A stretch of 64,000 nucleotides of DNA from NCBI GenBank assembly GCA_030429235.1, contig JAUIDB010000006.1, forward strand, positions 124,001 to 188,000. The letters run 5' to 3'. The first letter of the stretch is position 1. The number at the start of each line of letters is the position of its first letter. Source of the DNA: Thermoanaerobaculia bacterium. GTDB taxonomy: Bacteria; Acidobacteriota; Thermoanaerobaculia; Multivoradales; JAIOJS01. Made by a program: the position numbers and the translations under genes. This document shows positions 1 through 64,000 of this stretch, one piece after another. The notes beneath the pieces were generated by a model, which did no database searches, was not told where the DNA came from, and saw only the letters and a list, made by a program, of their open reading frames with translations.

Positions 1-147
1 GCCGACCGGCGGTGCCATCGTTGAAGTGAGGGTCATCGTCGTCTCCACAATAGGTCCCTACGGACCGGGAAGGAGGATATTCCATGGAGACGCGTTCGAG
101 GCGGCGAAGCGTTGGACATCCGGGCTCGGGCACGGGAGACTAACGCT

Positions 148-1062
148 ATGGATCCGACCTTCTCGATCGTCATACCCACTTGGAATCGAATGGATACCCT
201 ACCCGAGGTGATGGCGGCAGTGGAGGATCAGATCGCCGATCGGGCCGCGGAGCTGATCGTGGTCGACGATGGATCGACGGACGAAACCGCGGGGTTTCTG
301 CAGCGTCGTCCGCAGACCGATCGGTTTCGGTGGGTGAGGCAGGAAAACCAGGGGCCGGCGGCGGCGCGCAACGCTGGCGTAGCTCTAGCCCGAGGACAGC
401 GGGTGGCCTTTCTCGGGGACGACACCGTACCGGAGCCGGGATGGCTCGAGGCGCATGGTCGCGCCGCCGAAAGCCACGGCGTAAGGGACGAGGTCGCGGT
501 TCTTGGGTACACCGCCTGGCACCCGCGGGTACGGCTGACCCGATTCCTGAAGTACATCAACGACTACGGCCTGCAATTCGGCTATGCGCTGATCGATGAT
601 CCCGAGCAGGTGCCGTTCAACTTCTTCTACACCTCGAACATCTCGCTGCCGCGCGCGCTGTTGATCGAGGAGCCCATGGATACGGGGTTTCCCTATGCCG
701 CTTGGGAAGACACCGAGCTCTCGTATCGCTTGCAGCGGCGAGGTCTGCGGATGGTCTACGAACCGCAGGCTCGGGTTCTGCACGACCACCCGACCGACTT
801 CGACCGCTTTACTCAGCGTCAGGAAAAGGCGGGCTATTGCGCGGTGGTGTTCTTTCGTCGGCACCCCGAACTGGGAGGGTTCCTCGGCCTCTCCGCCGAG
901 GGTCCTCCGGACCTCCCACCCAGGGGCCGGCAGCGGGTGCGGGAATGGTTGGTCCGAACCTTGCAGAGACTTCCATTGACAACGCCGACGCTGTGGGAAG
1001 ACGCCCTGCGGTACCATTACATACGAGGTCTTCGGCGCGGCTGGAAGGAGATGACACCATGA
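148..1062 (+). CDS. Family 2 glycosyltransferase
   Basis: ORF with FSIVIPTWNRMDTLPEVMAAVEDQ...ELIVVDDGSTDET, the GT-A/GT2 N-terminus; ATG at 148 chosen over the upstream start; ATGA overlap with the next gene. Confidence 0.88.
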   Translation: MDPTFSIVIPTWNRMDTLPEVMAAVEDQIADRAAELIVVDDGSTDETAGFLQRRPQTDRFRWVRQENQGPAAARNAGVALARGQRVAFLGDDTVPEPGWLEAHGRAAESHGVRDEVAVLGYTAWHPRVRLTRFLKYINDYGLQFGYALIDDPEQVPFNFFYTSNISLPRALLIEEPMDTGFPYAAWEDTELSYRLQRRGLRMVYEPQARVLHDHPTDFDRFTQRQEKAGYCAVVFFRRHPELGGFLGLSAEGPPDLPPRGRQRVREWLVRTLQRLPLTTPTLWEDALRYHYIRGLRRGWKEMTP

Positions 1063-2342
1063 AGAAGTTCGTGACCCAAACCAGGCCTCAGAGCCTACTG
1101 ATCGCGGGAGCCGCGGCCTTACTGCTGTTCGCGACTCCGCTGCCTACCTCTGCCAAGGAGCGGCGTAGTGCGGAGGCGAAGCGGCCGTCGCACGGTGCTT
1201 CGGCTACCCGCCCCGCCACTACCTCCAGCTCCTCGGGGTCTGCCTCCAGCGGCCGAACCCGCGTCGGCAGCTCAACCAGTGGTCGGAGTGCAACTCCGCA
1301 GCGACGTGGTAGCGGACAGGCCGCGACGAGTTCGAGTTCCCGCCGCAGCCATGCCAGCTCGTCGAGTGGCGCGCGGACCCGGGTCCATGACTCGGTGGGA
1401 CGCCACCGCCATCCCCACCGGGGACCGCATAGCTACCGCTACTCCCCGTATCGCTATCGAGGTCACTACGGCTATCGGTACGTCCCCTACTACGGCTGGG
1501 TGTACGGTTCCGACTGGGCCTACGATAGCTACTGGGGCCGCTACTACCGTCCGTTCTGGGGCGGCTGGTGGGGTAGCTACTGGGATTGGTTCTTCTACAC
1601 CGGCTACACGCCGCGGGCGACCCGAGTCGCTGCGCGGTCGGGAGGTTACGTCTCCCGCTCGGGTGCACTGGACCTCGATGTTTCGCCCGAGGAGGCCGAG
1701 ATCTGGATCGACGGGGAGTACCTCGGGCAGGCCGACGACTACGACGGCTTCCCTGAGTATCTGTGGCTGCCCGCGGGAGATGTCACCGTAACCTACTACC
1801 TGGATGGCTACGAAACCCTGACCCGTGACTACACCCTGCGTCCGGGGGACGTCCGGCGGGTGCGGGACAAGCTGCGCCCAGGGAACTCGGTCCATCCCCG
1901 CGACCTGTACCAGGACCCAGAGCCAACCCGCAATCAGCCCCGACCCTACTCGGGAGCTTCGACCTATCGCGAAGACCGAGAGATCCGGAACTCCGAGCGA
2001 CGGGGAGAAGCTGAGCGTCGGCGCGCCGCCGAGGAAGGCTGGAGAGAGCGCGAGGCGCGGACCGAGTCCGGCGAAGGAACTCGCCCGGCGATGAGCTACG
2101 AGGAACTCGACGGTGTGGGCCGGCTCCATCTGACCGTGGACCCCGACGACGCATCGGTGTACCTGGACGGGGTCTTCCTCGGCCTGGCCCGAGAGTTGAG
2201 TCAGCTGTCGGCGGGACTGGTCGTCGCGCCGGGCGATCACGTGCTGCAGATCGTCCGCCCGGGGTACGAAGACGAGAGCGAGGACTTCTCGGTCGAGAGC
2301 GAAGAGTCGATCGAGATCGAGATCGCGCTCGATCGCGACTAG
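1059..2342 (+). CDS. Secreted protein with two PEGA-like domains and a Ser/Arg- and Tyr/Trp/Gly-rich region
   Basis: Signal peptide MKKFVTQTRPQSLLIAGAAALLLFATPLPTSA; repeats LDLDVSPEEAEIWIDGEYLGQA... and LHLTVDPDDASVYLDGVFLGLA...; ATG at 1059. Confidence 0.8.
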   Translation: MKKFVTQTRPQSLLIAGAAALLLFATPLPTSAKERRSAEAKRPSHGASATRPATTSSSSGSASSGRTRVGSSTSGRSATPQRRGSGQAATSSSSRRSHASSSSGARTRVHDSVGRHRHPHRGPHSYRYSPYRYRGHYGYRYVPYYGWVYGSDWAYDSYWGRYYRPFWGGWWGSYWDWFFYTGYTPRATRVAARSGGYVSRSGALDLDVSPEEAEIWIDGEYLGQADDYDGFPEYLWLPAGDVTVTYYLDGYETLTRDYTLRPGDVRRVRDKLRPGNSVHPRDLYQDPEPTRNQPRPYSGASTYREDREIRNSERRGEAERRRAAEEGWREREARTESGEGTRPAMSYEELDGVGRLHLTVDPDDASVYLDGVFLGLARELSQLSAGLVVAPGDHVLQIVRPGYEDESEDFSVESEESIEIEIALDRD

Positions 2343-2360
2343 ACCTGAGTCGCGTGGGGT

Positions 2361-2389
2361 GGGCCACTCTCGCGTCGAGAGAGTGGCCC
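2361..2389. terminator. Strong hairpin in a convergent intergenic gap (11-bp stem, no T-tract)
   Basis: GGGCCACTCTC-gcgtcga-GAGAGTGGCCC directly after the stop at 2342. Confidence 0.5.
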
Positions 2390-2403
2390 CGCCCCGCCGT
2401 CCC

Positions 2404-3120
2404 TCAGTTCTCGAGGGGAAGCAATCGAAACTCGGTGTGTGCCCAGCGGCTGGTGGCGAGTTCCACCGCAAGGTCGGTGGCGTCCGGGTAGTGGCGGTTC
2501 GCGATGCGTCGGCTCGCCACCGAGAAGCGAGTCGCTCCGGCCAGGGGAAACGGTTCGAGGTAGAGTTCCTGGTCGCGCCAGAGGCCGTGCCAGCGGTCGA
2601 CGGAGCAGGGACCCGGCTCGCCGATACAGAGAAGGAGAGAGAGCTGATCGGCCAACTGCAACCAGCGGTAGTCGGATTCGAGGACCTCGCGTTCCTCGAA
2701 CCTCGGCTCGAGTCTCTCCGTCATCTCCTCTTCCAGCGCCTCACCGAGGGCCGAGGCGACCGGACTCGGGTTGTGCGTCGTCAGCTCGAAGGAGTGCCGG
2801 AGCACGAGGAGTCGGGCCCAGGGATCATCGGCCACGGCTCCGCTCGAGGGCTGAGCACTGCGCTGCCACGCTTCCACCCTCAGCTCGAGAGGAAGCGAGA
2901 CGAAGTCCAGGGGTTCTCCCGAGGCGCCGACCCTCGGCGCGGCGTCCAGTCCCTGCCATCCGTCGTCGTGGTGTCGGGTCGCCGTCAGGAGGGCGGATCT
3001 CCGGGGATGCTGCACGAGTTCGGGAACCCGCCACAGGCTCAACAGGTCGGCGGCAAGTTTGGCGTGGTCTCCTTGGGTGACGACCCGTAGTGTGGCATCA
3101 TCTACTTTCTTCACTAGCAT
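2404..3120 (-). CDS. DUF3891 family protein
   Basis: MLVKKVDDATLRVVTQGDHAKLAADLLSLWRVP...LLTATRHHDDGWQGLDAAP matches the DUF3891 pattern. Confidence 0.7.
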   Translation of the reverse strand: MLVKKVDDATLRVVTQGDHAKLAADLLSLWRVPELVQHPRRSALLTATRHHDDGWQGLDAAPRVGASGEPLDFVSLPLELRVEAWQRSAQPSSGAVADDPWARLLVLRHSFELTTHNPSPVASALGEALEEEMTERLEPRFEEREVLESDYRWLQLADQLSLLLCIGEPGPCSVDRWHGLWRDQELYLEPFPLAGATRFSVASRRIANRHYPDATDLAVELATSRWAHTEFRLLPLEN

Positions 3121-3204
3121 TGCGTGTCCCTCGGAGGGTCTGTCCCGTCGTGGGGCATAGTAGGATACTTTCTGATCACCACAACCGCTCTTTAGGAGAA
3201 TCCC

Positions 3205-3807
3205 ATGAAGCGAAGTCTAGTTCTCTCCCTGTCGCTAGCCCTGGGTGTCGCCGCCCTGGCGCCGTCCCTGGCTTCCGCCGAGAAGCCGCGTATCGCCGTG
3301 CTCGAGTTCAAGAGCAAAGCCGACAATACCTGGTGGTACAACAACGGTGCGGCAGCAGCTCAGGATGTTTTCGTCACCGAGTTGGTCAAGAGCGGCAAGT
3401 TCCGCGTCATCGAGCGGGAACAGCTAGCGGCCCTCTTGCGCGAGAAGAACCTGTCGATCTCTGGAGACGTCGATCCGTCGACTGCAGTACGAGCCGGCCG
3501 CTTGCTCGGTGTTGACTATCTGCTCACCGGAGCCCTGACCGAATACGGCTCCTCGACCAACGAGGTCAGCGGAGGCTGGCGCTTCCAGGCCAAGAAGAAG
3601 AACTTCTCGGCGGCCATGAACGCTCGTCTCATCCACACCGAAACCGGAGAGATCGTGTGGGCGGACGAGGGCTCGGCGGAAGAGGGTTCGTTCAAGCTGA
3701 AGGTCCACGGCGTCGGCGGTGGCGTCGATGACAACAAGATGTTCGACAAGGTTCTCAAGCCGATCATCCAAGAGTTGGCCGCGAGCCTCAAGGCCGCTGA
3801 TATCTGA
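3205..3807 (+). CDS. CsgG/HfaB-like secreted protein
   Basis: Signal peptide; KPRIAVLEFKSKADN...FVTELVKSGKFRVIEREQLAALLREKNL...AGRLLGVDYLLTGALTEYG. Confidence 0.75.
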   Translation: MKRSLVLSLSLALGVAALAPSLASAEKPRIAVLEFKSKADNTWWYNNGAAAAQDVFVTELVKSGKFRVIEREQLAALLREKNLSISGDVDPSTAVRAGRLLGVDYLLTGALTEYGSSTNEVSGGWRFQAKKKNFSAAMNARLIHTETGEIVWADEGSAEEGSFKLKVHGVGGGVDDNKMFDKVLKPIIQELAASLKAADI

Positions 3808-3860
3808 TTCGGGGCGAGGCGGTCCACGACCGGGTCGCCTCCTCCGCATGCACTGAGAGA

Positions 3861-3888
3861 AGGGCACCCTGGATCGGGGTGCCCTTTT
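3861..3888 (+). terminator. Rho-independent terminator after the CsgG-like gene
   Basis: AGGGCACCC-tggatcg-GGGTGCCCT followed by TTT. Confidence 0.8.
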
Positions 3889-3920
3889 CGTTCGCCCAGT
3901 GGACGCACCACGGAGATTCC

Positions 3921-4256
3921 ATGGCCTACTTCAATCAAGCGCTCGGGCTGAGACCCGGTGAGGACGATCACTCGGTGGTGCTGGACACCAAACCGGAACA
4001 TCAGGTGGCGCCCGATGTCATCCACTTTGCCGTGTTGACCACTGTCGCCGAGGTCTCGGCGGCCCAGACGGTCGGTGCCTCGGTGGTTCCGGCCAACTTG
4101 ACGATCCACCTGCTCGATCGGGCGCGACCCGGCCGACTGGTGGGCCGCGGTCGGCTCGTACGCAAAGGAGGGCGGCTGGCTGTGGCCGAAGGCGACGTGC
4201 GGCAGGATGGCCGACTCGTGGCCAAGGCGACGATTACCTTCGCCATCTTGGGTTAG
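3921..4256 (+). CDS. PaaI-type hotdog thioesterase
   Basis: HQVAPDVIHFAVLTTVAEVSAAQTVGASVVPANLTIHLLDRARPGRLVGRGRLVRKGGRLAVAEGDV; start moved past the terminator hairpin. Confidence 0.7.
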   Translation: MAYFNQALGLRPGEDDHSVVLDTKPEHQVAPDVIHFAVLTTVAEVSAAQTVGASVVPANLTIHLLDRARPGRLVGRGRLVRKGGRLAVAEGDVRQDGRLVAKATITFAILG

Positions 4257-4296
4257 CCTCCACGGGAACCTTTGCGCCGCTGGTTCGTTACAGTGA

Positions 4297-4938
4297 GTGA
4301 TGGTGATCGCCGCTCTCGAATCCGACTCGACCGCCGACGCGATTTCGCTCTCGGCCACCCGGGAAACTCCGCCGCCTCCAGCCGAGCAGGAGGATCGGTG
4401 GATGGTCGCCCTGCAGCAGGGAGACTGCCAGGCGTTCTCGAAGATCGTGGAGCGCCATCAGGGGCGCCTCGTGGGATACCTGACGCGCCTCACGGGAGAC
4501 CTGGATCGGGCCGAGGACCTGGCGCAGGAGGCCTTCCTCCGGCTATTCCGCTCGGTCGACAGCTATCGTCCCCAGGGGCAACTCTCGGCCTACCTGTTTC
4601 GGATCGCTACCAACCTTCTGCGCTCGGAGGAGCGCCGTCGCACGCGCTGGCGACATCTCGAGCCGATCTTCCGGTCGGGCCAACGGCTTCAAGCATCTCC
4701 TACCGCCCCTGACGAACTGCTGGGAAGTGAGATCCAGCGACGCCTGCGACGCGCCATCGCCGCGCTACCGCTGACCTATCGTTTGCCGCTGGTTCTCTAC
4801 GAGATGGAGGACTGGAGCTGCCAGGAGATTTCCCAGCTTTTGAATTGTCGCGAAGGCACCATCAAGTCGCGGTTGTTTCGAGCCCGTCAGAAGCTGAAAG
4901 AGACCATGACCCCCTACTGGAAGGGAGGTACTGAATGA
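4297..4938 (+). CDS. ECF-type RNA polymerase sigma factor
   Basis: DLAQEAFLRLFRSVDSY (region 2) and ALPLTYRLPLVLYEMEDWSCQEISQLLNCREGTIKSRLFRARQKLKE (region 4). Confidence 0.9.
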   Translation: MMVIAALESDSTADAISLSATRETPPPPAEQEDRWMVALQQGDCQAFSKIVERHQGRLVGYLTRLTGDLDRAEDLAQEAFLRLFRSVDSYRPQGQLSAYLFRIATNLLRSEERRRTRWRHLEPIFRSGQRLQASPTAPDELLGSEIQRRLRRAIAALPLTYRLPLVLYEMEDWSCQEISQLLNCREGTIKSRLFRARQKLKETMTPYWKGGTE

Positions 4939-5354
4939 ACGACCCACGACGAAGTCTCGACGATCGAGAACTACGGAGGCTCTTGCGAGGGCTTCCGACC
5001 GTCGCCCCTCGCGCCGAATTCAGGGAGCGGGTCGAACGAGCCGCAACCAACCGCACGGTGACTCCGGCTCGGCATCCTCGCTCCTGGTCGTGGCTCGCGG
5101 CCGCGGCCCTGGCACTGATGTTGGTCGGAGCCGCGAGCTGGCGCTGGTCCGAGGTGCAGCAGGATCGAGAACAGCAAGCCGAGATCGAGGCGTTGCGCCA
5201 GGAATCCGATCGCCTGGCGCGCGAGATCCACCGGCTCCGTCAGAGTGCGGACGCCGCTCCTGTGGTCTATCTGGGCGGTACCGAGGATGTCGACTACGTG
5301 ATCGACCTGGCGCGCCTACCGGCTTCGGGGCAGATCCGGACCGCGGGACTATGA
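4935..5354 (+). CDS. Single-TM protein, probable anti-sigma partner
   Basis: ATGA overlap with the sigma gene; cytosolic N-terminus, one TM (WSWLAAAALALMLVGAASW), C-terminal coiled coil. Confidence 0.55.
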   Translation: MNDPRRSLDDRELRRLLRGLPTVAPRAEFRERVERAATNRTVTPARHPRSWSWLAAAALALMLVGAASWRWSEVQQDREQQAEIEALRQESDRLAREIHRLRQSADAAPVVYLGGTEDVDYVIDLARLPASGQIRTAGL

Positions 5355-6235
5355 GCACGCCCGTGCGCATCGGCATCCGCTGGGGGATTGCGATCGCGAT
5401 GGCGCTCGGACTCGGCGCGGTGGCGTACGCGGCGCAAGATCAGGCGAAGCCGCCGGCAACGATCGAAGAACAGAACCGAGACGCGACGCGCAACTCCTTC
5501 GTCTGGCGTTTCGATGCCTCGGACGAGGGGACCCTGAAGGACGTCGTCCGCCATCGCGGTAACGGCATGGTGGTTCTCGAGGGGGCCGAGGGGAAGCCAC
5601 TGATGCTGCCCCTGGGTCATCGCGGCTACCTCGGAGTGCACGTCGCAGCGCTGACGCCGGAGCTGAGGGTCCACCTCGGTGGAGTCGGCGACCGGGGGGT
5701 CCTGGTGGCTCGGGTGATGGCGGAGAGCCCCGCCGAGCGAGCGGGGCTGGCGGTGGGAGACCTGCTGCTCGAGGTCGACGACGAACCGGTCGAGATCGAC
5801 TGGGACCTGAAGCGCCTGATCGCTCCGAAACAGGGGGGTGACCCCGTTCGGCTGACGATCGTTCGCGACGGAGCTCGATGGGTCTTGGAGGCTCAACTGG
5901 AGAGTCGCCGTTCCCGGACCCTCGATCTGGCACCCTTGCTCCGCACCGACGAGCAAGGACGTACACTGTTGGTGACCCCACATCGGCCGCTCGAGTTCCG
6001 TGGACCGACGCAGATCCGGGTCGATGTCGACCCCGGTGCACGCGAGGACACGACGATCCACTTCGAGCGGGCTTTCGGGGGCGCTCTCGAAGCCCTCAAG
6101 GACGAAGATCTGAACGAGTTGGTCGGGGAACAGGCGGAAACTCGGCGGGCACTCGAAGCGCGCATCGAGTACCTGGAGCGACGACTGCAAGAGATCGAGG
6201 CTCAGCTCGAAGCGCAAGAGTCCGAGCAGCCCTGA
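5351..6235 (+). CDS. PDZ domain protein with C-terminal coiled coil
   Basis: GYLGVHVAALTPELRVHLGG...GVLVARVMAESPAERAGLAVGDLLLEVDDEPVEIDWDLKRLI. Confidence 0.8.
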   Translation: MSTPVRIGIRWGIAIAMALGLGAVAYAAQDQAKPPATIEEQNRDATRNSFVWRFDASDEGTLKDVVRHRGNGMVVLEGAEGKPLMLPLGHRGYLGVHVAALTPELRVHLGGVGDRGVLVARVMAESPAERAGLAVGDLLLEVDDEPVEIDWDLKRLIAPKQGGDPVRLTIVRDGARWVLEAQLESRRSRTLDLAPLLRTDEQGRTLLVTPHRPLEFRGPTQIRVDVDPGAREDTTIHFERAFGGALEALKDEDLNELVGEQAETRRALEARIEYLERRLQEIEAQLEAQESEQP

Positions 6236-6363
6236 TCCCTCGGCGGCCCCCGGCTTCGCACCGAGCCGGCGTCGCGTCCAGGCACCAGCACGGCGCGTGC
6301 TAGCATCCCGCAGCCGGTCGTCCTCTCGGAGCCGGGCCCCATCACCACTCAACGAGGGATCGC

Positions 6364-8145
6364 ATGCAGCGTAGATTCACCGCCGTGGCGGCCACTGTGG
6401 CCGCGCTCCTCTTTCTCGCCGCAGGATCGTGGGCCACAGACACGGCCGCACCGGAAGCCAAGGTCCCGGTCGAGAGCTTCACGCTCGACAACGGCATGCG
6501 GTTCCTGGTCGTCGAGCGACCCGATCAGACCACGGTTTCGGCCGGTTGGGTGGCCCATGTGGGCTCGGCCAACGAGCGACCTGGGATCACCGGACTCGCA
6601 CATCTCTTCGAACACATGCTGTTCAAGGGTACGCGGACGATCGGTACCACCGACATCGAGCGGGATCTCGAGGTGATCGCCGAGCAGGAGGCGATCCAGG
6701 AGGAGCTGCGGAAACACTACCGGCGCCAGCGTGAGCGGGCCCGGCGGGGAGAGATCGAGGATCCCTTCGATCCCGCCAGTCGAACCCCCGAGATGATCGA
6801 ACTGCAGAGCCAGTTCGATGCCCTGGTCGAAGAGCAGCGCTCCCTCATGATCAAGGACGAGTTCGACCAGCTCTACACCGAAGCCGGAGCCTCGGGCATG
6901 AACGCGTTCACCACCGAGGATCTGACCGGCTACTTCGTTACCGTGCCCGCCAACAAGCTGGAACTCTGGTTCTGGATGGAATCCGATCGCCTCTACGAAC
7001 CGGTGTTTCGTGAGTTCTACTCCGAGCGCGACGTCGTGCACGAGGAACGTCGGATGCGCACCGAGTCCACGCCGACTGGAGAGTTCGACGAGCTGCTGTC
7101 GGCGATGTTCTGGCAGTCCCATCCGTACAGCTGGCCGGTCGTCGGCTGGCCCTCCGACCTGCGAGTGATCAGCCAACAGCAGGCTCAGGAGTTCTTCGAC
7201 ACGTACTACGCCCCCAACAACCTCACCGCCGTGTTGGTCGGGAACTTCGATCGTGAGAAGGTCGAGGTCCTGGCCAAGCGCTACTTTGGTCGCCTCGAGC
7301 GAGGGGCGATCGAGCCGCCAGATGTCGTGACCCTGGAGATGACTCAGGTGGCCGAGAAGCGGATGAACGCCGAGTGCGACTGTCAGCCCCAGGTTTCGGT
7401 GCAGTACCACACGGTCCCCTTCCATCACGTCGACTCCTATGCTCTGGACGTGCTCGCAGGGGTGCTGAACGGGCGCACGGGAAGGCTCTACAAGTCGCTG
7501 GTGCTCGACCAGCAGATCGCGACGTCCGCTTCGGCGTCTCAGGAGTCCAACAAGTACGCGGGTTCCTTTGGGGTGGGGATCGAAGCCAAGGGCGATCATC
7601 AACCCGAGGCCCTCGAACTGGCGTGGTATCGGGAGCTCGAGCGGCTTCAGAACGAGCTGGTCCCCGACCGGGAGCTGCAGAAGGTCAAGAACCAGATCGA
7701 GGCCGATGCCTTCCGTGGCCTCCAGAGTCCCTTCTTCCTCCTCGTGCAGCTAATCTTCTACGACGGGTTGGGACACTGGGAGTATCTGAACGAGTGGTCC
7801 GACCTGACCAGGGCGGTTACGGCCGAGGATATTCAGCGGGTGGCCCAGACCTACTTCGCGGCGGAGAACCGCGTGGTCGGGCTCTACGACCGCAAGGCCG
7901 GAACGGTGGAGATGGAGATGCCGGACGGTTTCGATGACCTGCCGCCGGAGGTCCACGAGATGGTGCGCACGCAGGCGCGTCAGATTCGTCAGATGGACGA
8001 CGTCGAAGCGCTGGCGGCGATGGTGTCGGCGGCGGGAGAACAACTCGAGGCGATGGAGAGTCCGAGGAAAGAGATCATGGGGGTGCTGGTCGAGGTGGCA
8101 CAGCAACGACTCGCCGAACTGACCGACTCCGGGGAGGAGAACTGA
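6364..8145 (+). CDS. M16 family zinc metallopeptidase, catalytic subunit
   Basis: Signal peptide; HLFEHMLFKGT (HxxEH) and downstream M16 features. Confidence 0.92.
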   Translation: MQRRFTAVAATVAALLFLAAGSWATDTAAPEAKVPVESFTLDNGMRFLVVERPDQTTVSAGWVAHVGSANERPGITGLAHLFEHMLFKGTRTIGTTDIERDLEVIAEQEAIQEELRKHYRRQRERARRGEIEDPFDPASRTPEMIELQSQFDALVEEQRSLMIKDEFDQLYTEAGASGMNAFTTEDLTGYFVTVPANKLELWFWMESDRLYEPVFREFYSERDVVHEERRMRTESTPTGEFDELLSAMFWQSHPYSWPVVGWPSDLRVISQQQAQEFFDTYYAPNNLTAVLVGNFDREKVEVLAKRYFGRLERGAIEPPDVVTLEMTQVAEKRMNAECDCQPQVSVQYHTVPFHHVDSYALDVLAGVLNGRTGRLYKSLVLDQQIATSASASQESNKYAGSFGVGIEAKGDHQPEALELAWYRELERLQNELVPDRELQKVKNQIEADAFRGLQSPFFLLVQLIFYDGLGHWEYLNEWSDLTRAVTAEDIQRVAQTYFAAENRVVGLYDRKAGTVEMEMPDGFDDLPPEVHEMVRTQARQIRQMDDVEALAAMVSAAGEQLEAMESPRKEIMGVLVEVAQQRLAELTDSGEEN

Positions 8146-9656
8146 TGAGCCTGCACCGACGACTCACCCAACTGACGCTGGCCGCCAGTGTAGGTCTCCT
8201 GTCGACTGCCGCACTTGCGGCTGGCGAGATCCCTGGTCATCCGCGGGATCTCTCCTACGGCGAGCTGCGCTTCGAGGTGCCGAACGCGGACTCGCTGCGC
8301 CACGAACTCTCGAACGGGATTCCCGTGTACGTAGTCGAGGATCACTCCCTGCCCCTGGTGGATCTTTCGATCACCTTGCGGACCGGAGAGTTCCTCGAGA
8401 CCGAGGAGTCTCGGGGCGTCGCCGGTCTCACCGGGTCGATGATCCGCCAGGGCGGAACAGAGCGTCTGTCGGCCGAAGAGTTCGACGAGCAGGTCGATTT
8501 CCTCGCCGCACGCATGAGCACCAGCGGCGGGTCCACCAGCAGTGGTGCTTCGCTGAATTGCCTGTCGAACGCGCTCGACGACTCGTTGGACCTGTTCTTC
8601 GAGATGCTGAAGACGCCTGGTTTCCAGGCCGACCGTCTCGGCGTGGTCAAGGGCAACTTGCTGGAGGGGATGAAGCAGCGCAACGACGACCCGCGGACCA
8701 TCGCGGCTCGGGAGTGGAGTTGGCTCCTGAGGGGGCGGGATCACTTCAGCGCGAGTCAGCTGACCGCGGCCGAACTCGAGCAGATCGACGGCGAGGCACT
8801 TGCGGACTTCCATCGTCGCTACTGGCGACCAGAACAGATGATCGTGGCGGTGTCCGGTGCCGTCGACACTACCGCCATCCTGGCCGACCTCGAGCGGCGG
8901 TTGAACGAGTGGCCAGCGGCCCCGTCCGGTACGACCGAGGTGACCTGGCCGCCCACTGCACCAGAGTTCGAACCGGCCCCGGGCATCTACCACGTCGAGA
9001 AGGACATACCGCAGGGGCGCGTCTCGATTGGCCATCTGACCACGGTGTGGGAGGACTGGTCCGATCCAGAGGCTTACGCCGCCATGGTGATGAACGAGAT
9101 CCTCGGTGGAGGTGGTTTCATCTCGAGAATCACCAAGCGGATCCGGTCCGATGAGGGACTGGCGTACAGCGCTGGCTCGGGCTACAACCAGGGTACGTTC
9201 TGGCCCGGGACCTTCACGGTGGGCTACCAGTCGAAAAACCCGACGGTGGCGTTGGCGGCGAAGATCGCTCTCGAAGAGATCACTCGAATCCAGGACGAAC
9301 CGGTGAGCGACGAGGAGCTGGCCACGGCCAAGGCATCGTTTATCGATACCTTCCCTCGGCGCTTCGAGTCGGCGGCGGCCGTGGCCCGCACCTTCGCCCG
9401 GGACGAGTACATCGGGCGGTCACACGACTACTGGTACCACTATCGCGATCGTTTCGCCGCGGTCGACAAGGCGGCAGTACAGAAAGCGGCCCAGGAGCGG
9501 CTGCGCCCGGAGGACCTGGTGATGCTGATCGTGGGACCCTGGGAAGAGATCGGCCCGGGTGACGCGGATCAGCGCGCAGACATGAGTCAGATCCTGGGCG
9601 GCGAGGTGAATCACCTACCACTTCGCGATCCTCTCACCCTCGAAGCGATGCCCTAG
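8145..9656 (+). CDS. M16 family peptidase-like protein, non-catalytic partner
   Basis: M16 fold sequence (VAGLTGSMIRQGGTERLSAEEFDEQVDFLAA) without HxxEH; directly follows the active M16 gene. Confidence 0.88.
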   Translation: MSLHRRLTQLTLAASVGLLSTAALAAGEIPGHPRDLSYGELRFEVPNADSLRHELSNGIPVYVVEDHSLPLVDLSITLRTGEFLETEESRGVAGLTGSMIRQGGTERLSAEEFDEQVDFLAARMSTSGGSTSSGASLNCLSNALDDSLDLFFEMLKTPGFQADRLGVVKGNLLEGMKQRNDDPRTIAAREWSWLLRGRDHFSASQLTAAELEQIDGEALADFHRRYWRPEQMIVAVSGAVDTTAILADLERRLNEWPAAPSGTTEVTWPPTAPEFEPAPGIYHVEKDIPQGRVSIGHLTTVWEDWSDPEAYAAMVMNEILGGGGFISRITKRIRSDEGLAYSAGSGYNQGTFWPGTFTVGYQSKNPTVALAAKIALEEITRIQDEPVSDEELATAKASFIDTFPRRFESAAAVARTFARDEYIGRSHDYWYHYRDRFAAVDKAAVQKAAQERLRPEDLVMLIVGPWEEIGPGDADQRADMSQILGGEVNHLPLRDPLTLEAMP

Positions 9657-9686
9657 GGAGCCGGCCGGGGTCCGGCGAGGTTTGGT

Positions 9687-11069
9687 GTGGGTTCTCGGCG
9701 TCAGTTCTGGAAGCGCGACTGGCTGTTCTGGACCGTGGCTGGCCTGCTCGTCGGGTTGGCCTCCGGCGTGGCCTGGCTCAGCCGCAATCCTCACACGCTG
9801 TGGGTCGACCGGGCCGCCACCTGGCCGGCGATCGGCTCCCTGGCGCAACAGTTTCGAGCTCGCTATCCGCAACCTCCGGTCGCACCCGATCGGCGGCAGG
9901 AGGCGGAGTCGGCGACAGAGCCCGGCGATCGGACACCGGAGGCTGAGTTCGGGGCGAGGCCAAGCGTCTGGATCAGCTCGTCGACTCCCCTCTACGCCAC
10001 GCCGCGGCTCGATAGCGAGATCCTGGCCACCCTCGAACCCGTGACGCGCCTGGTACAACGGGAGCGTCGGCAGGACTGGTACGGGGTGGCCTGGGGGGAC
10101 GAAACGGCGTGGGTCTACCTGCCGGACTACTCCGAGACCGCTGATCCGCCGCTCGGTATGGGCGTCGAACCGCCGGGTCCCGTCCCCGATCTTGCGCCCG
10201 AGCCCGAGCGCCTCGCCGAGGCGCGGCGACTCCTCGTAGACGAGGCGGTCACGCGTGTTGGTGCTTACCACCTGTACACCGACGTCGTAGATGCGACCAT
10301 GGTCTCCTCTTTGTCGATCGCCGTGCCGAGTCTCGAAGTCGTGTACCACGAACGGACGGGGCTTCGACCGATCGATCAGCCGCGAGCGGCGATCGTCCTT
10401 TTCGAGAGCCGGTTGTCCTACGAGCGCTTCAAAGCGAAGGAGCGTTCCCTGGCCGGTCGACCCTCCAGCGGTCACGTCGGGCGCGGGGTCGTCGCTCTCT
10501 ACCGGCAGGGTCGGGAGCAGTCTGAAGTCCACTCGACGCTACTTCACGAGCTGGTGCATCTCCTGAACCGACGGGCGATCGGTCCGGCCCTGCCACCCTG
10601 GCTGGATGAAGGACTGGCCGAAGACTTCTCCGGGGCGGCCGTGTCGGACGCCGGTCGATTGCAGCCCGGCACCCTGGCTCCGACCCTGTCTCGGGACCAA
10701 GACCGATGGCGGGCGACCGGCTCCCAGGCCGCCTTGATTGGACTGCAGCGCCAGTTGGCGGCCCACGGTTCACTCCCGGCAATCCGGGACGTCGTTGGTT
10801 TCGATGAAGAGGAGTTCCACGCTTCGGGAGAGCGGGCACAACACTACGCGCTGGCCGGCTTCTTGATTCGGTATCTGTTCGCCGAGCACGGGGACGCGTT
10901 TCGGGGATTCCTGGCGTCGGTCGCTGACGGAGGGAGCGCTCGCGCCGAGGCTCTGCTGCAGTGGCTCGGACAGAGTTGGTCCGATCTCGACACTGGATTC
11001 ACGACCTGGATCGAAGGGTGGCCGTCTCCTCTGGAAGGCGTGGTGGCGATCGAGAGCAGGGCCGAATGA
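9687..11069 (+). CDS. SH3-like plus gluzincin (peptidase MA-like) membrane-anchored protein
   Basis: TM near the N-terminus; LLHELVHLLNRRAIGPALPPWLDEGLAEDFSG (HExxH with downstream E); GTG start. Confidence 0.72.
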   Translation: MGSRRQFWKRDWLFWTVAGLLVGLASGVAWLSRNPHTLWVDRAATWPAIGSLAQQFRARYPQPPVAPDRRQEAESATEPGDRTPEAEFGARPSVWISSSTPLYATPRLDSEILATLEPVTRLVQRERRQDWYGVAWGDETAWVYLPDYSETADPPLGMGVEPPGPVPDLAPEPERLAEARRLLVDEAVTRVGAYHLYTDVVDATMVSSLSIAVPSLEVVYHERTGLRPIDQPRAAIVLFESRLSYERFKAKERSLAGRPSSGHVGRGVVALYRQGREQSEVHSTLLHELVHLLNRRAIGPALPPWLDEGLAEDFSGAAVSDAGRLQPGTLAPTLSRDQDRWRATGSQAALIGLQRQLAAHGSLPAIRDVVGFDEEEFHASGERAQHYALAGFLIRYLFAEHGDAFRGFLASVADGGSARAEALLQWLGQSWSDLDTGFTTWIEGWPSPLEGVVAIESRAE

Positions 11070-11153
11070 GGTCGGAGTCTGGGGAGACCTCTGCCTCCCG
11101 GTGGTAGCAGTCCACCCGCTGGTCCGCAACCTCGATTCTTTCCTCTTCCCCCC

Positions 11154-11183
11154 AAAAAAAAGATGGGCGCTCTAGGCGCCCAT
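11154..11183 (-). terminator. Rho-independent terminator, minus strand
   Basis: Minus-strand ATGGGCGC-CTAGA-GCGCCCAT followed by C and T8. Confidence 0.88.
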
Positions 11184-11414
11184 GGAGAAAAGGGTGAGGC
11201 GCAAAGTTTAGGGCCTGGCGGCGAGAAAATCAAGGGTCGTTTCACCGGAGACCGCCACGAAACCTCATCGGACGCTATTTGGGGTGGCTCGCCGGGGCGA
11301 TCTTCGCTATTTGTGTCCACGAGGGGGCAACTTTGGGGCCGCTTGGGCGCCAGAGCGGAGAACGTTTGGACTCGGCGGAGACTGCAGACACCGAGTCAGG
11401 GCCCGCTCTCGACC

Positions 11415-12101
11415 TCAGGACCGATCCGCCGGCTCGAGAGGCTCTTCTTCGCGCCAGGCGTGGGCTCCGTTGCCGTAGTGCTCCTGCTTCCAGACTGGAA
11501 CTTCCCGCTTGAGCCGCTCGAGAGCCAGCCGACTCGCTTCGTAGGCGGCGTCCCGATGGGGCGAGGCGGCGGCGATTCCGACGCTGGCGACTCCCGGGGC
11601 GAGACGACCCGTGCGGTGATGGATGGCCAGGCGGAGATCGTCGGCATCGGCTTCCAATTCGGTGACGATGCGGTCGAGCCGGTCGAGTGCCATGCGATGG
11701 TAGGCGTGGTAGGTGATGCCAGCCACGGTTTGGTCGGCATGGTGGTCCCGCACGACTCCCAGGAAGAGGGTCACCGCCCCGCGGCTCGGTGCCTCGACGG
11801 CGGCGAGCAGGCTCGCGGCGTCGATCGGCTGCTCGTCGACCCTGACGGCGCTCGGGGCACCGCCGGAGACGGGAGGGAGCAGCGCCACCTCGCAACCCGG
11901 TCGCAGTTCGCTGTCGGGGCCAGAGATGACACCGTCGATGGCTAGTGCCAGGCGTGGCCAGAGGGGAGCCAGGTCCGGATACTGCTCCTCCAACTGGCGC
12001 CGTAGGCCTGCGAGGTCGGCGCCCGGGGCGAGTTCGACTTCCATCTCGCTCGTACCAAGGGCTTCGCTGGCGGAGGCAAAAGCCACGAGACGAATCTTCA
12101 T
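11415..12101 (-). CDS. MoaD-MoaE fusion (molybdopterin synthase, both subunits)
   Basis: N-terminal MoaD-like MKIRLVAFASASEALG...VALLPPVSGG, then MoaE-like GAVTLFLGVVRDHHADQTVAGITYHAY...REVPVWKQEHYGNG. Confidence 0.9.
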   Translation of the reverse strand: MKIRLVAFASASEALGTSEMEVELAPGADLAGLRRQLEEQYPDLAPLWPRLALAIDGVISGPDSELRPGCEVALLPPVSGGAPSAVRVDEQPIDAASLLAAVEAPSRGAVTLFLGVVRDHHADQTVAGITYHAYHRMALDRLDRIVTELEADADDLRLAIHHRTGRLAPGVASVGIAAASPHRDAAYEASRLALERLKREVPVWKQEHYGNGAHAWREEEPLEPADRS

Positions 12102-12140
12102 AGCGAGGATGATAGCCGAGCCCGGCTGCTGGGCGGCACG

Positions 12141-12146
12141 TATAAT
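12141..12146 (+). promoter_or_regulatory. Consensus -10 box for the acyl-CoA carboxylase operon
   Basis: TATAAT about 20-30 bp upstream of the start; AGGAGG at 12158-12163. Confidence 0.5.
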
Positions 12147-12172
12147 CGCCGCGACCTAGGAGGGTGGACTCT

Positions 12173-13831
12173 TTGTCGATACTAGAAAGTCAGATCACCG
12201 CCGACGAGCGGTTCGAGAAGAGGTTTCAGCATTGGAACTCCCTGTGGCGAGAGATCGCCCAGCAGGAGGCAACGCTTCGACTGGGTGGTGGTGAGAAGCG
12301 TCTCGAGCGACAGCGGGCCAAGGGGAAGATGACGGCTCGCGAGCGGATCGCGGCCCTGTGTGACGAAGGGGCGCCGTTCCTCGAACTCGGTCTGTGGGCC
12401 GCTCACGGGATGTATGCGGAGTTTGGCGGTGCGCCGGCGGCCGGCGTCGTCATCGGGGTGGGCAGGATCCAGGGACGGGAAGCCATGGTGGTGGCCAACG
12501 ACGCCACCGTGAAGGCGGGAGCCTGGTTCCCGATGACCTGCAAGAAGGTACTCCGGGCCCAAGAGATCGCGGCCGAGAACCGGCTGCCGGTGGTCTATCT
12601 GGTCGATTCGGCGGGGGTGTTCCTGCCTCTGCAGGACGAGATCTTCCCTGACCGCGACCACTTCGGTCGCGCCTTCTACAACAACGCCCGCCTGTCGGCG
12701 GCGGGGATACCTCAGATCGCGGCGATCCTCGGACCTTGCGTGGCCGGTGGCGCGTATCTGCCCATCATGAGCGACGAGTCGCACATCGTCGAGGGCACCG
12801 GCTCGATCTTCCTCGCGGGTCCTCACCTGGTGAAGGCGGCGATCGGAGAGTCGATCGAGGCCGAAGATCTCGGCGGTGCGTTCGTCCAGTGCGACATCTC
12901 CGGGGTGGTCGATCATCGACATCCCGACGATGCGAGTTGCCTGGCCAAGATCCGATCGCAGTTCGCCCAGATGGCGCCACCGCCCGCCGCCCCGTTCGCT
13001 CGTCGCGAGGCCCGAGACCCGCAGTACCCCGCCTCCCAGCTGACCGGGATGCTACCGGTGGATCGCAGTCGACCGTACGATGCTCGGGAGATGATTGCGC
13101 GACTGGTCGATGGCAGCGAGTTCGATGAGTTCAAGGAGACCTACGGACAGACCCTGCTCTGCGGGACCGGCTGGATCGACGGCTGGGCGGTGGGAATCGT
13201 CGCCAACCAGCGGTCGATCGTGACTCAGCGGACCGGGGTCGAGGAGCGCGATCGCGAGCTTCAGATTGGTGGCGTCGTGTACTCGGAAGCGGCCGACAAG
13301 GGGGCCAGGTTCGTCCAGCTCTGCAACCAGAAGGGGATCCCTCTTCTCTTTCTCCAGGACGTGACCGGCTTCATGGTGGGCAGTCGGGCGGAGCGCGGGG
13401 GCATCATCAAGGACGGCGCGAAGATGGTCAACGCGGTGGCCAACACCGTGGTCCCCAAGATCACGATCTTCGTCGGCAACTCCTACGGTGCGGGCAACTA
13501 CGCGATGTGCGGCAAGGCCTACGGTGCGCGCTTCGTCTACGCCTGGCCGTCGGCGTCGATCGCGGTAATGGGTGGTGCCCAGGCCTCCAAGACCTTGCTT
13601 TCGATCCAGCTCAAGAATCGCGAGGTCTCCGACGAGGAGCGCGAGTCTCTGCTCTCCAAGATCCAACGACGATACGACGAAGCGATGGATCCGCGGTACG
13701 CTGCAGCTCGGCTCTGGGTCGATGCCATCATCGATCCCGGTCAGACGCGGGAGGTCGTGTCGCGCTCTCTGGCCGCCGCGGCCTGTAACCCAGTGATCGA
13801 CGAGTTCAAGACCGGCGTGTTGCAGACCTAG
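12173..13831 (+). CDS. Acyl-CoA carboxylase carboxyltransferase (beta) subunit, MCCB/AtuC-like
   Basis: RLGGGEKRLERQRAKGKMTARERIAALCDEG...GRAFYNNARLSAAGIPQIAAILGPCVAGGAYLPIMSDE; TTG 12173 gives better SD spacing than GTG 12164. Confidence 0.9.
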   Translation: MSILESQITADERFEKRFQHWNSLWREIAQQEATLRLGGGEKRLERQRAKGKMTARERIAALCDEGAPFLELGLWAAHGMYAEFGGAPAAGVVIGVGRIQGREAMVVANDATVKAGAWFPMTCKKVLRAQEIAAENRLPVVYLVDSAGVFLPLQDEIFPDRDHFGRAFYNNARLSAAGIPQIAAILGPCVAGGAYLPIMSDESHIVEGTGSIFLAGPHLVKAAIGESIEAEDLGGAFVQCDISGVVDHRHPDDASCLAKIRSQFAQMAPPPAAPFARREARDPQYPASQLTGMLPVDRSRPYDAREMIARLVDGSEFDEFKETYGQTLLCGTGWIDGWAVGIVANQRSIVTQRTGVEERDRELQIGGVVYSEAADKGARFVQLCNQKGIPLLFLQDVTGFMVGSRAERGGIIKDGAKMVNAVANTVVPKITIFVGNSYGAGNYAMCGKAYGARFVYAWPSASIAVMGGAQASKTLLSIQLKNREVSDEERESLLSKIQRRYDEAMDPRYAAARLWVDAIIDPGQTREVVSRSLAAAACNPVIDEFKTGVLQT

Positions 13832-13860
13832 GGTCGGCTCGCTGGGATTCGAGGAAACGA

Positions 13861-15228
13861 ATGAAGACGATACGAATAGGAAACGGTCAGGGCTTCTGGG
13901 GCGACAGTGTCGATGCCCCGGTGGATCTCCTACGGGGTGGCCCCATCGACTACATCGGCATGGACTACCTCGCCGAGGTGACGCTGTCGATCATGATGCG
14001 GCAGAAGTTGAAGGATCCGAGTCGGGGCTACGCCACCGATTTCATCGGGTTCATCCGCCGGGTGCTGCCGGAACTCCGCGAACGTGGCGTCCGTGTGATC
14101 ACCAACGCCGGCGGGTTGAACCCGAAGGCGTGTCGTGAACAGATCTTCGAGGTGGCTCGGGAGTTCGGAATCTCCGGTTTGCGGGTTGGAGTGGTCGAAG
14201 GCGACGACATCCTGCCCGACCTGAAGGAGCTGGTGGACTCGGGACACGCCTTGCGGCACATGGAGACCGGCGACGAGATCGCGGGCGTTCTCGATCAGGT
14301 GACCAGCGCCAACGCCTACCTCGGCGCCTGGCCGGTGGTGGATGCCCTGAATCAGGGTGCGGACATCGTACTCTGTGGGCGGGTGACCGATACCGCGTTG
14401 GCCCTGGCACCGATGGCACATGAGTTCGGGTGGTCGCCCGACAACTGGGACTTGATGGCCGCGGGCACCGTGGCCGGGCACATTCTGGAGTGCGGAGCCC
14501 AATGCACCGGCGGCAACTTCTCTCGATGGTGGGAAGTCCCCGACCTGTGGAACGTCGGTTTCCCCATCGTCGAGGCGTCGGCCGACGGCAGCTTCGTCGT
14601 CACCAAGCACGACGGCACCGGGGGGATGGTCACCGAAGAGACGGTGGCCGAGCAGCTGGTTTACGAGATGGGAAACCCCGGTGAATACCTGACCCCTGAC
14701 GTCACGGCGGACTTCACCTCCATTCAACTGAAAGCCGCGGGCGCCAACCGAGTTCGCGTCTCGGGAATCGGTGGAGGGCCGCGGACGCCATTCCTCAAGA
14801 TCTCGGCTTCCTATCTAGCTGGATTCAAGACCAGTGGCCAGCTCACGGTCTCCGGGCCGCAGGCGATCGACAAAGCACGTCTCTGCGCCGACGTGGTCTG
14901 GAAACGATTGGAGAAAGCCGGCGTAACCTTCGACCCCGCCGATCGTCTCGAGGAGCTCGTCGGCCACTCAGCTTGTCTACCCGGCGTCTTGAGTGCGCCG
15001 TCCGATCCCCCCGAGGTCGTGCTGCGACTCGGGGTGCGCGATGCCGACCGCGAGAAGGTCGCTCGATTCGGCAAGGAACTCGCCCCTCTGGTGACCTCGG
15101 GCCCACCCGGAGTGACCGGCTTTGCCGGAGGGCGGCCCAAGCCACAGGAGATCGTCGCCTATTGGCCGGCGTTGATCGAACGCGAGGTCGTGGAGTCCAG
15201 CGTTCACGTGACGGTGGAGGAGGTCTGA
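13861..15228 (+). CDS. AtuA/DUF1446 family protein
   Basis: IRIGNGQGFWGDSVDAPVDLLRGGPIDYIGMDYLAEVTLSIM...GVRVITNAGGLNP. Confidence 0.88.
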   Translation: MKTIRIGNGQGFWGDSVDAPVDLLRGGPIDYIGMDYLAEVTLSIMMRQKLKDPSRGYATDFIGFIRRVLPELRERGVRVITNAGGLNPKACREQIFEVAREFGISGLRVGVVEGDDILPDLKELVDSGHALRHMETGDEIAGVLDQVTSANAYLGAWPVVDALNQGADIVLCGRVTDTALALAPMAHEFGWSPDNWDLMAAGTVAGHILECGAQCTGGNFSRWWEVPDLWNVGFPIVEASADGSFVVTKHDGTGGMVTEETVAEQLVYEMGNPGEYLTPDVTADFTSIQLKAAGANRVRVSGIGGGPRTPFLKISASYLAGFKTSGQLTVSGPQAIDKARLCADVVWKRLEKAGVTFDPADRLEELVGHSACLPGVLSAPSDPPEVVLRLGVRDADREKVARFGKELAPLVTSGPPGVTGFAGGRPKPQEIVAYWPALIEREVVESSVHVTVEEV

Positions 15229-15575
15229 TGGCACGGGTTCCACTATCCCGCATCGCCCACGCGCGCTCTGGCGACAAAGGGGACGGTAGCAACGTCGGCC
15301 TGATCGCCGATACGGCAGCCCTCTACGAGATCATCCGCGAACAGGTTACGCCGGAGCGGGTGAAGGAACACTTCGCCGAGGTCTGCCACGGAGCGGTCGA
15401 GCGCTTCGAGGTGCCCAATCTACGGGCTCTGAATTTCATCCTGCACGACTCGCTGGGTGGCGGCGGCACCCTCAGTCTGAAGACCGACGCCCAGGGCAAG
15501 ACCCATGGTCAGGGCATTCTGGCTCTGGAGGTCGAGGTCCCCTCCGAGCTCTTGCCCGCCGAGGTGCACCGATGA
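15228..15575 (+). CDS. AtuA-associated ferredoxin-fold-like protein
   Basis: VPLSRIAHARSGDKGDGSNVGLIA...NLRALNFILHDSLGGGGTLSLKTDAQGKTHGQGIL; ATGA-coupled to the AtuA-like gene. Confidence 0.8.
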   Translation: MARVPLSRIAHARSGDKGDGSNVGLIADTAALYEIIREQVTPERVKEHFAEVCHGAVERFEVPNLRALNFILHDSLGGGGTLSLKTDAQGKTHGQGILALEVEVPSELLPAEVHR

Positions 15576-16354
15576 CCGAGTGGTTGGTCGAACGGCGAGA
15601 GGGCGATCTGCTGTGGGTGACGTTGAACGATCCCGATCGAGCCAACGCTCTGGCCCCGGGTTTGATCGAGGCCCTGACCGACCTCTATCGGCGCCCGCTG
15701 CTCGAGTCTGGAGTTCGGGCCCTGCTGCTATCGGGAGCCGGCCGCCACTTCTCGGCCGGAGCCGATCTCGCGCACCTGCGGTCTCTGAAGGACGCGACCT
15801 TGGAGGACAACCGGGCGGATTCGAAACGTCTGCGCGACCTGTTCCAGGCGGTCTTGACGCAGGAGGTCCTGACCATTGCCCTGGTGCAGGGGGCCTGTAT
15901 CGCGGGAGGCTGCGGCCTGGCCACGGCGCATGACTTCGTGATCGCATCCGAGCGGGCCAAGTTCATGTACAGCGAGGTGAAGATCGGATTCGTCGCAGCG
16001 TTGGTCGCCACCTTTCTGCCGTTGCGCGTCAGCGGCCGTGATGCCCGTGAGATGCTACTGAACCCGAGCCTGCTACCGGCGGAGGAGGCTCTGAGACTTG
16101 GTTTGATCAACCGCGTGGTCGGCGAGGGCGAGCTAACGACGGCAGGCGAGGCTCTGGCGGAGGAGATCCTGAGCAATGCGAGTTCCCAGTCGCTGGCTCG
16201 CACCAAGCGCCTCCTCCTGTCGTTGCCCGGTCGTTCGCTCAACGACGCGCTCGACCACGCGGCCGAGCAGAACGCCCAGGCGCGTCGGACCGAGGACTGT
16301 CAGCGCGGCATTGCGCACTTTCTCGAGCACAAGTCGGCTCCGACCTGGCGTTAG
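15572..16354 (+). CDS. Enoyl-CoA hydratase/isomerase family protein
   Basis: LLLSGAGRHFSAGADLAHLRSL...VQGACIAGGCGLATAHDFVIASERAKFMYSEVKIGFVAA. Confidence 0.9.
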   Translation: MTEWLVERREGDLLWVTLNDPDRANALAPGLIEALTDLYRRPLLESGVRALLLSGAGRHFSAGADLAHLRSLKDATLEDNRADSKRLRDLFQAVLTQEVLTIALVQGACIAGGCGLATAHDFVIASERAKFMYSEVKIGFVAALVATFLPLRVSGRDAREMLLNPSLLPAEEALRLGLINRVVGEGELTTAGEALAEEILSNASSQSLARTKRLLLSLPGRSLNDALDHAAEQNAQARRTEDCQRGIAHFLEHKSAPTWR

Positions 16355-16487
16355 GATCTCGAACCGACTCGACCTTCTGGAAACCCCGCTCTCCGGGGAC
16401 GCGGCGCCTGGGGGAGCCCAACGGTGCCTTGCGCGACCTCGCCGGGAGCCGACGGCATGCGCGGAATGCGCTCCCTTCCGCCTTGGG

Positions 16488-17330
16488 TCAGCGGCGGAGG
16501 TTGCGATCCAGCCACCTCAGGGTGGCATTCATGGCATCGATCAGGTGGGGCGTCGGCCCCTGGAAGGGGTGTTTGGCCCCCAGGGTGTGGCCGGCACCGG
16601 CAATCCGGTGGAGCAACACGGGGGGAGCTGCGGCCGCGGCCAGGTCGTCACCTTCAGCCGGGTCCACGGTCTCGTCTTCGCTCCCGTGCACGATCAGCCA
16701 CGGGGCGGAGCGGCGAGCGGCCGCCGCCATCAGGTCGAGAGCCTCGGCGTTCTCTTCGATATCGTCGAGCAGGTCGGTGGAGATCGGGAGGGTCTGTCCG
16801 GTGCGTCCATTGTGGATCGGGAGCTCTCCATCGCGCCGCCACTGCTCCTCGAGCCCGCGGAAGCGGTGGACCTCGCCGATTGCGTTCCAGGTCACCAGGG
16901 CTTTGAGCGCGGGACGATCGCTAAGGCCAGCGGCCGCGAGGATCGCAGCTCCCCCACCCCGGCTGTGTCCGAAGAGGCCAACCCGATCGGCGTCGATGCG
17001 CTCGGGGTCGAGTTGGGCCACTTCGGAGAAGATCGACCGCAGGTCTTCGACGTCGCGGGAGTAGGTCGCGTCGCGAAACGCCTGGGGATCGCTGACGACG
17101 TCCTCCCCGGGGGCCACGCCGCTGCCGCTGAAGTTGAAGCGCAGAACGGCGAATCCCTTCTCGCACAGCAGATCTGCCAGCGGTGGGTGGAAACCCCAGT
17201 CCATGAACCCCTTGAACCCGTGGCACTGCAGGACTAGAGGGCGGGGCTGGCGAGCCGCTGGCAGATGCAGCACGGCGTCGAGAGGACGGGGTCCGGCGGT
17301 GAGTCGTAGGTGGCGTGTCGTCGTAGGCAT
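16488..17330 (-). CDS. Alpha/beta hydrolase
   Basis: RPLVLQCHGFKGFMDWGF...VGLFGHSRGGGAAIL. Confidence 0.85.
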   Translation of the reverse strand: MPTTTRHLRLTAGPRPLDAVLHLPAARQPRPLVLQCHGFKGFMDWGFHPPLADLLCEKGFAVLRFNFSGSGVAPGEDVVSDPQAFRDATYSRDVEDLRSIFSEVAQLDPERIDADRVGLFGHSRGGGAAILAAAGLSDRPALKALVTWNAIGEVHRFRGLEEQWRRDGELPIHNGRTGQTLPISTDLLDDIEENAEALDLMAAAARRSAPWLIVHGSEDETVDPAEGDDLAAAAAPPVLLHRIAGAGHTLGAKHPFQGPTPHLIDAMNATLRWLDRNLRR

Positions 17331-17344
17331 CTTCGGTTCCTCGG

Positions 17345-18307
17345 TCAGCCGTCGGAAGCAGTAAAGGGAAGAGCGACCACCTCGGCGGAGGAGCCGTTGT
17401 CGAGTTGCACCACCGTGCCTGGCTCGCCGGCCCGATGATGGACGATGGCGAGTGCGATGGGGCCGTGGAGGGGAGATTCGGTCGAGGCTCCCAACCGTCC
17501 CACCGCGCGCCCGTCGAGAAGCAGTTCACCGCCCGGACTGGGAGTTGGGAGTTCGAGGCCTCTGAGGCCCCGGGGCGAACGCTGAACTCCACCCCGGTAG
17601 TGGATGCGGGCGATGACTTCCTGTCCCAGGTAGCATCCCTTGTCGTAGCTGACGGCGCGTTCTTCGTGGCCGGTCTCCTGGGGGAAGCAATCGTCGGCGA
17701 AGTCGATGCCGTAGCGCAACCAACCCGATTCGACGTGCAGACAGTTCCAGGCCAGAGAATCGAGGGGGGTGGCCGACGCAGCCAGTGCCTCGGCCCAGTT
17801 CGCGGCCTGCTGATCGACGTAGACCACGAACCAGTCGATGCCGGCCAGGGTCCTCGGGACGGCCAACGCTTCGCCCGGCGGGCCCTGTACGACCTCTGCC
17901 CGGCCGGCCGGCAGCGCCGGGAGGCCGAGAGCCACGGCCGCCCGGGCATTGAGGTAGAAGCACCGAACATCGCGGGTGGTGAAATCGACCCGATCGGCGA
18001 TCCGGTATTTGGTCAGATGCTCGACCATCGGCTCACCTCGGCCCTGTGGCCATTCCACCCAGAGCGACGCTCCTCGATCCATGGCCCAGAGGTCACTCAA
18101 GATGCGTCCCTTGACCTGGGTACAGAACCCGTAGGTCGCCCCTCCTTCGCCGAGACGAGCGACATCGCAGGTCACCAGGCCGTTCAAGAAGCGCCGATGA
18201 TCCGCCCCCGTCAGTTCGACGAGGTCGAGGCCGGTTTCGAAGAAGGCGGCTCCGTGGCGAGCCGCCGTGAGTGCGTCGTGCAGTGACATCGGTCCATCGT
18301 CGGTCAT
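17345..18307 (-). CDS. ygfZ: YgfZ/GcvT-domain folate-binding protein
   Basis: KGCYLGQEVIARIHYRG signature motif. Confidence 0.88.
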   Translation of the reverse strand: MTDDGPMSLHDALTAARHGAAFFETGLDLVELTGADHRRFLNGLVTCDVARLGEGGATYGFCTQVKGRILSDLWAMDRGASLWVEWPQGRGEPMVEHLTKYRIADRVDFTTRDVRCFYLNARAAVALGLPALPAGRAEVVQGPPGEALAVPRTLAGIDWFVVYVDQQAANWAEALAASATPLDSLAWNCLHVESGWLRYGIDFADDCFPQETGHEERAVSYDKGCYLGQEVIARIHYRGGVQRSPRGLRGLELPTPSPGGELLLDGRAVGRLGASTESPLHGPIALAIVHHRAGEPGTVVQLDNGSSAEVVALPFTASDG

Positions 18308-18480
18308 GCGCGAAGTGTAGTGGATGCCCTCTCTGGCGGCGCCGCGACTCCTGCCTCGTCGCCGACCTGCTGGACCATCCGCGACCTTGCCCCGCCCGCG
18401 GTATTCAGGAGACTGCTACAATCGCGGGGGAATACGAGCCACCTCGCTCCTGGTTATTGTGGCTCACGAGGAGATTCCAG

Positions 18481-18873
18481 ATGGCCGAAACCGACACCGC
18501 TACCAACTCCCAGACCACCGCCGCGCAACCCGTTGCGGTTCACCATCCTGTCGATCTGACCGCCAAAGCGGCACAGATGATCCGCCTGACGCGGCAGGAA
18601 GAAAAGCTCCCCGAGACCCACGGACTGCGCGTTGCGGTCGTCGGCGGCGGGTGCAGCGGCTTCCAATATGCGCTCGACTTCACCGACGAGGCCCGTGACA
18701 ACGACCACGTCTATCAGGTCGAGGATGTCACCCTGTACGTCGATGCGGTGAGTGCTCGCTACCTTCAGGGCACCACGATCGACTATGTGATGGGAATGTC
18801 GGGAGCCGGCTTCAAATTCAACAACCCCAAGGCGGTCGGTTCCTGCGGCTGCGGCAGTTCGTTCAGCGTCTGA
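18481..18873 (+). CDS. IscA/ErpA/HesB-type iron-sulfur assembly protein
   Basis: LRVAVVGGGCSGFQYALDF...GAGFKFNNPKAVGSCGCGSSF. Confidence 0.92.
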   Translation: MAETDTATNSQTTAAQPVAVHHPVDLTAKAAQMIRLTRQEEKLPETHGLRVAVVGGGCSGFQYALDFTDEARDNDHVYQVEDVTLYVDAVSARYLQGTTIDYVMGMSGAGFKFNNPKAVGSCGCGSSFSV

Positions 18874-18919
18874 ACCGTCCTCCGCGATCTCGCGGTCACG
18901 ACGTTCGCTTCTCCGATCG

Positions 18920-19615
18920 ATGCTGCGGGCCATCCTCTTCGACTTCAACGGGATCCTCGTCGACGACGAGCCTCTGCACTGTGAACTCTTTCAGAGGGTT
19001 CTGGCGGAAGAGGGCATCGCCCTGTCGCGGGAAGACTACTGGGCGCACTACCTCGGCTACGACGACGAGGGTTGCTTTGCCGCGGTGTACCGGACGGCGG
19101 GTCGTGACCTCGATCCGACGAATCTGGTTCGCCTGATCGCGCGCAAGGCTACCTACTATCGAGAGCGGATCCGCCAGGATGGATATCCCTTCTTCGCTGG
19201 GGGTTTCGAACTCGTGCGCGAAGCAGCCCAGGCCGGGGTCACCCTGGGGGTCGTGAGTGGCGCGCTTCGCGAGGAGATCGAAGGAGCGCTCGAACAAGCG
19301 GCGGCGCGGTCGCTCTTCAAGTTGATCGTGGCGGCCGAGGATGTCCAGCGCAGCAAGCCCGATCCCGAGGGCTATCGTCGCGGAGTCATGCTCCTCAACA
19401 GTGAGCCTCCCCTTCCCGATCGTCTCTTCCATCCGCACGAGGTGCTGGCCATCGAAGACAGTCCTGCCGGCTTGAACTCGGCGCGCGAGGCGGGCCTGGC
19501 GACCGTGGGCGTTGCCCAGACCTATCGGTCCGAGGAACTCGAGATGGCCGATGCCGTGGTCGAGTCGATGGCGCAGCTAAACCTCGATCGCCTGTTGGAC
19601 TTGATCGGCGGCTGA
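18920..19615 (+). CDS. HAD superfamily hydrolase
   Basis: LRAILFDFNGILVDDEPLH...SKPDPEGYRRG...VLAIEDSPAGLNSAREAG. Confidence 0.88.
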   Translation: MLRAILFDFNGILVDDEPLHCELFQRVLAEEGIALSREDYWAHYLGYDDEGCFAAVYRTAGRDLDPTNLVRLIARKATYYRERIRQDGYPFFAGGFELVREAAQAGVTLGVVSGALREEIEGALEQAAARSLFKLIVAAEDVQRSKPDPEGYRRGVMLLNSEPPLPDRLFHPHEVLAIEDSPAGLNSAREAGLATVGVAQTYRSEELEMADAVVESMAQLNLDRLLDLIGG

Positions 19616-19658
19616 AGCCTCGTCTCGAGGAGACGAGGAGTGATATAAAGACGCCCCC

Positions 19659-20231
19659 ATGGAGCGACGATTCAGACAGGAACACGGCGGCGGGCGGATC
19701 GAGGTCATCTGTGGCGGGATGTTCTCTGGTAAGTCCGAAGAACTGGTCCGCCGGCTGCGCCGAGCCCTCATCGCGCGGCAGACCATACAGGTCTTCAAGC
19801 CGCGAATCGACAATCGCCACGCTCCGGATCGCGTCGTCACCCGGGACCGCCGCGAGGTCGATGCGACTTCGGTCGAGAACACGGCGGAGCTTCAGAGGGA
19901 GCTGCTCCCCGACGTCGAGGTGATCGGGATCGACGAGGTGCAGTTCTTCGACTCGGCACTGGTCGAATTGGTCACGCAGCTCGCCGACCGGGGGGTTCGG
20001 GTCATCGTGGCGGGTTTGGACCAGGACTATCGGCGTCGGCCCTTCGGCCCGATGCCCGAGTTGATGGCCCTGGCGGAGCACGTCGACAAGGTGCACGCCG
20101 TCTGCGTGCAGTGTGGGGCGACGGCCCACTACAGCCAACGTTTCGCGGGGGGTGGTGAGCAGGTCCTGGTGGGCGACGGAGAGTCCTACGAAGCCCGCTG
20201 TCGCAGTTGCTACGAGCCCTACCAGCCCTGA
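19659..20231 (+). CDS. tdk: Thymidine kinase
   Basis: IEVICGGMFSGKSEELVRRLRRA...VIGIDEVQFFD...VCVQCGATAHYSQR...CRSCYEP. Confidence 0.93.
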   Translation: MERRFRQEHGGGRIEVICGGMFSGKSEELVRRLRRALIARQTIQVFKPRIDNRHAPDRVVTRDRREVDATSVENTAELQRELLPDVEVIGIDEVQFFDSALVELVTQLADRGVRVIVAGLDQDYRRRPFGPMPELMALAEHVDKVHAVCVQCGATAHYSQRFAGGGEQVLVGDGESYEARCRSCYEPYQP

Positions 20232-20247
20232 GGCCAGGCGGCAGGTG

Positions 20248-21771
20248 ATGGAGAGTTCGCGGCCGTCTCCACGCCCCGGAACTGCGCGTCGACCGTGGGG
20301 TCAGGAGCCCTTCGGTTCGCGGTACCGTGGTTCGCTGGTGCGGGCTCTTTGGCTGGGACTGCTGCTGGCTGGGTGCCACTCGCCAACTCCCGCCCCGGAT
20401 GTGTTGTTCGTTACGATCGACACCCTGCGGGCGGATCGAGTCGGGGTCTACGGGTCCACGACGGCGCGGACACCGAACATCGATCGCCTGGCCGCCCAGG
20501 GGGCTTGGTTCACCGACGCAGTGGCTCCGCTCCCGGAGACGCGTCCCTCCCACTTCACACTCTTCACCTCGCGGTACCCCCGCGACCACGGCGTGGTCAG
20601 CAACACCCAGCGTTTGGCTGAGGAGTTCCTGACCCTGGCTGAGCTCTACCGTAGTGCGGGATACGCGACCGCTGCGTTCTCCGGCACCATCCTGCTCGAT
20701 CGAGATTCTGGGGCAGGGCAGGGCTTCGATCTGCTCGAGACGGGAGACGAGCCCCAACGGCCGTCGTCGGAGGTGCTGGCGGACGTCCGTAGTTACTTGG
20801 CGCGGGCCTCGACCGACCAGCCGCTCTTCCTGTGGGTGCACCTGTTCGACCCCCACATGCCGTACGAGCCCGACGGCCCAGAACCTCGAGGGGCAACGGC
20901 CGCAGACGAGAGTGAGACGTTGCCCTCGGTCGACGATTCCACGCCGACCGATCCCGCCGATTGGGTTCGACGCCTCCCGACCTTCACCTGGCCCCGACTC
21001 CTGCAGCTGGCGGCGGCCCATGACGGGGACCTCCCGGCGGGCGCGGTAGACCGAGGTCGCGAGCTCTACGCCGGGGAGGTCGAAGTGGTCGACGAGGCCG
21101 TGGGAGCGCTGCGTCGACTGCTCGAAGCACGGGGCAGCTGGGACCGCACGCTCACCCTCTTCACCGCCGACCACGGGGAGTGCTTCGAGCAAGGCATCTA
21201 CTTCGAACACTCGCATTGTCTCGGAGAAGGTGCTCTGGCCGTTCCCCTGATCCTGGCCGGCCCCGGCATCGAGCCGGGCCGGCGAGAGCGGGTCGTCGAG
21301 CACTTGGATGTCGCGCCGACCCTGCTGCGAGCGACCGGCCTGGAAGTCCCCGACACCTACCTCGGCCGCGATTTGCTGCTGGCCGGACCGCAACCGGCTG
21401 AGACGGCGTTCTTCCAGCCGCCGGTGTACCCTCAAGAGCAGATCGAGAATCGGCGGGATGTTCTCCAACGGCTGCGAAGTGCTGGTGGGGACCCCACCCG
21501 CGATCTGCTGGGTGACCGGCTGCAGGTCGGGGCTCGTAGAGGGGCCTTCAAGTACCTGCGGATCGAGGGACAGGAGTGGCTTTGGAACCTCGACCGAGAT
21601 CCCGAGGCCTCTCACGACCTTGCGGCCGAGGAGCCGGAGCTGCTCTTGGACCTACGGAGGGCCACTCGTGAGTGGTTGCGTGATCACCCGATCCGGGCGG
21701 TGGACTCCGAGGAGATCAACCCCGAGCTGCGCAAGAAACTCGAGGCACTAGGGTACCTCGGCGGAGGTTGA
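20248..21771 (+). CDS. Sulfatase/alkaline phosphatase superfamily lipoprotein
   Basis: Lipobox LGLLLAGC; DVLFVTIDTLRADRVGVYGSTTARTPNIDRLAAQGAWFTDA; true start may be nearer GTG 20338. Confidence 0.82.
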   Translation: MESSRPSPRPGTARRPWGQEPFGSRYRGSLVRALWLGLLLAGCHSPTPAPDVLFVTIDTLRADRVGVYGSTTARTPNIDRLAAQGAWFTDAVAPLPETRPSHFTLFTSRYPRDHGVVSNTQRLAEEFLTLAELYRSAGYATAAFSGTILLDRDSGAGQGFDLLETGDEPQRPSSEVLADVRSYLARASTDQPLFLWVHLFDPHMPYEPDGPEPRGATAADESETLPSVDDSTPTDPADWVRRLPTFTWPRLLQLAAAHDGDLPAGAVDRGRELYAGEVEVVDEAVGALRRLLEARGSWDRTLTLFTADHGECFEQGIYFEHSHCLGEGALAVPLILAGPGIEPGRRERVVEHLDVAPTLLRATGLEVPDTYLGRDLLLAGPQPAETAFFQPPVYPQEQIENRRDVLQRLRSAGGDPTRDLLGDRLQVGARRGAFKYLRIEGQEWLWNLDRDPEASHDLAAEEPELLLDLRRATREWLRDHPIRAVDSEEINPELRKKLEALGYLGGG

Positions 21772-21811
21772 GGGCTGCGGGTAGCCGAGACTCGGCGGCA
21801 CTAGCGAGAGC

Positions 21812-22606
21812 TCAGTCGGGGCTCGGAGCGGAGTGTTCCGAGATCAGCCTGGCCACGGCTCCGTCCTCTCGAAGTCGTTGCAGTGCGGCGTCGAAGCGAG
21901 CCAGGATCTCGCGGGCTCCTGGCTGGTCTCGTGGCACGATCAAGTGCTGACTGACCCTCTCCGCGGGACCCTCGAGGGTTCGCAACTGGCGCCTTCGGAT
22001 CCCCATACGCCGGGCCGTGGCCCAGCCCAGGAGGTCGCCGACCAGGAAAAAGTCCGCGCGGCCTTGGAGGATCATCTGGAAGCAGGACTGCATCGTGGGC
22101 GGGTTCACGAATTCATGTCGGGCCACCGCCTCCGTCGGCTGCGGAAACCCCAACGGTAGGCATTCGGTCAGGTCTGGCCGACCGGCGACCTCGGTCGTAC
22201 TCTGTAGGTCGGCATCCGCGCGCACGAAGTAGCGCGACTCGAGGGTGAAGAGGGAGTCTGAGTAGAGAAAGTCGCTTTGCCGCTGTTCGGTGAGCACGTA
22301 AGGGAAGGTGCCGAAGAACTGGCCCTGCTGTGTCGCCTGCAGCCCGCGCTTCCACGGTAGGAACTCGATCTCGGTGGCCACTCCGATCTCGTGGAAGGTC
22401 GCGACGACGATCTCGGTAGCGAGGCCTCCGGCCGGAAGATCAACTCCGCTGAGCGGGGGGTAGGCATCGCCGGTGACCAACCGCAGCGAGGACGGCGGAG
22501 GGGCCTGGCCACTTGCGATAGTCGAGATGCCAGTAAGCAGCGTGATAGCGACAATACGACGTAGCGACACGATCAGAAGCCTAGTCGTTGGCGAAATCCG
22601 AAGCAA
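21812..22606 (-). CDS. Family 3 extracellular solute-binding protein
   Basis: Signal peptide; LVTGDAYPPLSGVDLPAGGLATEIVVATFHEIGVATEIEFLPWKRGLQ. Confidence 0.8.
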   Translation of the reverse strand: MLRISPTTRLLIVSLRRIVAITLLTGISTIASGQAPPPSSLRLVTGDAYPPLSGVDLPAGGLATEIVVATFHEIGVATEIEFLPWKRGLQATQQGQFFGTFPYVLTEQRQSDFLYSDSLFTLESRYFVRADADLQSTTEVAGRPDLTECLPLGFPQPTEAVARHEFVNPPTMQSCFQMILQGRADFFLVGDLLGWATARRMGIRRRQLRTLEGPAERVSQHLIVPRDQPGAREILARFDAALQRLREDGAVARLISEHSAPSPD

Positions 22607-22700
22607 CCGACTCTGGGAGAGGGGCCGACCACCAAGCGGTCAGGCCTGGCTCGACGCTTGCCTCTCGCACCCGAGGGTGTGGGGAGATAACGTAGGCAGC

Positions 22701-23855
22701 GTGCGAGGCGTGAGGGTCTGTATCGTCGGAGGGGGCATCGGTGGACTGGCCACCGCGATCGCGTTGCAGCAACGGGGAGTCGAGGCTCAGGTCTACGAAG
22801 CGGCGCCCGAGCTGACGGCGGTCGGCAAGGGGATCTGGATGCCGCCGAATGCGTTGGCCGTCCTCGACCAGCTGGGAGTCGGGGAGGACGTGGCGAGCCG
22901 CGGGGTCGAGCTCGACCAGGTAGAGTTGCGGGACCGCGACAGTGGAGTGATTCAGGCCCTTCCGATGCACTGGGTTCGCGACCGGTTCGGTCGCAACACC
23001 GTGTCGATCTTGCGGTCGGAACTGCAAGCCGCGCTGGTTGATCGACTGGCCCCCGGCACACTCCATCTGGGCAAGCGCTATCGTGGGAGCGAGGATGGCG
23101 GAGACCGGGTGGTGGTGGAGTTCGAGGACTCGACGGCCACCGAAGCTGGCTTGCTGATCGGGGCCGATGGCCTTCGCTCCGCCGTGCGCTCCTCGGTGGA
23201 TCCTGGAGCCAGGCTGCGCTCCTCGGGGCAGGTCTGCAGCCTCGCTCTCTGTGACTTCGAACTGCCCCGGGATTCACGAGGCCGGGCCTTCGAGGTCTGG
23301 GGAGGACGCTTCCGCATCGGTTTCTCGGCGGTTTCGGACCGGCGGGTGTACTGGTTCGCTCCGCGGCTCGCAACGGGGGCATCGGGCGCTGTCGTCGAGC
23401 CCCTGACGCCAGCGGAGCGCTGGGAGGGCTACCGTGGCTTTCCGTCGCCGATTCCCGAGCTGCTGCAGGCCACCGATCCTGACGAGATCCTCGACGTGGA
23501 ACTCGTGGAACTCGTCGCGCTGTCTCGCTGGTGGTCAGGACGGCGGGTCTTGGTGGGCGACGCCGCCCACGCCATGACTCCGAACACGGGCCAGGGGGGT
23601 GCCCAGGCGCTGGAGGACGCCGCGTGTCTGGCCCAGTGTCTGGTGGCCCATGACGATCTCCGGGTGGCTCTCACCAGGTACGAGAAACTACGACGTCCGA
23701 AAGCGACGAGACTGTCCAGTAGCGCGCGCCGGTTGGGCCGCCTGGCCCATCTCCAGAACCGGACTTTGCGTCGTCTGCGCAATGCGACGCTGCGGGCGAT
23801 TCCACAAACGTTGGTACGCCATCAGATGGGACAGATCTACTCGTTGCAGTTCTGA
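22701..23855 (+). CDS. FAD-dependent monooxygenase
   Basis: VCIVGGGIGGLATAIALQQRGVEAQVYEAA...VLVGDAAHAMTPNTGQGGAQALEDAA. Confidence 0.9.
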   Translation: MRGVRVCIVGGGIGGLATAIALQQRGVEAQVYEAAPELTAVGKGIWMPPNALAVLDQLGVGEDVASRGVELDQVELRDRDSGVIQALPMHWVRDRFGRNTVSILRSELQAALVDRLAPGTLHLGKRYRGSEDGGDRVVVEFEDSTATEAGLLIGADGLRSAVRSSVDPGARLRSSGQVCSLALCDFELPRDSRGRAFEVWGGRFRIGFSAVSDRRVYWFAPRLATGASGAVVEPLTPAERWEGYRGFPSPIPELLQATDPDEILDVELVELVALSRWWSGRRVLVGDAAHAMTPNTGQGGAQALEDAACLAQCLVAHDDLRVALTRYEKLRRPKATRLSSSARRLGRLAHLQNRTLRRLRNATLRAIPQTLVRHQMGQIYSLQF

Positions 23856-23948
23856 CCCGGGCCAGTCGGTGACCGGACGCTTCCGGGTCTTGGAAGTGGA
23901 GACCCCTTTCGGCGCGAAGAGAACTGCACTATCATCCCCGGCTCGTCG

Positions 23949-24614
23949 GTGTCGGGGGTGGGGTCGGCCTCCCCGCTGGCGCCGTACGTCTCTTCCGTCG
24001 AATCAGCCGGAGCTTCCCGACGCGGCTCGGCTGGACCATGGAGCGGACCCTTGACTCTCTGGACCCTGGTGGGCATCCCACTTCTCATCTTCACGGCGCG
24101 CCTGCTCGACGTGACGCTCAGCACGATTCGCATCGTGTTCATCTCGCGTGGACTCAGGCGCTTGGCACCGCTGATCGGTTTCGTCGAGATTTTGATCTGG
24201 CTGGTAGCAATCGGGCAAGTGATGCAACACCTGGACCGGCCGGTCAACTACGTGGCTTACGCCGGGGGATTTGCGGCGGGAACCTGGATCGGTCTCCTCC
24301 TCGAGAACCGGTTGGCCATCGGCCTGGTGGCGGTGCGCATCATCACTCGCAGCGATGCCACCGAGTTGGTCGAGAGCCTGCAGGATGGAAACTTCGGGGT
24401 CACCAGTTTCGGGGCTCGGGGAATCAAGGGTCGCGTCCGATTGCTCCTGACCGTACTGCCGCGCAAGGACCTGCCACGGGTGCAGCGATTGGTGGAGGAG
24501 AAGAACCCCGGGGCCTTCCTGTCGGTCGAAGATGTGCGTGAAGTCAGTCAAGGCTACTTTCCGGCGACCGATACCGGCTGGTGGGGACGGCTGCGAGGGG
24601 CCGGCAAGGGCTAG
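23949..24614 (+). CDS. UPF0316 family membrane protein (DUF5698 + DUF2179)
   Basis: IFTARLLDVTLSTIRIVFISRGLRRLAPLIGFVEILIWLVAIGQV, then a DUF2179-like C-terminus; start codon uncertain. Confidence 0.75.
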   Translation: MSGVGSASPLAPYVSSVESAGASRRGSAGPWSGPLTLWTLVGIPLLIFTARLLDVTLSTIRIVFISRGLRRLAPLIGFVEILIWLVAIGQVMQHLDRPVNYVAYAGGFAAGTWIGLLLENRLAIGLVAVRIITRSDATELVESLQDGNFGVTSFGARGIKGRVRLLLTVLPRKDLPRVQRLVEEKNPGAFLSVEDVREVSQGYFPATDTGWWGRLRGAGKG

Positions 24615-25633
24615 GAAGTGCGGCTTCGGGCCGGTCGGGTCAGAAGGCGCCACGAGCCGATCACGAAACCGAGCCCACAGATCACGAGATACAGCCAGTA
24701 CAGCGGTACCGACCGCAGGGCAAAGCCGAGACCGCGAGAACCGAGTAAGAACCGGAAGAAGCCGCGGTTCAGTCCCACCATCATGAGCAGGCAGACGACG
24801 GCGAAGGCGAAGAGTGGCCATCGTTGGTCGGGGACCAGAAGTGTGCAGACGAGAGTGAGCGGAAGGAGGCCCGCGGCCACGACGCTCAGCCGATCCCGGT
24901 GCTTCACGTTGAGATCGTTCAGTAGCCCCTCGCCACGCAGCATCTGCTCTGTCCAGGGGACGGCTCGTCGGAAGAGGTCGGTGTAGACCAGGTTGCCGAG
25001 AGTCCAGCGCTTCAGGTGGCTGACCTGCAACGTGGGCTCCAGACGGATGGCGTGGCCGGCCCGACGCAGGCGACCGCCGAGTTCGATGTCCTCGATACTC
25101 GGGTCCGCGTAGCTCTCGTCGAAACCCTGCACCTGGTCGAAGGCGTTGCGTCGGACGGCGCCGCAGCCGGACCAGAAAGTCGAGGCCTCGGCTCGGCTGG
25201 TCTGGTGCACCCAGTGGTGGAGTAGATTGCGATACTGTGACAGGAAGTCCGGATCGCCTGGAGCATCGTCGTAGGAGCCGATCACCGCGGCCACGTCTCG
25301 TGGCTGTGCCGCAAACCGCTCCACCAGAGTTGCGATCAGGTCCGGCGGGACCTCGACGTCGGAGTCGAGAAAAAAGAGCAGCTTGCCGGTAGCCAACTCG
25401 GCGCCCCGATTGCGGGCGGCAGCCGGGCCCATCCGACGTTCGAGCGCGAGGACGTCGGCTCCCAACTCCCGGGCCAGGGCTGTCTGCTCGTCGGCGCTGG
25501 CGCTGGGGCCATCGAGGACGACGACGATCTGACCACCGGCGGGCTCCAAGCGCTGCAGGCTACGGACGCAGCGTTTCCAGTGCGGAGCGCCCGGGCCGAC
25601 GGGGATGATGACGCTGACGTCAGCCTCGATCAT
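24611..25633 (-). CDS. Family 2 glycosyltransferase with C-terminal TM segments
   Basis: DVSVIIPVGPGAPHWKRCVRSLQRL...RNRGAELATGKLLFFLDSDVEVPPD. Confidence 0.88.
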   Translation of the reverse strand: MIEADVSVIIPVGPGAPHWKRCVRSLQRLEPAGGQIVVVLDGPSASADEQTALARELGADVLALERRMGPAAARNRGAELATGKLLFFLDSDVEVPPDLIATLVERFAAQPRDVAAVIGSYDDAPGDPDFLSQYRNLLHHWVHQTSRAEASTFWSGCGAVRRNAFDQVQGFDESYADPSIEDIELGGRLRRAGHAIRLEPTLQVSHLKRWTLGNLVYTDLFRRAVPWTEQMLRGEGLLNDLNVKHRDRLSVVAAGLLPLTLVCTLLVPDQRWPLFAFAVVCLLMMVGLNRGFFRFLLGSRGLGFALRSVPLYWLYLVICGLGFVIGSWRLLTRPARSRTS

Positions 25634-25652
25634 ACGGGCAGGGTGGTGCGGC

Positions 25653-25979
25653 TCAGCTGCGGCGCAGGCGTCGATCCGCCAGACGGTTGTAGAGGAACGC
25701 GACACACCAGCCGACGGCGGCTCCGGTCAACGCTCCGTAGAAGAAGCCGACGATCGAACCACCCCAGGTGACCGAGTACCCCGGGTAGTAGACCCGCAGC
25801 AGACCGAGGGTGGGTCCGACTGTCGGACCACCCTTGATCACGAGCCAGAGGGTGGCGACGAAGAGTCCGGTACCGCAGACCATGCCGCCGACGAGGGCGA
25901 CGATGGCGGTCCGGAGACGGGCGACGCTGCGGGCCACCAGAAGTAGGGCCTGTTCGGTATCTCGAGTGGATTGACTCAT
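25653..25979 (-). CDS. Small membrane protein, paralogous to the C-terminal domain of the next gene
   Basis: GLFVATLWLVIKGGPTVGPTLGLLRVYYPGYSVTWGGSIVGFFYGALTGAAVGWCVAFLYNRL. Confidence 0.65.
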   Translation of the reverse strand: MSQSTRDTEQALLLVARSVARLRTAIVALVGGMVCGTGLFVATLWLVIKGGPTVGPTLGLLRVYYPGYSVTWGGSIVGFFYGALTGAAVGWCVAFLYNRLADRRLRRS

Positions 25980-26004
25980 GGGCTACTTGGGTTCTCGCAG
26001 AAGT

Positions 26005-27885
26005 TCAGAGCTCGAAGGTGGTGATGGTAGCGAGTCGTCGTTCGAGGTCGCGTTCCGCCGCGGCGACGAGGCGATTCATCAAACGGGCGGTCGACCAGCC
26101 GAGGGCGAATCCGAGCCCCCCGGCCTCGGCCGTGCCGATCAACAGGCCGGGCCAGCTGACCTCGAAACCGAAGAGGTACTGGCCGAGGAGGGAGAGGGTA
26201 GGCAGGAAGTCCGGTTGGCCGCGGAGGACCGGGAACAGGGTGGCGAATGCGAGGCCCAGGGCAGTGGTGACCCCCACTGCAGCTCCGGCTGCGATCTCGT
26301 CGTACTGAGCGAACGCGGACTCGAGAATGTCGTCCAGCCGGTTCTGTACTCGCGCCGGCGTCAGTCGATCCCCGGTCGCCGGCGGCTGGGCGCCGCCGCG
26401 GGACGTTGGACGACTCGACTTCTCTTCGTGGTACTCCTGCTCGACGTTGATCGACCAGAGGTCGAGGGCAGCTCCGGACAAGTTGCGGACGGCATAGAGG
26501 CCAGCCACCATCGAGTGGTCCTGGTTGTTGTAGCGGTGTTGTCCGTTGCGGCCGATGGTCTGCAAGTTTTCGAACCGATTCAGCCAGTCGCGGATCACTC
26601 CGAGATGTCGTTCGTACTCGTCGTCGTAGACCGGGTAGGCCTTGGGCATTCTCACGACGTGACCATCGATCACCTCGGAGCCGAGGAACAGGCCGATCGC
26701 CTCCGCCTCGGCCGCGCCCAGCGACACCAGATCGGCGTCGTCCATCGACCACAGGTCGTCCCCTTCGTCGACGAAGTACTCGAGTCCGACGAAAGAGTGG
26801 CTGGGGTCCGCCACCATCTCCGGACTCCAGTTCTTGAAGTTCTGAACCCGTCCGACCCGGACATCGGGGGAATGTACGTAGATCCAGTTGTCGGGAAAGA
26901 GCGTCTTCCGATCGACCAGGAGGCCGACGATCAGGAAGTCGCGGTAGCGGAGCCCGCGGGCGGCAGCGAGCACCGGCGCCGGTGCGGCGGGTTCCATCGA
27001 TTCGACGAGGTGGCTGATCGGCATCGAGGAGATCAACGCGTCGCAGGCGTGCCGCTGGCGAGATCCGCTCTCCGCAGCGGAGGGTTCCGGGCCTTCTACC
27101 TCGACCGAGACGACACGATCCGCCCGGTGCTGCACCGCGACGACCCGGTGTTGCAGTCGGGTGGCGACCCCGCCCTGCGCCGCCAACTCGGAGCAGCGCT
27201 CCCACATCATTCCGGGGCCCAGACGGGGGTAGAGAAACTGCTCGATCAGGCTGGTCACGACCTCTCCGTCCCGTGTCCCCTGGCCGAGGAATGCGTTCTT
27301 CACCGCGGTTAGGAGGTCGAGATTCTTGATGCGCTGGGCGGCCCAGGCGGCGCTGATCTCGGAACAGGGCATTCCCCAGACCTTCTCGGTGTAGGTCTCG
27401 AAGAAAATCTCGAACAAACGGCGGCCGAAACGATTGCTGACCCAGGCGTCGAAGGTACGCTCGTCGGGGATCGGAAAGAGCTGCGCGTGCAGGTAGCTCA
27501 GCGCGACTCGGCACGATTCGAGGAACCCGAGGCCACGGAGGGCGTTGAGCGGCTTGAGCGGGTAGTCGAAGAAGGTATCGCGATAGAAGATCCGGGAGAG
27601 TCGCTCGCGGACCAGCAACTCGTCGCCGAGGATCTCGTGCCAGAGATCCTCCACCTCGCGGACCTTGGTAAAGAACCGATGGCCCCCGATATCGAGACGA
27701 CAACCTCGAAACTCGACGCTCCGCGAGATCCCGCCCACGATGTCGTCGGCTTCGAACACCACGCCACCGAGCCCCTGCTTGCTCAGCTCCAGGGCCGCGG
27801 TGAGACCGGCGGGTCCGGCACCGACGATGATGGTCTGTCGCGGGCTGGTCTCGCTGGGGTTGGCGGTCAGCGGTGGCGTTTCCAT
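26005..27885 (-). CDS. UDP-galactopyranose-mutase-like FAD protein with C-terminal membrane domain
   Basis: TIIVGAGPAGLTAALELSKQGLGGVVFEADDIVGGISRSVEFRGCRLDIGGHRFFTKV...ETYTEKVWGMPCSEIS; hydrophobic C-terminal ~95 aa. Confidence 0.85.
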   Translation of the reverse strand: METPPLTANPSETSPRQTIIVGAGPAGLTAALELSKQGLGGVVFEADDIVGGISRSVEFRGCRLDIGGHRFFTKVREVEDLWHEILGDELLVRERLSRIFYRDTFFDYPLKPLNALRGLGFLESCRVALSYLHAQLFPIPDERTFDAWVSNRFGRRLFEIFFETYTEKVWGMPCSEISAAWAAQRIKNLDLLTAVKNAFLGQGTRDGEVVTSLIEQFLYPRLGPGMMWERCSELAAQGGVATRLQHRVVAVQHRADRVVSVEVEGPEPSAAESGSRQRHACDALISSMPISHLVESMEPAAPAPVLAAARGLRYRDFLIVGLLVDRKTLFPDNWIYVHSPDVRVGRVQNFKNWSPEMVADPSHSFVGLEYFVDEGDDLWSMDDADLVSLGAAEAEAIGLFLGSEVIDGHVVRMPKAYPVYDDEYERHLGVIRDWLNRFENLQTIGRNGQHRYNNQDHSMVAGLYAVRNLSGAALDLWSINVEQEYHEEKSSRPTSRGGAQPPATGDRLTPARVQNRLDDILESAFAQYDEIAAGAAVGVTTALGLAFATLFPVLRGQPDFLPTLSLLGQYLFGFEVSWPGLLIGTAEAGGLGFALGWSTARLMNRLVAAAERDLERRLATITTFEL

Positions 27886-28024
27886 CGTAGGGTCGGTGGG
27901 AGTGGGGGGGCTGGCAGCACGATCCGGCGGGCTAGGTATACCATGGACCCCGCCATGATGCCTCCCTCCGTCCCTCTCGATCGCCCCCTTGGCACCGCAG
28001 CGCGAGAGTGACCCCGAGCTCCAG

Positions 28025-29368
28025 ATGGCGAGAGTTCTCTGCATCAGCGACGGTTTGGTCAGCGTGGTCCTTCCGGCCCTCGAAGTGGGCCGCCGTCTCG
28101 CCGAGGACGGCCACCACGTGGGTTTCCTGGCCGCCGCCCGCTACGCAGAGTCGGCACGAAGACTCGGATTGCGGTTCACCGAGCTGCCCGCGGCCGTATG
28201 CGCCCCGCGCCGACGATCGCAAGAGATCGGTCGGTGGCCGATCGGCGACGAGCTGGCCGAGCGAGTCCTCGATTTCGCCCCCGATCTGCTCCTCATCGAC
28301 GGCGAGTTGCACGAAGTGATCGTGGTGGCCCTCGGACTGCAGCAGCGACACGGTCTGCGGGTGGTGCTTCTGAACAGCTTCGTCTCGATCTGGAGGAGCC
28401 CTGGGGTCCCGCCGCCCCACGTCTTGGCTCAGCCCGGTCTCGGTTGGAGAGGCTCCCGTCTGGTCGTCGCAGCTTACTGGGAGGCACTCTTCTGCCGCAA
28501 GCGTTGGCGTCGGTTCCGAGGTCGTGCTCTCCAGGGAACTACGGACCGTGTGACCCGGCTGCGCCGACTCGCGGCCCGACACGGAGTCGAACTCAAAGCG
28601 GTGGTCGATACCCGTCAGTGGTCGATACCCTTCACCTACCGCAATCTACCGGTGTTGAGCCTGCACGCGCGGGAGTTCGAGTTTCCCCACCGGCTCGATG
28701 TCCGGGCCCACTACGTCGGGCCGATGGTGCTGGCTTCCGACCACCGTCCAGCGCCTGACCAGCCCGACACCGGCCGGGAAGTTCGACGCCTCGAAGCGTT
28801 GCTCGAGGCTCTGCCCCCTAGCGAGACCCTGGTCCTGGCCGTGTTCGGGTCCGCAGCCACGGTCGGTGACCAACTCCCGAGGCGGTTGGTGGACGCCTGT
28901 CAGGTCGAGGGCTGGACCCTCGTGCTGGGGCTCGGTGCCCGTGGCCTCGACCAGCTCGGTGCCCTCCCTGCGAACGTCCACGCCTTTCCCTGGATTCCCC
29001 AGCTGGACGTCTTGGCACGGGCCGACGTCCTGGTGACCCACGGGGGCATCAACTCTCTCGACGAGAGTATTCTGGCCGGGGTGCCGGTGTTGATCTACTG
29101 CGGTCATGCCACGGACATGGCGGGCAATACCTCTCGCGTGCTCTGGCACGGCCTGGGGGCAATGGGCTCTCCGCGAGACACGGCCGGCGGGATTCGCGAG
29201 CGTCTGCAAGGGCTGCTGGCGGATCGGGATTGCCAGCAGCGTGTCCGCACGATGGCCAGGGTGTATCAGGAGTATGCGACGTCACGGCGATTGGAGGAGA
29301 CCGTCCGCCACCTGCTCGAAGAGGATGGAGGGGAATTGGCGGACACAGCGTCGGGGCAGCGACGATGA
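28025..29368 (+). CDS. GT1/MGT-like glycosyltransferase
   Basis: LCISDGLVSVVLPALEVGRRLAEDGHHVGFLA...VHAFPWIPQLDVLARADVLVTHGGINSLDESILAGVPVLI. Confidence 0.88.
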   Translation: MARVLCISDGLVSVVLPALEVGRRLAEDGHHVGFLAAARYAESARRLGLRFTELPAAVCAPRRRSQEIGRWPIGDELAERVLDFAPDLLLIDGELHEVIVVALGLQQRHGLRVVLLNSFVSIWRSPGVPPPHVLAQPGLGWRGSRLVVAAYWEALFCRKRWRRFRGRALQGTTDRVTRLRRLAARHGVELKAVVDTRQWSIPFTYRNLPVLSLHAREFEFPHRLDVRAHYVGPMVLASDHRPAPDQPDTGREVRRLEALLEALPPSETLVLAVFGSAATVGDQLPRRLVDACQVEGWTLVLGLGARGLDQLGALPANVHAFPWIPQLDVLARADVLVTHGGINSLDESILAGVPVLIYCGHATDMAGNTSRVLWHGLGAMGSPRDTAGGIRERLQGLLADRDCQQRVRTMARVYQEYATSRRLEETVRHLLEEDGGELADTASGQRR

Positions 29369-30828
29369 ACGATCGGCCGGTGGACTCCTCGATCGGTCGT
29401 GTGGCGGCCGGCGCCGGGTGGTTGTACGGCTACCGCTGGGTCGAACGATTGCTCGATTTCGTTGCGGTGGTCGTGCTGGCACGCTTGCTGTCACCCGACG
29501 ACTTCGGGTTGGTCGCCATCGCCGCGTCGATCGTGGCCATCATCGACGGACTGGCGGCCTTCGACGTGCACAAGGCACTGATCCGACGCCCTGACGCCGA
29601 TCAGGCCCTCTACGATAGTGCCTGGACCCTGGCGCTGGCTCGCGGCGTTCTTTCGGCCCTGATCATGGTGTCGATGGCTCCCTTCTTCAGCGATCCTCGC
29701 CTGTCGACGGTCCTCTGCGTCCTGGCTCTCAGTCCGCTGTTGCTGGGGCTCTCCAACCCCCGTTTCGCTCGCTTCGAGACCGAGCTGGTCTACTCCAGGA
29801 TCGGGATCCAGACCCTCACCGCCAAGGTCGGTTCCTTCGTGGTGACCCTGGCCGTGGCCTGGGTCACCCGCTCCTACTGGGCCCTGGTCGCGGGCACGTT
29901 GGTCAGCTCCCTGCTCCTCACCGTCCTGAGCTACGCGCTACGACCCTATCGACCCCGCCCTTCCCTGCGACGCTGGCGTGACATCTTTGGTTTCAGTGGC
30001 TGGCTGTCGCTGACCACGGCCGTCACGACGCTGTCGATGGAGACCGACAAGCTGATCGTAGGCAAGCTCCTAGGTGTCACCGACACCGGGAGGTACTACA
30101 TGACGCAGCGGGTCGGGGTGCTGCCGACTCGGGAGCTGATCAGTCCCCTGCAGCGGATTCTCTTCCCGTCGTTCAGTGCGCTGCTCTCCGATCCGGCTCG
30201 GTTGCGGCGCGTGGCTCTGGAGTCGGTCAACGTACTGGGTAGTCTGAGCCTTCCCGCCGCCGTCGGGTTCGCCCTGGTGGCGCCGGATTTCGTCCCCCTG
30301 GTCCTGGGGGACCAGTGGCTCGCCATCGTCCCGTTGCTGGTGATCCTGGTGCCCTACCTGGGAGTCCGAGCGACGCTGGCGATGACTCTGCCCTGCGTGC
30401 TGGCTTTGGGGCGCACGCGCCTTCTGTTCGGGGTCAGTCTCGCCTACGCGCTGGTGCACGTGCCTCTCTTCGTGGCGGGCACGGCCGTGTACGGCCTGGT
30501 CGGGGCCATCTGGAGTCTCGTTCTGGCGGGGGTGGTCTACTCGGGACTCAACGTCTGGATGTTGCACCGCACCCTAGCGATTCGACTGCGCGAGATCCTC
30601 GGTCAACTCGTCCGTCCCACGCTCGCGAGCGCGATCCTGGTCGTCGGCCTCCTGCTGTTCGACGGCACGGTCGGGGCGAGCCTTTCGGGATGGCTGTCGC
30701 TGGGGGTGCGGGTGCCCCTCGGCGCCCTCCTCTACGGAGTCGCCCTGTGGGCACAGTGGGCCGCAGCGGGCAAACCCGCGGGACTCGAAACTCGGCTGCA
30801 ACAGCTGTGGGATCGCCCGAGGAGCTAG
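29365..30828 (+). CDS. Polysaccharide flippase (Wzx/PST type)
   Basis: RVAAGAGWLYGYRWVERLLDFVAVVVLARLLSPDDFGLVAIA and multiple TM helices. Confidence 0.88.
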   Translation: MNDRPVDSSIGRVAAGAGWLYGYRWVERLLDFVAVVVLARLLSPDDFGLVAIAASIVAIIDGLAAFDVHKALIRRPDADQALYDSAWTLALARGVLSALIMVSMAPFFSDPRLSTVLCVLALSPLLLGLSNPRFARFETELVYSRIGIQTLTAKVGSFVVTLAVAWVTRSYWALVAGTLVSSLLLTVLSYALRPYRPRPSLRRWRDIFGFSGWLSLTTAVTTLSMETDKLIVGKLLGVTDTGRYYMTQRVGVLPTRELISPLQRILFPSFSALLSDPARLRRVALESVNVLGSLSLPAAVGFALVAPDFVPLVLGDQWLAIVPLLVILVPYLGVRATLAMTLPCVLALGRTRLLFGVSLAYALVHVPLFVAGTAVYGLVGAIWSLVLAGVVYSGLNVWMLHRTLAIRLREILGQLVRPTLASAILVVGLLLFDGTVGASLSGWLSLGVRVPLGALLYGVALWAQWAAAGKPAGLETRLQQLWDRPRS

Positions 30829-32060
30829 GAGCTCTTCCCCTCGGTTCCGCCGCCGCCCTGGCGAGAAAGGTCGTGGAAGGATTGCGCGGTCCGGGTCGCG
30901 ATCGTGGTCCACGAGTGAGCGGCCGACACCTGCCGGCCCCCTGCGGCCAACTGGGTGCGGAGGATGGGGTCGGACAGGACCCGCGCCACCGCCTCGGCCA
31001 GGGCCTCGGGATCCTCGGGCGGCACGAGTAGAGCGTCGGCACCGTCGCTGAGCATCTCGGGCAAGGCTCCAACCCGCGTGGCTACCACCGGTACTCCGAG
31101 GGCCAGGGCGAGGAAGAGCACCCCCGATTGGCTGATACTGCGGTACGGCATCACCAACACGTCCGCGGCGGCGAAGAGGGCCGCCACTTCGGAGAACGGG
31201 AGGTACTCGAAGCGACAAACGGCTCCCAGTGCCGACGCCTCGTCCTCGAGGTCGCGGCGATCCGAAGGGGACAGGCGGTCCGGGTTCCCGGCGATCAAGA
31301 GGCGGGCCGAGGGTCGCCTGGCTTGCACCGCCGGCCAGGATTCGAGCAGCAGATCGAGCCCCTTGTAGTGCCGAATGTAACCGAAGAAGAGCGCGACTTC
31401 GTCGGATTCACCCAGGCCCAGCGCTTGGCGGGCCTGCGGCGGGCTCGGTGGCGGCTGGGCCGTTTCTTCGAAGAAGCCGTACTCTCCATGGGGGATGACC
31501 TCGATCCGCCGGGAGTCCACGCCGAGCTCTCGCTCGAGGCGGCGCCGATCCACTTCGGAATGGGCGACGACGATGTGGGGCAGTCGGTGGATGGCGCCGT
31601 AGATCCAGCGGGCGAAGCGCAGCGGCTCGTGGGGAGTGACCACATGCGCGGTGGAGACCACCCGGAGGCCCAGGAGGCGGAGCAGCCAGAGGTAGAGCAG
31701 AGCACTGGTGTTGGTGCTGTGGAGATGGACCACATCCGGGGCGACGCGACGAGCGTAGCGGGCGGTGGTCCAGGCGTCGAACACGGCCTCCAGGCTGCGC
31801 CACCAGCGGAAGGAGCGCCGATGGGGTTGGCCTTGGGTCCAACGCGCGATGCGCCGCTCGACGGAAAACCCAGGATTGGGAGCCGCGTCGGCGGTGAGAT
31901 CGTGCAACTCGAATCCGACGGTGGTGAGCAGTGTCACCTGGTGACCGGCGTCGGCGAGGGCGCACGACAGGTTGTACGCGTAGTGCAACAGCCCTCCCCG
32001 GCCGAAGGTCTCGACCTCGAGAATACGCAGCGGAGGAGGACCGTCGGCGGCTTCGGGCAT
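30825..32060 (-). CDS. GT4 glycosyltransferase
   Basis: RILEVETFGRGGLLHYAYNLSCALADAGHQVTLLT...PYRSISQSGVLFLALALGVPVVATRVGALPEML. Confidence 0.9.
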   Translation of the reverse strand: MPEAADGPPPLRILEVETFGRGGLLHYAYNLSCALADAGHQVTLLTTVGFELHDLTADAAPNPGFSVERRIARWTQGQPHRRSFRWWRSLEAVFDAWTTARYARRVAPDVVHLHSTNTSALLYLWLLRLLGLRVVSTAHVVTPHEPLRFARWIYGAIHRLPHIVVAHSEVDRRRLERELGVDSRRIEVIPHGEYGFFEETAQPPPSPPQARQALGLGESDEVALFFGYIRHYKGLDLLLESWPAVQARRPSARLLIAGNPDRLSPSDRRDLEDEASALGAVCRFEYLPFSEVAALFAAADVLVMPYRSISQSGVLFLALALGVPVVATRVGALPEMLSDGADALLVPPEDPEALAEAVARVLSDPILRTQLAAGGRQVSAAHSWTTIATRTAQSFHDLSRQGGGGTEGKSS

Positions 32061-32065
32061 GCGGT

Positions 32066-32072
32066 CATAATA
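32066..32072. promoter_or_regulatory. Candidate symmetric -10 box in a 20-bp divergent gap
   Basis: CATAATA: CATAAT on +, TATTAT on -, between start codons at 32060(-) and 32081(+). Confidence 0.4.
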
Positions 32073-32080
32073 AACGCCGA

Positions 32081-35000
32081 ATGATGAGTACCGACGACGG
32101 ACCCGGGGTGCAGAGTCGGGCCGCGCGACTGGAGGAGGCGATTCGCCGGAAACGCGCCGGCAGTCGTCGCAGCCGGGAGTTGCCGACGCGCGATCGGGCC
32201 CTGCCGGCTCTCCTCGGGCCCCTGCAGAAGAGTCTGTGGTTGGCGCACCGGCTCGATCCCGACGGGGCCACGTACCACCTCGTCGACGCCTTTCGGGTGG
32301 CGGCGCCGCTCGATTTCGGGCGGCTGGATACGGCGTTCCGCGAGGTCGTGGCGCGGCACCGACTCCTCCGCTCCACATTCCAGAAGACCGAAATCGGCGT
32401 GGAGCAAGTGGTCGATGCGGTACCGCTGTCCCTCTTCGTCGTCGAGGCGACGGAAGTCGAAGTCGAAGGCTCGGCGAGGGAGGCAGCGGTGTTGCAGGCA
32501 CGGCGCCCGTTTTCGCTGGAGCGAGGCCCGCTGGTTCGCCTACTCCTGGTCGGCGACTTGCTGGTCCTGACCTTGCACCACATCCTGGCGGACGAGCTGT
32601 CGCTGGGCCTCTTGTGGCGGGATCTGGTCGCCGCCTACGAGGGACGCCCGTTGCCACCCGCGCACCTCCAGTACGACGACTACGTCGCCTGGTCGCTCGA
32701 CCGTGGCGAACGACGCCGCACCGAGATCGAGTTCTGGCGAGCTCGACTGACCCCCGTGCCCGAGCCGTTGCAGCTTCCCCTGGTGCGCCGCCAGGTCGAA
32801 CCGGGTGAGGGACGGTGGATCGAGCGTCAGCTGGCAGAGACCGCCAGCCGGGATCTCCGGCAGTTCGTGGCGGCCGTCGGCGCGACGCCCTTCCTGCTGG
32901 CTGCGTTTGCCTACCGGGTGCTCCTCGGCCGTCTGAGCGACGGACCGGGTCCCGCGATCGGCACTCCGGTGTCGACCCGAAATCACCCGGCCGTGGCCGA
33001 AATGGTGGGGTACTTCACGAACCCCTTAGTCCTTCCCGGTGCGGTGGACGAGGACTCGACGGTGGAAGACGCTCTGCGCGCGTTTGTCGCCGAGACTCGG
33101 GAACGTCTGGCGCACAGCCAGACGCCCTTCACTGACCTCGTGGAGACCTTGCAGCTTCCGAGGTCGAGCGATCGATCTCCGCTGTTTCAGACCCTGTTCG
33201 TCTACCAGCAGCCCGAGGCCGCGATCCGGTTGGAGGGCGAGCCATTGCGACCCGTCGTGCTCGACCTCGGCGTCTCGAAGTTCGACCTCACCCTGTTCGT
33301 GGCGGAGCGAGAGGGCCGGTTCGACCTCGCGGTGGAGTACCGCACCGCGCTCTACGACGTTGTAGGGATGCAGCGGTTGTTGGCGCTGTACGAGACGCTG
33401 CTGATCGATCTGGTTTCGGGCGATCGTCGCAGGCCCGTCGCTGCGCTCTCCCTCGTCCCGCCCGAAGAGTCGGCACGGCTGCGGGGTCTCGAGCGCGGCC
33501 ACGAGCTCGCTCCGGGTCCGACCACGGTGCTCGCGCAGTTCCTGCGGCAGGTCGCAACCGGCGGAGGGCGGGAGGCGGTTCGGAGCAGAAGCCAAAGCCT
33601 CGACTACCGCGAGCTGCTCGTCGCGGCCGACGAGGTCGCCGCGGCCCTCGAAGGGGTCAGTGTCGAGGTGGGGGATCGGGTGGGCCTCTATCTCGACCGC
33701 TCAGCGGCTGCGATCGCGGCGGTCCTGGGCTGCCACCTGGCGGCGACCGCTTACGTCCCGCTGGATCCGCGGTATCCGATGAGCCGCAACCACCGGATCC
33801 TGGAGGACGCTGGAGTCGTGGTGGTTCTGACCTCGGGGGCCTTGGCCGGAGAGCTTCCGGACGGCGACTGGAAGGTCCTCGCATTCGACGAGAGGCTTTC
33901 GCTCGGATTGCCGGACCGCGAGCCTGTGGCGGCGGTTCGCTCCCGTGAACCGGCTCCTGCGGACCTCGCCTACCTCCTCTACACGTCGGGTTCTTCCGGG
34001 CGGCCGAAAGGGGTCGCGGTGAGCCACGAGAACCTCGAGCGGTCGAACGCCGCCCGGCTTGCCTACTACGGCACCCGCGGGGTAGCCCCGGCGCGGTTTC
34101 TCTTGATTCCCAGCCTGGCCTTCGATAGCTCGGTGGCTGGTCTTTTCTGGATGCTCGCCAGCGGCGGAACCCTGGTCTTGCCGACGGCGGAGGAGGCCCG
34201 CGATCCTCGGGCCCTGCTCGAACTCATCGCTCGAGAGGGAGTCGATTCTCTGCTCTGCGTTCCCTCGCTCTACTCCCAGATGCTCCGTGGCTCGAGAACC
34301 GAGGCGAAGGCTACGTTGTCGACGCTGCGCACCGTGATCGTGGCTGGCGAAGCCTGCCCCTGGAGCCTGGTCGCCGAGCATCAGAACCGCTGCCCAGGGG
34401 TCCGGCTCTTCGATGAATACGGTCCGACGGAGGCCACGGTCTGGGCGTCGGTGAGCGAGCTGACGGCGATCGATCGGTCGGACTTCGGGTCCCAGGAGCC
34501 GGTGCCGATCGGAGGACCGATTCCCGGGGTGACGATCGAGTTGGTCGACAACCGGAGCCGGATCGTGCCGATCGGAGTTCCGGGGCGAGCCCTGATCGGC
34601 GGGACTACGGTGGCTCGAGGTTACTGGAATCGCCCGGATCTGACCGCGGGGAGCTTCTTGGGCCGCGACGCCGATCGGCGCTACGACACCGGGGACCGAA
34701 TGGCCTGGACCGAAGACGGTCAGCTCCTGTTTCTGGGGCGAGTCGACGAGCAGATCAAACTGCGGGGAGTTCGGATCGAGCCCGGGGAGATCGAGGCCAA
34801 CGCCCTGGAGTGGCCTGAGGTTCGGGCCGCGGCGGCGGTGGTCGCGGGTCCGGCGGGGGGAGCCGAAAGGTTGACGCTTTTCGTCGCGGGTCCGGTGCCA
34901 GAGGACTGGCGTCGCCGGATGGGCGAGCGCCTGCCGCAGGAGATGCGTCCGCACGCGGCGACCAGCCTGAGCAGCCTTCCCTTGCTGCCGAACGGCAAGA

Positions 35001-36172
35001 TCGACCGGAGCGCACTGAGGGAGCTCGCGCGCCTGGCGAGGGACGAGCGTCCCGAGCGTCCGGGAGCCCCCCGTGAGGTTCCCAACGACGAACAGCTGAG
35101 CCTCAGATCGTTGTGGCAGGGCTTGCTCGGACTCGAAACGGTCGGGTTGGACGACAACTTCTTCGAACTCGGAGGCCATTCGTTGCTGGTGGCCGAGATG
35201 ACGATGGCGATCGAAGAGGACTTCGGCGTGCGGCTCGCGGCCCAGCAGGTCTTCCAGAACCCGACGGTTCGGCAGTTGGCGGAGTTCCTCGCCGGGCGCG
35301 GTGAGCGGCGGGGCTACGAGCACCTCTTTCCGCTCCAACCGATCGGATCCGAGGCGCCCTTCATCGTCGCCATTCCCCACTTCTTCGCCGATCTCTTCGC
35401 CGACCTGTTCCGAGGGCAGCGGCCGGTCTACGGGCTGCGGGGAGTCAGCCTGCGGGTCGAGGGGAACCTAAGCCGCTGGCCGACCCTCGGCGATCTCGCC
35501 GAAGAGGTCGCCGATGAGATCTGCGATCGATTCGAGGTGGACACCCGCCCCCGGTCGGGGCGTGGCGTCTACCTGGCGGGGTACTCCTTCGGGGCCTCCA
35601 TGGCCGCGGAGACGGCCCACGTACTGGAGCGGCGCGGGGTCGTGGTGCGCGGTGTGTACCTCGTCACCCCGATGGCGCTCGACCACCTGAGCTGGGGACC
35701 GTTACGGCTCAAGATTCGCGGGTTGAAGCAACCGCTCGAGTCCCTCGGTCGGGCCGAACTGGTTCGTCGTTTCCTGGTCGATCACAACCCGCTCACGTTG
35801 CGTCCCTACCGCTACGCTTGGCGTTGGCTCAAGACCCAACCCCGGCGTCGTCTCCTCGGTCGACTGGGCCGGCTTCGGCGGAGACTCGGTCTTCCCCTGA
35901 CGCCCTCGATCCTGCACGCCGACGTGCGTGCCGACCGGTTTCGCATGCATCAGAGGTTCCGGCCGCGCCACGTAGAGGCACCGACCGTGATCTTCAACGC
36001 CGAGTTCAATGCGCTGGAGCCGGGGACCGATGCGGCCGCCACCTGGCGCTCCTGCTTCCAGGGGGATCTGGAGGTGGTAACGATCCCTGATCCTCACCTC
36101 GACGAGGGTTCGGTAGTCCGGGCGCGCGAGCTATTGCGCGAGTATCTGACGCGGCTGGAGGCCTCGGCGTGA
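32081..36172 (+). CDS. Nonribosomal peptide synthetase, C-A-T-TE
   Basis: C: HHILADE; A: LAYLLYTSGSSGRPKGVAVSHENL, FDEYGPTEATVW; T: FFELGGHSLLVAE; TE: VYLAGYSFGASMAAE with a late DPHLDE. Confidence 0.95.
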   Translation: MMSTDDGPGVQSRAARLEEAIRRKRAGSRRSRELPTRDRALPALLGPLQKSLWLAHRLDPDGATYHLVDAFRVAAPLDFGRLDTAFREVVARHRLLRSTFQKTEIGVEQVVDAVPLSLFVVEATEVEVEGSAREAAVLQARRPFSLERGPLVRLLLVGDLLVLTLHHILADELSLGLLWRDLVAAYEGRPLPPAHLQYDDYVAWSLDRGERRRTEIEFWRARLTPVPEPLQLPLVRRQVEPGEGRWIERQLAETASRDLRQFVAAVGATPFLLAAFAYRVLLGRLSDGPGPAIGTPVSTRNHPAVAEMVGYFTNPLVLPGAVDEDSTVEDALRAFVAETRERLAHSQTPFTDLVETLQLPRSSDRSPLFQTLFVYQQPEAAIRLEGEPLRPVVLDLGVSKFDLTLFVAEREGRFDLAVEYRTALYDVVGMQRLLALYETLLIDLVSGDRRRPVAALSLVPPEESARLRGLERGHELAPGPTTVLAQFLRQVATGGGREAVRSRSQSLDYRELLVAADEVAAALEGVSVEVGDRVGLYLDRSAAAIAAVLGCHLAATAYVPLDPRYPMSRNHRILEDAGVVVVLTSGALAGELPDGDWKVLAFDERLSLGLPDREPVAAVRSREPAPADLAYLLYTSGSSGRPKGVAVSHENLERSNAARLAYYGTRGVAPARFLLIPSLAFDSSVAGLFWMLASGGTLVLPTAEEARDPRALLELIAREGVDSLLCVPSLYSQMLRGSRTEAKATLSTLRTVIVAGEACPWSLVAEHQNRCPGVRLFDEYGPTEATVWASVSELTAIDRSDFGSQEPVPIGGPIPGVTIELVDNRSRIVPIGVPGRALIGGTTVARGYWNRPDLTAGSFLGRDADRRYDTGDRMAWTEDGQLLFLGRVDEQIKLRGVRIEPGEIEANALEWPEVRAAAAVVAGPAGGAERLTLFVAGPVPEDWRRRMGERLPQEMRPHAATSLSSLPLLPNGKIDRSALRELARLARDERPERPGAPREVPNDEQLSLRSLWQGLLGLETVGLDDNFFELGGHSLLVAEMTMAIEEDFGVRLAAQQVFQNPTVRQLAEFLAGRGERRGYEHLFPLQPIGSEAPFIVAIPHFFADLFADLFRGQRPVYGLRGVSLRVEGNLSRWPTLGDLAEEVADEICDRFEVDTRPRSGRGVYLAGYSFGASMAAETAHVLERRGVVVRGVYLVTPMALDHLSWGPLRLKIRGLKQPLESLGRAELVRRFLVDHNPLTLRPYRYAWRWLKTQPRRRLLGRLGRLRRRLGLPLTPSILHADVRADRFRMHQRFRPRHVEAPTVIFNAEFNALEPGTDAAATWRSCFQGDLEVVTIPDPHLDEGSVVRARELLREYLTRLEASA

Positions 36173-36978
36173 GTTGGAGGTCGATTCCGATCGAGGGAGA
36201 ACCGCGCTGGCCAGCCGGCCGGCACCTCGAACAACTGGATGCCGCGGGTGGAGTCGTGCGACCGGAGAGCGAGGAACTGGTCGAGTGGTTCGAGACCTAT
36301 CGCGGTCAGCACCGCGAACGGCTGGCCCGGGACCTGGGACTGGTGGAGCGATTCGCGACTCCGGCCGCGCGTCTTCTCGAGGTCGGAGCGTCTCCCTTTC
36401 TGCTGACCGCTGCCCTGGTTTCGGGCGACTACGAGGTGTGTGCCATCGATTTGGCTCCAGAGCGGTTTGCCTCCACGGTGGCCGAACTCGAACTCGACGT
36501 CCGGCGCTGCGACATCGAGAGGGAACCCCTTCCCGTGGCCGATGGTTCGTGCGATCTCGTACTGTTCAACGAACTCTTCGAGCATCTGCACCAGGATCCC
36601 ATCTTCGCACTGCGAGAGGTCCTTCGGGTGCTCGACTCCCAGGGTTGTCTTCTACTCTCGACGCCCAATCTACGGTCGTTTCGCGGTCTCAAGAACCTCT
36701 GGTTGCACCACCAGGCCCATGCCGTGTCAGGGGGAGTGTTCGAACAGTGGGACAAGCGGCGACGCCTCGGGCACATGGGACACGTGCGGGAGTACACCGG
36801 GTTCGAGGTCCTCGACTTTCTCGAGAGGATCGGTTTCGCGATCGATCGTTTGATCTATCGAGGGGGACACGGTCGCGGAGTCGTCGGGTGGGCGGAGAGG
36901 CTGGTACCTTCGATGCGGCCGTTCCTGACCGTGGTGGCTCGCCCTGCGGCGCGGGCGGTAGTGGAGCCAGGCTCATGA
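36169..36978 (+). CDS. SAM-dependent class I methyltransferase
   Basis: RLLEVGASPFLLTAALVSGDYEVCAIDLAPE...SCDLVLFNELFEHLHQDPIFALREVLRVLDSQGCLLLSTPN; overlaps the NRPS stop. Confidence 0.88.
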   Translation: MSWRSIPIEGEPRWPAGRHLEQLDAAGGVVRPESEELVEWFETYRGQHRERLARDLGLVERFATPAARLLEVGASPFLLTAALVSGDYEVCAIDLAPERFASTVAELELDVRRCDIEREPLPVADGSCDLVLFNELFEHLHQDPIFALREVLRVLDSQGCLLLSTPNLRSFRGLKNLWLHHQAHAVSGGVFEQWDKRRRLGHMGHVREYTGFEVLDFLERIGFAIDRLIYRGGHGRGVVGWAERLVPSMRPFLTVVARPAARAVVEPGS

Positions 36979-37877
36979 CGGGGGGTGCACGACGCGTCTT
37001 CGTGGTTGGAGTGCCGAGGTCCGGGACCACCCTGGTGCAGAGCATCCTGGCGGCGGTGCCCGGGGTGGCCTCCTGGACCGAGAGCCACTTCTTCTCCCGC
37101 CACTATCGGTGCCTTCCGGGGGCAGCATCGCGAGCCATCCTGGTACGCAATCCGGAGGAGGCACTGCGTCGCTTCCTGGCGGAGAACGGCCTGGAGCAGA
37201 CGCTGGAGGACGTGGTCTCCTCACTGGGCGATCAGGCCTTGCTGGGTCCGCCCGGTTGGCGCCAGGCCCTACTCTCGTCGAGAGTGGCGCGCGACTTCGT
37301 GCGACTCCTCGACCTCCTGGCCGAACGGCAGGGCTGTGCCGCTTGGGTCGAGAAAACTCCGGCTCACCTTCGCTTCTTGCCCTGGTTGCAGCGCGTGCTC
37401 GAACCCGGCTCGGTGTGTTTCGTGCACGTGGTGCGAGACGGTCTCGCCACGGTGGGTTCGCTCCATCGCACGTCGGCGCACTGGGAGCGCCGCTACTCGC
37501 TCGCCGAGTGCATCGAGCGCTGGAACCGCGATGTGGCTCGCTCGCTGACCCGCGCGAACGAGGACCACCCGACCGATCGTTTCCTCTTCTATGACGACCT
37601 CGTACGATCCCCGGAGGCGACCGCACGGACCCTGGTCGAGGGGCTCGGGTGGCCCTGGGAGGAGGGCATCCTGGCGCGACGTAACGGCGTCTCGGCTCGG
37701 CTCACCGCGCCGGGGGAGGAGTTCTGGAAGGCTCGAGCGGGCGAGGCGATCGCCGAAGACACCGGGGAATCCGTCCCCTTGACACCCGAGCTACGAGAAC
37801 GAGTCCTGGCGGGTCTCGACCACGAACTGCTCCCTCGCCTGCGCGCGGTGGTGGCGCGCCGGGGCCGGAACCGATGA
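36975..37877 (+). CDS. Sulfotransferase
   Basis: RVFVVGVPRSGTTLVQSIL (PAPS 5'-PSB loop) and CFVHVVRDGLATVGS. Confidence 0.88.
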   Translation: MTGGARRVFVVGVPRSGTTLVQSILAAVPGVASWTESHFFSRHYRCLPGAASRAILVRNPEEALRRFLAENGLEQTLEDVVSSLGDQALLGPPGWRQALLSSRVARDFVRLLDLLAERQGCAAWVEKTPAHLRFLPWLQRVLEPGSVCFVHVVRDGLATVGSLHRTSAHWERRYSLAECIERWNRDVARSLTRANEDHPTDRFLFYDDLVRSPEATARTLVEGLGWPWEEGILARRNGVSARLTAPGEEFWKARAGEAIAEDTGESVPLTPELRERVLAGLDHELLPRLRAVVARRGRNR

Positions 37878-38653
37878 CGCTCGCCGCGGCGGCTCCCGCG
37901 GTCTCGGTGGTGGTCCCCTTCTTCGCCAGTTCCGCCACGTTGGCCTCCTGTATCGAGTCTCTGTTGAGCCAAGGGTCGCGGGGCGTTCCGGTCGAGTTCC
38001 TGTTCATCGACAACGGTGCTCCCGACGACTCGGCGGAGATCGTCCGGGAGTACCCCGACGTGGTCCTGCTCCGCGAATCGACCCCCGGGGCCTATGCGGC
38101 GCGCAATGCCGGGTTGCGTCGAGCTCGGGCTCCGATCATCGCCTTCACCGATGCCGATTGTGTGGTGGACCAGGACTGGCTGGAGCAGATCGTCCGCGCC
38201 CTCGAGGTTCCGACCGTCGGCGTCGTGCTCGGCGCCTGCCGGTATCCCCAGCGGGCCTCCTGGGCCCTGAAGTTCCTGGCGGCGTACGAGAACGCCAAGA
38301 TCCAGTACGTTCTGGACCACTGCCCGCCGGCGTGTTTCTTCGGTTACGCGAACAACATGGCGGTTCGGGCTTCGTTGTTCGACGAGTTGGGGCCCTTTCG
38401 CGAATGGCGCCGCGCGGGAGACACCGAATTCGTGCACCGGGTGGCGGCAGAACGCCCCGATCTTCGGGTTCACTTCGATCCGGCGGTCCGGGTCACCCAC
38501 CACGAGTTTCTCTCCTTTCGAGCGCGGGCTCGAAGGCTGAACCTGTACACCGAGACCAACGCCAAGATCGATACGTTTCGCGAATTGACCTTCGGACAGC
38601 GGTTGCGGGTGCTGTCGCGATGTCGCTTGGACGGTCAGGGGAGCGGTCGCTAG
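37874..38653 (+). CDS. Family 2 glycosyltransferase
   Basis: VSVVVPFFASSATLASCIESLL...YAARNAGLRRARAPIIAFTDADCVVDQDWLEQIV. Confidence 0.88.
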   Translation: MTLAAAAPAVSVVVPFFASSATLASCIESLLSQGSRGVPVEFLFIDNGAPDDSAEIVREYPDVVLLRESTPGAYAARNAGLRRARAPIIAFTDADCVVDQDWLEQIVRALEVPTVGVVLGACRYPQRASWALKFLAAYENAKIQYVLDHCPPACFFGYANNMAVRASLFDELGPFREWRRAGDTEFVHRVAAERPDLRVHFDPAVRVTHHEFLSFRARARRLNLYTETNAKIDTFRELTFGQRLRVLSRCRLDGQGSGR

Positions 38654-41600
38654 TCGAGTTCGGAGTCGAGTTCGGCGAGGAGAGCATCTTCGGCGATCCG
38701 GGCCAGCCCGGCGAGACTGGGTTGGGCGAAGACGGTTTCCAGGGGGAGATCGAGGTCGAACTCGTCGCAGAGTCGGAGGATCATCCGCATGGCGGTGAGG
38801 GAGGTGCCGCCCAGCTCGAAGAAATCGTCGCCCCTTCCCACCTCGTCGAGAGCCAGCTCGTCGCGCCACAATCCGGCCAGGAACTCCTCGACCGGTCCCC
38901 GAGGGGGCTCGACGGGGGGGCGAGTGTGCCGTGCGGTCGGCAAGGACCAGCGACGGAGGGCCTCGAGGTCGAGCTTGCCATTGGGAGTCAGCGGTAGATC
39001 GCTCAGTTGGTGAAACTGCGCCGGGACCAGGGGGGCGGGCAGGCGTCGGCCGAGATGGCGGGCCAGCGCTGAGGTATCCACCGAGGCGTCGGCGGTGGGG
39101 ACGAGAAAAGCCTGGAGGGACTCTGGTGCCGGCCCGGACTGCGGCGCGTAGCCGACCTCCTGCAGGATGGACCGCACCCGCTCTTCGTCGATCGCGTCGT
39201 CGAGTTCCTCGAGGGCTTCGTCGCGCTTCTTGTGTCCGAGCCGCACATCCCAGCTGTACGGCAGCGCGTAGTTGTGGAACCCCCGTTCGCGCTGGTGGAC
39301 GAAGATGCCAGCGTCGTTGATCAGACAGTTGGTCGAGCGGCCGGTGTCTTCGGGGCGTACCCAGGGAACCCGCTGCTTCAGATAGGAGTAGAGCTCTTCC
39401 ATGTCGACATCGCAGTAGCGGTAGAAGTCGACGAACCGAACCCGCTCGAAGATCTCGTCGGTCGCGAACAAGCTGACGTCCAGCGTGCGGCTGACGGCAT
39501 CGGGGGTGCGGTGGTAGGCCTTGCGAGAGGCGAGTACAGCCTGGTCTACCTCCTCCGGACTCACCCGTCCGTGGCGGAACATCTCCTCGGTCAGGCGGGT
39601 TTCGAACATCTGACCGCGCGACAGGCCGGTGACGATGGCGGGGATCCCGAGTTCGTGGGCGCGACGGGTGGCGAGGGTGTAGATCGTCTTGAAACAGCCA
39701 TTGCAGACGTTCGAGAAGCGTTGCAAGCTGTCGCGGAAGATCTCGTTCATCGCGGGGGTGGTGGCGAACTCGACGTCGACTCCCAGCTGGTCGGTGACGC
39801 GCCGTATGTTCTCCTTGGCACCCTCCGAGATGAAGCCGTTGTCCAGCGTGAAGGCGTAGATCGAGTAGCCCAGATCGGCGAGTCGACAGAGAGCGTAGGT
39901 ACTGTCCTTGCCGCCGCTGTACAACATCAGACAATCCCAGGGGCCCCGGCGCTGCGCCCGGGCCTCGTCGAGATTGCTCCGCAGGTCATCCAGGGTGCGA
40001 AAGTAACCCGCCGCGTGCTCTCGGATCGACTCGTAGGAGTGGCAGAGCGAGCAGGTCCCCTCGGCGTCGAAGGTGGCACCAGGGTAGTTGGCGGGCAGTC
40101 CGCACCGCCGACAGCCCGCTCCCGGGTTCGGAGTCGGGACGCCGAGGTCGGCATCCGCCGGGCCTGGAGTGCCCACCACCAGAACCGCGCACCGCTCGAC
40201 GCCGGGGAAGGTCTCGATCAGGGTCTCGACCTCGCCCGGTTCGAGCCGAAAGCCCGCGACCTTGACCTGTCGATCGGTGCGACCGAGGTACTCGAGTTTC
40301 GTCGGGTCGACGAACCGCACCAGATCGCCAGAGCGATACCGTACCGCCGCTCCAGGCTCGGGGCCGGGAACGAACCGAGCCGCGGTCTCCTCGGGGAGCT
40401 GATGGTAGCCGCGGGCGAGTCCGTGGCGCGCGATCCACAGTTCTCCAGGAACTCCCGTCGGCACGGCCTGCCCGGCTGGGTTCAGCACCTCGATCTGGAC
40501 ATGGTCAGCCGGCCGACCGATCGGTACGGAGCCGACTCGATCGCTCGCAGGGTCGAATCGATGGACGAGACATCCGACCACTGCTTCGGTGGGTCCGTAC
40601 TCGTTGTAGATCTCGGCCGAAGGTGCGAGGCGCTCGGCGACCGCTGCCGCCAGTTCCGCGGAGAACGACTCGCCACCGACGATGAGCCGACGGACACCGG
40701 TCGCTTCGAAGCGGCCGCTCCGGAGCACGGAGAGGTGGGAGGGAGTGAGTTTCAGGAAGTCGATCTGGTTGCGTTCGACGGCGTGCAGGAACGCCTCGTC
40801 GAGCGCGCCCGCGGCGCGCGGATAGAGCTCGAGCGTTCCCCCGGTGATCAGGGGGAGGAAGAGACTCGTGACGGTGAGGTCGAAGGCCAGTGAGGTCACC
40901 AGTCCGTAGCGCAGGGCCTCGCCTCGCACGTAGGTTCGTTCGGCGAACTCGAGGTAGTCGGCCAGTCCCCGGTGTTCGATCAGCACCCCCTTGGCCCGGC
41001 CAGTCGATCCAGAGGTGTAGAGCAGATAGGCGAGATCGGTCAGGCTTGGGGGTTCCGGGGGCCGCGAGTCGTGGCCGTGGTCGAGGGCCTGACGGACGGT
41101 GGGGGGATCGAGGAGCAGCGTCGCCCCCGAGTCTTCGACCAGCTGTTTCTGGCGCTCCTCTGGATGGGCGGGGTCGATCGGCACGTAGGCGCCGCGGGCA
41201 CTGAGCACGGCCAGGATGGCAACCACGCTCTCCAAGGAACGATCCCCCAGGACGGCGACCCGGTCCCCGGGTTGGAGGTGGTGCACTCGGAGCAGGTGGT
41301 TGGCCAGGATCGCTACCTGGTCCCGGACCTGAGCGTAGTCGACGGACTGATCGACCGTGCCGTCGACCACCAGTTCCAGAGCGACGCGAGTCGGGTGTCG
41401 GTTGGCCGTGTCGAAGAAGGCGTCGACCACCGTCCGCTCGGGCGTAGGGCAACGATCGCTCTGGTTGAAACTATCGAGCTGCTGACGCTCGTCATCGGTG
41501 CGCAGGTCGATGCTGTCGATTCTCTGGTCCGGGTCGCGAAGGAGTGCCTCCACCAAGGTCTCGAAATGGTGCGGGATGCGCTCTCTCGCGGCGGCCGAAA

Positions 41601-42828
41601 GGTGCGTCCGGTTCAGGTCGAAGTCGAACTGGAAACGGCCCGAGCCCGAGAAGTCGTGGATCTGCAAGCGAAGAGCATGCAGATGATCGGCATGACCGGG
41701 ATGGAGCCAGGTCACGGCCGTAGCCGCGTCTCCGAAGCGGCCGAAACGGACGGGCAGGTAGTTCAAGACGGCTCGGCTCATCGAGTGCTCCGGAGTCGGA
41801 GCGGTCCCGGCGGCATCGCTTCGTAGGAGGTCCATTGCGCGGGCCAGGGTCTCCGCACCCAGCCGTCGGAAGGTCGTGCCTTCGGGTACCCTGGCGGCGA
41901 AGGGGAACATCTCGATAAAGAGGCCGATGGTGTCTTTGGCCTCCGGGGTAGAGCGGCCCAGGAGCGGCGTGTCGAACGAGGTCTCCGGCTCTGCACTGAT
42001 CTGGCTCAGGAAGGCGTGGAACAGGGTCGAGAAGAGGGCGAACAGGGAGAGGTGGGGAAGCACCGAGGCGAAGGGGGCCTCGGCCGCCCGCGCGCGCAGC
42101 GCCGAGGAGCGTTCCGCATCCAACTGCAGGCTCGAGCGGACGCTGGCCGTACCGCGGTGGACCGGGGACGGCCGTTCTCCGTAGAGGGTGAGCCCACCCG
42201 GGGCAGTGGTTCGGTCCGGGGTGGTGGAAGACCTGTCACTGGCCCTCGGCCCTGGCGCCAGCGCGTAGTAGCGGTCGGCCGTCACCGGCCGCGGCGCGAA
42301 CTCCGGTTGGCTCTCCAGGGCGAGGTAGCTCGCGGCCAATCGGTCGTAGAGCAGCCGAGTCGACCAGGCATCGGTGATCAGGTGGTGTTGGTTGAGGTAC
42401 CAGCCGGTCTGTCGGTTCGGAAGCCGTACCAGGACGCTGTCGACCAGCGGTCCGTCGAGGGGAAGCGGTCGAGCACAGCGCGCGCGGCCCCAGTCGAGAA
42501 AGCGCGCGACCGCATCCTCTTGGCCACTGAAGTCGGCCACGGTCAGTGCGAGTTCGGAACTCGAGAACCGCTGCAGTCGGCCTCCCGGGCCGGATCGGAA
42601 TCGAGTCTGGAGCGCTTCGCTGGAGGCGGTGACCTGGCGCCAGGCGGCTCGGAATCGCTCCGGCTCCAGCTCGTCCTCGATCACGAAGGCGAAGGCCATG
42701 TTGTAGAGCGGCGACTCGGCGTGGAGCTGCTGTCCGATGGCGATCGGAAGCTGGGCCCGCGTCAACCCGCCGGTGTCCAGTGGGCGGTCGACGGGCTCGG
42801 TCCCTGCGTCCTGCTCGCTGCGCGTCAC
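38650..42828 (-). CDS. Nonribosomal peptide synthetase, C-A(interrupted)-T, with internal PP-loop ATP-pyrophosphatase-like domain
   Basis: C: NQHHLITDAW; A: LAYLLYTSGSTGRAKGVLIEH, YNEYGPTEAVVG, KVAGFRLEPGEVE; insert: CRRC...CSLC...LMLYSGGKDSTYALC...CNGCF; A10 LPLTPNGKLD; T FFELGGTSLTAM. Confidence 0.94.
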   Translation of the reverse strand: MTRSEQDAGTEPVDRPLDTGGLTRAQLPIAIGQQLHAESPLYNMAFAFVIEDELEPERFRAAWRQVTASSEALQTRFRSGPGGRLQRFSSSELALTVADFSGQEDAVARFLDWGRARCARPLPLDGPLVDSVLVRLPNRQTGWYLNQHHLITDAWSTRLLYDRLAASYLALESQPEFAPRPVTADRYYALAPGPRASDRSSTTPDRTTAPGGLTLYGERPSPVHRGTASVRSSLQLDAERSSALRARAAEAPFASVLPHLSLFALFSTLFHAFLSQISAEPETSFDTPLLGRSTPEAKDTIGLFIEMFPFAARVPEGTTFRRLGAETLARAMDLLRSDAAGTAPTPEHSMSRAVLNYLPVRFGRFGDAATAVTWLHPGHADHLHALRLQIHDFSGSGRFQFDFDLNRTHLSAAARERIPHHFETLVEALLRDPDQRIDSIDLRTDDERQQLDSFNQSDRCPTPERTVVDAFFDTANRHPTRVALELVVDGTVDQSVDYAQVRDQVAILANHLLRVHHLQPGDRVAVLGDRSLESVVAILAVLSARGAYVPIDPAHPEERQKQLVEDSGATLLLDPPTVRQALDHGHDSRPPEPPSLTDLAYLLYTSGSTGRAKGVLIEHRGLADYLEFAERTYVRGEALRYGLVTSLAFDLTVTSLFLPLITGGTLELYPRAAGALDEAFLHAVERNQIDFLKLTPSHLSVLRSGRFEATGVRRLIVGGESFSAELAAAVAERLAPSAEIYNEYGPTEAVVGCLVHRFDPASDRVGSVPIGRPADHVQIEVLNPAGQAVPTGVPGELWIARHGLARGYHQLPEETAARFVPGPEPGAAVRYRSGDLVRFVDPTKLEYLGRTDRQVKVAGFRLEPGEVETLIETFPGVERCAVLVVGTPGPADADLGVPTPNPGAGCRRCGLPANYPGATFDAEGTCSLCHSYESIREHAAGYFRTLDDLRSNLDEARAQRRGPWDCLMLYSGGKDSTYALCRLADLGYSIYAFTLDNGFISEGAKENIRRVTDQLGVDVEFATTPAMNEIFRDSLQRFSNVCNGCFKTIYTLATRRAHELGIPAIVTGLSRGQMFETRLTEEMFRHGRVSPEEVDQAVLASRKAYHRTPDAVSRTLDVSLFATDEIFERVRFVDFYRYCDVDMEELYSYLKQRVPWVRPEDTGRSTNCLINDAGIFVHQRERGFHNYALPYSWDVRLGHKKRDEALEELDDAIDEERVRSILQEVGYAPQSGPAPESLQAFLVPTADASVDTSALARHLGRRLPAPLVPAQFHQLSDLPLTPNGKLDLEALRRWSLPTARHTRPPVEPPRGPVEEFLAGLWRDELALDEVGRGDDFFELGGTSLTAMRMILRLCDEFDLDLPLETVFAQPSLAGLARIAEDALLAELDSELD
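39118..40170 (-). other. Inserted PP-loop/CxxC domain (about aa 887-1237) within the adenylation domain
   Basis: SGGKDS encoded at 39901-39918; Cys pairs at aa 906/909, 926/929 and 1042/1045; flanked by A8 and A9/A10 motifs in one continuous frame. Confidence 0.85.
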
Positions 42829-42847
42829 GTCGTTCGGCCGTTTTCCG

Positions 42848-43108
42848 TCAGCGAGTCGAGGCGCGCGTTCGGGCCACGTATTGCGCCAGGCTGGCGGTGG
42901 TCTGGAAGTTCTCGACCACGAAGTCTCGGGGGCCGGTGGTGATGCCGAACGTCTCGTCGACGAACCCTGCCAGGCGGAGTACCGCCACCGAGTCGAGCAG
43001 ATCGGACAGCAGGTCGTCGTCGCGATCGATGGTGACTTCGGCGGGGAGGAGCTCCTGATGTACGAAGGTGAGGATCGTCGCTTCGAGTTCTCGATTCGGC
43101 TGCGTCAT
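42848..43108 (-). CDS. Stand-alone peptidyl/acyl carrier protein
   Basis: 86 aa; DDDLLSDLLDSVAVLRLAGFVDETFGI with phosphopantetheine Ser in LLDSV. Confidence 0.85.
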   Translation of the reverse strand: MTQPNRELEATILTFVHQELLPAEVTIDRDDDLLSDLLDSVAVLRLAGFVDETFGITTGPRDFVVENFQTTASLAQYVARTRASTR

Positions 43109-44694
43109 GGTTCGGCTACCTTCTGTTCTCGAGTCTCGATCTGGCCCGAGGCCGAGAGGCTCTGGCGGTCGACCTTGCCGGTGGGGGTGCGCGGCAGCCG
43201 GTCCAGGATCTCGAGGCTCTCGGGGACGGCATAGGCCGGAAGCAGGTCCCGCAGCCGGTCGCGCAGGGCGTCCGCCGAGGTGGCTCCGCGCGAGACCACG
43301 GCGGCTCGCAAGGACAGACTCGCTTCACCGTCGGAGACGGAGTAGGCGACCGCCTCCTCCACCTCGTCGAGGTCGAGCAACGCGGCTTCGACCTCACCCA
43401 GCTCGACGCGGTGACCACGGATCTTGATCTGCAGGTCGGTCCTGGCGACGAAGGCCAGGTCGCCATTCGCCAGGGTCTGGACCTGATCCCCCGTACGAAA
43501 GTAGGTTTCTTCGAAACCTCCGCCGCTCGGCCGGCGATAGAAGGCGGTGTGGTTGCGGTCTGGGTCGTTCCAGTATCCACTCATCACCGTCGACCCACGA
43601 ATCAGGAGCTCGCCTGATGCACCTGCCGCCACCGGTTCCAGGTCGCCGTCCACCACCTCGGCGGCGGTGTGCTCGCAGGGGCGACCGATCGGCAGAGGGT
43701 CCGGGAACTCGCCGTCCGGGAGGTGGTAGTAGGTGCAGACATTGACCTCGGTCGAACCGTAGACATGGCTGAATCGCGCTTTCGGTAGGCGGCGCCGCAG
43801 TCGCTCGAGGTGCTTCCGGGGAAAGGTCTCCCCGGCGAACAGAATCCATCGGAGCGAAGCCAGATCCCTCTCCTCGAGAGCTCCCCGCAGCAACAGTTGC
43901 ACCAGAGCGGTGGGGACCGAGTACCAGACCGAGATCGCTTCGCGCTCGATCGTGAGAGACAGGCTACCCGGCAGCTTGAGCGTGGCGGGAGAGAAGAGGA
44001 CCGTCGAGGCGCCGGCGCGGGCGGCGGCGTAGTAGTCGAAGGTAGCAAAGCAGGTGTGGTGCGAAGAGTGCTGACTCAGCCGGTCCTCGGACCCCAGGTC
44101 GTAGGCCGCTACCGCCCACTCGACGAAGGCCATGGCGCTGGCATGGGTGTGGCGGATCAGTTTGGGAGTTCCGGTGGATCCGGAGGTGTGCAGGATGTAC
44201 GCCGTGTCGAGTTCGAGAACCGGGACGTCGGGTAGGCCGTCGTTCGTCTCCGCCGCTTCGACCTCCGTCCACGACGCGATCGATCGGTCGCCGATCGGGT
44301 CCACGACTCCGATGACGTGGCGCAAGGTGTGGCAACGGGCTGCGATCTCCCCGAGTCCGGCGGCCCGCTTTGGTTCGGTGACCAGGTGGGTAGCGCCCGT
44401 TGCCTCGAGGATTCTCTCGATCTGCGCCGCCGGAGACCTAGGGTCGATCGGGACCAGAGCACCCCCGGCGGCAAGCACGCCGTAGAAACTCTCGGGGACC
44501 CGCGGCCCGCGGTCGAGCAGTACGGCGACCCGTGCTTGCCGTTGCAGTCCACGCTCGAGCAGCGTGCGGGCCAGGGCACCACTTCGTCGGACGAGCTGTT
44601 GGTAGCTTCGATCACCGCCCAGGCCACGCGTGGCGATGGCGTCGGGCTGCCGGTGCGCCGCGTCCTGGATCGTCCGATGCAGTAGCCGGGTCAC
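43105..44694 (-). CDS. Stand-alone amino-acid adenylation enzyme, PltF/RedM-like
   Basis: AYILHTSGSTGTPKLIRHTH; VWYSVPTALVQLLLRG; LRWILFAGETFPRKHLERLRRRLP; VYGSTEVNVCTYYHLP; LPRTPTGKVDRQ. Confidence 0.88.
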   Translation of the reverse strand: MTRLLHRTIQDAAHRQPDAIATRGLGGDRSYQQLVRRSGALARTLLERGLQRQARVAVLLDRGPRVPESFYGVLAAGGALVPIDPRSPAAQIERILEATGATHLVTEPKRAAGLGEIAARCHTLRHVIGVVDPIGDRSIASWTEVEAAETNDGLPDVPVLELDTAYILHTSGSTGTPKLIRHTHASAMAFVEWAVAAYDLGSEDRLSQHSSHHTCFATFDYYAAARAGASTVLFSPATLKLPGSLSLTIEREAISVWYSVPTALVQLLLRGALEERDLASLRWILFAGETFPRKHLERLRRRLPKARFSHVYGSTEVNVCTYYHLPDGEFPDPLPIGRPCEHTAAEVVDGDLEPVAAGASGELLIRGSTVMSGYWNDPDRNHTAFYRRPSGGGFEETYFRTGDQVQTLANGDLAFVARTDLQIKIRGHRVELGEVEAALLDLDEVEEAVAYSVSDGEASLSLRAAVVSRGATSADALRDRLRDLLPAYAVPESLEILDRLPRTPTGKVDRQSLSASGQIETREQKVAEP

Positions 44695-44701
44695 GGGGTT
44701 C

Positions 44702-45910
44702 TCAGGGCAGGATCTTCTGCAGGGCGGGCGGAAGCGACTCGTACATCGGCACGTCGATCTCGAAGGCCCTCTCGGCGGCCCAGACCGAGGCGACCAGGAT
44801 CATGCCGGCGGCTGCGACCCGCAGGCCCCACCCTCGATAGACCGGCCAGCGCCGCACGAGGTAGAGCAGGGGTACCAGCCCGGCCACGATCACGATCTGG
44901 CCGATCTCGACCCCCAGGTTGAAGGCGAGCAGGGAGAGTCCCACGTGTTCGCTGAGAACTCCCATCTCCGAGAGCGCTCCCGCGAAACCGAAGCCGTGGA
45001 ACAGTCCGAAGCCGACCACCACCAGCCAGAGGCGTCCCCGGAAGATCGGAACGATCAGATCGGCGGCCGCGATCGCGATCGAAACGGCGATGATCACCTC
45101 CACGAGCTTGCCGGGAAGCTCGACCACCCCCAGCGAGGCCAGACTCAAGGTGAGGCTGTGGGCGACAGTAAATGCAGTGACGATCTTGACCACGTTGAGG
45201 AGAGCGGGGCCGAAGGCTTCTACCGGTTGCCAAACGCCGTCGACCCGCCGAAGCACCGCCGGAAGCAACAGCGCCGTCAGGAAGAGGATGTGGTCGATCC
45301 CCTCCCAGATGTGCTCGATGCCCAGTCCGAGGACCGCCATGAATCCCTGGAGACGGCCGTCGGTGGTGAGTTCGAACTCCTGGCGACGGTCGTCGGGGCT
45401 GAAGACCAGAGAGACTCGATTCTCGTTGGCGAAGGTCCCCGTGGCCCAGTTGTACTCGACGAGAAGAAAACCGCGGTGGTCGGGATCCTCGTCGAACAGA
45501 ACCGAGTAGTCGAAGGTCAAGGTGTCCGGGACCGAGTCGAGGCCTTCCAGGGAGAACGAGAGCAGCGCGAATCCCTCCGAGACCGCCAGGACTTCGCTGT
45601 CGGTGAACCGCATCGGCAGCCGAGTTCCCTGGTGCTCGATACGGACCTTCTGTCGGTAGTACTCCTGCAGGAAGCCGACGTGCTGCGGGAAGTTCTCTGC
45701 CGTGATCTCGTCCTCGGTGCCGCTGAGTCCCAGGGCAGGGTTGAGGTTCTCGAGAGCGATCTCGAACCGTCCCGTCACGGAGTCCTGCTGGATCTGCAGG
45801 TAGAGATAACTCTCTCCCACGTTGTGCGCTTGCAGCGAGGTCGAGGTCAGGAAGACGAGAAGAGCCGAGCAGATCCAGGCAGCGAGGCGGCGGTCGTACA
45901 GTCGTGTCAT
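44702..45910 (-). CDS. HupE/UreJ-like membrane protein
   Basis: Signal peptide, soluble N-terminal domain, then GIEHIWEGIDHILFLTALLL...FTVAHSLTLSLASLGV...FGLFHGFGFAGAL. Confidence 0.82.
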   Translation of the reverse strand: MTRLYDRRLAAWICSALLVFLTSTSLQAHNVGESYLYLQIQQDSVTGRFEIALENLNPALGLSGTEDEITAENFPQHVGFLQEYYRQKVRIEHQGTRLPMRFTDSEVLAVSEGFALLSFSLEGLDSVPDTLTFDYSVLFDEDPDHRGFLLVEYNWATGTFANENRVSLVFSPDDRRQEFELTTDGRLQGFMAVLGLGIEHIWEGIDHILFLTALLLPAVLRRVDGVWQPVEAFGPALLNVVKIVTAFTVAHSLTLSLASLGVVELPGKLVEVIIAVSIAIAAADLIVPIFRGRLWLVVVGFGLFHGFGFAGALSEMGVLSEHVGLSLLAFNLGVEIGQIVIVAGLVPLLYLVRRWPVYRGWGLRVAAAGMILVASVWAAERAFEIDVPMYESLPPALQKILP

Positions 45911-45994
45911 GGGATTCCTATCTTGTTCTGTCCCGGGGTGGGTGCGAAAGGCCGGGTCGGCGCGGAGCGAGTCCTAGAGTCGGGAGGGGGTCGT

Positions 45995-47137
45995 TCAGCC
46001 GAGTCCGCGGAGGCCAGCGATCAGGTTGCGTTGGATCTCCGAGGTGCCGACGTAAAGAGTCGTGGCCAACGCGTCCCGGAGTTCGCGCTCGATCTCGTAG
46101 TCGACCATATAACCGTACCCCCCGAAGAGTTGGATTGCATCTCGACAGGTGGCGACGTAGGCCTCGCTGACGGCGAGTTTGGCCAGCGCCGATTCGCGGG
46201 TCACCGAGCCCTTCGATCCCTGGGCCCAGGCGGCCCGATAGAGCAGGAGACGGGCGGCCTCGAGACGGAGCTCCATGTCGGCCACACGATGCGACACTCC
46301 CTGGTACCGACCGATCGGCCCCTTTCCGGTATCGCGGGAGCGCGCGTGCCGGACGCAGCGCTCGAGGAGTCGCTCCATGACCCCGACCGCGGGAGCCATC
46401 ACCAGGAGCCGCTCGACATCCATGGTGTGGGTGAACAACATCGCACCGGAACCCACCTCCCCGAGAAGGGCATCGGCCGGGAGACGGCAGCGGTCGAGGA
46501 AAACTTGCGCCACCGGACTCGTGCGGAGCCCCATCTTGGCCATCGACGGTCCGACCGACAGTCCCTGGGTGTCGGCGGGGACGAGAAAGGCGGACAGACC
46601 GGTGAAGCCCTCGCCCGTCCGGGCGTAAACCACGAACAGGTCGGCGATCGGTGCGTTGGTCACGAAGGTCTTGGAGCCATCGAGCTCCCAGCAGTCTCCC
46701 TCTCTCTTCGCCACCATGGAGAGTCCGAGGGCGTTCGATCCGCTGTCCGGCTCGGTAACGGCGGTGGCTCCGATCACCACCCCGTCGACCATTCCGGACA
46801 ACCACTGGGCTCTCTGGGCCTCGGTTCCCGCCTCGATGAGGGGAACGGTGCAGGAAGCGACGTGCGCCGCCACCGAGAAGACGAGTCCGTTGTCGGCCGC
46901 ACCGTAACCGAGGCCTTCGAAGACAGCCACGGCGGTTAACAGGTCCTGGCCAGCACCATGCCAGGTCTCGGGGGTCAGAAGTCCTTGCAGTCCGAACTGG
47001 GCACAGGCGTTCCACAGTTCGCGCGAGAACTGTTGGTCTCGGTCGCGCTCGATCACTCCGTCCGCCAGGCGCTCGGCGGCGAAGTCGGCTGCGCCCTGCT
47101 TGAGCGCTCGCTGTTCGTCGGTCCAATCGAAGTGCAC
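45995..47137 (-). CDS. Acyl-CoA dehydrogenase family protein, PltE/RedW (prolyl-PCP dehydrogenase)-like
   Basis: NGLVFSVAAHVASCTVPLIEAGT, TKTFVTNAPIADLFVVYA-type segment, VSHRVADMELRLEAARLLLYRAAW, QLFGGYGYMVDYEIERELRDALATTLYVGTSEIQ. Confidence 0.88.
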   Translation of the reverse strand: MHFDWTDEQRALKQGAADFAAERLADGVIERDRDQQFSRELWNACAQFGLQGLLTPETWHGAGQDLLTAVAVFEGLGYGAADNGLVFSVAAHVASCTVPLIEAGTEAQRAQWLSGMVDGVVIGATAVTEPDSGSNALGLSMVAKREGDCWELDGSKTFVTNAPIADLFVVYARTGEGFTGLSAFLVPADTQGLSVGPSMAKMGLRTSPVAQVFLDRCRLPADALLGEVGSGAMLFTHTMDVERLLVMAPAVGVMERLLERCVRHARSRDTGKGPIGRYQGVSHRVADMELRLEAARLLLYRAAWAQGSKGSVTRESALAKLAVSEAYVATCRDAIQLFGGYGYMVDYEIERELRDALATTLYVGTSEIQRNLIAGLRGLG

Positions 47138-47222
47138 GGTGGGGGTTCGCTTCTGTCGGGATGGTGTCGAGGCGGTCGGGCGATCTTATCGGACGGTGGT
47201 TGGCGGTAGGGAGAGTCGAAAC

Positions 47223-49256
47223 TCAAGGTGCGTCGGGACGGGGAGGCTCTCCCTCGACCAGAAGGACGCGGTCGAAGGCGACGGCGAGAGTCCGCTCGTC
47301 CTCCGCGGCCGGATCCAGGTCGCGCGGAGACTGGACCCAGTCGAAGGTGAACTCGAGGTGGTCGATCTCCTCGTCGCTTCGGTAGGGACCGAGGGTGAGC
47401 TGGTTCCAGCCCGGTTCCAGGGTGACGCTGCCGACCGGTTGCCCGTGGACCGAGAGGTGCAGGCGTTGAGGTGGTCGGTGGTCGGTGGGAAAGGGTCTCA
47501 ACCAGAGTCTCAGGTGCCGCGTCGGGTTGGGCCCCGTGGCGACCAGCGCGAGTTCAGCTCGAGAGTCGGCGGCCCAACGAAAGGTGCGACCCTCGGGTTC
47601 TCGTTCTGCGACCGACCACCCCGGGCCGAGCCACGATGCGTCTTCGGAGAAGTCCTGGACTCCGGGGACGTATCCGAGCTGCGCGAGCATCGGAGCGAGG
47701 GGGGACTGAGTCGATCGCGGCGAGACGAGGGTGGCAAAGTCGGGCCAGTAGTAGAGGCGTAGATTGGCGCGCTCACGACGTAGGACCGGGTGCAGCGTCG
47801 CTGTCCACTCGTCGAGCCAAGGCGCGTGGTGGTAGCCCGCACTGAGGAAAAATCCACCGCGGTGGCTCTGGAGGGCGGAGCGAGCACTGGCCTCGGAGAA
47901 GTTGGTCGCCACCAACTCCACTTCGTGTCCGAGCTCGTCGAGGTAGTAGCCGAGGCAGTCGAAGGACCACTCCTCTCGGGTCACGACCACCTCGTCGGGA
48001 CCCGTCCAGGTTCCCACCAGGTCGGCAACCTCGCGCCACGGCGGTTTGTTCCACGGTTCCTTGCGAGCGGCGGTCCAGCCAGGAACGAGGAGGAGTCCGA
48101 GTACGGCCAGTGAGAACACGGTGCTGACCCAGGCCGGGGGGAGGGGAGTTGGCTCGCCCCGGACCTGCCGCCGTCGTACCCAGGATGCCGCCCACGGCCC
48201 GGCCTGACAGGCTCCCACCGCGACCAGGATCAGAAAGGCCGGTAGACCGCTGGAGGTGTAGCGGACGTTGTACCAGTGGTCGAACCGATGGAGGGCGGCC
48301 AGCCAGCCGCAGACCGGCAGGAGCCAGAGCCCGAGCAGCCAGAGCGCGGCCCGGGGCTGCGTTCGCAGCAAGAATCCTGCGCCGGAGACGGCGAACAGGA
48401 GTGCGATCCAGCTCACATAGTTGGTGGTGCCAGAGTCCAGGCCCGACACGGTGAAGCTGGCAGCCAGTCGGTCGAGAGCTTCCGGCGACAGGGGACGCGT
48501 GATCTCGAGACCGGCACTGTGTTCCCTGCGTTCCGTGGAGTCGCCGCTGACTCGGTCGATTCCTTGGACGGTCGGAAAGAGCATCGGGAGCACGCAGAGC
48601 GCCAGACCGGCGGCCAGGACGAGGGAACCTCGACCCACCAGACCTCCCTGGAATCTTGACCAGTACCAGTCACAGATCGCGAGCAGGAGAAAAGCGATCA
48701 GTAGCGGAGCCCCGATCGCACCGCAGTAGACGATGGCCAGGCAAGCCGGAAAGACGAAGATCCGGGCCCACCGCCGCTCCGCCAGCAGGGCGAGGAGGAT
48801 CAGGACGGCGGCCCCCAGCATCACGGCGGAGTAGGGCCTACCCTCTCGCGAGTAGTACACGTGGAGGGGCGAGACCGCGATCAACAGGGCGGCGGCGAGT
48901 CCGATCCAGCGGTTGCGGGTTGTCGCCGTCGCGGCCAACCCGAGCCCGAGGACACCGAACAGGCCGGCGATGGCCGGGGCGAGCCGTACTCCGAACTCCC
49001 CCTCGGCGAAGTGCAGCGACAGGACCTGCAGAGCGTAGTACAGAGGACCGTTCTCGCGATCGACCGGGAGGCCGGTGAACCATCCCCACCAGGACGTGGC
49101 CCCAGACATGGCTTCGCGGGCACGATTGACGTGCAGGACCTCGTCGTACCAAAGCGATGGTTCGGCGAGACCATCGAAGCGTAGGAACAGGGCTACCCCA
49201 CCAACTCCGACGAGCCCTACCAGCCAAAGGAGGTCCACCCTCTTGCGCCACGGCAC
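47223..49256 (-). CDS. GT39-like integral membrane glycosyltransferase
   Basis: LRFDGLAEPSLWYDEVLHVNRARE; GLAATATTRNRWIGLAAALLIAVSPLHVYYSREGRPYSAVML; many TM helices. Confidence 0.78.
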   Translation of the reverse strand: MPWRKRVDLLWLVGLVGVGGVALFLRFDGLAEPSLWYDEVLHVNRAREAMSGATSWWGWFTGLPVDRENGPLYYALQVLSLHFAEGEFGVRLAPAIAGLFGVLGLGLAATATTRNRWIGLAAALLIAVSPLHVYYSREGRPYSAVMLGAAVLILLALLAERRWARIFVFPACLAIVYCGAIGAPLLIAFLLLAICDWYWSRFQGGLVGRGSLVLAAGLALCVLPMLFPTVQGIDRVSGDSTERREHSAGLEITRPLSPEALDRLAASFTVSGLDSGTTNYVSWIALLFAVSGAGFLLRTQPRAALWLLGLWLLPVCGWLAALHRFDHWYNVRYTSSGLPAFLILVAVGACQAGPWAASWVRRRQVRGEPTPLPPAWVSTVFSLAVLGLLLVPGWTAARKEPWNKPPWREVADLVGTWTGPDEVVVTREEWSFDCLGYYLDELGHEVELVATNFSEASARSALQSHRGGFFLSAGYHHAPWLDEWTATLHPVLRRERANLRLYYWPDFATLVSPRSTQSPLAPMLAQLGYVPGVQDFSEDASWLGPGWSVAEREPEGRTFRWAADSRAELALVATGPNPTRHLRLWLRPFPTDHRPPQRLHLSVHGQPVGSVTLEPGWNQLTLGPYRSDEEIDHLEFTFDWVQSPRDLDPAAEDERTLAVAFDRVLLVEGEPPRPDAP

Positions 49257-49309
49257 GTCGTGAGCTTACACGGACCCGTAGGCCCCTCGCCTCGAGGCAC
49301 AATAGGCCG

Positions 49310-50050
49310 ATGGAGGTCGAAGTCTGGCGCATCGGTCTAGGGGCGGAAGTCGCCGTCGACAGGGCGACGGTTGCCGTACCCTCGGCAACGGACGTCGAGT
49401 TCGTTCCGATCGACCTCGACGATTGGTCCGAGCGCGTGCTCTCCGGCCACGAGCAGGCTCGGGCTCGTCGTCTGAGAACGGCCGACCTGCGACGCCGTTT
49501 CGTTCGCGTGCACGGGAGTCTCCGCGCAATTCTGGCTCGCTACTTGCGTCTTGCGCCGGAGGCAGTCGAGCTGGTGGCGGATCAGGGTTCGAAACCTCGG
49601 CTGTCGGAGTCACACCCTCCACTTCGCTTCAATCTCAGTCACTCGCGCGATCTGGCCCTGCTGGCGGTGCATCGCCACCTAGAGGTAGGTGTCGATGTCG
49701 AGTGGCACGATCCCACGACGGAAACCGGCCGGTTGGCAGCACGTTTTTTTGGGGCCGAGGAGCAGGGGTACGCGGCGCAGGCGGCCGAGGGCCTGAACGC
49801 CATCGCGGCGACGGAGGCGCGCCGGGCCGAGTTCTTTCGCCTCTGGACGCTGCGTGAGGCCTATCTGAAGGGGTTGGGGCTGGGTCTCAGCGTTCCGTTG
49901 ACCGGGTTTGCCGTGTCGGGCCCAAATGTCGTGCCTCCCCGCCTACTGCGGAGCGACTACGGCGATCCCGGCGCCTGGAATCTGGCGAGCTTCGTTCCCC
50001 GCGTGGGATACAGCGCAGGGTTGGCGGTTGCGCAGCCGGCCGCGATCTAG
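49310..50050 (+). CDS. Sfp-type 4'-phosphopantetheinyl transferase
   Basis: KPRLSESHPPLRFNLSHSRDLALLAVHRHLEVGVDVEWHD...FFRLWTLREAYLKGLGLGL. Confidence 0.93.
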   Translation: MEVEVWRIGLGAEVAVDRATVAVPSATDVEFVPIDLDDWSERVLSGHEQARARRLRTADLRRRFVRVHGSLRAILARYLRLAPEAVELVADQGSKPRLSESHPPLRFNLSHSRDLALLAVHRHLEVGVDVEWHDPTTETGRLAARFFGAEEQGYAAQAAEGLNAIAATEARRAEFFRLWTLREAYLKGLGLGLSVPLTGFAVSGPNVVPPRLLRSDYGDPGAWNLASFVPRVGYSAGLAVAQPAAI

Positions 50051-50086
50051 CGGACGGCATCGGAACTCGTGTCGCGCGAGTCGACC

Positions 50087-50764
50087 CTAGAGTTGGGCGC
50101 GACTGAGTCCGTCGGAGAGCGAGTCCGCGACCCAGGTCGCTCCGGCCGCGGCGAGCTCGGGGGCGGAGGTCCAGCCCGTGGTGACGGCGAGCACCGGAAC
50201 CTCGTGCGCCGTGCCGCAGGCCACATCATGGATGCTGTCCCCGATGATCAGGGTGTCCGCCAGTGCGAAGTCTCGACCGGTCGACCGTCGGGCCCGTTCG
50301 ATGGCCACCGGCAGGAGCTGGGACCGTCGCACGCCGTCACCCCCGAAGGCGCCCGTGGCGAAGTAGGAATCGAGGCCCAGACGGGCCAGCTTGGTGTAGG
50401 CCCCGCGGCGCCAGTTTCCGGTGAGAAGATTGAGGGTGAATCGATCGTCGCAGGCCAGGCGATCGAGTTCCTCGAGGACTCCAGGCAGCAACTGCATCTG
50501 CTCCGCGTCGAGTTCGGCCTCGAGTCGACGCACATAACGTTCCTGCATGACGTCGAGTCCTCGATGGATCTCGTCGGGAGCCAAACCGGAGGGCTCCAGG
50601 AGTTCCCGCACGATCTGCGGATCGATCTTGCCCGAGAAGTCGTATCCGTCGAGGTCCCCGGCCGTCCCGTAGACCTCTTCCAGTGCCAGCGAGAAGATCC
50701 GCCGTACCTGGGTTCCACACTGCAGCAAGGTACCGTCGATGTCGAAGAGCAGGAGTCGGTGCAT
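50087..50764 (-). CDS. HAD superfamily phosphatase (phosphoglycolate phosphatase-like)
   Basis: RLLLFDIDGTLLQCG...TLIIGDSIHDVACGTAHEVPVLAVTTGW. Confidence 0.87.
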   Translation of the reverse strand: MHRLLLFDIDGTLLQCGTQVRRIFSLALEEVYGTAGDLDGYDFSGKIDPQIVRELLEPSGLAPDEIHRGLDVMQERYVRRLEAELDAEQMQLLPGVLEELDRLACDDRFTLNLLTGNWRRGAYTKLARLGLDSYFATGAFGGDGVRRSQLLPVAIERARRSTGRDFALADTLIIGDSIHDVACGTAHEVPVLAVTTGWTSAPELAAAGATWVADSLSDGLSRAQL

Positions 50765-50967
50765 GCGGTCAGGTGGGGTGAAGGAGGGCGTGGAGTCCTA
50801 CCGAATGCTGGGGTCGGCCGTGGGGCGTGGACGGAGGGTCGCAGGCCGCTCCCGCGGCAAACTGGTGTCGTTCCATGAGGCTCCTGGCCGAGGCTGGCCG
50901 GTTTGGCGTCGTGGCGTGGTTGGCAGGTGTCGTGGCGGGATTGTAACCGCAGGTGAGCCGCGCTGGG

Positions 50968-51711
50968 TCACTCGCTCGACGCCGCCTCTGCCAACAGGTC
51001 CGCGGTCTCCTGGTAGCCCTTCTGCCGAGCGTACTCTTCGGCGGTACTGCCGCGCCGGTCGCGCGCGGTTGGATCGGCGCCCGCCGCCAGCAGGAGCTCG
51101 ACGATCTCTCGGTAGTCGCGGAGCGCAGCGATCATCAGCGGAGTCAGGCCCACGAGATTGCCGCGGTTGGCGTCGGCTCCGGATTCGAGCAGGAGCCGGG
51201 CGGAGTCGAGGGACCCCAGCTTGGCGGCGAGGAGGAGTGGGGTGGAGCGGGCCAGATTCTCCGCGTCGACCTCGGCACCGGCGACCAGTAGGGCTCGCAC
51301 CTGCTCGGTCCGGTTCAACTCGGCGGCCCAGTGGAGGGGGGATTGCCCATCGCCCCGTTTCGGCGTCTGGATGTCCGCCCCCTGTTCGATCAGCCACTGT
51401 AGGGCGTCCGGCTTCGAGTTTGTGATGGCCAGGAACACAGGACGCAGACCGAGGGAATCGACCGCGTCGAGTCGCTCTGGACTGACCAACAGGTTCCAGA
51501 ACTCGGGGTGGGGTCTGAGGATCGAGCGATGGAACGGGGTGCGCCCACTCGAGTCCTCGGCGGTCAAGAGTGAAGGATCGGCGGTCACCAGGGTTCGGAC
51601 TCGCTCGACATCGCCCGCGGCGATTGCCTCGAAGATCGGTCCGTCGTCGGCGGCAAGGGCGCCGCACGACAGAATGCAGACGAGGAGTAGCACGGTCGGA
51701 GATCGGTTCAT
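50968..51711 (-). CDS. Secreted ankyrin-repeat protein
   Basis: Signal peptide; repeats such as RGDGQSPLHWAAELNRTEQVRALLVAGAEVDAEN and NLVGLTPLMIAALRDYREIVELLLAAGADP. Confidence 0.92.
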   Translation of the reverse strand: MNRSPTVLLLVCILSCGALAADDGPIFEAIAAGDVERVRTLVTADPSLLTAEDSSGRTPFHRSILRPHPEFWNLLVSPERLDAVDSLGLRPVFLAITNSKPDALQWLIEQGADIQTPKRGDGQSPLHWAAELNRTEQVRALLVAGAEVDAENLARSTPLLLAAKLGSLDSARLLLESGADANRGNLVGLTPLMIAALRDYREIVELLLAAGADPTARDRRGSTAEEYARQKGYQETADLLAEAASSE

Positions 51712-51827
51712 CGCAGTCCTCCTGGAAGCGGAAGGGTCGGTTCCCGGAGTCTAGTCGAGCCGACGATGTCGTCCGGGACTCCCCCGGTTCCTCCGCGACG
51801 CCCCAACCAGGGCCGCCGGCAGGTCCC

Positions 51828-52415
51828 TCAGATCGCGGAAGCGCCGCCGGATGTCGGTTCGAGCAGGGCGATCAGCGCTTCCACCACCTGGCGCCGGGAA
51901 CGTCCGCGAAGATCGACTCGACGGTCGATGACGGAGAAGCTCTGCCGTCGGATCGCGAAGAACGAACGCACTTGGTCGATACTGACCAGCGGCTCTGGAT
52001 GGAGAGGATGCCAGGCCCCGGGGCGGTTCGGAGAACGCTGCTGGAACTTCCAGTAGCACTGCCCCAGGTCGCGGTCGAGCAGCGCGAGGTCGGCCTGCGA
52101 GGTGGCCAGGCGACGATTCTCGGGTGAGAGGAGCGTGCCGTCACCGAGCGAGATGATCGAGGAAGGTCGACCTCGGAGCAGTCGAGCCAGAACCTCGCTC
52201 TCGAGCTCGCGGTACGCCATCTCTCCGTCCGTGGCCACGAACTCCCACAGCGACGTACTCGCATGGTGTTCGACCGTACGGTCCACGTCGCTGACCCCGA
52301 GACCGGTCCGCGCCGCGAGCTCGAATCCGAGCCGCCGGGTTTCGTCTGCCACGTAACCCGCCAATAGGAAGTGGCGCTCCAGGCGCGCCAGTGGCTGATA
52401 GTCGTAGTAGCCCAT
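51828..52415 (-). CDS. Shikimate-kinase-like protein lacking Walker A
   Basis: LERHFLLAGYVADETRRLGFELAARTGLGVSDVDRTVEHHASTSLWEFVATDGEMAYRELESEVLARLLRG follows shikimate kinase order, but the P-loop is replaced. Confidence 0.65.
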   Translation of the reverse strand: MGYYDYQPLARLERHFLLAGYVADETRRLGFELAARTGLGVSDVDRTVEHHASTSLWEFVATDGEMAYRELESEVLARLLRGRPSSIISLGDGTLLSPENRRLATSQADLALLDRDLGQCYWKFQQRSPNRPGAWHPLHPEPLVSIDQVRSFFAIRRQSFSVIDRRVDLRGRSRRQVVEALIALLEPTSGGASAI

Positions 52416-52584
52416 GGCGAACCATCGTACCGGAGGGCCCATCTGACCTGGCAATCCTGAGTTCGCGGCTCGGGTCGATGCCACCCGGACGGGTTGAATG
52501 AACTTTTCTCGAGTTCGCGGCGTCCTGGTTCTAGATGCCTCCAATCAGGGGCGCACTCACTGAACGTTACGAAGGAGGATTGCG

Positions 52585-54141
52585 ATGTCTGGAGAAGAAT
52601 CGATGCTGTGGCGGGATCGTCGCCGTGGGCCGGGGAAGGGGGCCTGCACCTGGAGGGGAGCGGTGTGTGGGGCTCTTCTGGTGGCCTCCGGACCTGCGGT
52701 TGGATTCGAGGTAGACCCGGTGCGCCCCCAGGGGAGCGCGGGGGATCTGCGGGTCGAAACCAGGACCATCGAGATCGAGGATGGTCGGAGTCAGGTGGTC
52801 GAGGCGGGGACCCTTCTGGTGCCCGAGAATCGCCGCCAGCCCGAGAGTGCGCTGATCTCGATTCCCTTCTACCGATTGCGATCGACCGCGGAGGTCCCCG
52901 CCCGTCCGATCTTTCTGCTCGCGGGTGGTCCCGGGTCCTCTTGGATCGATCGATTCGAGAATCCCGAGAACTACGACGAGGTGCTCTTCTACCGAGGGAT
53001 CGCCGATGTCGTCCTGTTCGACCAGCGGGGAGCCGGACACGCCGAGCCAACGTTGCACTGTGACGGCCTCCGCCGGCAGTACCCCCTCGATCGAGCGCTC
53101 GAACCGACGGCCATCGCCGACGAGCTTCGGGAGATGGCACTAGAGTGTCGCCAAGCCTGGGTGGCCGCCGGGGTCGATCTGGCGGGCTACAACACGGTGG
53201 AGAACGCGAGCGACGTTCTCGAACTTCGCCAGGCCCTCGGGTACGAGAAGATGACGCTGGTCGGTGGGAGTTACGGTTCTCATTTGGCCCTGGCTCTTCT
53301 TCGGATGGCGCCGGACGCGATCGACCGAGTGGTCCTCTACGGGGTGGAGGGGTTGGATCGGACCTGGGACGATCCGCGCGGCCGGTTGGCGGTTTTGGAG
53401 CGGATTGCCGGCTCGGCGGAAACCAGCGCGACTCTCGGCCCGCAGGTTCCCGCTGGAGGGCTCATCGGGGTGCTCGAGGACGTGATCGAGCGACTCGAAG
53501 AGGGTCCGGCGATCGCTTCTCTGGGAGAGGGGGAGGAGCAGGTCGACGTGGTGATCGACGCCGAGTTGTTGCGTCGGGTGGCGGGATTCCAGGCAGGACG
53601 GCGCAGCCGCCCCAACGTCTGGCCGGAGTTTCTTCTGGATCTGGCCGCGGCAGACTACTCGGTCCTGGCTCGAGGGGCCTACGCGTTGCGGCAGCTGCGC
53701 CTCGACGATCCCATGCACTACATGATGGACTGCGCGTCGGGAATCAGCCCTGCCCGGCGCCAACTGCTGCTGGCTCGATCCGAGCGGCACTTGCTCGGGG
53801 ACTTGAATTCCGAGTACGCCACGCTCTGTCCGGTGTGGCAGGCACCGGACCTCGGTGAGGAGTTTCGAGCGCCACTCCGCTCCTCGGTGCCGGCCCTGGT
53901 GGTCCACGGAACCTGGGATACCTCGACCCCGATCGAGAATGCGCGGGAGGTGATCGCGGGGCTGGAGCGAGGACAGTTGGTCGAGGTCATCGGGGGGCAC
54001 CACGGTGCTCTCTACAATCTGTATGCGCACTGGCCACCGGCTCACGACCAGATCGGGGCGTTCTTGAGAGGCGAGGAGGTGCGGTTTCCGACCTCGGTGA
54101 CGTTGCCTCCGGTCCAGTATGCACCGCGCGGGGGAAACTAG
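52585..54141 (+). CDS. Secreted alpha/beta hydrolase, tripeptidyl-aminopeptidase/proline-iminopeptidase-like
   Basis: RPIFLLAGGPGSSW...DVVLFDQRGAGHAEP...KMTLVGGSYGSHLALALLRM...LVVHGTWDTSTPIENAREV. Confidence 0.9.
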   Translation: MSGEESMLWRDRRRGPGKGACTWRGAVCGALLVASGPAVGFEVDPVRPQGSAGDLRVETRTIEIEDGRSQVVEAGTLLVPENRRQPESALISIPFYRLRSTAEVPARPIFLLAGGPGSSWIDRFENPENYDEVLFYRGIADVVLFDQRGAGHAEPTLHCDGLRRQYPLDRALEPTAIADELREMALECRQAWVAAGVDLAGYNTVENASDVLELRQALGYEKMTLVGGSYGSHLALALLRMAPDAIDRVVLYGVEGLDRTWDDPRGRLAVLERIAGSAETSATLGPQVPAGGLIGVLEDVIERLEEGPAIASLGEGEEQVDVVIDAELLRRVAGFQAGRRSRPNVWPEFLLDLAAADYSVLARGAYALRQLRLDDPMHYMMDCASGISPARRQLLLARSERHLLGDLNSEYATLCPVWQAPDLGEEFRAPLRSSVPALVVHGTWDTSTPIENAREVIAGLERGQLVEVIGGHHGALYNLYAHWPPAHDQIGAFLRGEEVRFPTSVTLPPVQYAPRGGN

Positions 54142-54144
54142 CGG

Positions 54145-54723
54145 ATGGCAGAGACGGTCGAACCGAGGGAGAGAGTTGCCGAGCACTTCGCGGTGTTGCG
54201 GGCTCAGCTCGGCGACCGCGACGCCTACGGGGAGCTGTTCCGACAGTACAACGCTCGACTCCTCTACTACCTGCGGCGACTGTTGCCGGTTGCCACCGAG
54301 GCGGAGGACACCCTGCAAGAGGTCTGGGTCACGGTGGTCCGCAAGCTCCCGTCACTGGAGCAGCCCGAGGCCTTCAAGGGTTGGATCTATCGAGTGGCTC
54401 GAAACCGAGCCCTGTCGAGGTTGCGCCGTTCCCGACGCGAAATCGCGATCGATCAGGTCGAGGCGGAGGTCGACGGGAACCTCGATTCCGCGGCCACCGA
54501 CGAGCGCGCCCTGTTGCGGCTCTTCGAGGCTCAACTGGTTCATCGGGGCCTCGAGGAACTGTCGCCTTCCCATCGGGAGGTTCTCACCCTGCGTTTTGTC
54601 GATGAACTGACCTACGACGAGATCGCCGAGATCGTCGGACGATCGATCGGGACCGTGCGATCCCGTCTCTACTACGCCAAGAAAACACTGAGCCGATACC
54701 TAGAGGAGAAACAAGATGAATGA
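54145..54723 (+). CDS. ECF-type RNA polymerase sigma factor
   Basis: AEDTLQEVWVTVVRKLPSLEQPEAFKGWIYRVARNRALSRLRRSRRE...LTYDEIAEIVGRSIGTVRSRLYYAKKTL. Confidence 0.93.
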   Translation: MAETVEPRERVAEHFAVLRAQLGDRDAYGELFRQYNARLLYYLRRLLPVATEAEDTLQEVWVTVVRKLPSLEQPEAFKGWIYRVARNRALSRLRRSRREIAIDQVEAEVDGNLDSAATDERALLRLFEAQLVHRGLEELSPSHREVLTLRFVDELTYDEIAEIVGRSIGTVRSRLYYAKKTLSRYLEEKQDE

Positions 54724-55129
54724 ACGATCGAACCAAGAGCTCGCCGAGGGATTGATTGCCGCTGACCAGGGGAACTCCTCCCCAGGGAGCGAATCGTCCG
54801 ACTCGATGCTCGAGATTCTGTTGGAGCAGGAGCGGCAGTTCGAGGAGCGGGTTCGTCGGCTGGCGATCTGGTCCTGGACCACGACCTTCGTATGTCTGGT
54901 CGTGGGGGCGGTGGCCGTGACGGTGGTGCGCGAAGGCGGGGGGGCGATCGTCGAGTTCCTCCGGGGTCTTCTGATCATCCTCATGGGCACTGGCACCATC
55001 GGTCTGATCGCTGCCTCTGTCCTCTCGCTCACCTGGCTCTTCCGTTCTCGCACGCCGACCCTGCGGGCGATCGAGAGGCGTCTGGCGGCGTTGGAACGAC
55101 GCCTGGTCCGCGGCGATGCGCCGAGGTGA
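54716..55129 (+). CDS. Two-TM membrane protein coupled to the sigma gene
   Basis: Overlaps the sigma 3' end by 8 nt; two hydrophobic helices (TTTFVCLVVGAVAVTVV, LLIILMGTGTIGLIAASVLSL). Confidence 0.6.
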   Translation: MNERSNQELAEGLIAADQGNSSPGSESSDSMLEILLEQERQFEERVRRLAIWSWTTTFVCLVVGAVAVTVVREGGGAIVEFLRGLLIILMGTGTIGLIAASVLSLTWLFRSRTPTLRAIERRLAALERRLVRGDAPR

Positions 55130-55194
55130 GGAGGGAGTTCGGTGGTGTGGTGGCGGCGAGGGCCGCTGCGATCTGAAGGCTCGGGTCCTGAGCT

Positions 55195-55354
55195 TAGTGT
55201 CCCGTGCGGGGATTCCTGCTGACCTCGAACGGTCCTCTTCGCGGCTGTCGCGGTAGTCCTTCTCTGACCGCTCGGTATGCCTCGTCGTGGGGCTTGGCCA
55301 GCGGCGAACTGGACCGTTTCCAGAGTGGCAAAGAACTCGTCCCACGGGACACTA
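55195..55354. repeat. About 160-bp element bounded by near-perfect inverted repeats, with nested internal inverted repeats
   Basis: TAGTGTCCCGTgcGGG (55195-55210) / CCCACGGGACACTA (55341-55354); internal AACGGTCC/GGACCGTT and TTCGCGGCTG/CAGCGGCGAA. Confidence 0.7.
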
Positions 55355-55858
55355 GCTCGGGTTCAGCCACCAGAGGGTGCCATTGAGTGCAGTAGCGAAC
55401 AGGCACCAGGCCAGGTAGGGCAGGAGGAGTCGACCGGCGAATCGGTCCAGTTTCGAGAATCGAGCTGCGGTGACGACGATCAGTAGATCGAGGAGGACGA
55501 TGACGGCGAAGGCCCAGCCGGGAGAACGGGCCCCAAAGAAGATTGGGGTCCACGCCGCGTTGAGGAGCAGCTGAGCAGCGAACGCGACTAAGGCTGCGCG
55601 TCGGGCCGAAGATGACGGCTGCCGCGCGATGCGGTACAGGGCGAAGCCCATGGCGAGATAAAGAGCCGTCCACACCGGTCCGAAGAGCCAGTTGGGCGGA
55701 TTCCAGGAAGGCTTGCGGAGGGCCTGGTACCAGGCGTCAGGAGGAAAGGCCCAGCCCGCGAGGGCGGGGGTGAAGCAGAGTGCGATACAGGAGATGAGGA
55801 GAGCGGTTTGCCCGGATCGGCTGGCGAGGCTGCGGGTCGAGGTGGCGAGACCGTTCAT
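55352..55858 (-). CDS. TspO/MBR family protein
   Basis: WYQALRKPSWNPPNWLFGPVWTALYLAMGFALYRI...QLLLNAAWTPIFFGAR...NGTLWWLNP. Confidence 0.92.
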   Translation of the reverse strand: MNGLATSTRSLASRSGQTALLISCIALCFTPALAGWAFPPDAWYQALRKPSWNPPNWLFGPVWTALYLAMGFALYRIARQPSSSARRAALVAFAAQLLLNAAWTPIFFGARSPGWAFAVIVLLDLLIVVTAARFSKLDRFAGRLLLPYLAWCLFATALNGTLWWLNPS

Positions 55859-56256
55859 TGGAGTGCCTCTCGGCTGAGTTGGGTGACGAGGGCGAAGAAG
55901 CGTGGGTCCTCGCCGACCGGCGGTAGGACTTCGAACTCGACGGTTGGGTGGTCATGCCGGGCGTCGGCGACGGCATCGGGAACGTCCTTGGCCACGTGCC
56001 CACCCTGCGAGAAGAAGATGGGGAGCACGGACACTCGGGTCACTCCCGCTTCGGCGAGTTGACCCATGGCGTCCGGCAGCGCGGGACCGGACATCTGTAG
56101 GTACGCGAGAGCGACCGAAGCGTCGCCGAGGGTCTCGGTCACGATCTGGCGCAGGCGTTCGGCGGTCCGTTGCCAGATGGGATCGCGACTGCCGTGGGCC
56201 AGTAGGATCAGGCCGTTGCGAGCGGTCGATGCGCGGCCGAAGGTGTTCGTGTTCAA
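55855..56256 (-). CDS. CbiX-type chelatase family protein
   Basis: GLILLAHGSRDPIWQRTAERLRQIV...VALAYLQMSGPALPDAMGQLAEAGVTRVSVLPIFFSQGGHVAKD. Confidence 0.88.
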   Translation of the reverse strand: MNTNTFGRASTARNGLILLAHGSRDPIWQRTAERLRQIVTETLGDASVALAYLQMSGPALPDAMGQLAEAGVTRVSVLPIFFSQGGHVAKDVPDAVADARHDHPTVEFEVLPPVGEDPRFFALVTQLSREALQ

Positions 56257-56280
56257 AGTGCTCTCCCGGAGATCGGGGGT

Positions 56281-56318
56281 GAAAAGAAGGACCAGACTCG
56301 CGGCACGCGAGCCTGGTC
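56281..56318 (-). terminator. Probable terminator/attenuator between the fasciclin and CbiX genes
   Basis: Minus-strand 13-bp stem with one mismatch (GACCAGgCTCGCG/CGCGAGtCTGGTC), then CTTCTTTTC. Confidence 0.6.
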
Positions 56319-56360
56319 GAAGAAGTTCGGTTCAGGAGACTTTGGTGTCTCCGAGTCCGT

Positions 56361-56864
56361 CTACTTGCTCGGAGCCGTAGCGGCTGGGATCAGGACGGCG
56401 TCGATGACGTGGATGACGCCGTTGCTGGTCTCGATATCCGTCTGTACGACGTTGGCACCGTCGACCATGACTCCGTTCGAAGTGTCGATGGTGAGCAGGG
56501 TTCCTTCGACGGACTTGGCCTCGGTCAGGTTGACGACATCCGCGGCCAGAACCTTGCCGGCAACTACGTGGTACGTGAGGATCGCCTGCAACTTCTCCTT
56601 GTCAGCGAGCAGGGCTTCGATCGTCCCCGCCGGGAGCTTGGCAAAGGCCTCGTCGGTGGGAGCGAAGACGGTGAACGGGCCCTCGCTCTTCAGGGTGTCG
56701 ACCAGGTCCGCGGCCTGCACGGCAGCCACCAGGGTCTCGAACGAGCCCGCCGCGATCGCGGTGTCGACGACATCCTTGGTTTCTTTGGCCGTCTTTCCGG
56801 CCCATGCCGGCGACGTCAGGGCTGCGATCGTGGTGAGGACGGTCAGCGTTTTGAGGATCTTCAT
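56361..56864 (-). CDS. Secreted fasciclin-domain protein
   Basis: Signal peptide; [50 protein letters not shown]...[12 protein letters not shown]. Confidence 0.95.
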
Positions 56865-56935
56865 GGTGGGTTCCTTTCGCTCGGTGCTCCCTAGGAAGCG
56901 TGATTGGTTCAGCCTGTTTTGGCTGTCTGTCTAGG

Positions 56936-56964
56936 ACAATACATTGACAGCTTCCGTTTGTCAA
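56936..56964 (-). promoter_or_regulatory. Sigma70-like promoter for the fasciclin gene
   Basis: Minus-strand TTGACA-17-TATTGT; the -35 is one arm of TTGACA-N9-TGTCAA (56944-56964). Confidence 0.7.
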
Positions 56965-57018
56965 GACTTTGTTCAGGCAAGGCGCTCTGAAATTGCCTGG
57001 CCTGGGGAGCTTGGGCAC

Positions 57019-57055
57019 TGTCAGTGTTGACAACATCTGGACAAGATGGTTCAAT
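57019..57055 (+). promoter_or_regulatory. Promoter with overlapping inverted repeat for the MerR/B12 regulator
   Basis: TGTCA-N4-TGACA (57019-57032) overlaps the -35 TTGACA (57027-57032), 17-nt spacer, TTCAAT (57050-57055); ATG at 57062. Confidence 0.6.
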
Positions 57056-57061
57056 GCAGTC

Positions 57062-58030
57062 ATGACTAAGCTAGATCCGTCGCAGCCGATCCACAGTATT
57101 GGAGTGGTCGAGCGCCGCACCGGAATCAAGGCCGACCTCGTGCGGGCCTGGGAGCGGCGGTATGGTGCCGTGGTTCCGACACGGACCGAAACCGATCGCC
57201 GCCTCTACTCCGAAGCGGATGTGGAGCGACTGACGCTGTTGCACGAAGCCACCCGCTTGGGGCATCGGATCAGTCACATCGCACGGCTCTCGGACGAGGA
57301 GCTCGGGACGCTGCTCGAGGCCTCGACGGCTCTCGCGCCTCGAGTGGGTACCCGAGTCCTGTCCCCTGACCTCGAGGCGAGACTGGCCGTGTGTTTGCGC
57401 GCCATCGAGGATCTCGACGCCGCTGGACTCCAGGGGGAGCTCACGCGGGCTTCTTTTACGCTCAGCCGCGTAGCTTTGGTCGAAGAGCTCTTGGTGCCGT
57501 TGATGGAGCAGGTCGGGGCGCGGTGGCGGCACGGCACCATGGATCCGGCCCAGGAGCACCTGGCCACGGCTGCGGTGCGCGGATTCGTCGGCGGATTCGT
57601 GGGCTTCCCGACTCCGGCCAGCGGGCCGGTCCTGGTGGTGACGACTCCCGCCGGGCAGCACCACGAACTCGGGGCTTTGCTCGCCGCGGCGATGGCAGCC
57701 GCGGAAGGATGGCGGGTGGTGTACCTGGGACCCAACCTGCCGATCGCCTCGATCGCGCGAGCGGCAACGCGCGCCGAGGCGAGGGCGGTAGCGCTGGGAA
57801 TCACGTATCCGGAAGCGTCTCCCAATCTCGTCGCCGAACTGCGGGCACTGCTCGAGGCACTCGCCGGGATTCACCTCATCCTCGGAGGGCGCGGGGCCAC
57901 CGTCGCCGATTCGCTGCCGGCTTCCCCGTACTGGACCCGGGTCCAGGACATGGGCGCCTTTCAGCGCGCCCTGGCTCGCCTGGGTGACGTCACGAGCACA
58001 GGAGGGCCGTCGGATGGCATCGAAGGCTGA
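57062..58030 (+). CDS. MerR-family regulator with B12-binding domain (CarH/LitR-like)
   Basis: N-terminal MerR HTH IGVVERRTGIKADLVRAWERRYGAV; W-x9-EH in WRHGTMDPAQEH; cobalamin-binding-like GQHHELGALLAAA. Confidence 0.9.
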   Translation: MTKLDPSQPIHSIGVVERRTGIKADLVRAWERRYGAVVPTRTETDRRLYSEADVERLTLLHEATRLGHRISHIARLSDEELGTLLEASTALAPRVGTRVLSPDLEARLAVCLRAIEDLDAAGLQGELTRASFTLSRVALVEELLVPLMEQVGARWRHGTMDPAQEHLATAAVRGFVGGFVGFPTPASGPVLVVTTPAGQHHELGALLAAAMAAAEGWRVVYLGPNLPIASIARAATRAEARAVALGITYPEASPNLVAELRALLEALAGIHLILGGRGATVADSLPASPYWTRVQDMGAFQRALARLGDVTSTGGPSDGIEG

Positions 58031-59012
58031 TCGTCACGAAGTGGTCAAGGACTCTCTGGGGCCAGATGATCCCCTGCGACTTGGAGTGAGCGCCTGCCTC
58101 ATGGGGCAGGAGGTCCGATTCAACGGTGGGCACACCCGGGACAACTTCCTGGTGCATACCCTGAGCCAGTGGGTCGAGTGGGTCACCGTGTGTCCTGAGT
58201 TCGAGATGGGCCTGGGGGTTCCGAGGGAGAGCCTCCGGCTGATCGGCGACCCGGAGGCTCCACTCCTGATCGCGCCCAAGTCGGGTTCGGACCACACCGA
58301 GGCCATGAAGGCCTGGTCTGCGCAACGGCTGACCGAACTCGCGCGGCTCGATCTGCATGGCTTCGTACTCAAGCGGGCCTCGCCGAGCTGTGGTCTGTTT
58401 CGCGTCAAGGTCTACGATGACCACAACATGCCCAATCCCGTGGGACGGGGCCTCTTCGCTGCGGACCTCGCTCGAGCGCTGCCGCTCCTGCCGCTGGAGG
58501 AGGAGGGGCGCCTGAACGATCCCCGGCTGCGGGAGAACTTCATCGAGCGGATGTTCGCCTACCGTCGCTGGCGGGAGCTGCTCGAGGATCCGAGTCCGGC
58601 GGGACTCGTGGCCTTCCATTCCGCCCACAAGCTGGCCCTGATGGCCCACTCTCCGGAGCAGCAAGTTCAACTGGGCCGACTGGTCTCCGAAGCCGGGGCC
58701 CGCGATCTCTCGGAGCTCCTCGACGACTACGGTGCGTTGTTCATGGACGTGATGGCCAAGGTCGCCACCAGCAAGCGACACACCAACGTCCTCCAGCACG
58801 TGCAGGGGTACCTCAAGGGCCGATTGGATCGAGGTGACACCCAGGAGCTGGGAGAGGTGATCGAAGAGTACCGCCTGGGTAGAGTGCCCCTGGTGGTGCC
58901 GCTCACCCTACTCCGGCACCACCTCCGTCGACACGAGACGCACGAGTGGCTGGGCGCGCAGACCTACCTGAATCCCTACCCCTCGGAGCTCATGCTCCGC
59001 AATCACGTCTAG
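58014..59012 (+). CDS. DUF523-DUF1722 (YbgA) family protein
   Basis: LRLGVSACLMGQEVRFNGGHTRDNFL...VCPEFEMGLGVPRESLRLIG...KRASPSCGLFRVKVY, then C-terminal YbgA-like HSAHKLALMAHSPE. Confidence 0.9.
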   Translation: MASKADRHEVVKDSLGPDDPLRLGVSACLMGQEVRFNGGHTRDNFLVHTLSQWVEWVTVCPEFEMGLGVPRESLRLIGDPEAPLLIAPKSGSDHTEAMKAWSAQRLTELARLDLHGFVLKRASPSCGLFRVKVYDDHNMPNPVGRGLFAADLARALPLLPLEEEGRLNDPRLRENFIERMFAYRRWRELLEDPSPAGLVAFHSAHKLALMAHSPEQQVQLGRLVSEAGARDLSELLDDYGALFMDVMAKVATSKRHTNVLQHVQGYLKGRLDRGDTQELGEVIEEYRLGRVPLVVPLTLLRHHLRRHETHEWLGAQTYLNPYPSELMLRNHV

Positions 59013-60415
59013 CGGTCTCGGAACGCGGCGATCGCGCGTCGTCGGGCCGCCTGGTGGTCGACCAGGGGTGCGGGATAGGTGGCCGGGCGGTCTGTGGCGA
59101 GGTGCTTGGGGTCGTGGTGGGCACCGTTCGGGAGCTCGTCGAGTTCGGGAACGAAGCGCCTGATGAACTGCGCTTTGGGGTCGAACCGCTTCGACTGGGT
59201 CCACGGGTTGAAGACCCGGAAGTAGGGAACCGCATCGGTGCCAGTCGAGGCGGCCCACTGCCATCCACCGTTGTTGTTGGCCAGGTCCGCGTCGACCAGG
59301 CTCCGCATGAAGTGTTCCTCGCCCTGGCGCCAGTCGAGGAGGAGGTCCTTGGTCAGGAAGCTCGCGGCGATCATGCGGAGTCGGTTGTGCAACCAGCCGG
59401 TTTCCGCCAGGCAGCGCATACTGGCGTCGACGATTGGGAAGCCGGTTCGTCCCGACTTCCAGGCCTCGAGGGCCTCCGGGTCGTCGTTCCACTCGATGGT
59501 TTCGGTCTCCTCTCGAAAGGCCCGGTACTTGGAGACCCTGGGAAACCCGACGAGTACGTGTCGGTAGAAGTCACGCCAGGCGAGCTGGCGCAGCCAGAGA
59601 GTGATTCCGGGCTGGCCCTGGATCAACTCGCCACCGTTGGCCCGGACGGCCTGCCAGAGAACGCTGCGGGCCGAGATGGCCCCGACCGCGAGGTAGGGAG
59701 AGAGGGTACTGGTCGCGGCGCGGTGGGGCAGGTCGCGGTCCTCGTGGTAGCGGCGGGCGGCATCGTCGAGGAAGCTCTCGAGTCGACGCGTCGCCTCGTG
59801 GGGGCCGGCCGGCCAGAGCCGGTGAGCCGGCCAGTCCCTCGAATCGGGCCAGTTCTCCATCGGCGGGACTTCGACGGCGTCGCCAGCCTCAGGGGCTGGC
59901 AGCGGGAGGTCGAGGCCGCTGTCTTCGAGTCGTCGACTCCAGTTGCGAAAGAAGGGAGTGAACACAGAGTAGGGTTTGCCGGTGGAGGTCTCGATCTCCC
60001 CCGGCGGAATCAGCGTCTGGTCGTCAAACGCCGCCGACTCGATCTCCATGCGGTCGAGCTTGCGGACGACCGCTGCGTCGCGCTGTCGTTCGTTCCACTC
60101 CAGTTCGCGGTTGAAGTAGACCGCTCGGGAATCCGTCTGCCGGGCGATCTCGACCAGGGTTTCGGGCACCTGCGCGAAGGTCGGGCAAACCTCGACTCTG
60201 AGAGTGATCCCACGCCCGGCGAGTTCGTCGGCGAGAGCAGCCACGGACCGGCGAACGAAGTCTCGCTTCGGCTCTCCCCAATCGTGCCGTTCCCACTGAC
60301 GCGGCGTGGCGATGAAGAGACCCGTAACCCGGCCCGGCGAGCGCTGAGAGGCCGCATGCAGGGCGGGGTTGTCCTCCACCCGGAGGTCCGAACGAAACCA
60401 CACCAGGGTTCCCAC
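59009..60415 (-). CDS. phrB: Deoxyribodipyrimidine photolyase
   Basis: LVWFRSDLRVEDNPALHAAS; WRDFYRHVL; GFPIVDASMRCLAETGWLHNRLRMIAASFLTKDLLLDWRQGEEHFMRSLVDADLANNNGGWQWAASTGTDAVPYFRVFNP. Confidence 0.96.
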   Translation of the reverse strand: MGTLVWFRSDLRVEDNPALHAASQRSPGRVTGLFIATPRQWERHDWGEPKRDFVRRSVAALADELAGRGITLRVEVCPTFAQVPETLVEIARQTDSRAVYFNRELEWNERQRDAAVVRKLDRMEIESAAFDDQTLIPPGEIETSTGKPYSVFTPFFRNWSRRLEDSGLDLPLPAPEAGDAVEVPPMENWPDSRDWPAHRLWPAGPHEATRRLESFLDDAARRYHEDRDLPHRAATSTLSPYLAVGAISARSVLWQAVRANGGELIQGQPGITLWLRQLAWRDFYRHVLVGFPRVSKYRAFREETETIEWNDDPEALEAWKSGRTGFPIVDASMRCLAETGWLHNRLRMIAASFLTKDLLLDWRQGEEHFMRSLVDADLANNNGGWQWAASTGTDAVPYFRVFNPWTQSKRFDPKAQFIRRFVPELDELPNGAHHDPKHLATDRPATYPAPLVDHQAARRRAIAAFRDR

Positions 60416-60417
60416 GT

Positions 60418-61887
60418 TCAGTTCTCCTCTCTCTCGGTAGTGCGTTCCTTTCCCTCGGCCGAGCGGGCGATTCCGGCGAGCATGCCCGAGAAAACGAAGC
60501 CGTGGAACGGCCAGACCGCGTACCAGTAGATCAGCCCGAACAGGCCTCGAGCGTGGAAGGTGGCGCGTTGCGTCACGGTGGTCGTGGAGTCGGTTCCGCT
60601 GACTTCGAAGTCGAGAAAGGCGATTCCGGGCAGCTTCATCTCGGCTCGCAGTCGGAGCTTCTGATTCGCTTCGACCTCGACGACCCGCCAGAAGTCCAGG
60701 GCGTCACCATGCCGAAGCTCTTCGGGGTTGCGTCGACCGCGGCGCAGCCCCGGGCCCCCGACGAGTCGGTCGAGAAAGCCGCGCAGTCGCCAGAGGAGAT
60801 CGGCGGCGTACCAGCCATTGCCACCACCGATTCTCTGCACGGCGCGGAAGGTCTGCGCCGGACTGGCCTCGACCTGTGTGGTTCTCTCGTCCCTAAAGAT
60901 GGTTCCACCGGCCCAGGCCGGATCGCCCGGCAGGATGCCGGCGTCACTCCACGAGGTGTCGACGCTGCCTTCGAGCGAGGCGGCGATGGCTCGACGAATC
61001 GCCAGTCGGGCGGTGAGTCGCGGTGCTGGCATCCACTGCGCAGCCTCCTCGTTCCGACAGACCACCCGATTGCGTAGGCCCTCGGTCAGTGGCCGAGCGA
61101 TGCGGTGGGAGAGGGGAGTGACGAGATGGATCCACAGAGAACTCAGCCAAGGAGTGAGCACCGGTACCGGTAGGACCCAGCGCCGGGGCAGCCCGAGTTC
61201 CTCTGCGGTCAGGTCCATCAGCTCGCGATAGGTGACGACGTCGGGTCCTCCGATATCGAGAGTGCGGCCGATGGTCTCCGAGACTTCGAGACTGGCGACC
61301 AGATAGTGCAGGGCGTCTCGAATCGAGATCGGCTGGCATTCGGTCTCGACCCAGCGAGGGGTCACCATCAGGGGCAGTCTCTCGACCAGGTAGCGGAGCA
61401 TCTCGAACGAGGCGCTGCCTGATCCGATGACCATAGCGGCGCGCAACACGGTCACCGGCACCGTGGTCGCTGCGAGGGCTGATTCCACTTCGCGGCGCGA
61501 CGCGAGATGCTCGCTCAGGTCGTCCCCGGTTTCGCCGAGGCCACCGAGGTAGATGATTCGCTGGACGCCGGAGCGCTCCGCGACGCGAGCGAAACGCTCA
61601 GCCATGGTGCGATCCTCGCGCGCGTACCCGCCACCGGCGTGGATCATCGAGTGCAGCAGGTAGTACGCCGCATCGCAGCTGGCGAGGGCTCGATGGAGAT
61701 CCTCCTCCACGGTGGCGTCACCCTCCACGACTTCGAGCCGGGGATGGCTCGACCAGCCACGGTGGTCGAGCTTCTTGGCGGAGCGTGCCAGACATCGCAC
61801 GATGTAACCGCGCTCTAGCAACAGAGGGACCAGGCGGCCGCCGATGTAGCCGGTCGCACCGGTGACGAGGATTCGCTGGTTCTTCAT
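60418..61887 (-). CDS. NAD(P)-binding SDR family protein with C-terminal DUF2867-like domain
   Basis: RILVTGATGYIGGRLVPLLLERGYIVRCLARSAKKL; C-terminal WYAADLLWRLRGFLDRLVGGPGLRRGRRNPEELRHGDALDFWRV. Confidence 0.9.
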   Translation of the reverse strand: MKNQRILVTGATGYIGGRLVPLLLERGYIVRCLARSAKKLDHRGWSSHPRLEVVEGDATVEEDLHRALASCDAAYYLLHSMIHAGGGYAREDRTMAERFARVAERSGVQRIIYLGGLGETGDDLSEHLASRREVESALAATTVPVTVLRAAMVIGSGSASFEMLRYLVERLPLMVTPRWVETECQPISIRDALHYLVASLEVSETIGRTLDIGGPDVVTYRELMDLTAEELGLPRRWVLPVPVLTPWLSSLWIHLVTPLSHRIARPLTEGLRNRVVCRNEEAAQWMPAPRLTARLAIRRAIAASLEGSVDTSWSDAGILPGDPAWAGGTIFRDERTTQVEASPAQTFRAVQRIGGGNGWYAADLLWRLRGFLDRLVGGPGLRRGRRNPEELRHGDALDFWRVVEVEANQKLRLRAEMKLPGIAFLDFEVSGTDSTTTVTQRATFHARGLFGLIYWYAVWPFHGFVFSGMLAGIARSAEGKERTTEREEN

Positions 61888-62777
61888 GTTGGACTTTCGC
61901 TGAGAAGGTCGGCCATCGAGACCTCCAGGGCGCCGGCGATCTTCAGGCTCGCCTCGAGCGTAATGTTCTGTTTGCCGCGCTCCACGGCGGACAGGTAGGG
62001 GCGGGTCAGCCCCGATCGCTGTGACAGCTCGGCCTGGCTCAGGCCGAGGGCCGTGCGGAGTCTCGTGATTCTCTGGCCGACCACGCTGAGATAGTCCCGG
62101 GGGTCGCGGACACTGCTGAGGCCCACCAACCGCGCCGCGGCCTGGAGACCTTCGAGCGCATCGCTCACGATGGCATCCGCCGTCAGCTGGCCGGGCTCGA
62201 GGTCGCGCGTGCCGGAGCCACCCAGTAGCACGGGGATTCCCGCCCGCGAGAGGGCGAGAGTCAGCTTCTGCGCCTCAACTCCGGGGCGTAACGTCACCGA
62301 AAGTGCCACGAGGTCCGGCCCGGAGTGTCCGACATAGTCGACGAAGTCGCGTCGGGGGGGAGCGAGGCCGAGGTGGTCGACTCGCCATCCCTGCCAGTCG
62401 AAGAGGGCCGCGACGATTCGGGCCGGCAGCGTGTGGTTGTCTCCAGGGGCCGCGGCCACGAGCACCGTTTTGTCCAGCGGTCGGGAGGGCCGAAAGGCTA
62501 GGGTGACTCTCTCGATCTCCCGACGAGTGGCCTCGCTGGCCCAGTGTTCTTGGGCGATGGTGATCTCTCCGCGATGCCACAACTCCCCGATTTCCCATTG
62601 GGCGGGGGCCAGTACTTGGAGGAGAAGAGTCGGCAAGTCGAGACCCCCGGCCAGCCCCTGCTCGATCGCTCGGGTGGCGGCCGGGCGGTCGCAGGCGACG
62701 AGGGCGGAGAGGTACTGGACGCGCAGCTCGGCGGACAGAGAGGGTGAAGTTGGGAGGCTAGGGAGGGGGTCGCTCAT
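61884..62777 (-). CDS. B12-binding domain protein with C-terminal XRE-type HTH
   Basis: W-x9-EH in LWHRGEITIAQEHWASE; DNHTLPARIVAALFDWQGWRVDHLGLAPP; C-terminal ITRLRTALGLSQAELSQRSGLTRPYLSAVERGKQNITLEASLKIAGAL. Confidence 0.9.
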   Translation of the reverse strand: MSDPLPSLPTSPSLSAELRVQYLSALVACDRPAATRAIEQGLAGGLDLPTLLLQVLAPAQWEIGELWHRGEITIAQEHWASEATRREIERVTLAFRPSRPLDKTVLVAAAPGDNHTLPARIVAALFDWQGWRVDHLGLAPPRRDFVDYVGHSGPDLVALSVTLRPGVEAQKLTLALSRAGIPVLLGGSGTRDLEPGQLTADAIVSDALEGLQAAARLVGLSSVRDPRDYLSVVGQRITRLRTALGLSQAELSQRSGLTRPYLSAVERGKQNITLEASLKIAGALEVSMADLLSESPT

Positions 62778-62785
62778 GCGGTGAA

Positions 62786-62827
62786 GTATAGCATAGTTGA
62801 CAGATCGGTGTAAGGTGGTTTACGATG
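62786..62827. promoter_or_regulatory. Overlapping divergent promoters between the B12-XRE gene and the SRPBCC gene
   Basis: Plus: TTGACA (62798-62803) with 18-nt spacer to TACGAT; minus: TATACT (complement of 62786-62791) 8 nt from the ATG at 62777. Confidence 0.6.
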
Positions 62828-62850
62828 GTGAACATCGAAGGCGATCCACC

Positions 62851-63318
62851 ATGACCCACCAGCTATCCCGCACGACCTCCATCCCCCTTCCCTCCGAGGA
62901 TGTTTTCGCGTTCTTCTCGGACGCGACCAACCTACAGTCACTCACTCCTCCGTGGGTCGGCTTCGAGATCCTCTCCCCAACTCCGGTCGAGATGCGGCCT
63001 GGAACGCTGATCGACTACCGAATTCGGCTGCGGGGCATCCCAGTGCGCTGGCGCAGCGAGATCACGGTCTGGGACCCTCCTCACCGTTTCGTCGACGAGC
63101 AGCGTCTGGGACCCTATCGTTCCTGGCGCCACGAGCATCGTTTTCGGCCCACGCCGGGTGGTACCGAGGTGCTGGACGAGGTGACCTACCGGGTCTGGGG
63201 TGGCGGGCTCGTCAATCGTCTTCTCGTAGCTCCCGACCTCGATCGGATTTTCGACTACCGCCAGCGCCGGATGGCCGAACTCCTCCAGTCGAAGCCGCCG
63301 AAGGACGGCCCGACGTGA
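62851..63318 (+). CDS. SRPBCC (cyclase/dehydrase-like) family protein
   Basis: TSIPLPSEDVFAFFSDATNLQSLTPPWVGFEILSP...VDEQRLGPYRSWRHEHRF. Confidence 0.85.
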   Translation: MTHQLSRTTSIPLPSEDVFAFFSDATNLQSLTPPWVGFEILSPTPVEMRPGTLIDYRIRLRGIPVRWRSEITVWDPPHRFVDEQRLGPYRSWRHEHRFRPTPGGTEVLDEVTYRVWGGGLVNRLLVAPDLDRIFDYRQRRMAELLQSKPPKDGPT

Positions 63319-64000
63319 CCGCCCTGCTGTACGCCGGTGGCGGCTGCCTCGTAGCGAGCTGTCTTCTCTGGGGGTGGAGCCTCTGGCGTCGAGATGCCAG
63401 CGTGGTCGACATCTGGTGGGGCCTGGGTTTCGTTGGAGTCACCTGGTACTACTACCAGAGGTCGGGAATCGGCGCGTCCTGGCAGCTCCTTCACCTGCTC
63501 CTGGTGTCACTCTGGGGAGTACGGCTGGCGATGCACATCGCCTGGCGCGGTCGGGGAGAGGGGGAAGATCGTCGCTACGCCGCGATGAGGAAGCGCGGCG
63601 GCAAGGAGTTCTGGAGGAAGAGCCTGATCACCGTCTTCTGGCTGCAGGCGGGACTCGTCGTGGTGCTTTCCTTCCCGCTGTACGTCGTACAGACCACCGC
63701 CAGCTGGTCCTATCCGAGTCTGTTCTATCTGGGCTGTCTGCTGTGGATCGTTGGTTTCCTCTTCGAAGCCGTCGCGGACTGGCAGCTCCTGCGATTCAAG
63801 AGCGTTCCGGCCAACGCCGGGCAGGTCCTGGATCGGGGTCTATGGCGCTATAGCCGACACCCCAACTACTTTGGCGAGTCTCTGCTGTGGTGGGGCTACG
63901 GCTCGATGGCTCTGGCCGCCGGGAGTTTCTGGTCGCTCCTGAGTCCGTTGATGATGACGTTGCTCCTCCTTCGGGTGTCGGGAGTGACGTTGCTCGAGAA
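63315..64000 (+). CDS. DUF1295 (steroid 5-alpha-reductase-like) membrane protein, truncated by window end
   Basis: Manual translation from GTG 63315: DASVVDIWWGLGFVGVTW...LDRGLWRYSRHPNYFGESLLWWGYG; open to position 64000 (not in the supplied ORF track). Confidence 0.85.
   Translation, partial: MTALLYAGGGCLVASCLLWGWSLWRRDASVVDIWWGLGFVGVTWYYYQRSGIGASWQLLHLLLVSLWGVRLAMHIAWRGRGEGEDRRYAAMRKRGGKEFWRKSLITVFWLQAGLVVVLSFPLYVVQTTASWSYPSLFYLGCLLWIVGFLFEAVADWQLLRFKSVPANAGQVLDRGLWRYSRHPNYFGESLLWWGYGSMALAAGSFWSLLSPLMMTLLLLRVSGVTLLE

Follow-up and report, generated by a model that had tools for sequence, protein, structure and literature searches.

An adenylation (A) domain of a nonribosomal peptide synthetase (NRPS) from a Thermoanaerobaculia bacterium is interrupted by a PP-loop domain of the AANH superfamily, which carries seven invariant cysteines and recurs in frame, at the same place, in NRPSs of 11 phyla. 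We propose that this insert is an in-line, ATP-dependent thioamide synthetase of the iron-sulfur type that would act on an asparagine residue bound to the adjacent thiolation (T) domain, with the side chain as the more likely target. We give this assignment a slightly better than even chance of being right.

An adenylation domain interrupted by a PP-loop domain

The window, by which we mean the whole 64,000-nucleotide stretch analyzed, contains the NRPS gene as a single stop-free frame of 1392 aa on the minus strand (38650 to 42828), just as the original prediction had claimed. The open frame and Pfam give the order condensation (C), A, insert, resumed A subdomain (Asub), and T. The C domain (aa 22 to 333; 41830 to 42765, minus strand; PF00668) bears the motif NQHHLITDAWS. 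It is followed by an adenylation core that runs through and past motif A8 (aa 471 to 895; 40144 to 41418, minus strand; PF00501, TIGR01733, and the alignment with LgrA), within which the Pfam AMP-binding match spans aa 471 to 809. The A8 stretch KVAGFRLEPGEVETLIETFPGVERCAVLVV sits N-terminal to the insert, and Asub with A10, followed by the T domain, lies C-terminal to it. The A8 motif KVAGFRLEPGEVE is separated from the resumed subdomain by approximately 320 aa that match TIGR03573, the N-acetyl sugar amidotransferase (NASAT) family. The insert itself occupies aa ~906 to 1226 (39151 to 40113, minus strand), as delimited by TIGR03573 (aa 906 to 1223), the AlphaFold model, and Foldseek; the region first proposed, 39118 to 40170, corresponds correctly to aa 887 to 1237. 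The A subdomain resumes at aa 1236 to 1285 (38974 to 39123, minus strand) with A10 as LPLTPNGKLD, where the tail half alone of the AMP-binding_C profile (PF13193, profile positions 27 to 76) matched, below threshold. The frame ends in a T domain (aa 1316 to 1377; 38698 to 38883, minus strand; PF00550) with the motif FFELGGTSL. A predicted catalytic domain lies inside the A domain, between A8 and A9/A10, and the A domain resumes after it, which is the architecture of an interrupted A domain. Pfam, TIGR03573, and the fold model all support the predicted interruption by an ATP-pyrophosphatase-type PP-loop domain between A8 and A9/A10.

All of the motifs quoted in the original prediction were found within the insert. 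These are the tetracysteine C906-x2-C909...C926-x2-C929 (40042 to 40113), the PP-loop SGGKDS (aa 971 to 976; 39901 to 39918), the pair C1042-N-G-C1045 (39694 to 39705), and C1168 in RSTNC (39325 to 39327), all on the minus strand. SGGKDS and all seven cysteines are invariant in 81 aligned inserts. With its SGGxDS PP-loop and Rossmann-like fold, the insert belongs to the AANH/PP-loop superfamily. Its AlphaFold model has a mean pLDDT of 92.7, and the top solved match by Foldseek was the NASAT 8wex (E 1.7e-10; TM 0.61 by query), followed by [4Fe-4S] LarE (8cp4/8cnz), YcfA, and [4Fe-4S] TtuA. Modeling therefore upheld the predicted PP-loop fold. The isolated insert scored 114 bits (E 9e-33) against TIGR03573, short of the curated cut-off of 203.2 bits. 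C906, C909, C926, and C929 fit the NASAT zinc tetracysteine, CXXCXn[GN]XCXXC (PMC10607449), and would form a structural zinc site. Together, the TIGR03573 match and the fold model bear out the suggestion that the N terminus of the insert is WbpG/NASAT-like.

The A domain around the insert looks intact, since a model of A, insert, and T aligns along its length with thiolation-state EntF and LgrA and with TioS (5wmm), whose A domain is interrupted by a methylation domain. This model had a pLDDT of 86.5 and a pTM of 0.61, at which the relative placement of the insert and the T domain is unreliable. In the protein sequence, the motifs for adenylation and for tailoring are both intact. The ten-residue specificity code, read by hand, is DLTKIGEVGK, and its recognizable positions recur in nearly all homologues. 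We take this to be an asparagine code from established knowledge of A-domain codes, and the interrupted A domain is predicted to select asparagine.

Distribution and gene neighborhoods of the insert

We scanned one genome per species across 85,462 species and obtained 174 candidates, from which 80 loci were kept. These 80 further loci represent 11 phyla and share 55 to 73% identity over the insert. A protein search found a single copy of the domain in the source genome. Within the source order, a full or truncated copy was present in 17 of 72 genomes, in frames of 1197 to 2573 aa except for two contig-end fragments. Where the frame reached far enough upstream of the insert (70 aa or more), motif A8 was present in 78 of 78 loci; A10 was present in 78 of 78 that reached far enough downstream, and the T domain in 77 of 77 with sufficient sequence. 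These counts come from regular expressions with the misses read by eye; the misses were motif variants, not absences. The domain lies ~33 to 51 aa past A8 and 45 to 69 aa ahead of A10. In two loci (L022 and L032) the frame starts just 67 to 85 aa ahead of the insert, possibly owing to frameshifts. The matches L014, L016, and L017 (680 to 692 aa) are partial and cover the zinc and PP-loop part only. Some of the loci are from genomes of isolates, and one (L073) is on a complete plasmid. Thus, other NRPSs do carry the insert, a check that the original prediction had called for, and the 80 loci with the same junctions contradict the assembly join that it had named as grounds for refutation. Because the insert is in frame and at the same place in so many genomes, it is not an assembly join. 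Apart from novelty, nothing favors either such a join or a passenger domain without function, and with the catalytic residues invariant across 11 phyla we consider both extremely unlikely.

At the source locus, four genes lie upstream of the NRPS and in the same direction (minus strand). They encode an 86-aa stand-alone peptidyl carrier protein (42848 to 43108; PF00550), a stand-alone adenylating ligase of the prolyl type (43105 to 44694; PF00501/TIGR01733; hand-read code DYAYLAVVCK), a HupE/UreJ-family membrane protein (44702 to 45910; PF13795), and an acyl-coenzyme A (CoA)-dehydrogenase-fold enzyme (45995 to 47137). The best stand-alone-ligase match of the ligase in the PDB is the L-prolyl-carrier ligase 6o6e. 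By NCBIfam, the dehydrogenase is closest to the prolyl-PCP dehydrogenases PigA/RedW, with scores of 371 and 369 bits that fall under the cut-offs of 500 and 650. A 4'-phosphopantetheinyl transferase (PPTase) gene is on the plus strand (49157 to 50050; PF01648). Also on the plus strand, a second NRPS with the order C-A-T-TE (31931 to 36172; Pfam) probably provides a later module and release, and methyltransferase, sulfotransferase, and family-2 glycosyltransferase genes (36169 to 38653; Pfam) are probable later tailoring genes. Two other loci (L021 and L023) have a similar NRPS in the same relative position, and because of this similar arrangement the convergent block from 31931 to 38653 probably belongs to the same cluster. 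The same two loci have a large protein upstream of the dehydrogenase, in the position at which the window encodes a 677-aa protein (47223 to 49256) that matched no Pfam family and matched TIGR03663 weakly. Elsewhere in the window, a 2-thiouracil desulfurase-type gene (57984 to 59012; PF04463 with DUF1722) has photolyase and B12-binding MerR regulator genes as neighbors and looks unrelated to the cluster.

Neighbors were counted in the 56 loci whose upstream flank spans 9 kb or more. A dehydrogenase of the same fold was found in 48, a prolyl-type ligase in 41, a HupE/UreJ-family gene in 32, an ornithine-cyclodeaminase-like gene in 25, and a TonB-type receptor in 15, the last two being named by eye from sequence. 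These neighbors suggest that a pyrrole-2-carboxyl or dehydroprolyl donor is coupled to the asparagine residue. The HupE/UreJ permease and TonB receptors hint at a metal-binding product, which we treat as a lead only. Several hosts are Leptolyngbya or Adonisia, and we considered a link to the metallophores leptochelin and lusichelin; for lusichelin it was rejected, as the lusichelin paper shows none of the expected features.

In rhizobia and some Gemmatimonadota (L061, L049, L060, L068, L070, L077, and L089), a four-gene version consists of a PPTase, a thioesterase, the A(insert)-T protein, and a dehydrogenase. It has no C domain and no prolyl ligase, and its insert keeps the same invariant residues and its A domain is of the asparagine type. 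One dehydrogenase partner common to all loci was considered and rejected, since the rhizobial enzyme belongs to another subfamily (29% identity; NCBIfam). The four-gene operons bear on which carbonyl would be attacked. If the insert thioamidated the new pyrrolyl-asparagine amide, it would act as CtaC does on a peptide backbone (PMC6772006), and most clusters have the C domain and the genes for an acyl donor that such a role would call for. However, operons that dispense with both the C domain and the acyl ligase retain the residues of the insert and the asparagine-type A domain, and a backbone target appears quite unlikely to us. The invariant residues and the asparagine code are shared by copies that have a C domain and those that lack one, which makes the side-chain carboxamide the likelier target.

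Two Streptomyces plasmids carry related proteins in other settings. In one (L099; NZ_CP108680.1, 14947 to 17127), a 45% identical domain is fused before a condensation domain and is not within an A domain; its cluster includes an adjoining A-T protein, asnB, and a tyrosine 2,3-aminomutase. The other (L100; NZ_CP107890.1, 7704 to 8852) encodes an unannotated 382-aa AANH protein with the three cysteines described below, beside an acyl carrier protein and a ketosynthase, and this protein is possibly a thiotemplated sulfur insertase.

The cysteine triad and the candidate chemistry

C1042, C1045, and C1168 form a CxxC pair plus a later cysteine, the sequence motif of the [4Fe-4S] sulfur insertases LarE, TtuA, TtcA, and CtaC. 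We regard this triad as a putative [4Fe-4S] site. Comparison of the insert with LarE-type proteins of the phylum by hhalign gave 97.9% probability (E 6e-13) and superposed the CxxC pairs, which lie at +71/+74 from SGG in the insert and at +70/+73 in the LarE-type proteins. A profile search likewise reached mmLarE-[4Fe-4S] (PDB 8cnz; E 4e-9) across the CxxC. The third cysteine falls beyond the aligned block, 197 residues past SGG versus 150 in LarE, which counts against a thioamide reading. The triad was absent from all 14 NASATs of the phylum that scored above the cut-off and could be read, and from LpNASAT (8wex, by its alignment to the protein L102). In a tree, the triad-bearing proteins (the inserts and three non-inserted homologues) split from the NASATs with an SH-aLRT of 85, which we take as moderate support because several branches are long.

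The protein L102 (CP049031.1, 1504 to 2709) is annotated as a NASAT and lies beside hisH and hisF, yet, in contrast to the other NASATs that could be read, it has a CxxC and a third cysteine at the triad positions. Since its cysteines align with those of the insert, the triad is not exclusive to sulfur transfer, and its use as a clean marker of sulfur transfer is weakened.

Of the four outcomes named in the original prediction (amidation or thioamide, amidine, or nitrile formation), we favor thio transfer on the basis of sequence, because the invariant triad has its counterpart in [4Fe-4S] sulfur insertases, and nearly all sugar amidotransferases are without it. Counting against this is that NASAT, a nitrogen-installing enzyme, is both the nearest family and the best fold match. 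The insert could accordingly be an amidine synthetase that works like a NASAT, adenylating the carboxamide and exchanging the oxygen for nitrogen; such an amidine, if formed on an N-acyl-asparagine, could close to an aminopyrimidine ring. The zinc tetracysteine common to the insert and NASATs fits this chemistry, as does the position of the triad-bearing L102 next to hisH and hisF. However, 114 bits is far under the family cut-off, the readable NASATs above it have no triad, and the CxxC of the insert aligns with sulfur insertases. Furthermore, no HisH/HisF-type ammonia source recurs among the neighbors within 10 kb of the loci. We therefore judge an amidine product unlikely, though a serious alternative.

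A nitrile would arise if the primary carboxamide of T-bound asparagine were adenylated and dehydrated to beta-cyanoalanine in the manner of QueC. Asparagine does have a primary amide, and we observed a weak QueC match in Pfam (E 2.5e-5; 24.3 bits, barely above the cut-off of 22) and a very weak match to a PDB entry named "nitrile synthetase" (E 0.25). However, the QueC match is confined to the PP-loop region, and dehydration has no obvious need for a conserved [4Fe-4S]-type triad. Nitrile formation is improbable.

The thioamide assignment, which we prefer, is drawn by analogy with CtaC and [4Fe-4S] LarE. CtaC thioamidates a carrier-bound substrate using ATP and a three-cysteine [4Fe-4S] cluster (PMC6772006), and in [4Fe-4S] LarE the nucleophile toward the adenylated substrate is a sulfide bound to the open iron (PMC9283937). 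In our scheme, the A domain would select asparagine and load it onto the T domain next to it. The C domain, where the pathway is complete, would couple it to a proline-derived acyl group, pyrrole-2-carboxyl or dehydroprolyl, delivered by the neighboring ligase, carrier protein, and dehydrogenase. The loaded T domain would present the residue to the insert, where ATP would bind at SGGKDS and a carboxamide oxygen would be adenylated. A [4Fe-4S] cluster held by C1042, C1045, and C1168 would carry a sulfide on its open iron, and this sulfide would displace AMP to give the thioamide. Against this scheme, the clusters show no recurrent gene for a sulfur donor; the CtaC gene cluster has no sulfur-mobilizing gene either (PMC6772006).

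Meaning and comparison with known systems

Interrupted A domains and thiotemplated AANH enzymes are both known, and what appears new is a PP-loop insert among them. No such insert appears in the reviews of interrupted A domains that were consulted or in the open-access literature searched, an absence that is no proof; this agrees with the original prediction, to which no ATP pyrophosphatase within an A domain was known. More broadly, these loci may form an NRPS lineage that is widespread yet seems to have escaped description, with an in-line PP-loop domain of the Fe-S type turning the side-chain amide of carrier-bound asparagine into a thioamide, mostly joined to a proline-derived pyrrole, with the HupE/UreJ permease and TonB receptors of the clusters hinting at a metal-binding product. 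We offer this whole picture tentatively and hold it to be doubtful in its entirety. Thioamides are exceedingly rare in nonribosomal peptides (PMC6772006). A domain that is embedded, recognizable from sequence, and apparently tied to one amino acid offers a simple handle for finding such compounds in ordinary bacteria of eleven phyla, and the cultured hosts include Leptolyngbya, Bradyrhizobium, Microvirga, Lewinella, and Algoriphagus. Interrupted A domains would gain a new reaction class, and NRPS engineering a portable thiolation or amidination unit. The four-gene rhizobial operon is a minimal system in which the chemistry is directly testable.

The known interrupted A domains, such as TioS, KtzH, and McyA, likewise have a tailoring domain between A8 and A9 and act in-line on the T-bound residue, as we propose here; in-line catalysis by the methylating ones is T dependent (PMC11355689). 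Their inserts, in contrast, are methyltransferases, ketoreductases, oxidases, or monooxygenases (PMC11355689, PMC8097286, PMC8949500). NASATs (TIGR03573, WbpG, and LpNASAT 8wex) share the zinc tetracysteine, the PP-loop, and the overall fold with the insert. Unlike it, they are stand-alone sugar enzymes that score above 203 bits, often lie beside HisH/HisF, and in nearly all cases do not have the three-cysteine triad. [4Fe-4S] LarE, TtuA, and TtcA share the PP-loop, as does YcfA, and the first three also have a CxxC in the equivalent position together with a third cysteine. They perform ATP-dependent oxygen-to-sulfur exchange, the kind of reaction proposed for the insert. However, these sulfur insertases act on nucleotide, tRNA, or cofactor substrates, do not have the NASAT zinc module, and occur outside NRPSs.

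CtaC, the thioamide synthetase of closthioamide, is set beside the insert by its published description. Both are AANH superfamily proteins with an ATP-binding PP-loop, two nearby cysteines, and one later cysteine. Both belong to thiotemplated pathways whose clusters have no sulfur-mobilizing gene, and the substrate is carrier bound in CtaC and proposed to be so for the insert. A trans homologue (P0008) beside ACP/KAS genes also bears the triad. CtaC differs in that it is stand-alone, works in trans on a beta-alanine backbone, and is found mostly in anaerobes, whereas the insert is embedded in an asparagine-type A domain, has a NASAT-type zinc site, and occurs mostly in other phyla.

What the first reader, a model, noticed from the sequence alone, without database searches (positions are those of the whole stretch)
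42848..47137. PltF/PltL/PltE-like trio suggests a dehydrogenated acyl-carrier starter unit
On the minus strand lie a stand-alone A domain (VWYSVPTALVQLLLRG, LFAGETFPRKHL, YGSTEVNVCTYYHLP), a carrier protein, and an acyl-CoA dehydrogenase with NGLVFSVAAH, NAPIADLFVVYA and VSHRVADMELRLEAARLLLYRAAW. I recognise these as similar to L-prolyl-AMP ligase, PCP and prolyl-S-PCP dehydrogenase of pyrrole-2-carboxyl-PCP pathways (pyoluteorin, prodigiosin). Only the HupE-like gene separates the dehydrogenase from the A domain. Inference: a pyrrolyl or other dehydrogenated acyl-S-PCP could feed the interrupted NRPS.
Basis: partly seen in the sequence, partly recalled or inferred. Interest (0 to 1): 0.72.

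Follow-up and report, generated by a model that had tools for sequence, protein, structure and literature searches.

The report
Starter-unit cassette beside asparagine-modifying NRPS
A bacterium carries three genes that load a small acid onto a carrier protein and oxidise it, as in pyrrole antibiotics, next to a peptide synthetase whose built-in domain modifies asparagine; the combination recurs across many bacterial phyla, has no known product, and here the loading enzyme has lost the residue that would grip proline.

Summary
At 42848-47137 (-) lie PCP, stand-alone A domain, HupE-like gene and dehydrogenase, in one operon with the interrupted NRPS. The dehydrogenase belongs to the carrier-protein (prolyl) dehydrogenase clade with AnaB, Bmp3 and PigA (100/100 support); grouping it with catabolic enzymes is rejected (AU p 1e-10). 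The interrupted NRPS activates Asn (code DLTKIGEVG) and carries the AMDH/alpha-ANH domain of albicidin AlbIV and cystobactamid CysH, which makes cyanoalanine or isoasparagine. Trio, HupE and C-A(AMDH)-T recur together in Acidobacteriota, Verrucomicrobiota, Cyanobacteriota, Bacteroidota, Actinomycetota and others.

The pyrrolyl reading is not supported for this window. The A domain keeps much of the PltF-type code but has Cys where the amine-binding Asp (D235) should be, as have all 8 relatives with this cassette. Relatives with the Asp often carry a gene closest to lysine cyclodeaminase, which suggests pipecolate rather than proline. Trees show that the A-dehydrogenase cassette was exchanged while the AMDH-NRPS stayed. 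Best reading: an exchangeable starter cassette giving a dehydrogenated acyl-S-PCP, probably from an acid without a free alpha-amine, passed to modified Asn. The chemistry is untested.

The parts
45995..47137 (-). carrier-protein-type acyl-CoA dehydrogenase (PigA/AnaB/Bmp3 clade)
46412..46414 (-). codon of the putative catalytic Glu242 (TMD-V-E-R), same column as AnaB/Bmp3/PigA; MCAD-type Glu is absent (YVGT)
   Evidence: PDB 6af6 (PigA) has Ala in this column; PMC10849742
44702..45910 (-). HupE_UreJ_2 membrane protein with an extracytoplasmic-looking N-terminal part; conserved cluster member
43105..44694 (-). stand-alone adenylation domain, PltF/PigI-like, code CFFYLAVVCK
44050..44052 (-). codon of Cys215, at the position of the amine-binding Asp235 (GrsA numbering)
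   Evidence: ungapped alignment, Cys in window and all 8 relatives with this cassette
42848..43108 (-). free-standing peptidyl carrier protein; phosphopantetheine Ser40 in LLDSVAVL (codon 42989-42991)
38650..42828 (-). NRPS C-A(AMDH)-T with interrupted A domain, Asn code DLTKIGEVG(K)
41509..42765 (-). condensation domain (HHLITDAWS) expected to take the starter from the PCP
39142..40122 (-). AMDH / alpha-ANH-like (WbuX-like PP-loop) insert between A8 and A9: CxxC..CxxC, SGGKDS
38698..38883 (-). T domain of the interrupted NRPS
31931..36172 (+). second NRPS C-A-T-TE (A code DSA[C/L]IAEVW), conserved in relatives; true start may be internal
47223..49256 (-). membrane glycosyltransferase-like protein (weak Agl23 match), co-conserved with the operon
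49310..50050 (+). 4'-phosphopantetheinyl transferase (start placed at an internal Met)
27989..30828 (+). GT1-type glycosyltransferase and flippase-like gene, co-conserved (assigned by sequence appearance)
36169..38653 (+). methyltransferase-like gene and GT2, co-conserved

Best explanation
The trio is an exchangeable starter-unit cassette of a widespread, product-unknown NRPS cluster family. The stand-alone A domain adenylates a small carboxylic acid and loads it on the free PCP. The flavin dehydrogenase takes the alpha-H with Glu242 and a hydride to FAD, giving an unsaturated acyl-S-PCP. The C domain of the interrupted NRPS condenses it with Asn, which is loaded by its own A domain and converted by the inserted AMDH domain to a cyanoalanine or isoasparagine-type residue. 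The C-A-T-TE adds a third residue and releases the product, which the glycosyltransferases and flippase may decorate and export. In this window's lineage the starter is probably not proline but an acid without a free alpha-amine (identity unknown). Shown by sequence: domain identities, catalytic residues, clade membership, conservation of the set, loss of Asp235, cassette exchange. Inferred: reaction order, substrate class, product.
For: Dehydrogenase in the clade with AnaB, Bmp3 and PigA (AU test against catabolic grouping p 1.3e-10); best PDB fold matches of its model (pLDDT 90) are AnaB, Bmp3 and PigA. Catalytic Glu conserved. A domain intact; best solved single A domain is the prolyl-AMP ligase 6o6e. 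Asp235 is Cys in the window and all 8 relatives with the cassette. Two bulky positions near active-site motifs are small in the window clade (Trp of xWER to V/I/T/L/A; residue 94 W/F to A). Asn code and AMDH insert, 52% identical to the X. albilineans AlbIV-like protein; the CysH AMDH was shown in vitro to dehydrate T-bound Asn and by gene deletion to be needed for isoAsn (PMC7966384). Same set across phyla. Mosaic trees: AMDH of L034/L035/L055/L056 nests inside the window clade (13 rows 100/99), while the dehydrogenases of L034/L035/L055 lie in another clade (100/98); holding them with the window's is rejected (AU p 4e-4).
Against: No biochemistry. The Trp at xWER also varies in other cluster dehydrogenases, so it is weak evidence. 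The trees leave open whether one or several exchanges happened, or whether the NRPS rather than the cassette moved. That the starter reaches the interrupted NRPS and not another C domain is inferred from gene order only.
Confidence: 0.62

Rival explanations
1. One reading: L-proline is loaded and oxidised to pyrrole-2-carboxyl-S-PCP (or to a dehydroprolyl, as in AnaB), which starts the peptide.
For: Dehydrogenase clade; five of the nine A-code positions are identical to the 6o6e proline code, in the C-terminal half (YLAVVC vs YLALVC); trio architecture as in pyrrole pathways (PMC10849742).
Against: Asp235 is Cys in the window and all 8 relatives, with flanking residues also remodelled (HHTCF for LHFDL); PigA and RedW equivalog cut-offs not reached; ordinary Pro-code trios (L028, L031, L033) in the same order lack the AMDH-NRPS and form separate lineages.
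Confidence: 0.2
2. The starter is pipecolate-derived (dehydropipecolyl, or further oxidised towards picolinyl), as suggested for the wider cluster family.
For: PF02423 gene beside the dehydrogenase in many relatives (15 of 16 loci with it also have the dehydrogenase); two of them match lysine cyclodeaminases at 251-300 bits against 126-128 for ornithine cyclodeaminase.
Against: The window's genome has no PF02423 gene at all and its A domain lacks Asp235. The association of the two genes never goes the other way in independent pairs, but only 5 such pairs exist (median sign-test p 0.25).
Confidence: 0.1
3. The dehydrogenase works on CoA esters in catabolism and is a bystander.
For: It is in the acyl-CoA dehydrogenase superfamily and scores 264 bits with acryloyl-CoA reductase.
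Against: Clade, catalytic Glu position, conserved linkage with A and PCP across phyla; grouping with catabolic enzymes rejected.
Confidence: 0.03

Closest known systems
Thiotemplated pyrrole pathways (PltF/PltL/PltE, PigI/PigG/PigA, Bmp4/Bmp1/Bmp3, ChmJ/ChmI/ChmH) and anatoxin AnaC/AnaD/AnaB
   Same: Stand-alone A domain, free carrier protein and dehydrogenase of the same clade with the same catalytic Glu
   Different: Asp235 of the A code is Cys; PigA/RedW cut-offs not met; HupE belongs to the operon; feeds an Asn-AMDH NRPS
Albicidin AlbIV and cystobactamid CysH A(AMDH)-T modules
   Same: Asn-type A domain with an alpha-ANH-like/AMDH domain carrying SGGKD(S); window insert 52% identical to the X. 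albilineans protein taken as AlbIV
   Different: Here the module has its own C domain (C-A(AMDH)-T), and it goes with a starter cassette and HupE that the AlbIV locus L134 lacks
Lysine cyclodeaminase (pipecolate) starter supply, e.g. PDB 5gzi
   Same: A homologue sits beside the dehydrogenase in many relatives
   Different: Absent from the window's cluster and genome

Membership tests
Carrier-protein-bound prolyl dehydrogenase clade (PigA/AnaB/Bmp3/RedW) | Groups with characterised members, apart from catabolic acyl-CoA dehydrogenases | tested here: met
   59-row clade 100/100 with AnaB, Bmp3, PigA (the row named PltE_5zw0 there is PigA); AU p 1.3e-10 against catabolic grouping
Carrier-protein-bound prolyl dehydrogenase clade (PigA/AnaB/Bmp3/RedW) | Catalytic Glu in the xER helix and no MCAD-type Glu | tested here: met
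   E242 and YVGT
PigA / RedW equivalogs (pyrrole-forming) | Score over the curated NCBIfam cut-off | tested here: not met
   371 of 500 and 369 of 650 bits
Pyrrole-2-carboxyl-PCP pathway | A domain with a proline-type code including Asp235 (DLLYLALVCK or close) | tested here: not met
   CFFYLAVVC; Asp235 is Cys in the window and all 8 relatives; the actual substrate is not tested
Pyrrole-2-carboxyl-PCP pathway | Four-electron oxidation of prolyl-S-PCP to pyrrolyl-S-PCP | not testable with these tools
   needs an enzyme assay
AMDH-type Asn module (AlbIV/CysH) | Asn A-domain code | tested here: met
   DLTKIGEVG in the window; DLTK[I/V]GEV in nearly all relatives
AMDH-type Asn module (AlbIV/CysH) | alpha-ANH-like domain with SGGKD motif within the A-T module, homologous to AlbIV | tested here: met
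AMDH-type Asn module (AlbIV/CysH) | Dehydration or aminomutation of T-bound Asn | not testable with these tools
   shown for CysH in PMC7966384
WbuX N-acetyl sugar amidotransferase | Score over TIGR03573 cut-off | tested here: not met
   109 of 203 bits

The most novel reading that the evidence does not exclude
A cross-phylum family of small, possibly glycosylated or metal-binding peptides (dehydrogenated cyclic or acyl starter, modified Asn, conserved third residue), taken up by TonB receptors and HupE-like permeases, in which starter cassettes are swapped as a unit and the window's lineage has switched to a starter without an alpha-amine by losing Asp235.
Probability: 0.25. Interest if true: 0.75.

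Novelty: new variant of a known kind. Interest (0 to 1): 0.55.

Why it matters
AMDH domains make rare nitrile or isoasparagine residues in potent gyrase inhibitors, and the cystobactamid authors noted many uncharacterised homologues. Here such modules are tied, in many phyla, to a starter-unit cassette of the pyrrole type and to a HupE-like membrane protein, which defines a concrete, large and unexplored cluster family with cultured hosts (Leptolyngbya PCC 7375, Neolewinella, Zobellia). The exchange of cassettes with a change in the amine-binding residue is a natural experiment on how stand-alone A domains change substrate class. If the product turns out to be a known pyrrolyl peptide, the finding is ordinary.

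Tried and rejected
Catabolic dehydrogenase: rejected. WbuX-type sugar amidotransferase, thioamide or amidine synthase for the insert: dropped once the AlbIV/CysH match was found. Trp next to the catalytic Glu as a marker of a substrate switch: weakened, since it varies among other cluster dehydrogenases. Proline supply by ornithine cyclodeaminase in relatives: replaced by lysine cyclodeaminase after the PDB comparison. I first took PDB 5zw0 for PltE; its title says PigA, so no PltE or RedW sequence entered the tree. A search for over-cut-off PigA members in 369 genomes of the X. albilineans class gave none. Literature searches for a described cluster with this gene set found none in the held open-access library.

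Full report
The observation. The minus strand runs GT39-like gene (47223-49256), dehydrogenase (45995-47137), HupE_UreJ_2 gene (44702-45910), stand-alone A domain (43105-44694), PCP (42848-43108) and an NRPS C-A(insert)-T (38650-42828), with gaps of 85 bases or less; a phosphopantetheinyl transferase lies nearby on the plus strand. Order and content are conserved in relatives of the same order and phylum: dehydrogenase 67-73%, A domain 55-61%, NRPS 47-55% identity. One genome of the same genus lacks the dehydrogenase, so the cluster is patchy.

The dehydrogenase. Best NCBIfam models are PigA (371 bits, cut-off 500) and RedW (369, cut-off 650); the next is acryloyl-CoA reductase at 264. Best PDB sequences are AnaB (4irn, 326 bits) and the 6cxt dehydrogenase, which PMC10849742 identifies as Bmp3 (318 bits); rat SCAD follows at 252. 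In a maximum-likelihood tree of 74 proteins the window clade (10 rows, one a duplicate of the window; 100/100) lies inside a 59-row clade (100/100, stem 0.83) with AnaB, Bmp3 and PigA, apart from catabolic enzymes. Holding the window clade with the catabolic enzymes costs 107 log units, p-AU 1.3e-10. The row called PltE_5zw0 is in fact PigA (title). The model of the window protein (pLDDT 90) matches AnaB, Bmp3 and PigA first in the PDB. The base is Glu242 in TMD-V-E-R, the column of the Glu of AnaB, Bmp3 and PigA; PDB 6af6, a PigA entry, carries Ala in this column. The MCAD-type Glu is absent (YVGT).

The A domain. The code is CFFYLAVVC in the window and in the 8 relatives with the same cassette (one has A for V322), against DLLYLALVC read from the solved L-proline--[L-prolyl-carrier protein] ligase 6o6e (PltF by my recollection) and from L033. 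The alignment over the segment is ungapped (HSSHHTCFATFDYY against HAPLHFDLSVLDIY). Asp235 binds the alpha-amine in amino acid activating A domains (established knowledge), so its replacement by Cys, with neighbours changed too, argues for an acid without a free alpha-amine. This is inference; catalytic motifs including the A10 Lys are intact. In the dehydrogenase two bulky positions (Trp of xWER; residue 94) are small in the window clade, compatible with another substrate, but the first also varies elsewhere.

The interrupted NRPS. Its A code DLTKIGEVG is that of Asn-activating domains (code assignment from general knowledge). The insert (aa 903-1229, between A8 and A9) matches TIGR03573 below cut-off (109 of 203 bits) and keeps SGGKDS and two CxxC pairs in all copies aligned. 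A scan of genome contigs found 376 relatives; the X. albilineans locus L134 is an A(insert)-T protein of 942 aa, which I take to be AlbIV. Published work assigns this domain in AlbIV to conversion of Asn to cyanoalanine and in CysH to dehydration and aminomutation of Asn (PMC8949500; PMC7966384; the latter notes many uncharacterised homologues). So the 'interrupted NRPS' is a C-A(AMDH)-T Asn module.

The cluster family. Of 47 loci of at least 17 kb around AMDH modules, 37 have the HupE-like gene, 23 a dehydrogenase hit, 21 a TonB receptor (nearly all in Bacteroidota, where such receptors are common) and 16 a PF02423 gene. Dehydrogenase and PF02423 gene go together (15 both, 8 and 1 alone, 23 neither; Fisher p 8e-6), but with only 5 independent pairs, none contrary (median sign-test p 0.25). 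Two diverse PF02423 proteins match lysine cyclodeaminases far better than ornithine cyclodeaminase, which suggests pipecolate as the usual starter; the window's genome has no PF02423 gene. The second NRPS has the same A code DSA[C/L]IAEVW or close to it in clusters of several phyla.

Cassette exchange. In the AMDH tree the Acidobacteriota loci L034, L035, L055, L056 sit inside the window clade (13 rows 100/99; 99/92 within), and L055 also shares MT, GT2, FAD oxidase and second NRPS at 51-59% identity. Yet in L034 and L055 the A domain, PCP, HupE and dehydrogenase are only 35-43% identical to the window's, with Asp235 present (DMFYLGSQC), and the dehydrogenases of L034, L035 and L055 fall in another clade (100/98); forcing them together with the window's is rejected (p-AU 4e-4). 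The starter cassette therefore seems to change as a unit in front of the same NRPS. The A-domain tree puts the window's A domains as sister to all other AMDH-cluster A domains, so the direction and number of exchanges are open.

Verdict. The specific pyrrolyl proposal is unlikely here. The parts are known kinds; the combination, its spread and the exchangeable, Asp235-lacking starter cassette appear undescribed in the literature I could search.

Noticed in passing
44702-45910 (-) and L055-L133: HupE_UreJ_2 protein is a frequent partner of AMDH-NRPS clusters across phyla (37 of 47 loci), and TonB receptors sit next to many Bacteroidota copies and in L058; suggests a metallophore or an imported product.
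   Followed up: partly
L069:3105-4211, L066:3057-4181, L058:3494-4591: Cyclodeaminase-family gene (PF02423) beside the dehydrogenase; L066 and L058 copies are closest to lysine cyclodeaminase 5gzi.
   Followed up: partly
L062, L066, L069, L071, L095, L105, L108, L126, L131: Cluster dehydrogenases of Bacteroidota and Cyanobacteriota have Asp where the catalytic Glu is (EYDR or EHDR); meaning unknown.
   Followed up: no
L096, L100, L102, L103, L111, L112 (Zobellia, Euzebyella, Poritiphilus): Flavobacterial clusters without the dehydrogenase; the Zobellia and Algibacter genomes tested have no PigA-like enzyme above 270 bits. Their A code is mostly DPFYLALLC or close.
   Followed up: partly
L047 (G014:C191): A second AMDH module, in a multi-module NRPS, in a genome that also has the window-type cluster.
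   Followed up: no
L028, L031, L033: Ordinary trios of dehydrogenase, Pro-like A domain (DLFYLALVC, DLLYNALVC, DLLYLALVC) and PCP in the same order without the AMDH-NRPS: probable true pyrrole pathways.
   Followed up: partly
31931-36172 (+): Third-residue A code DSA[C/L]IAEVW is conserved between phyla; I could not assign an amino acid.
   Followed up: no
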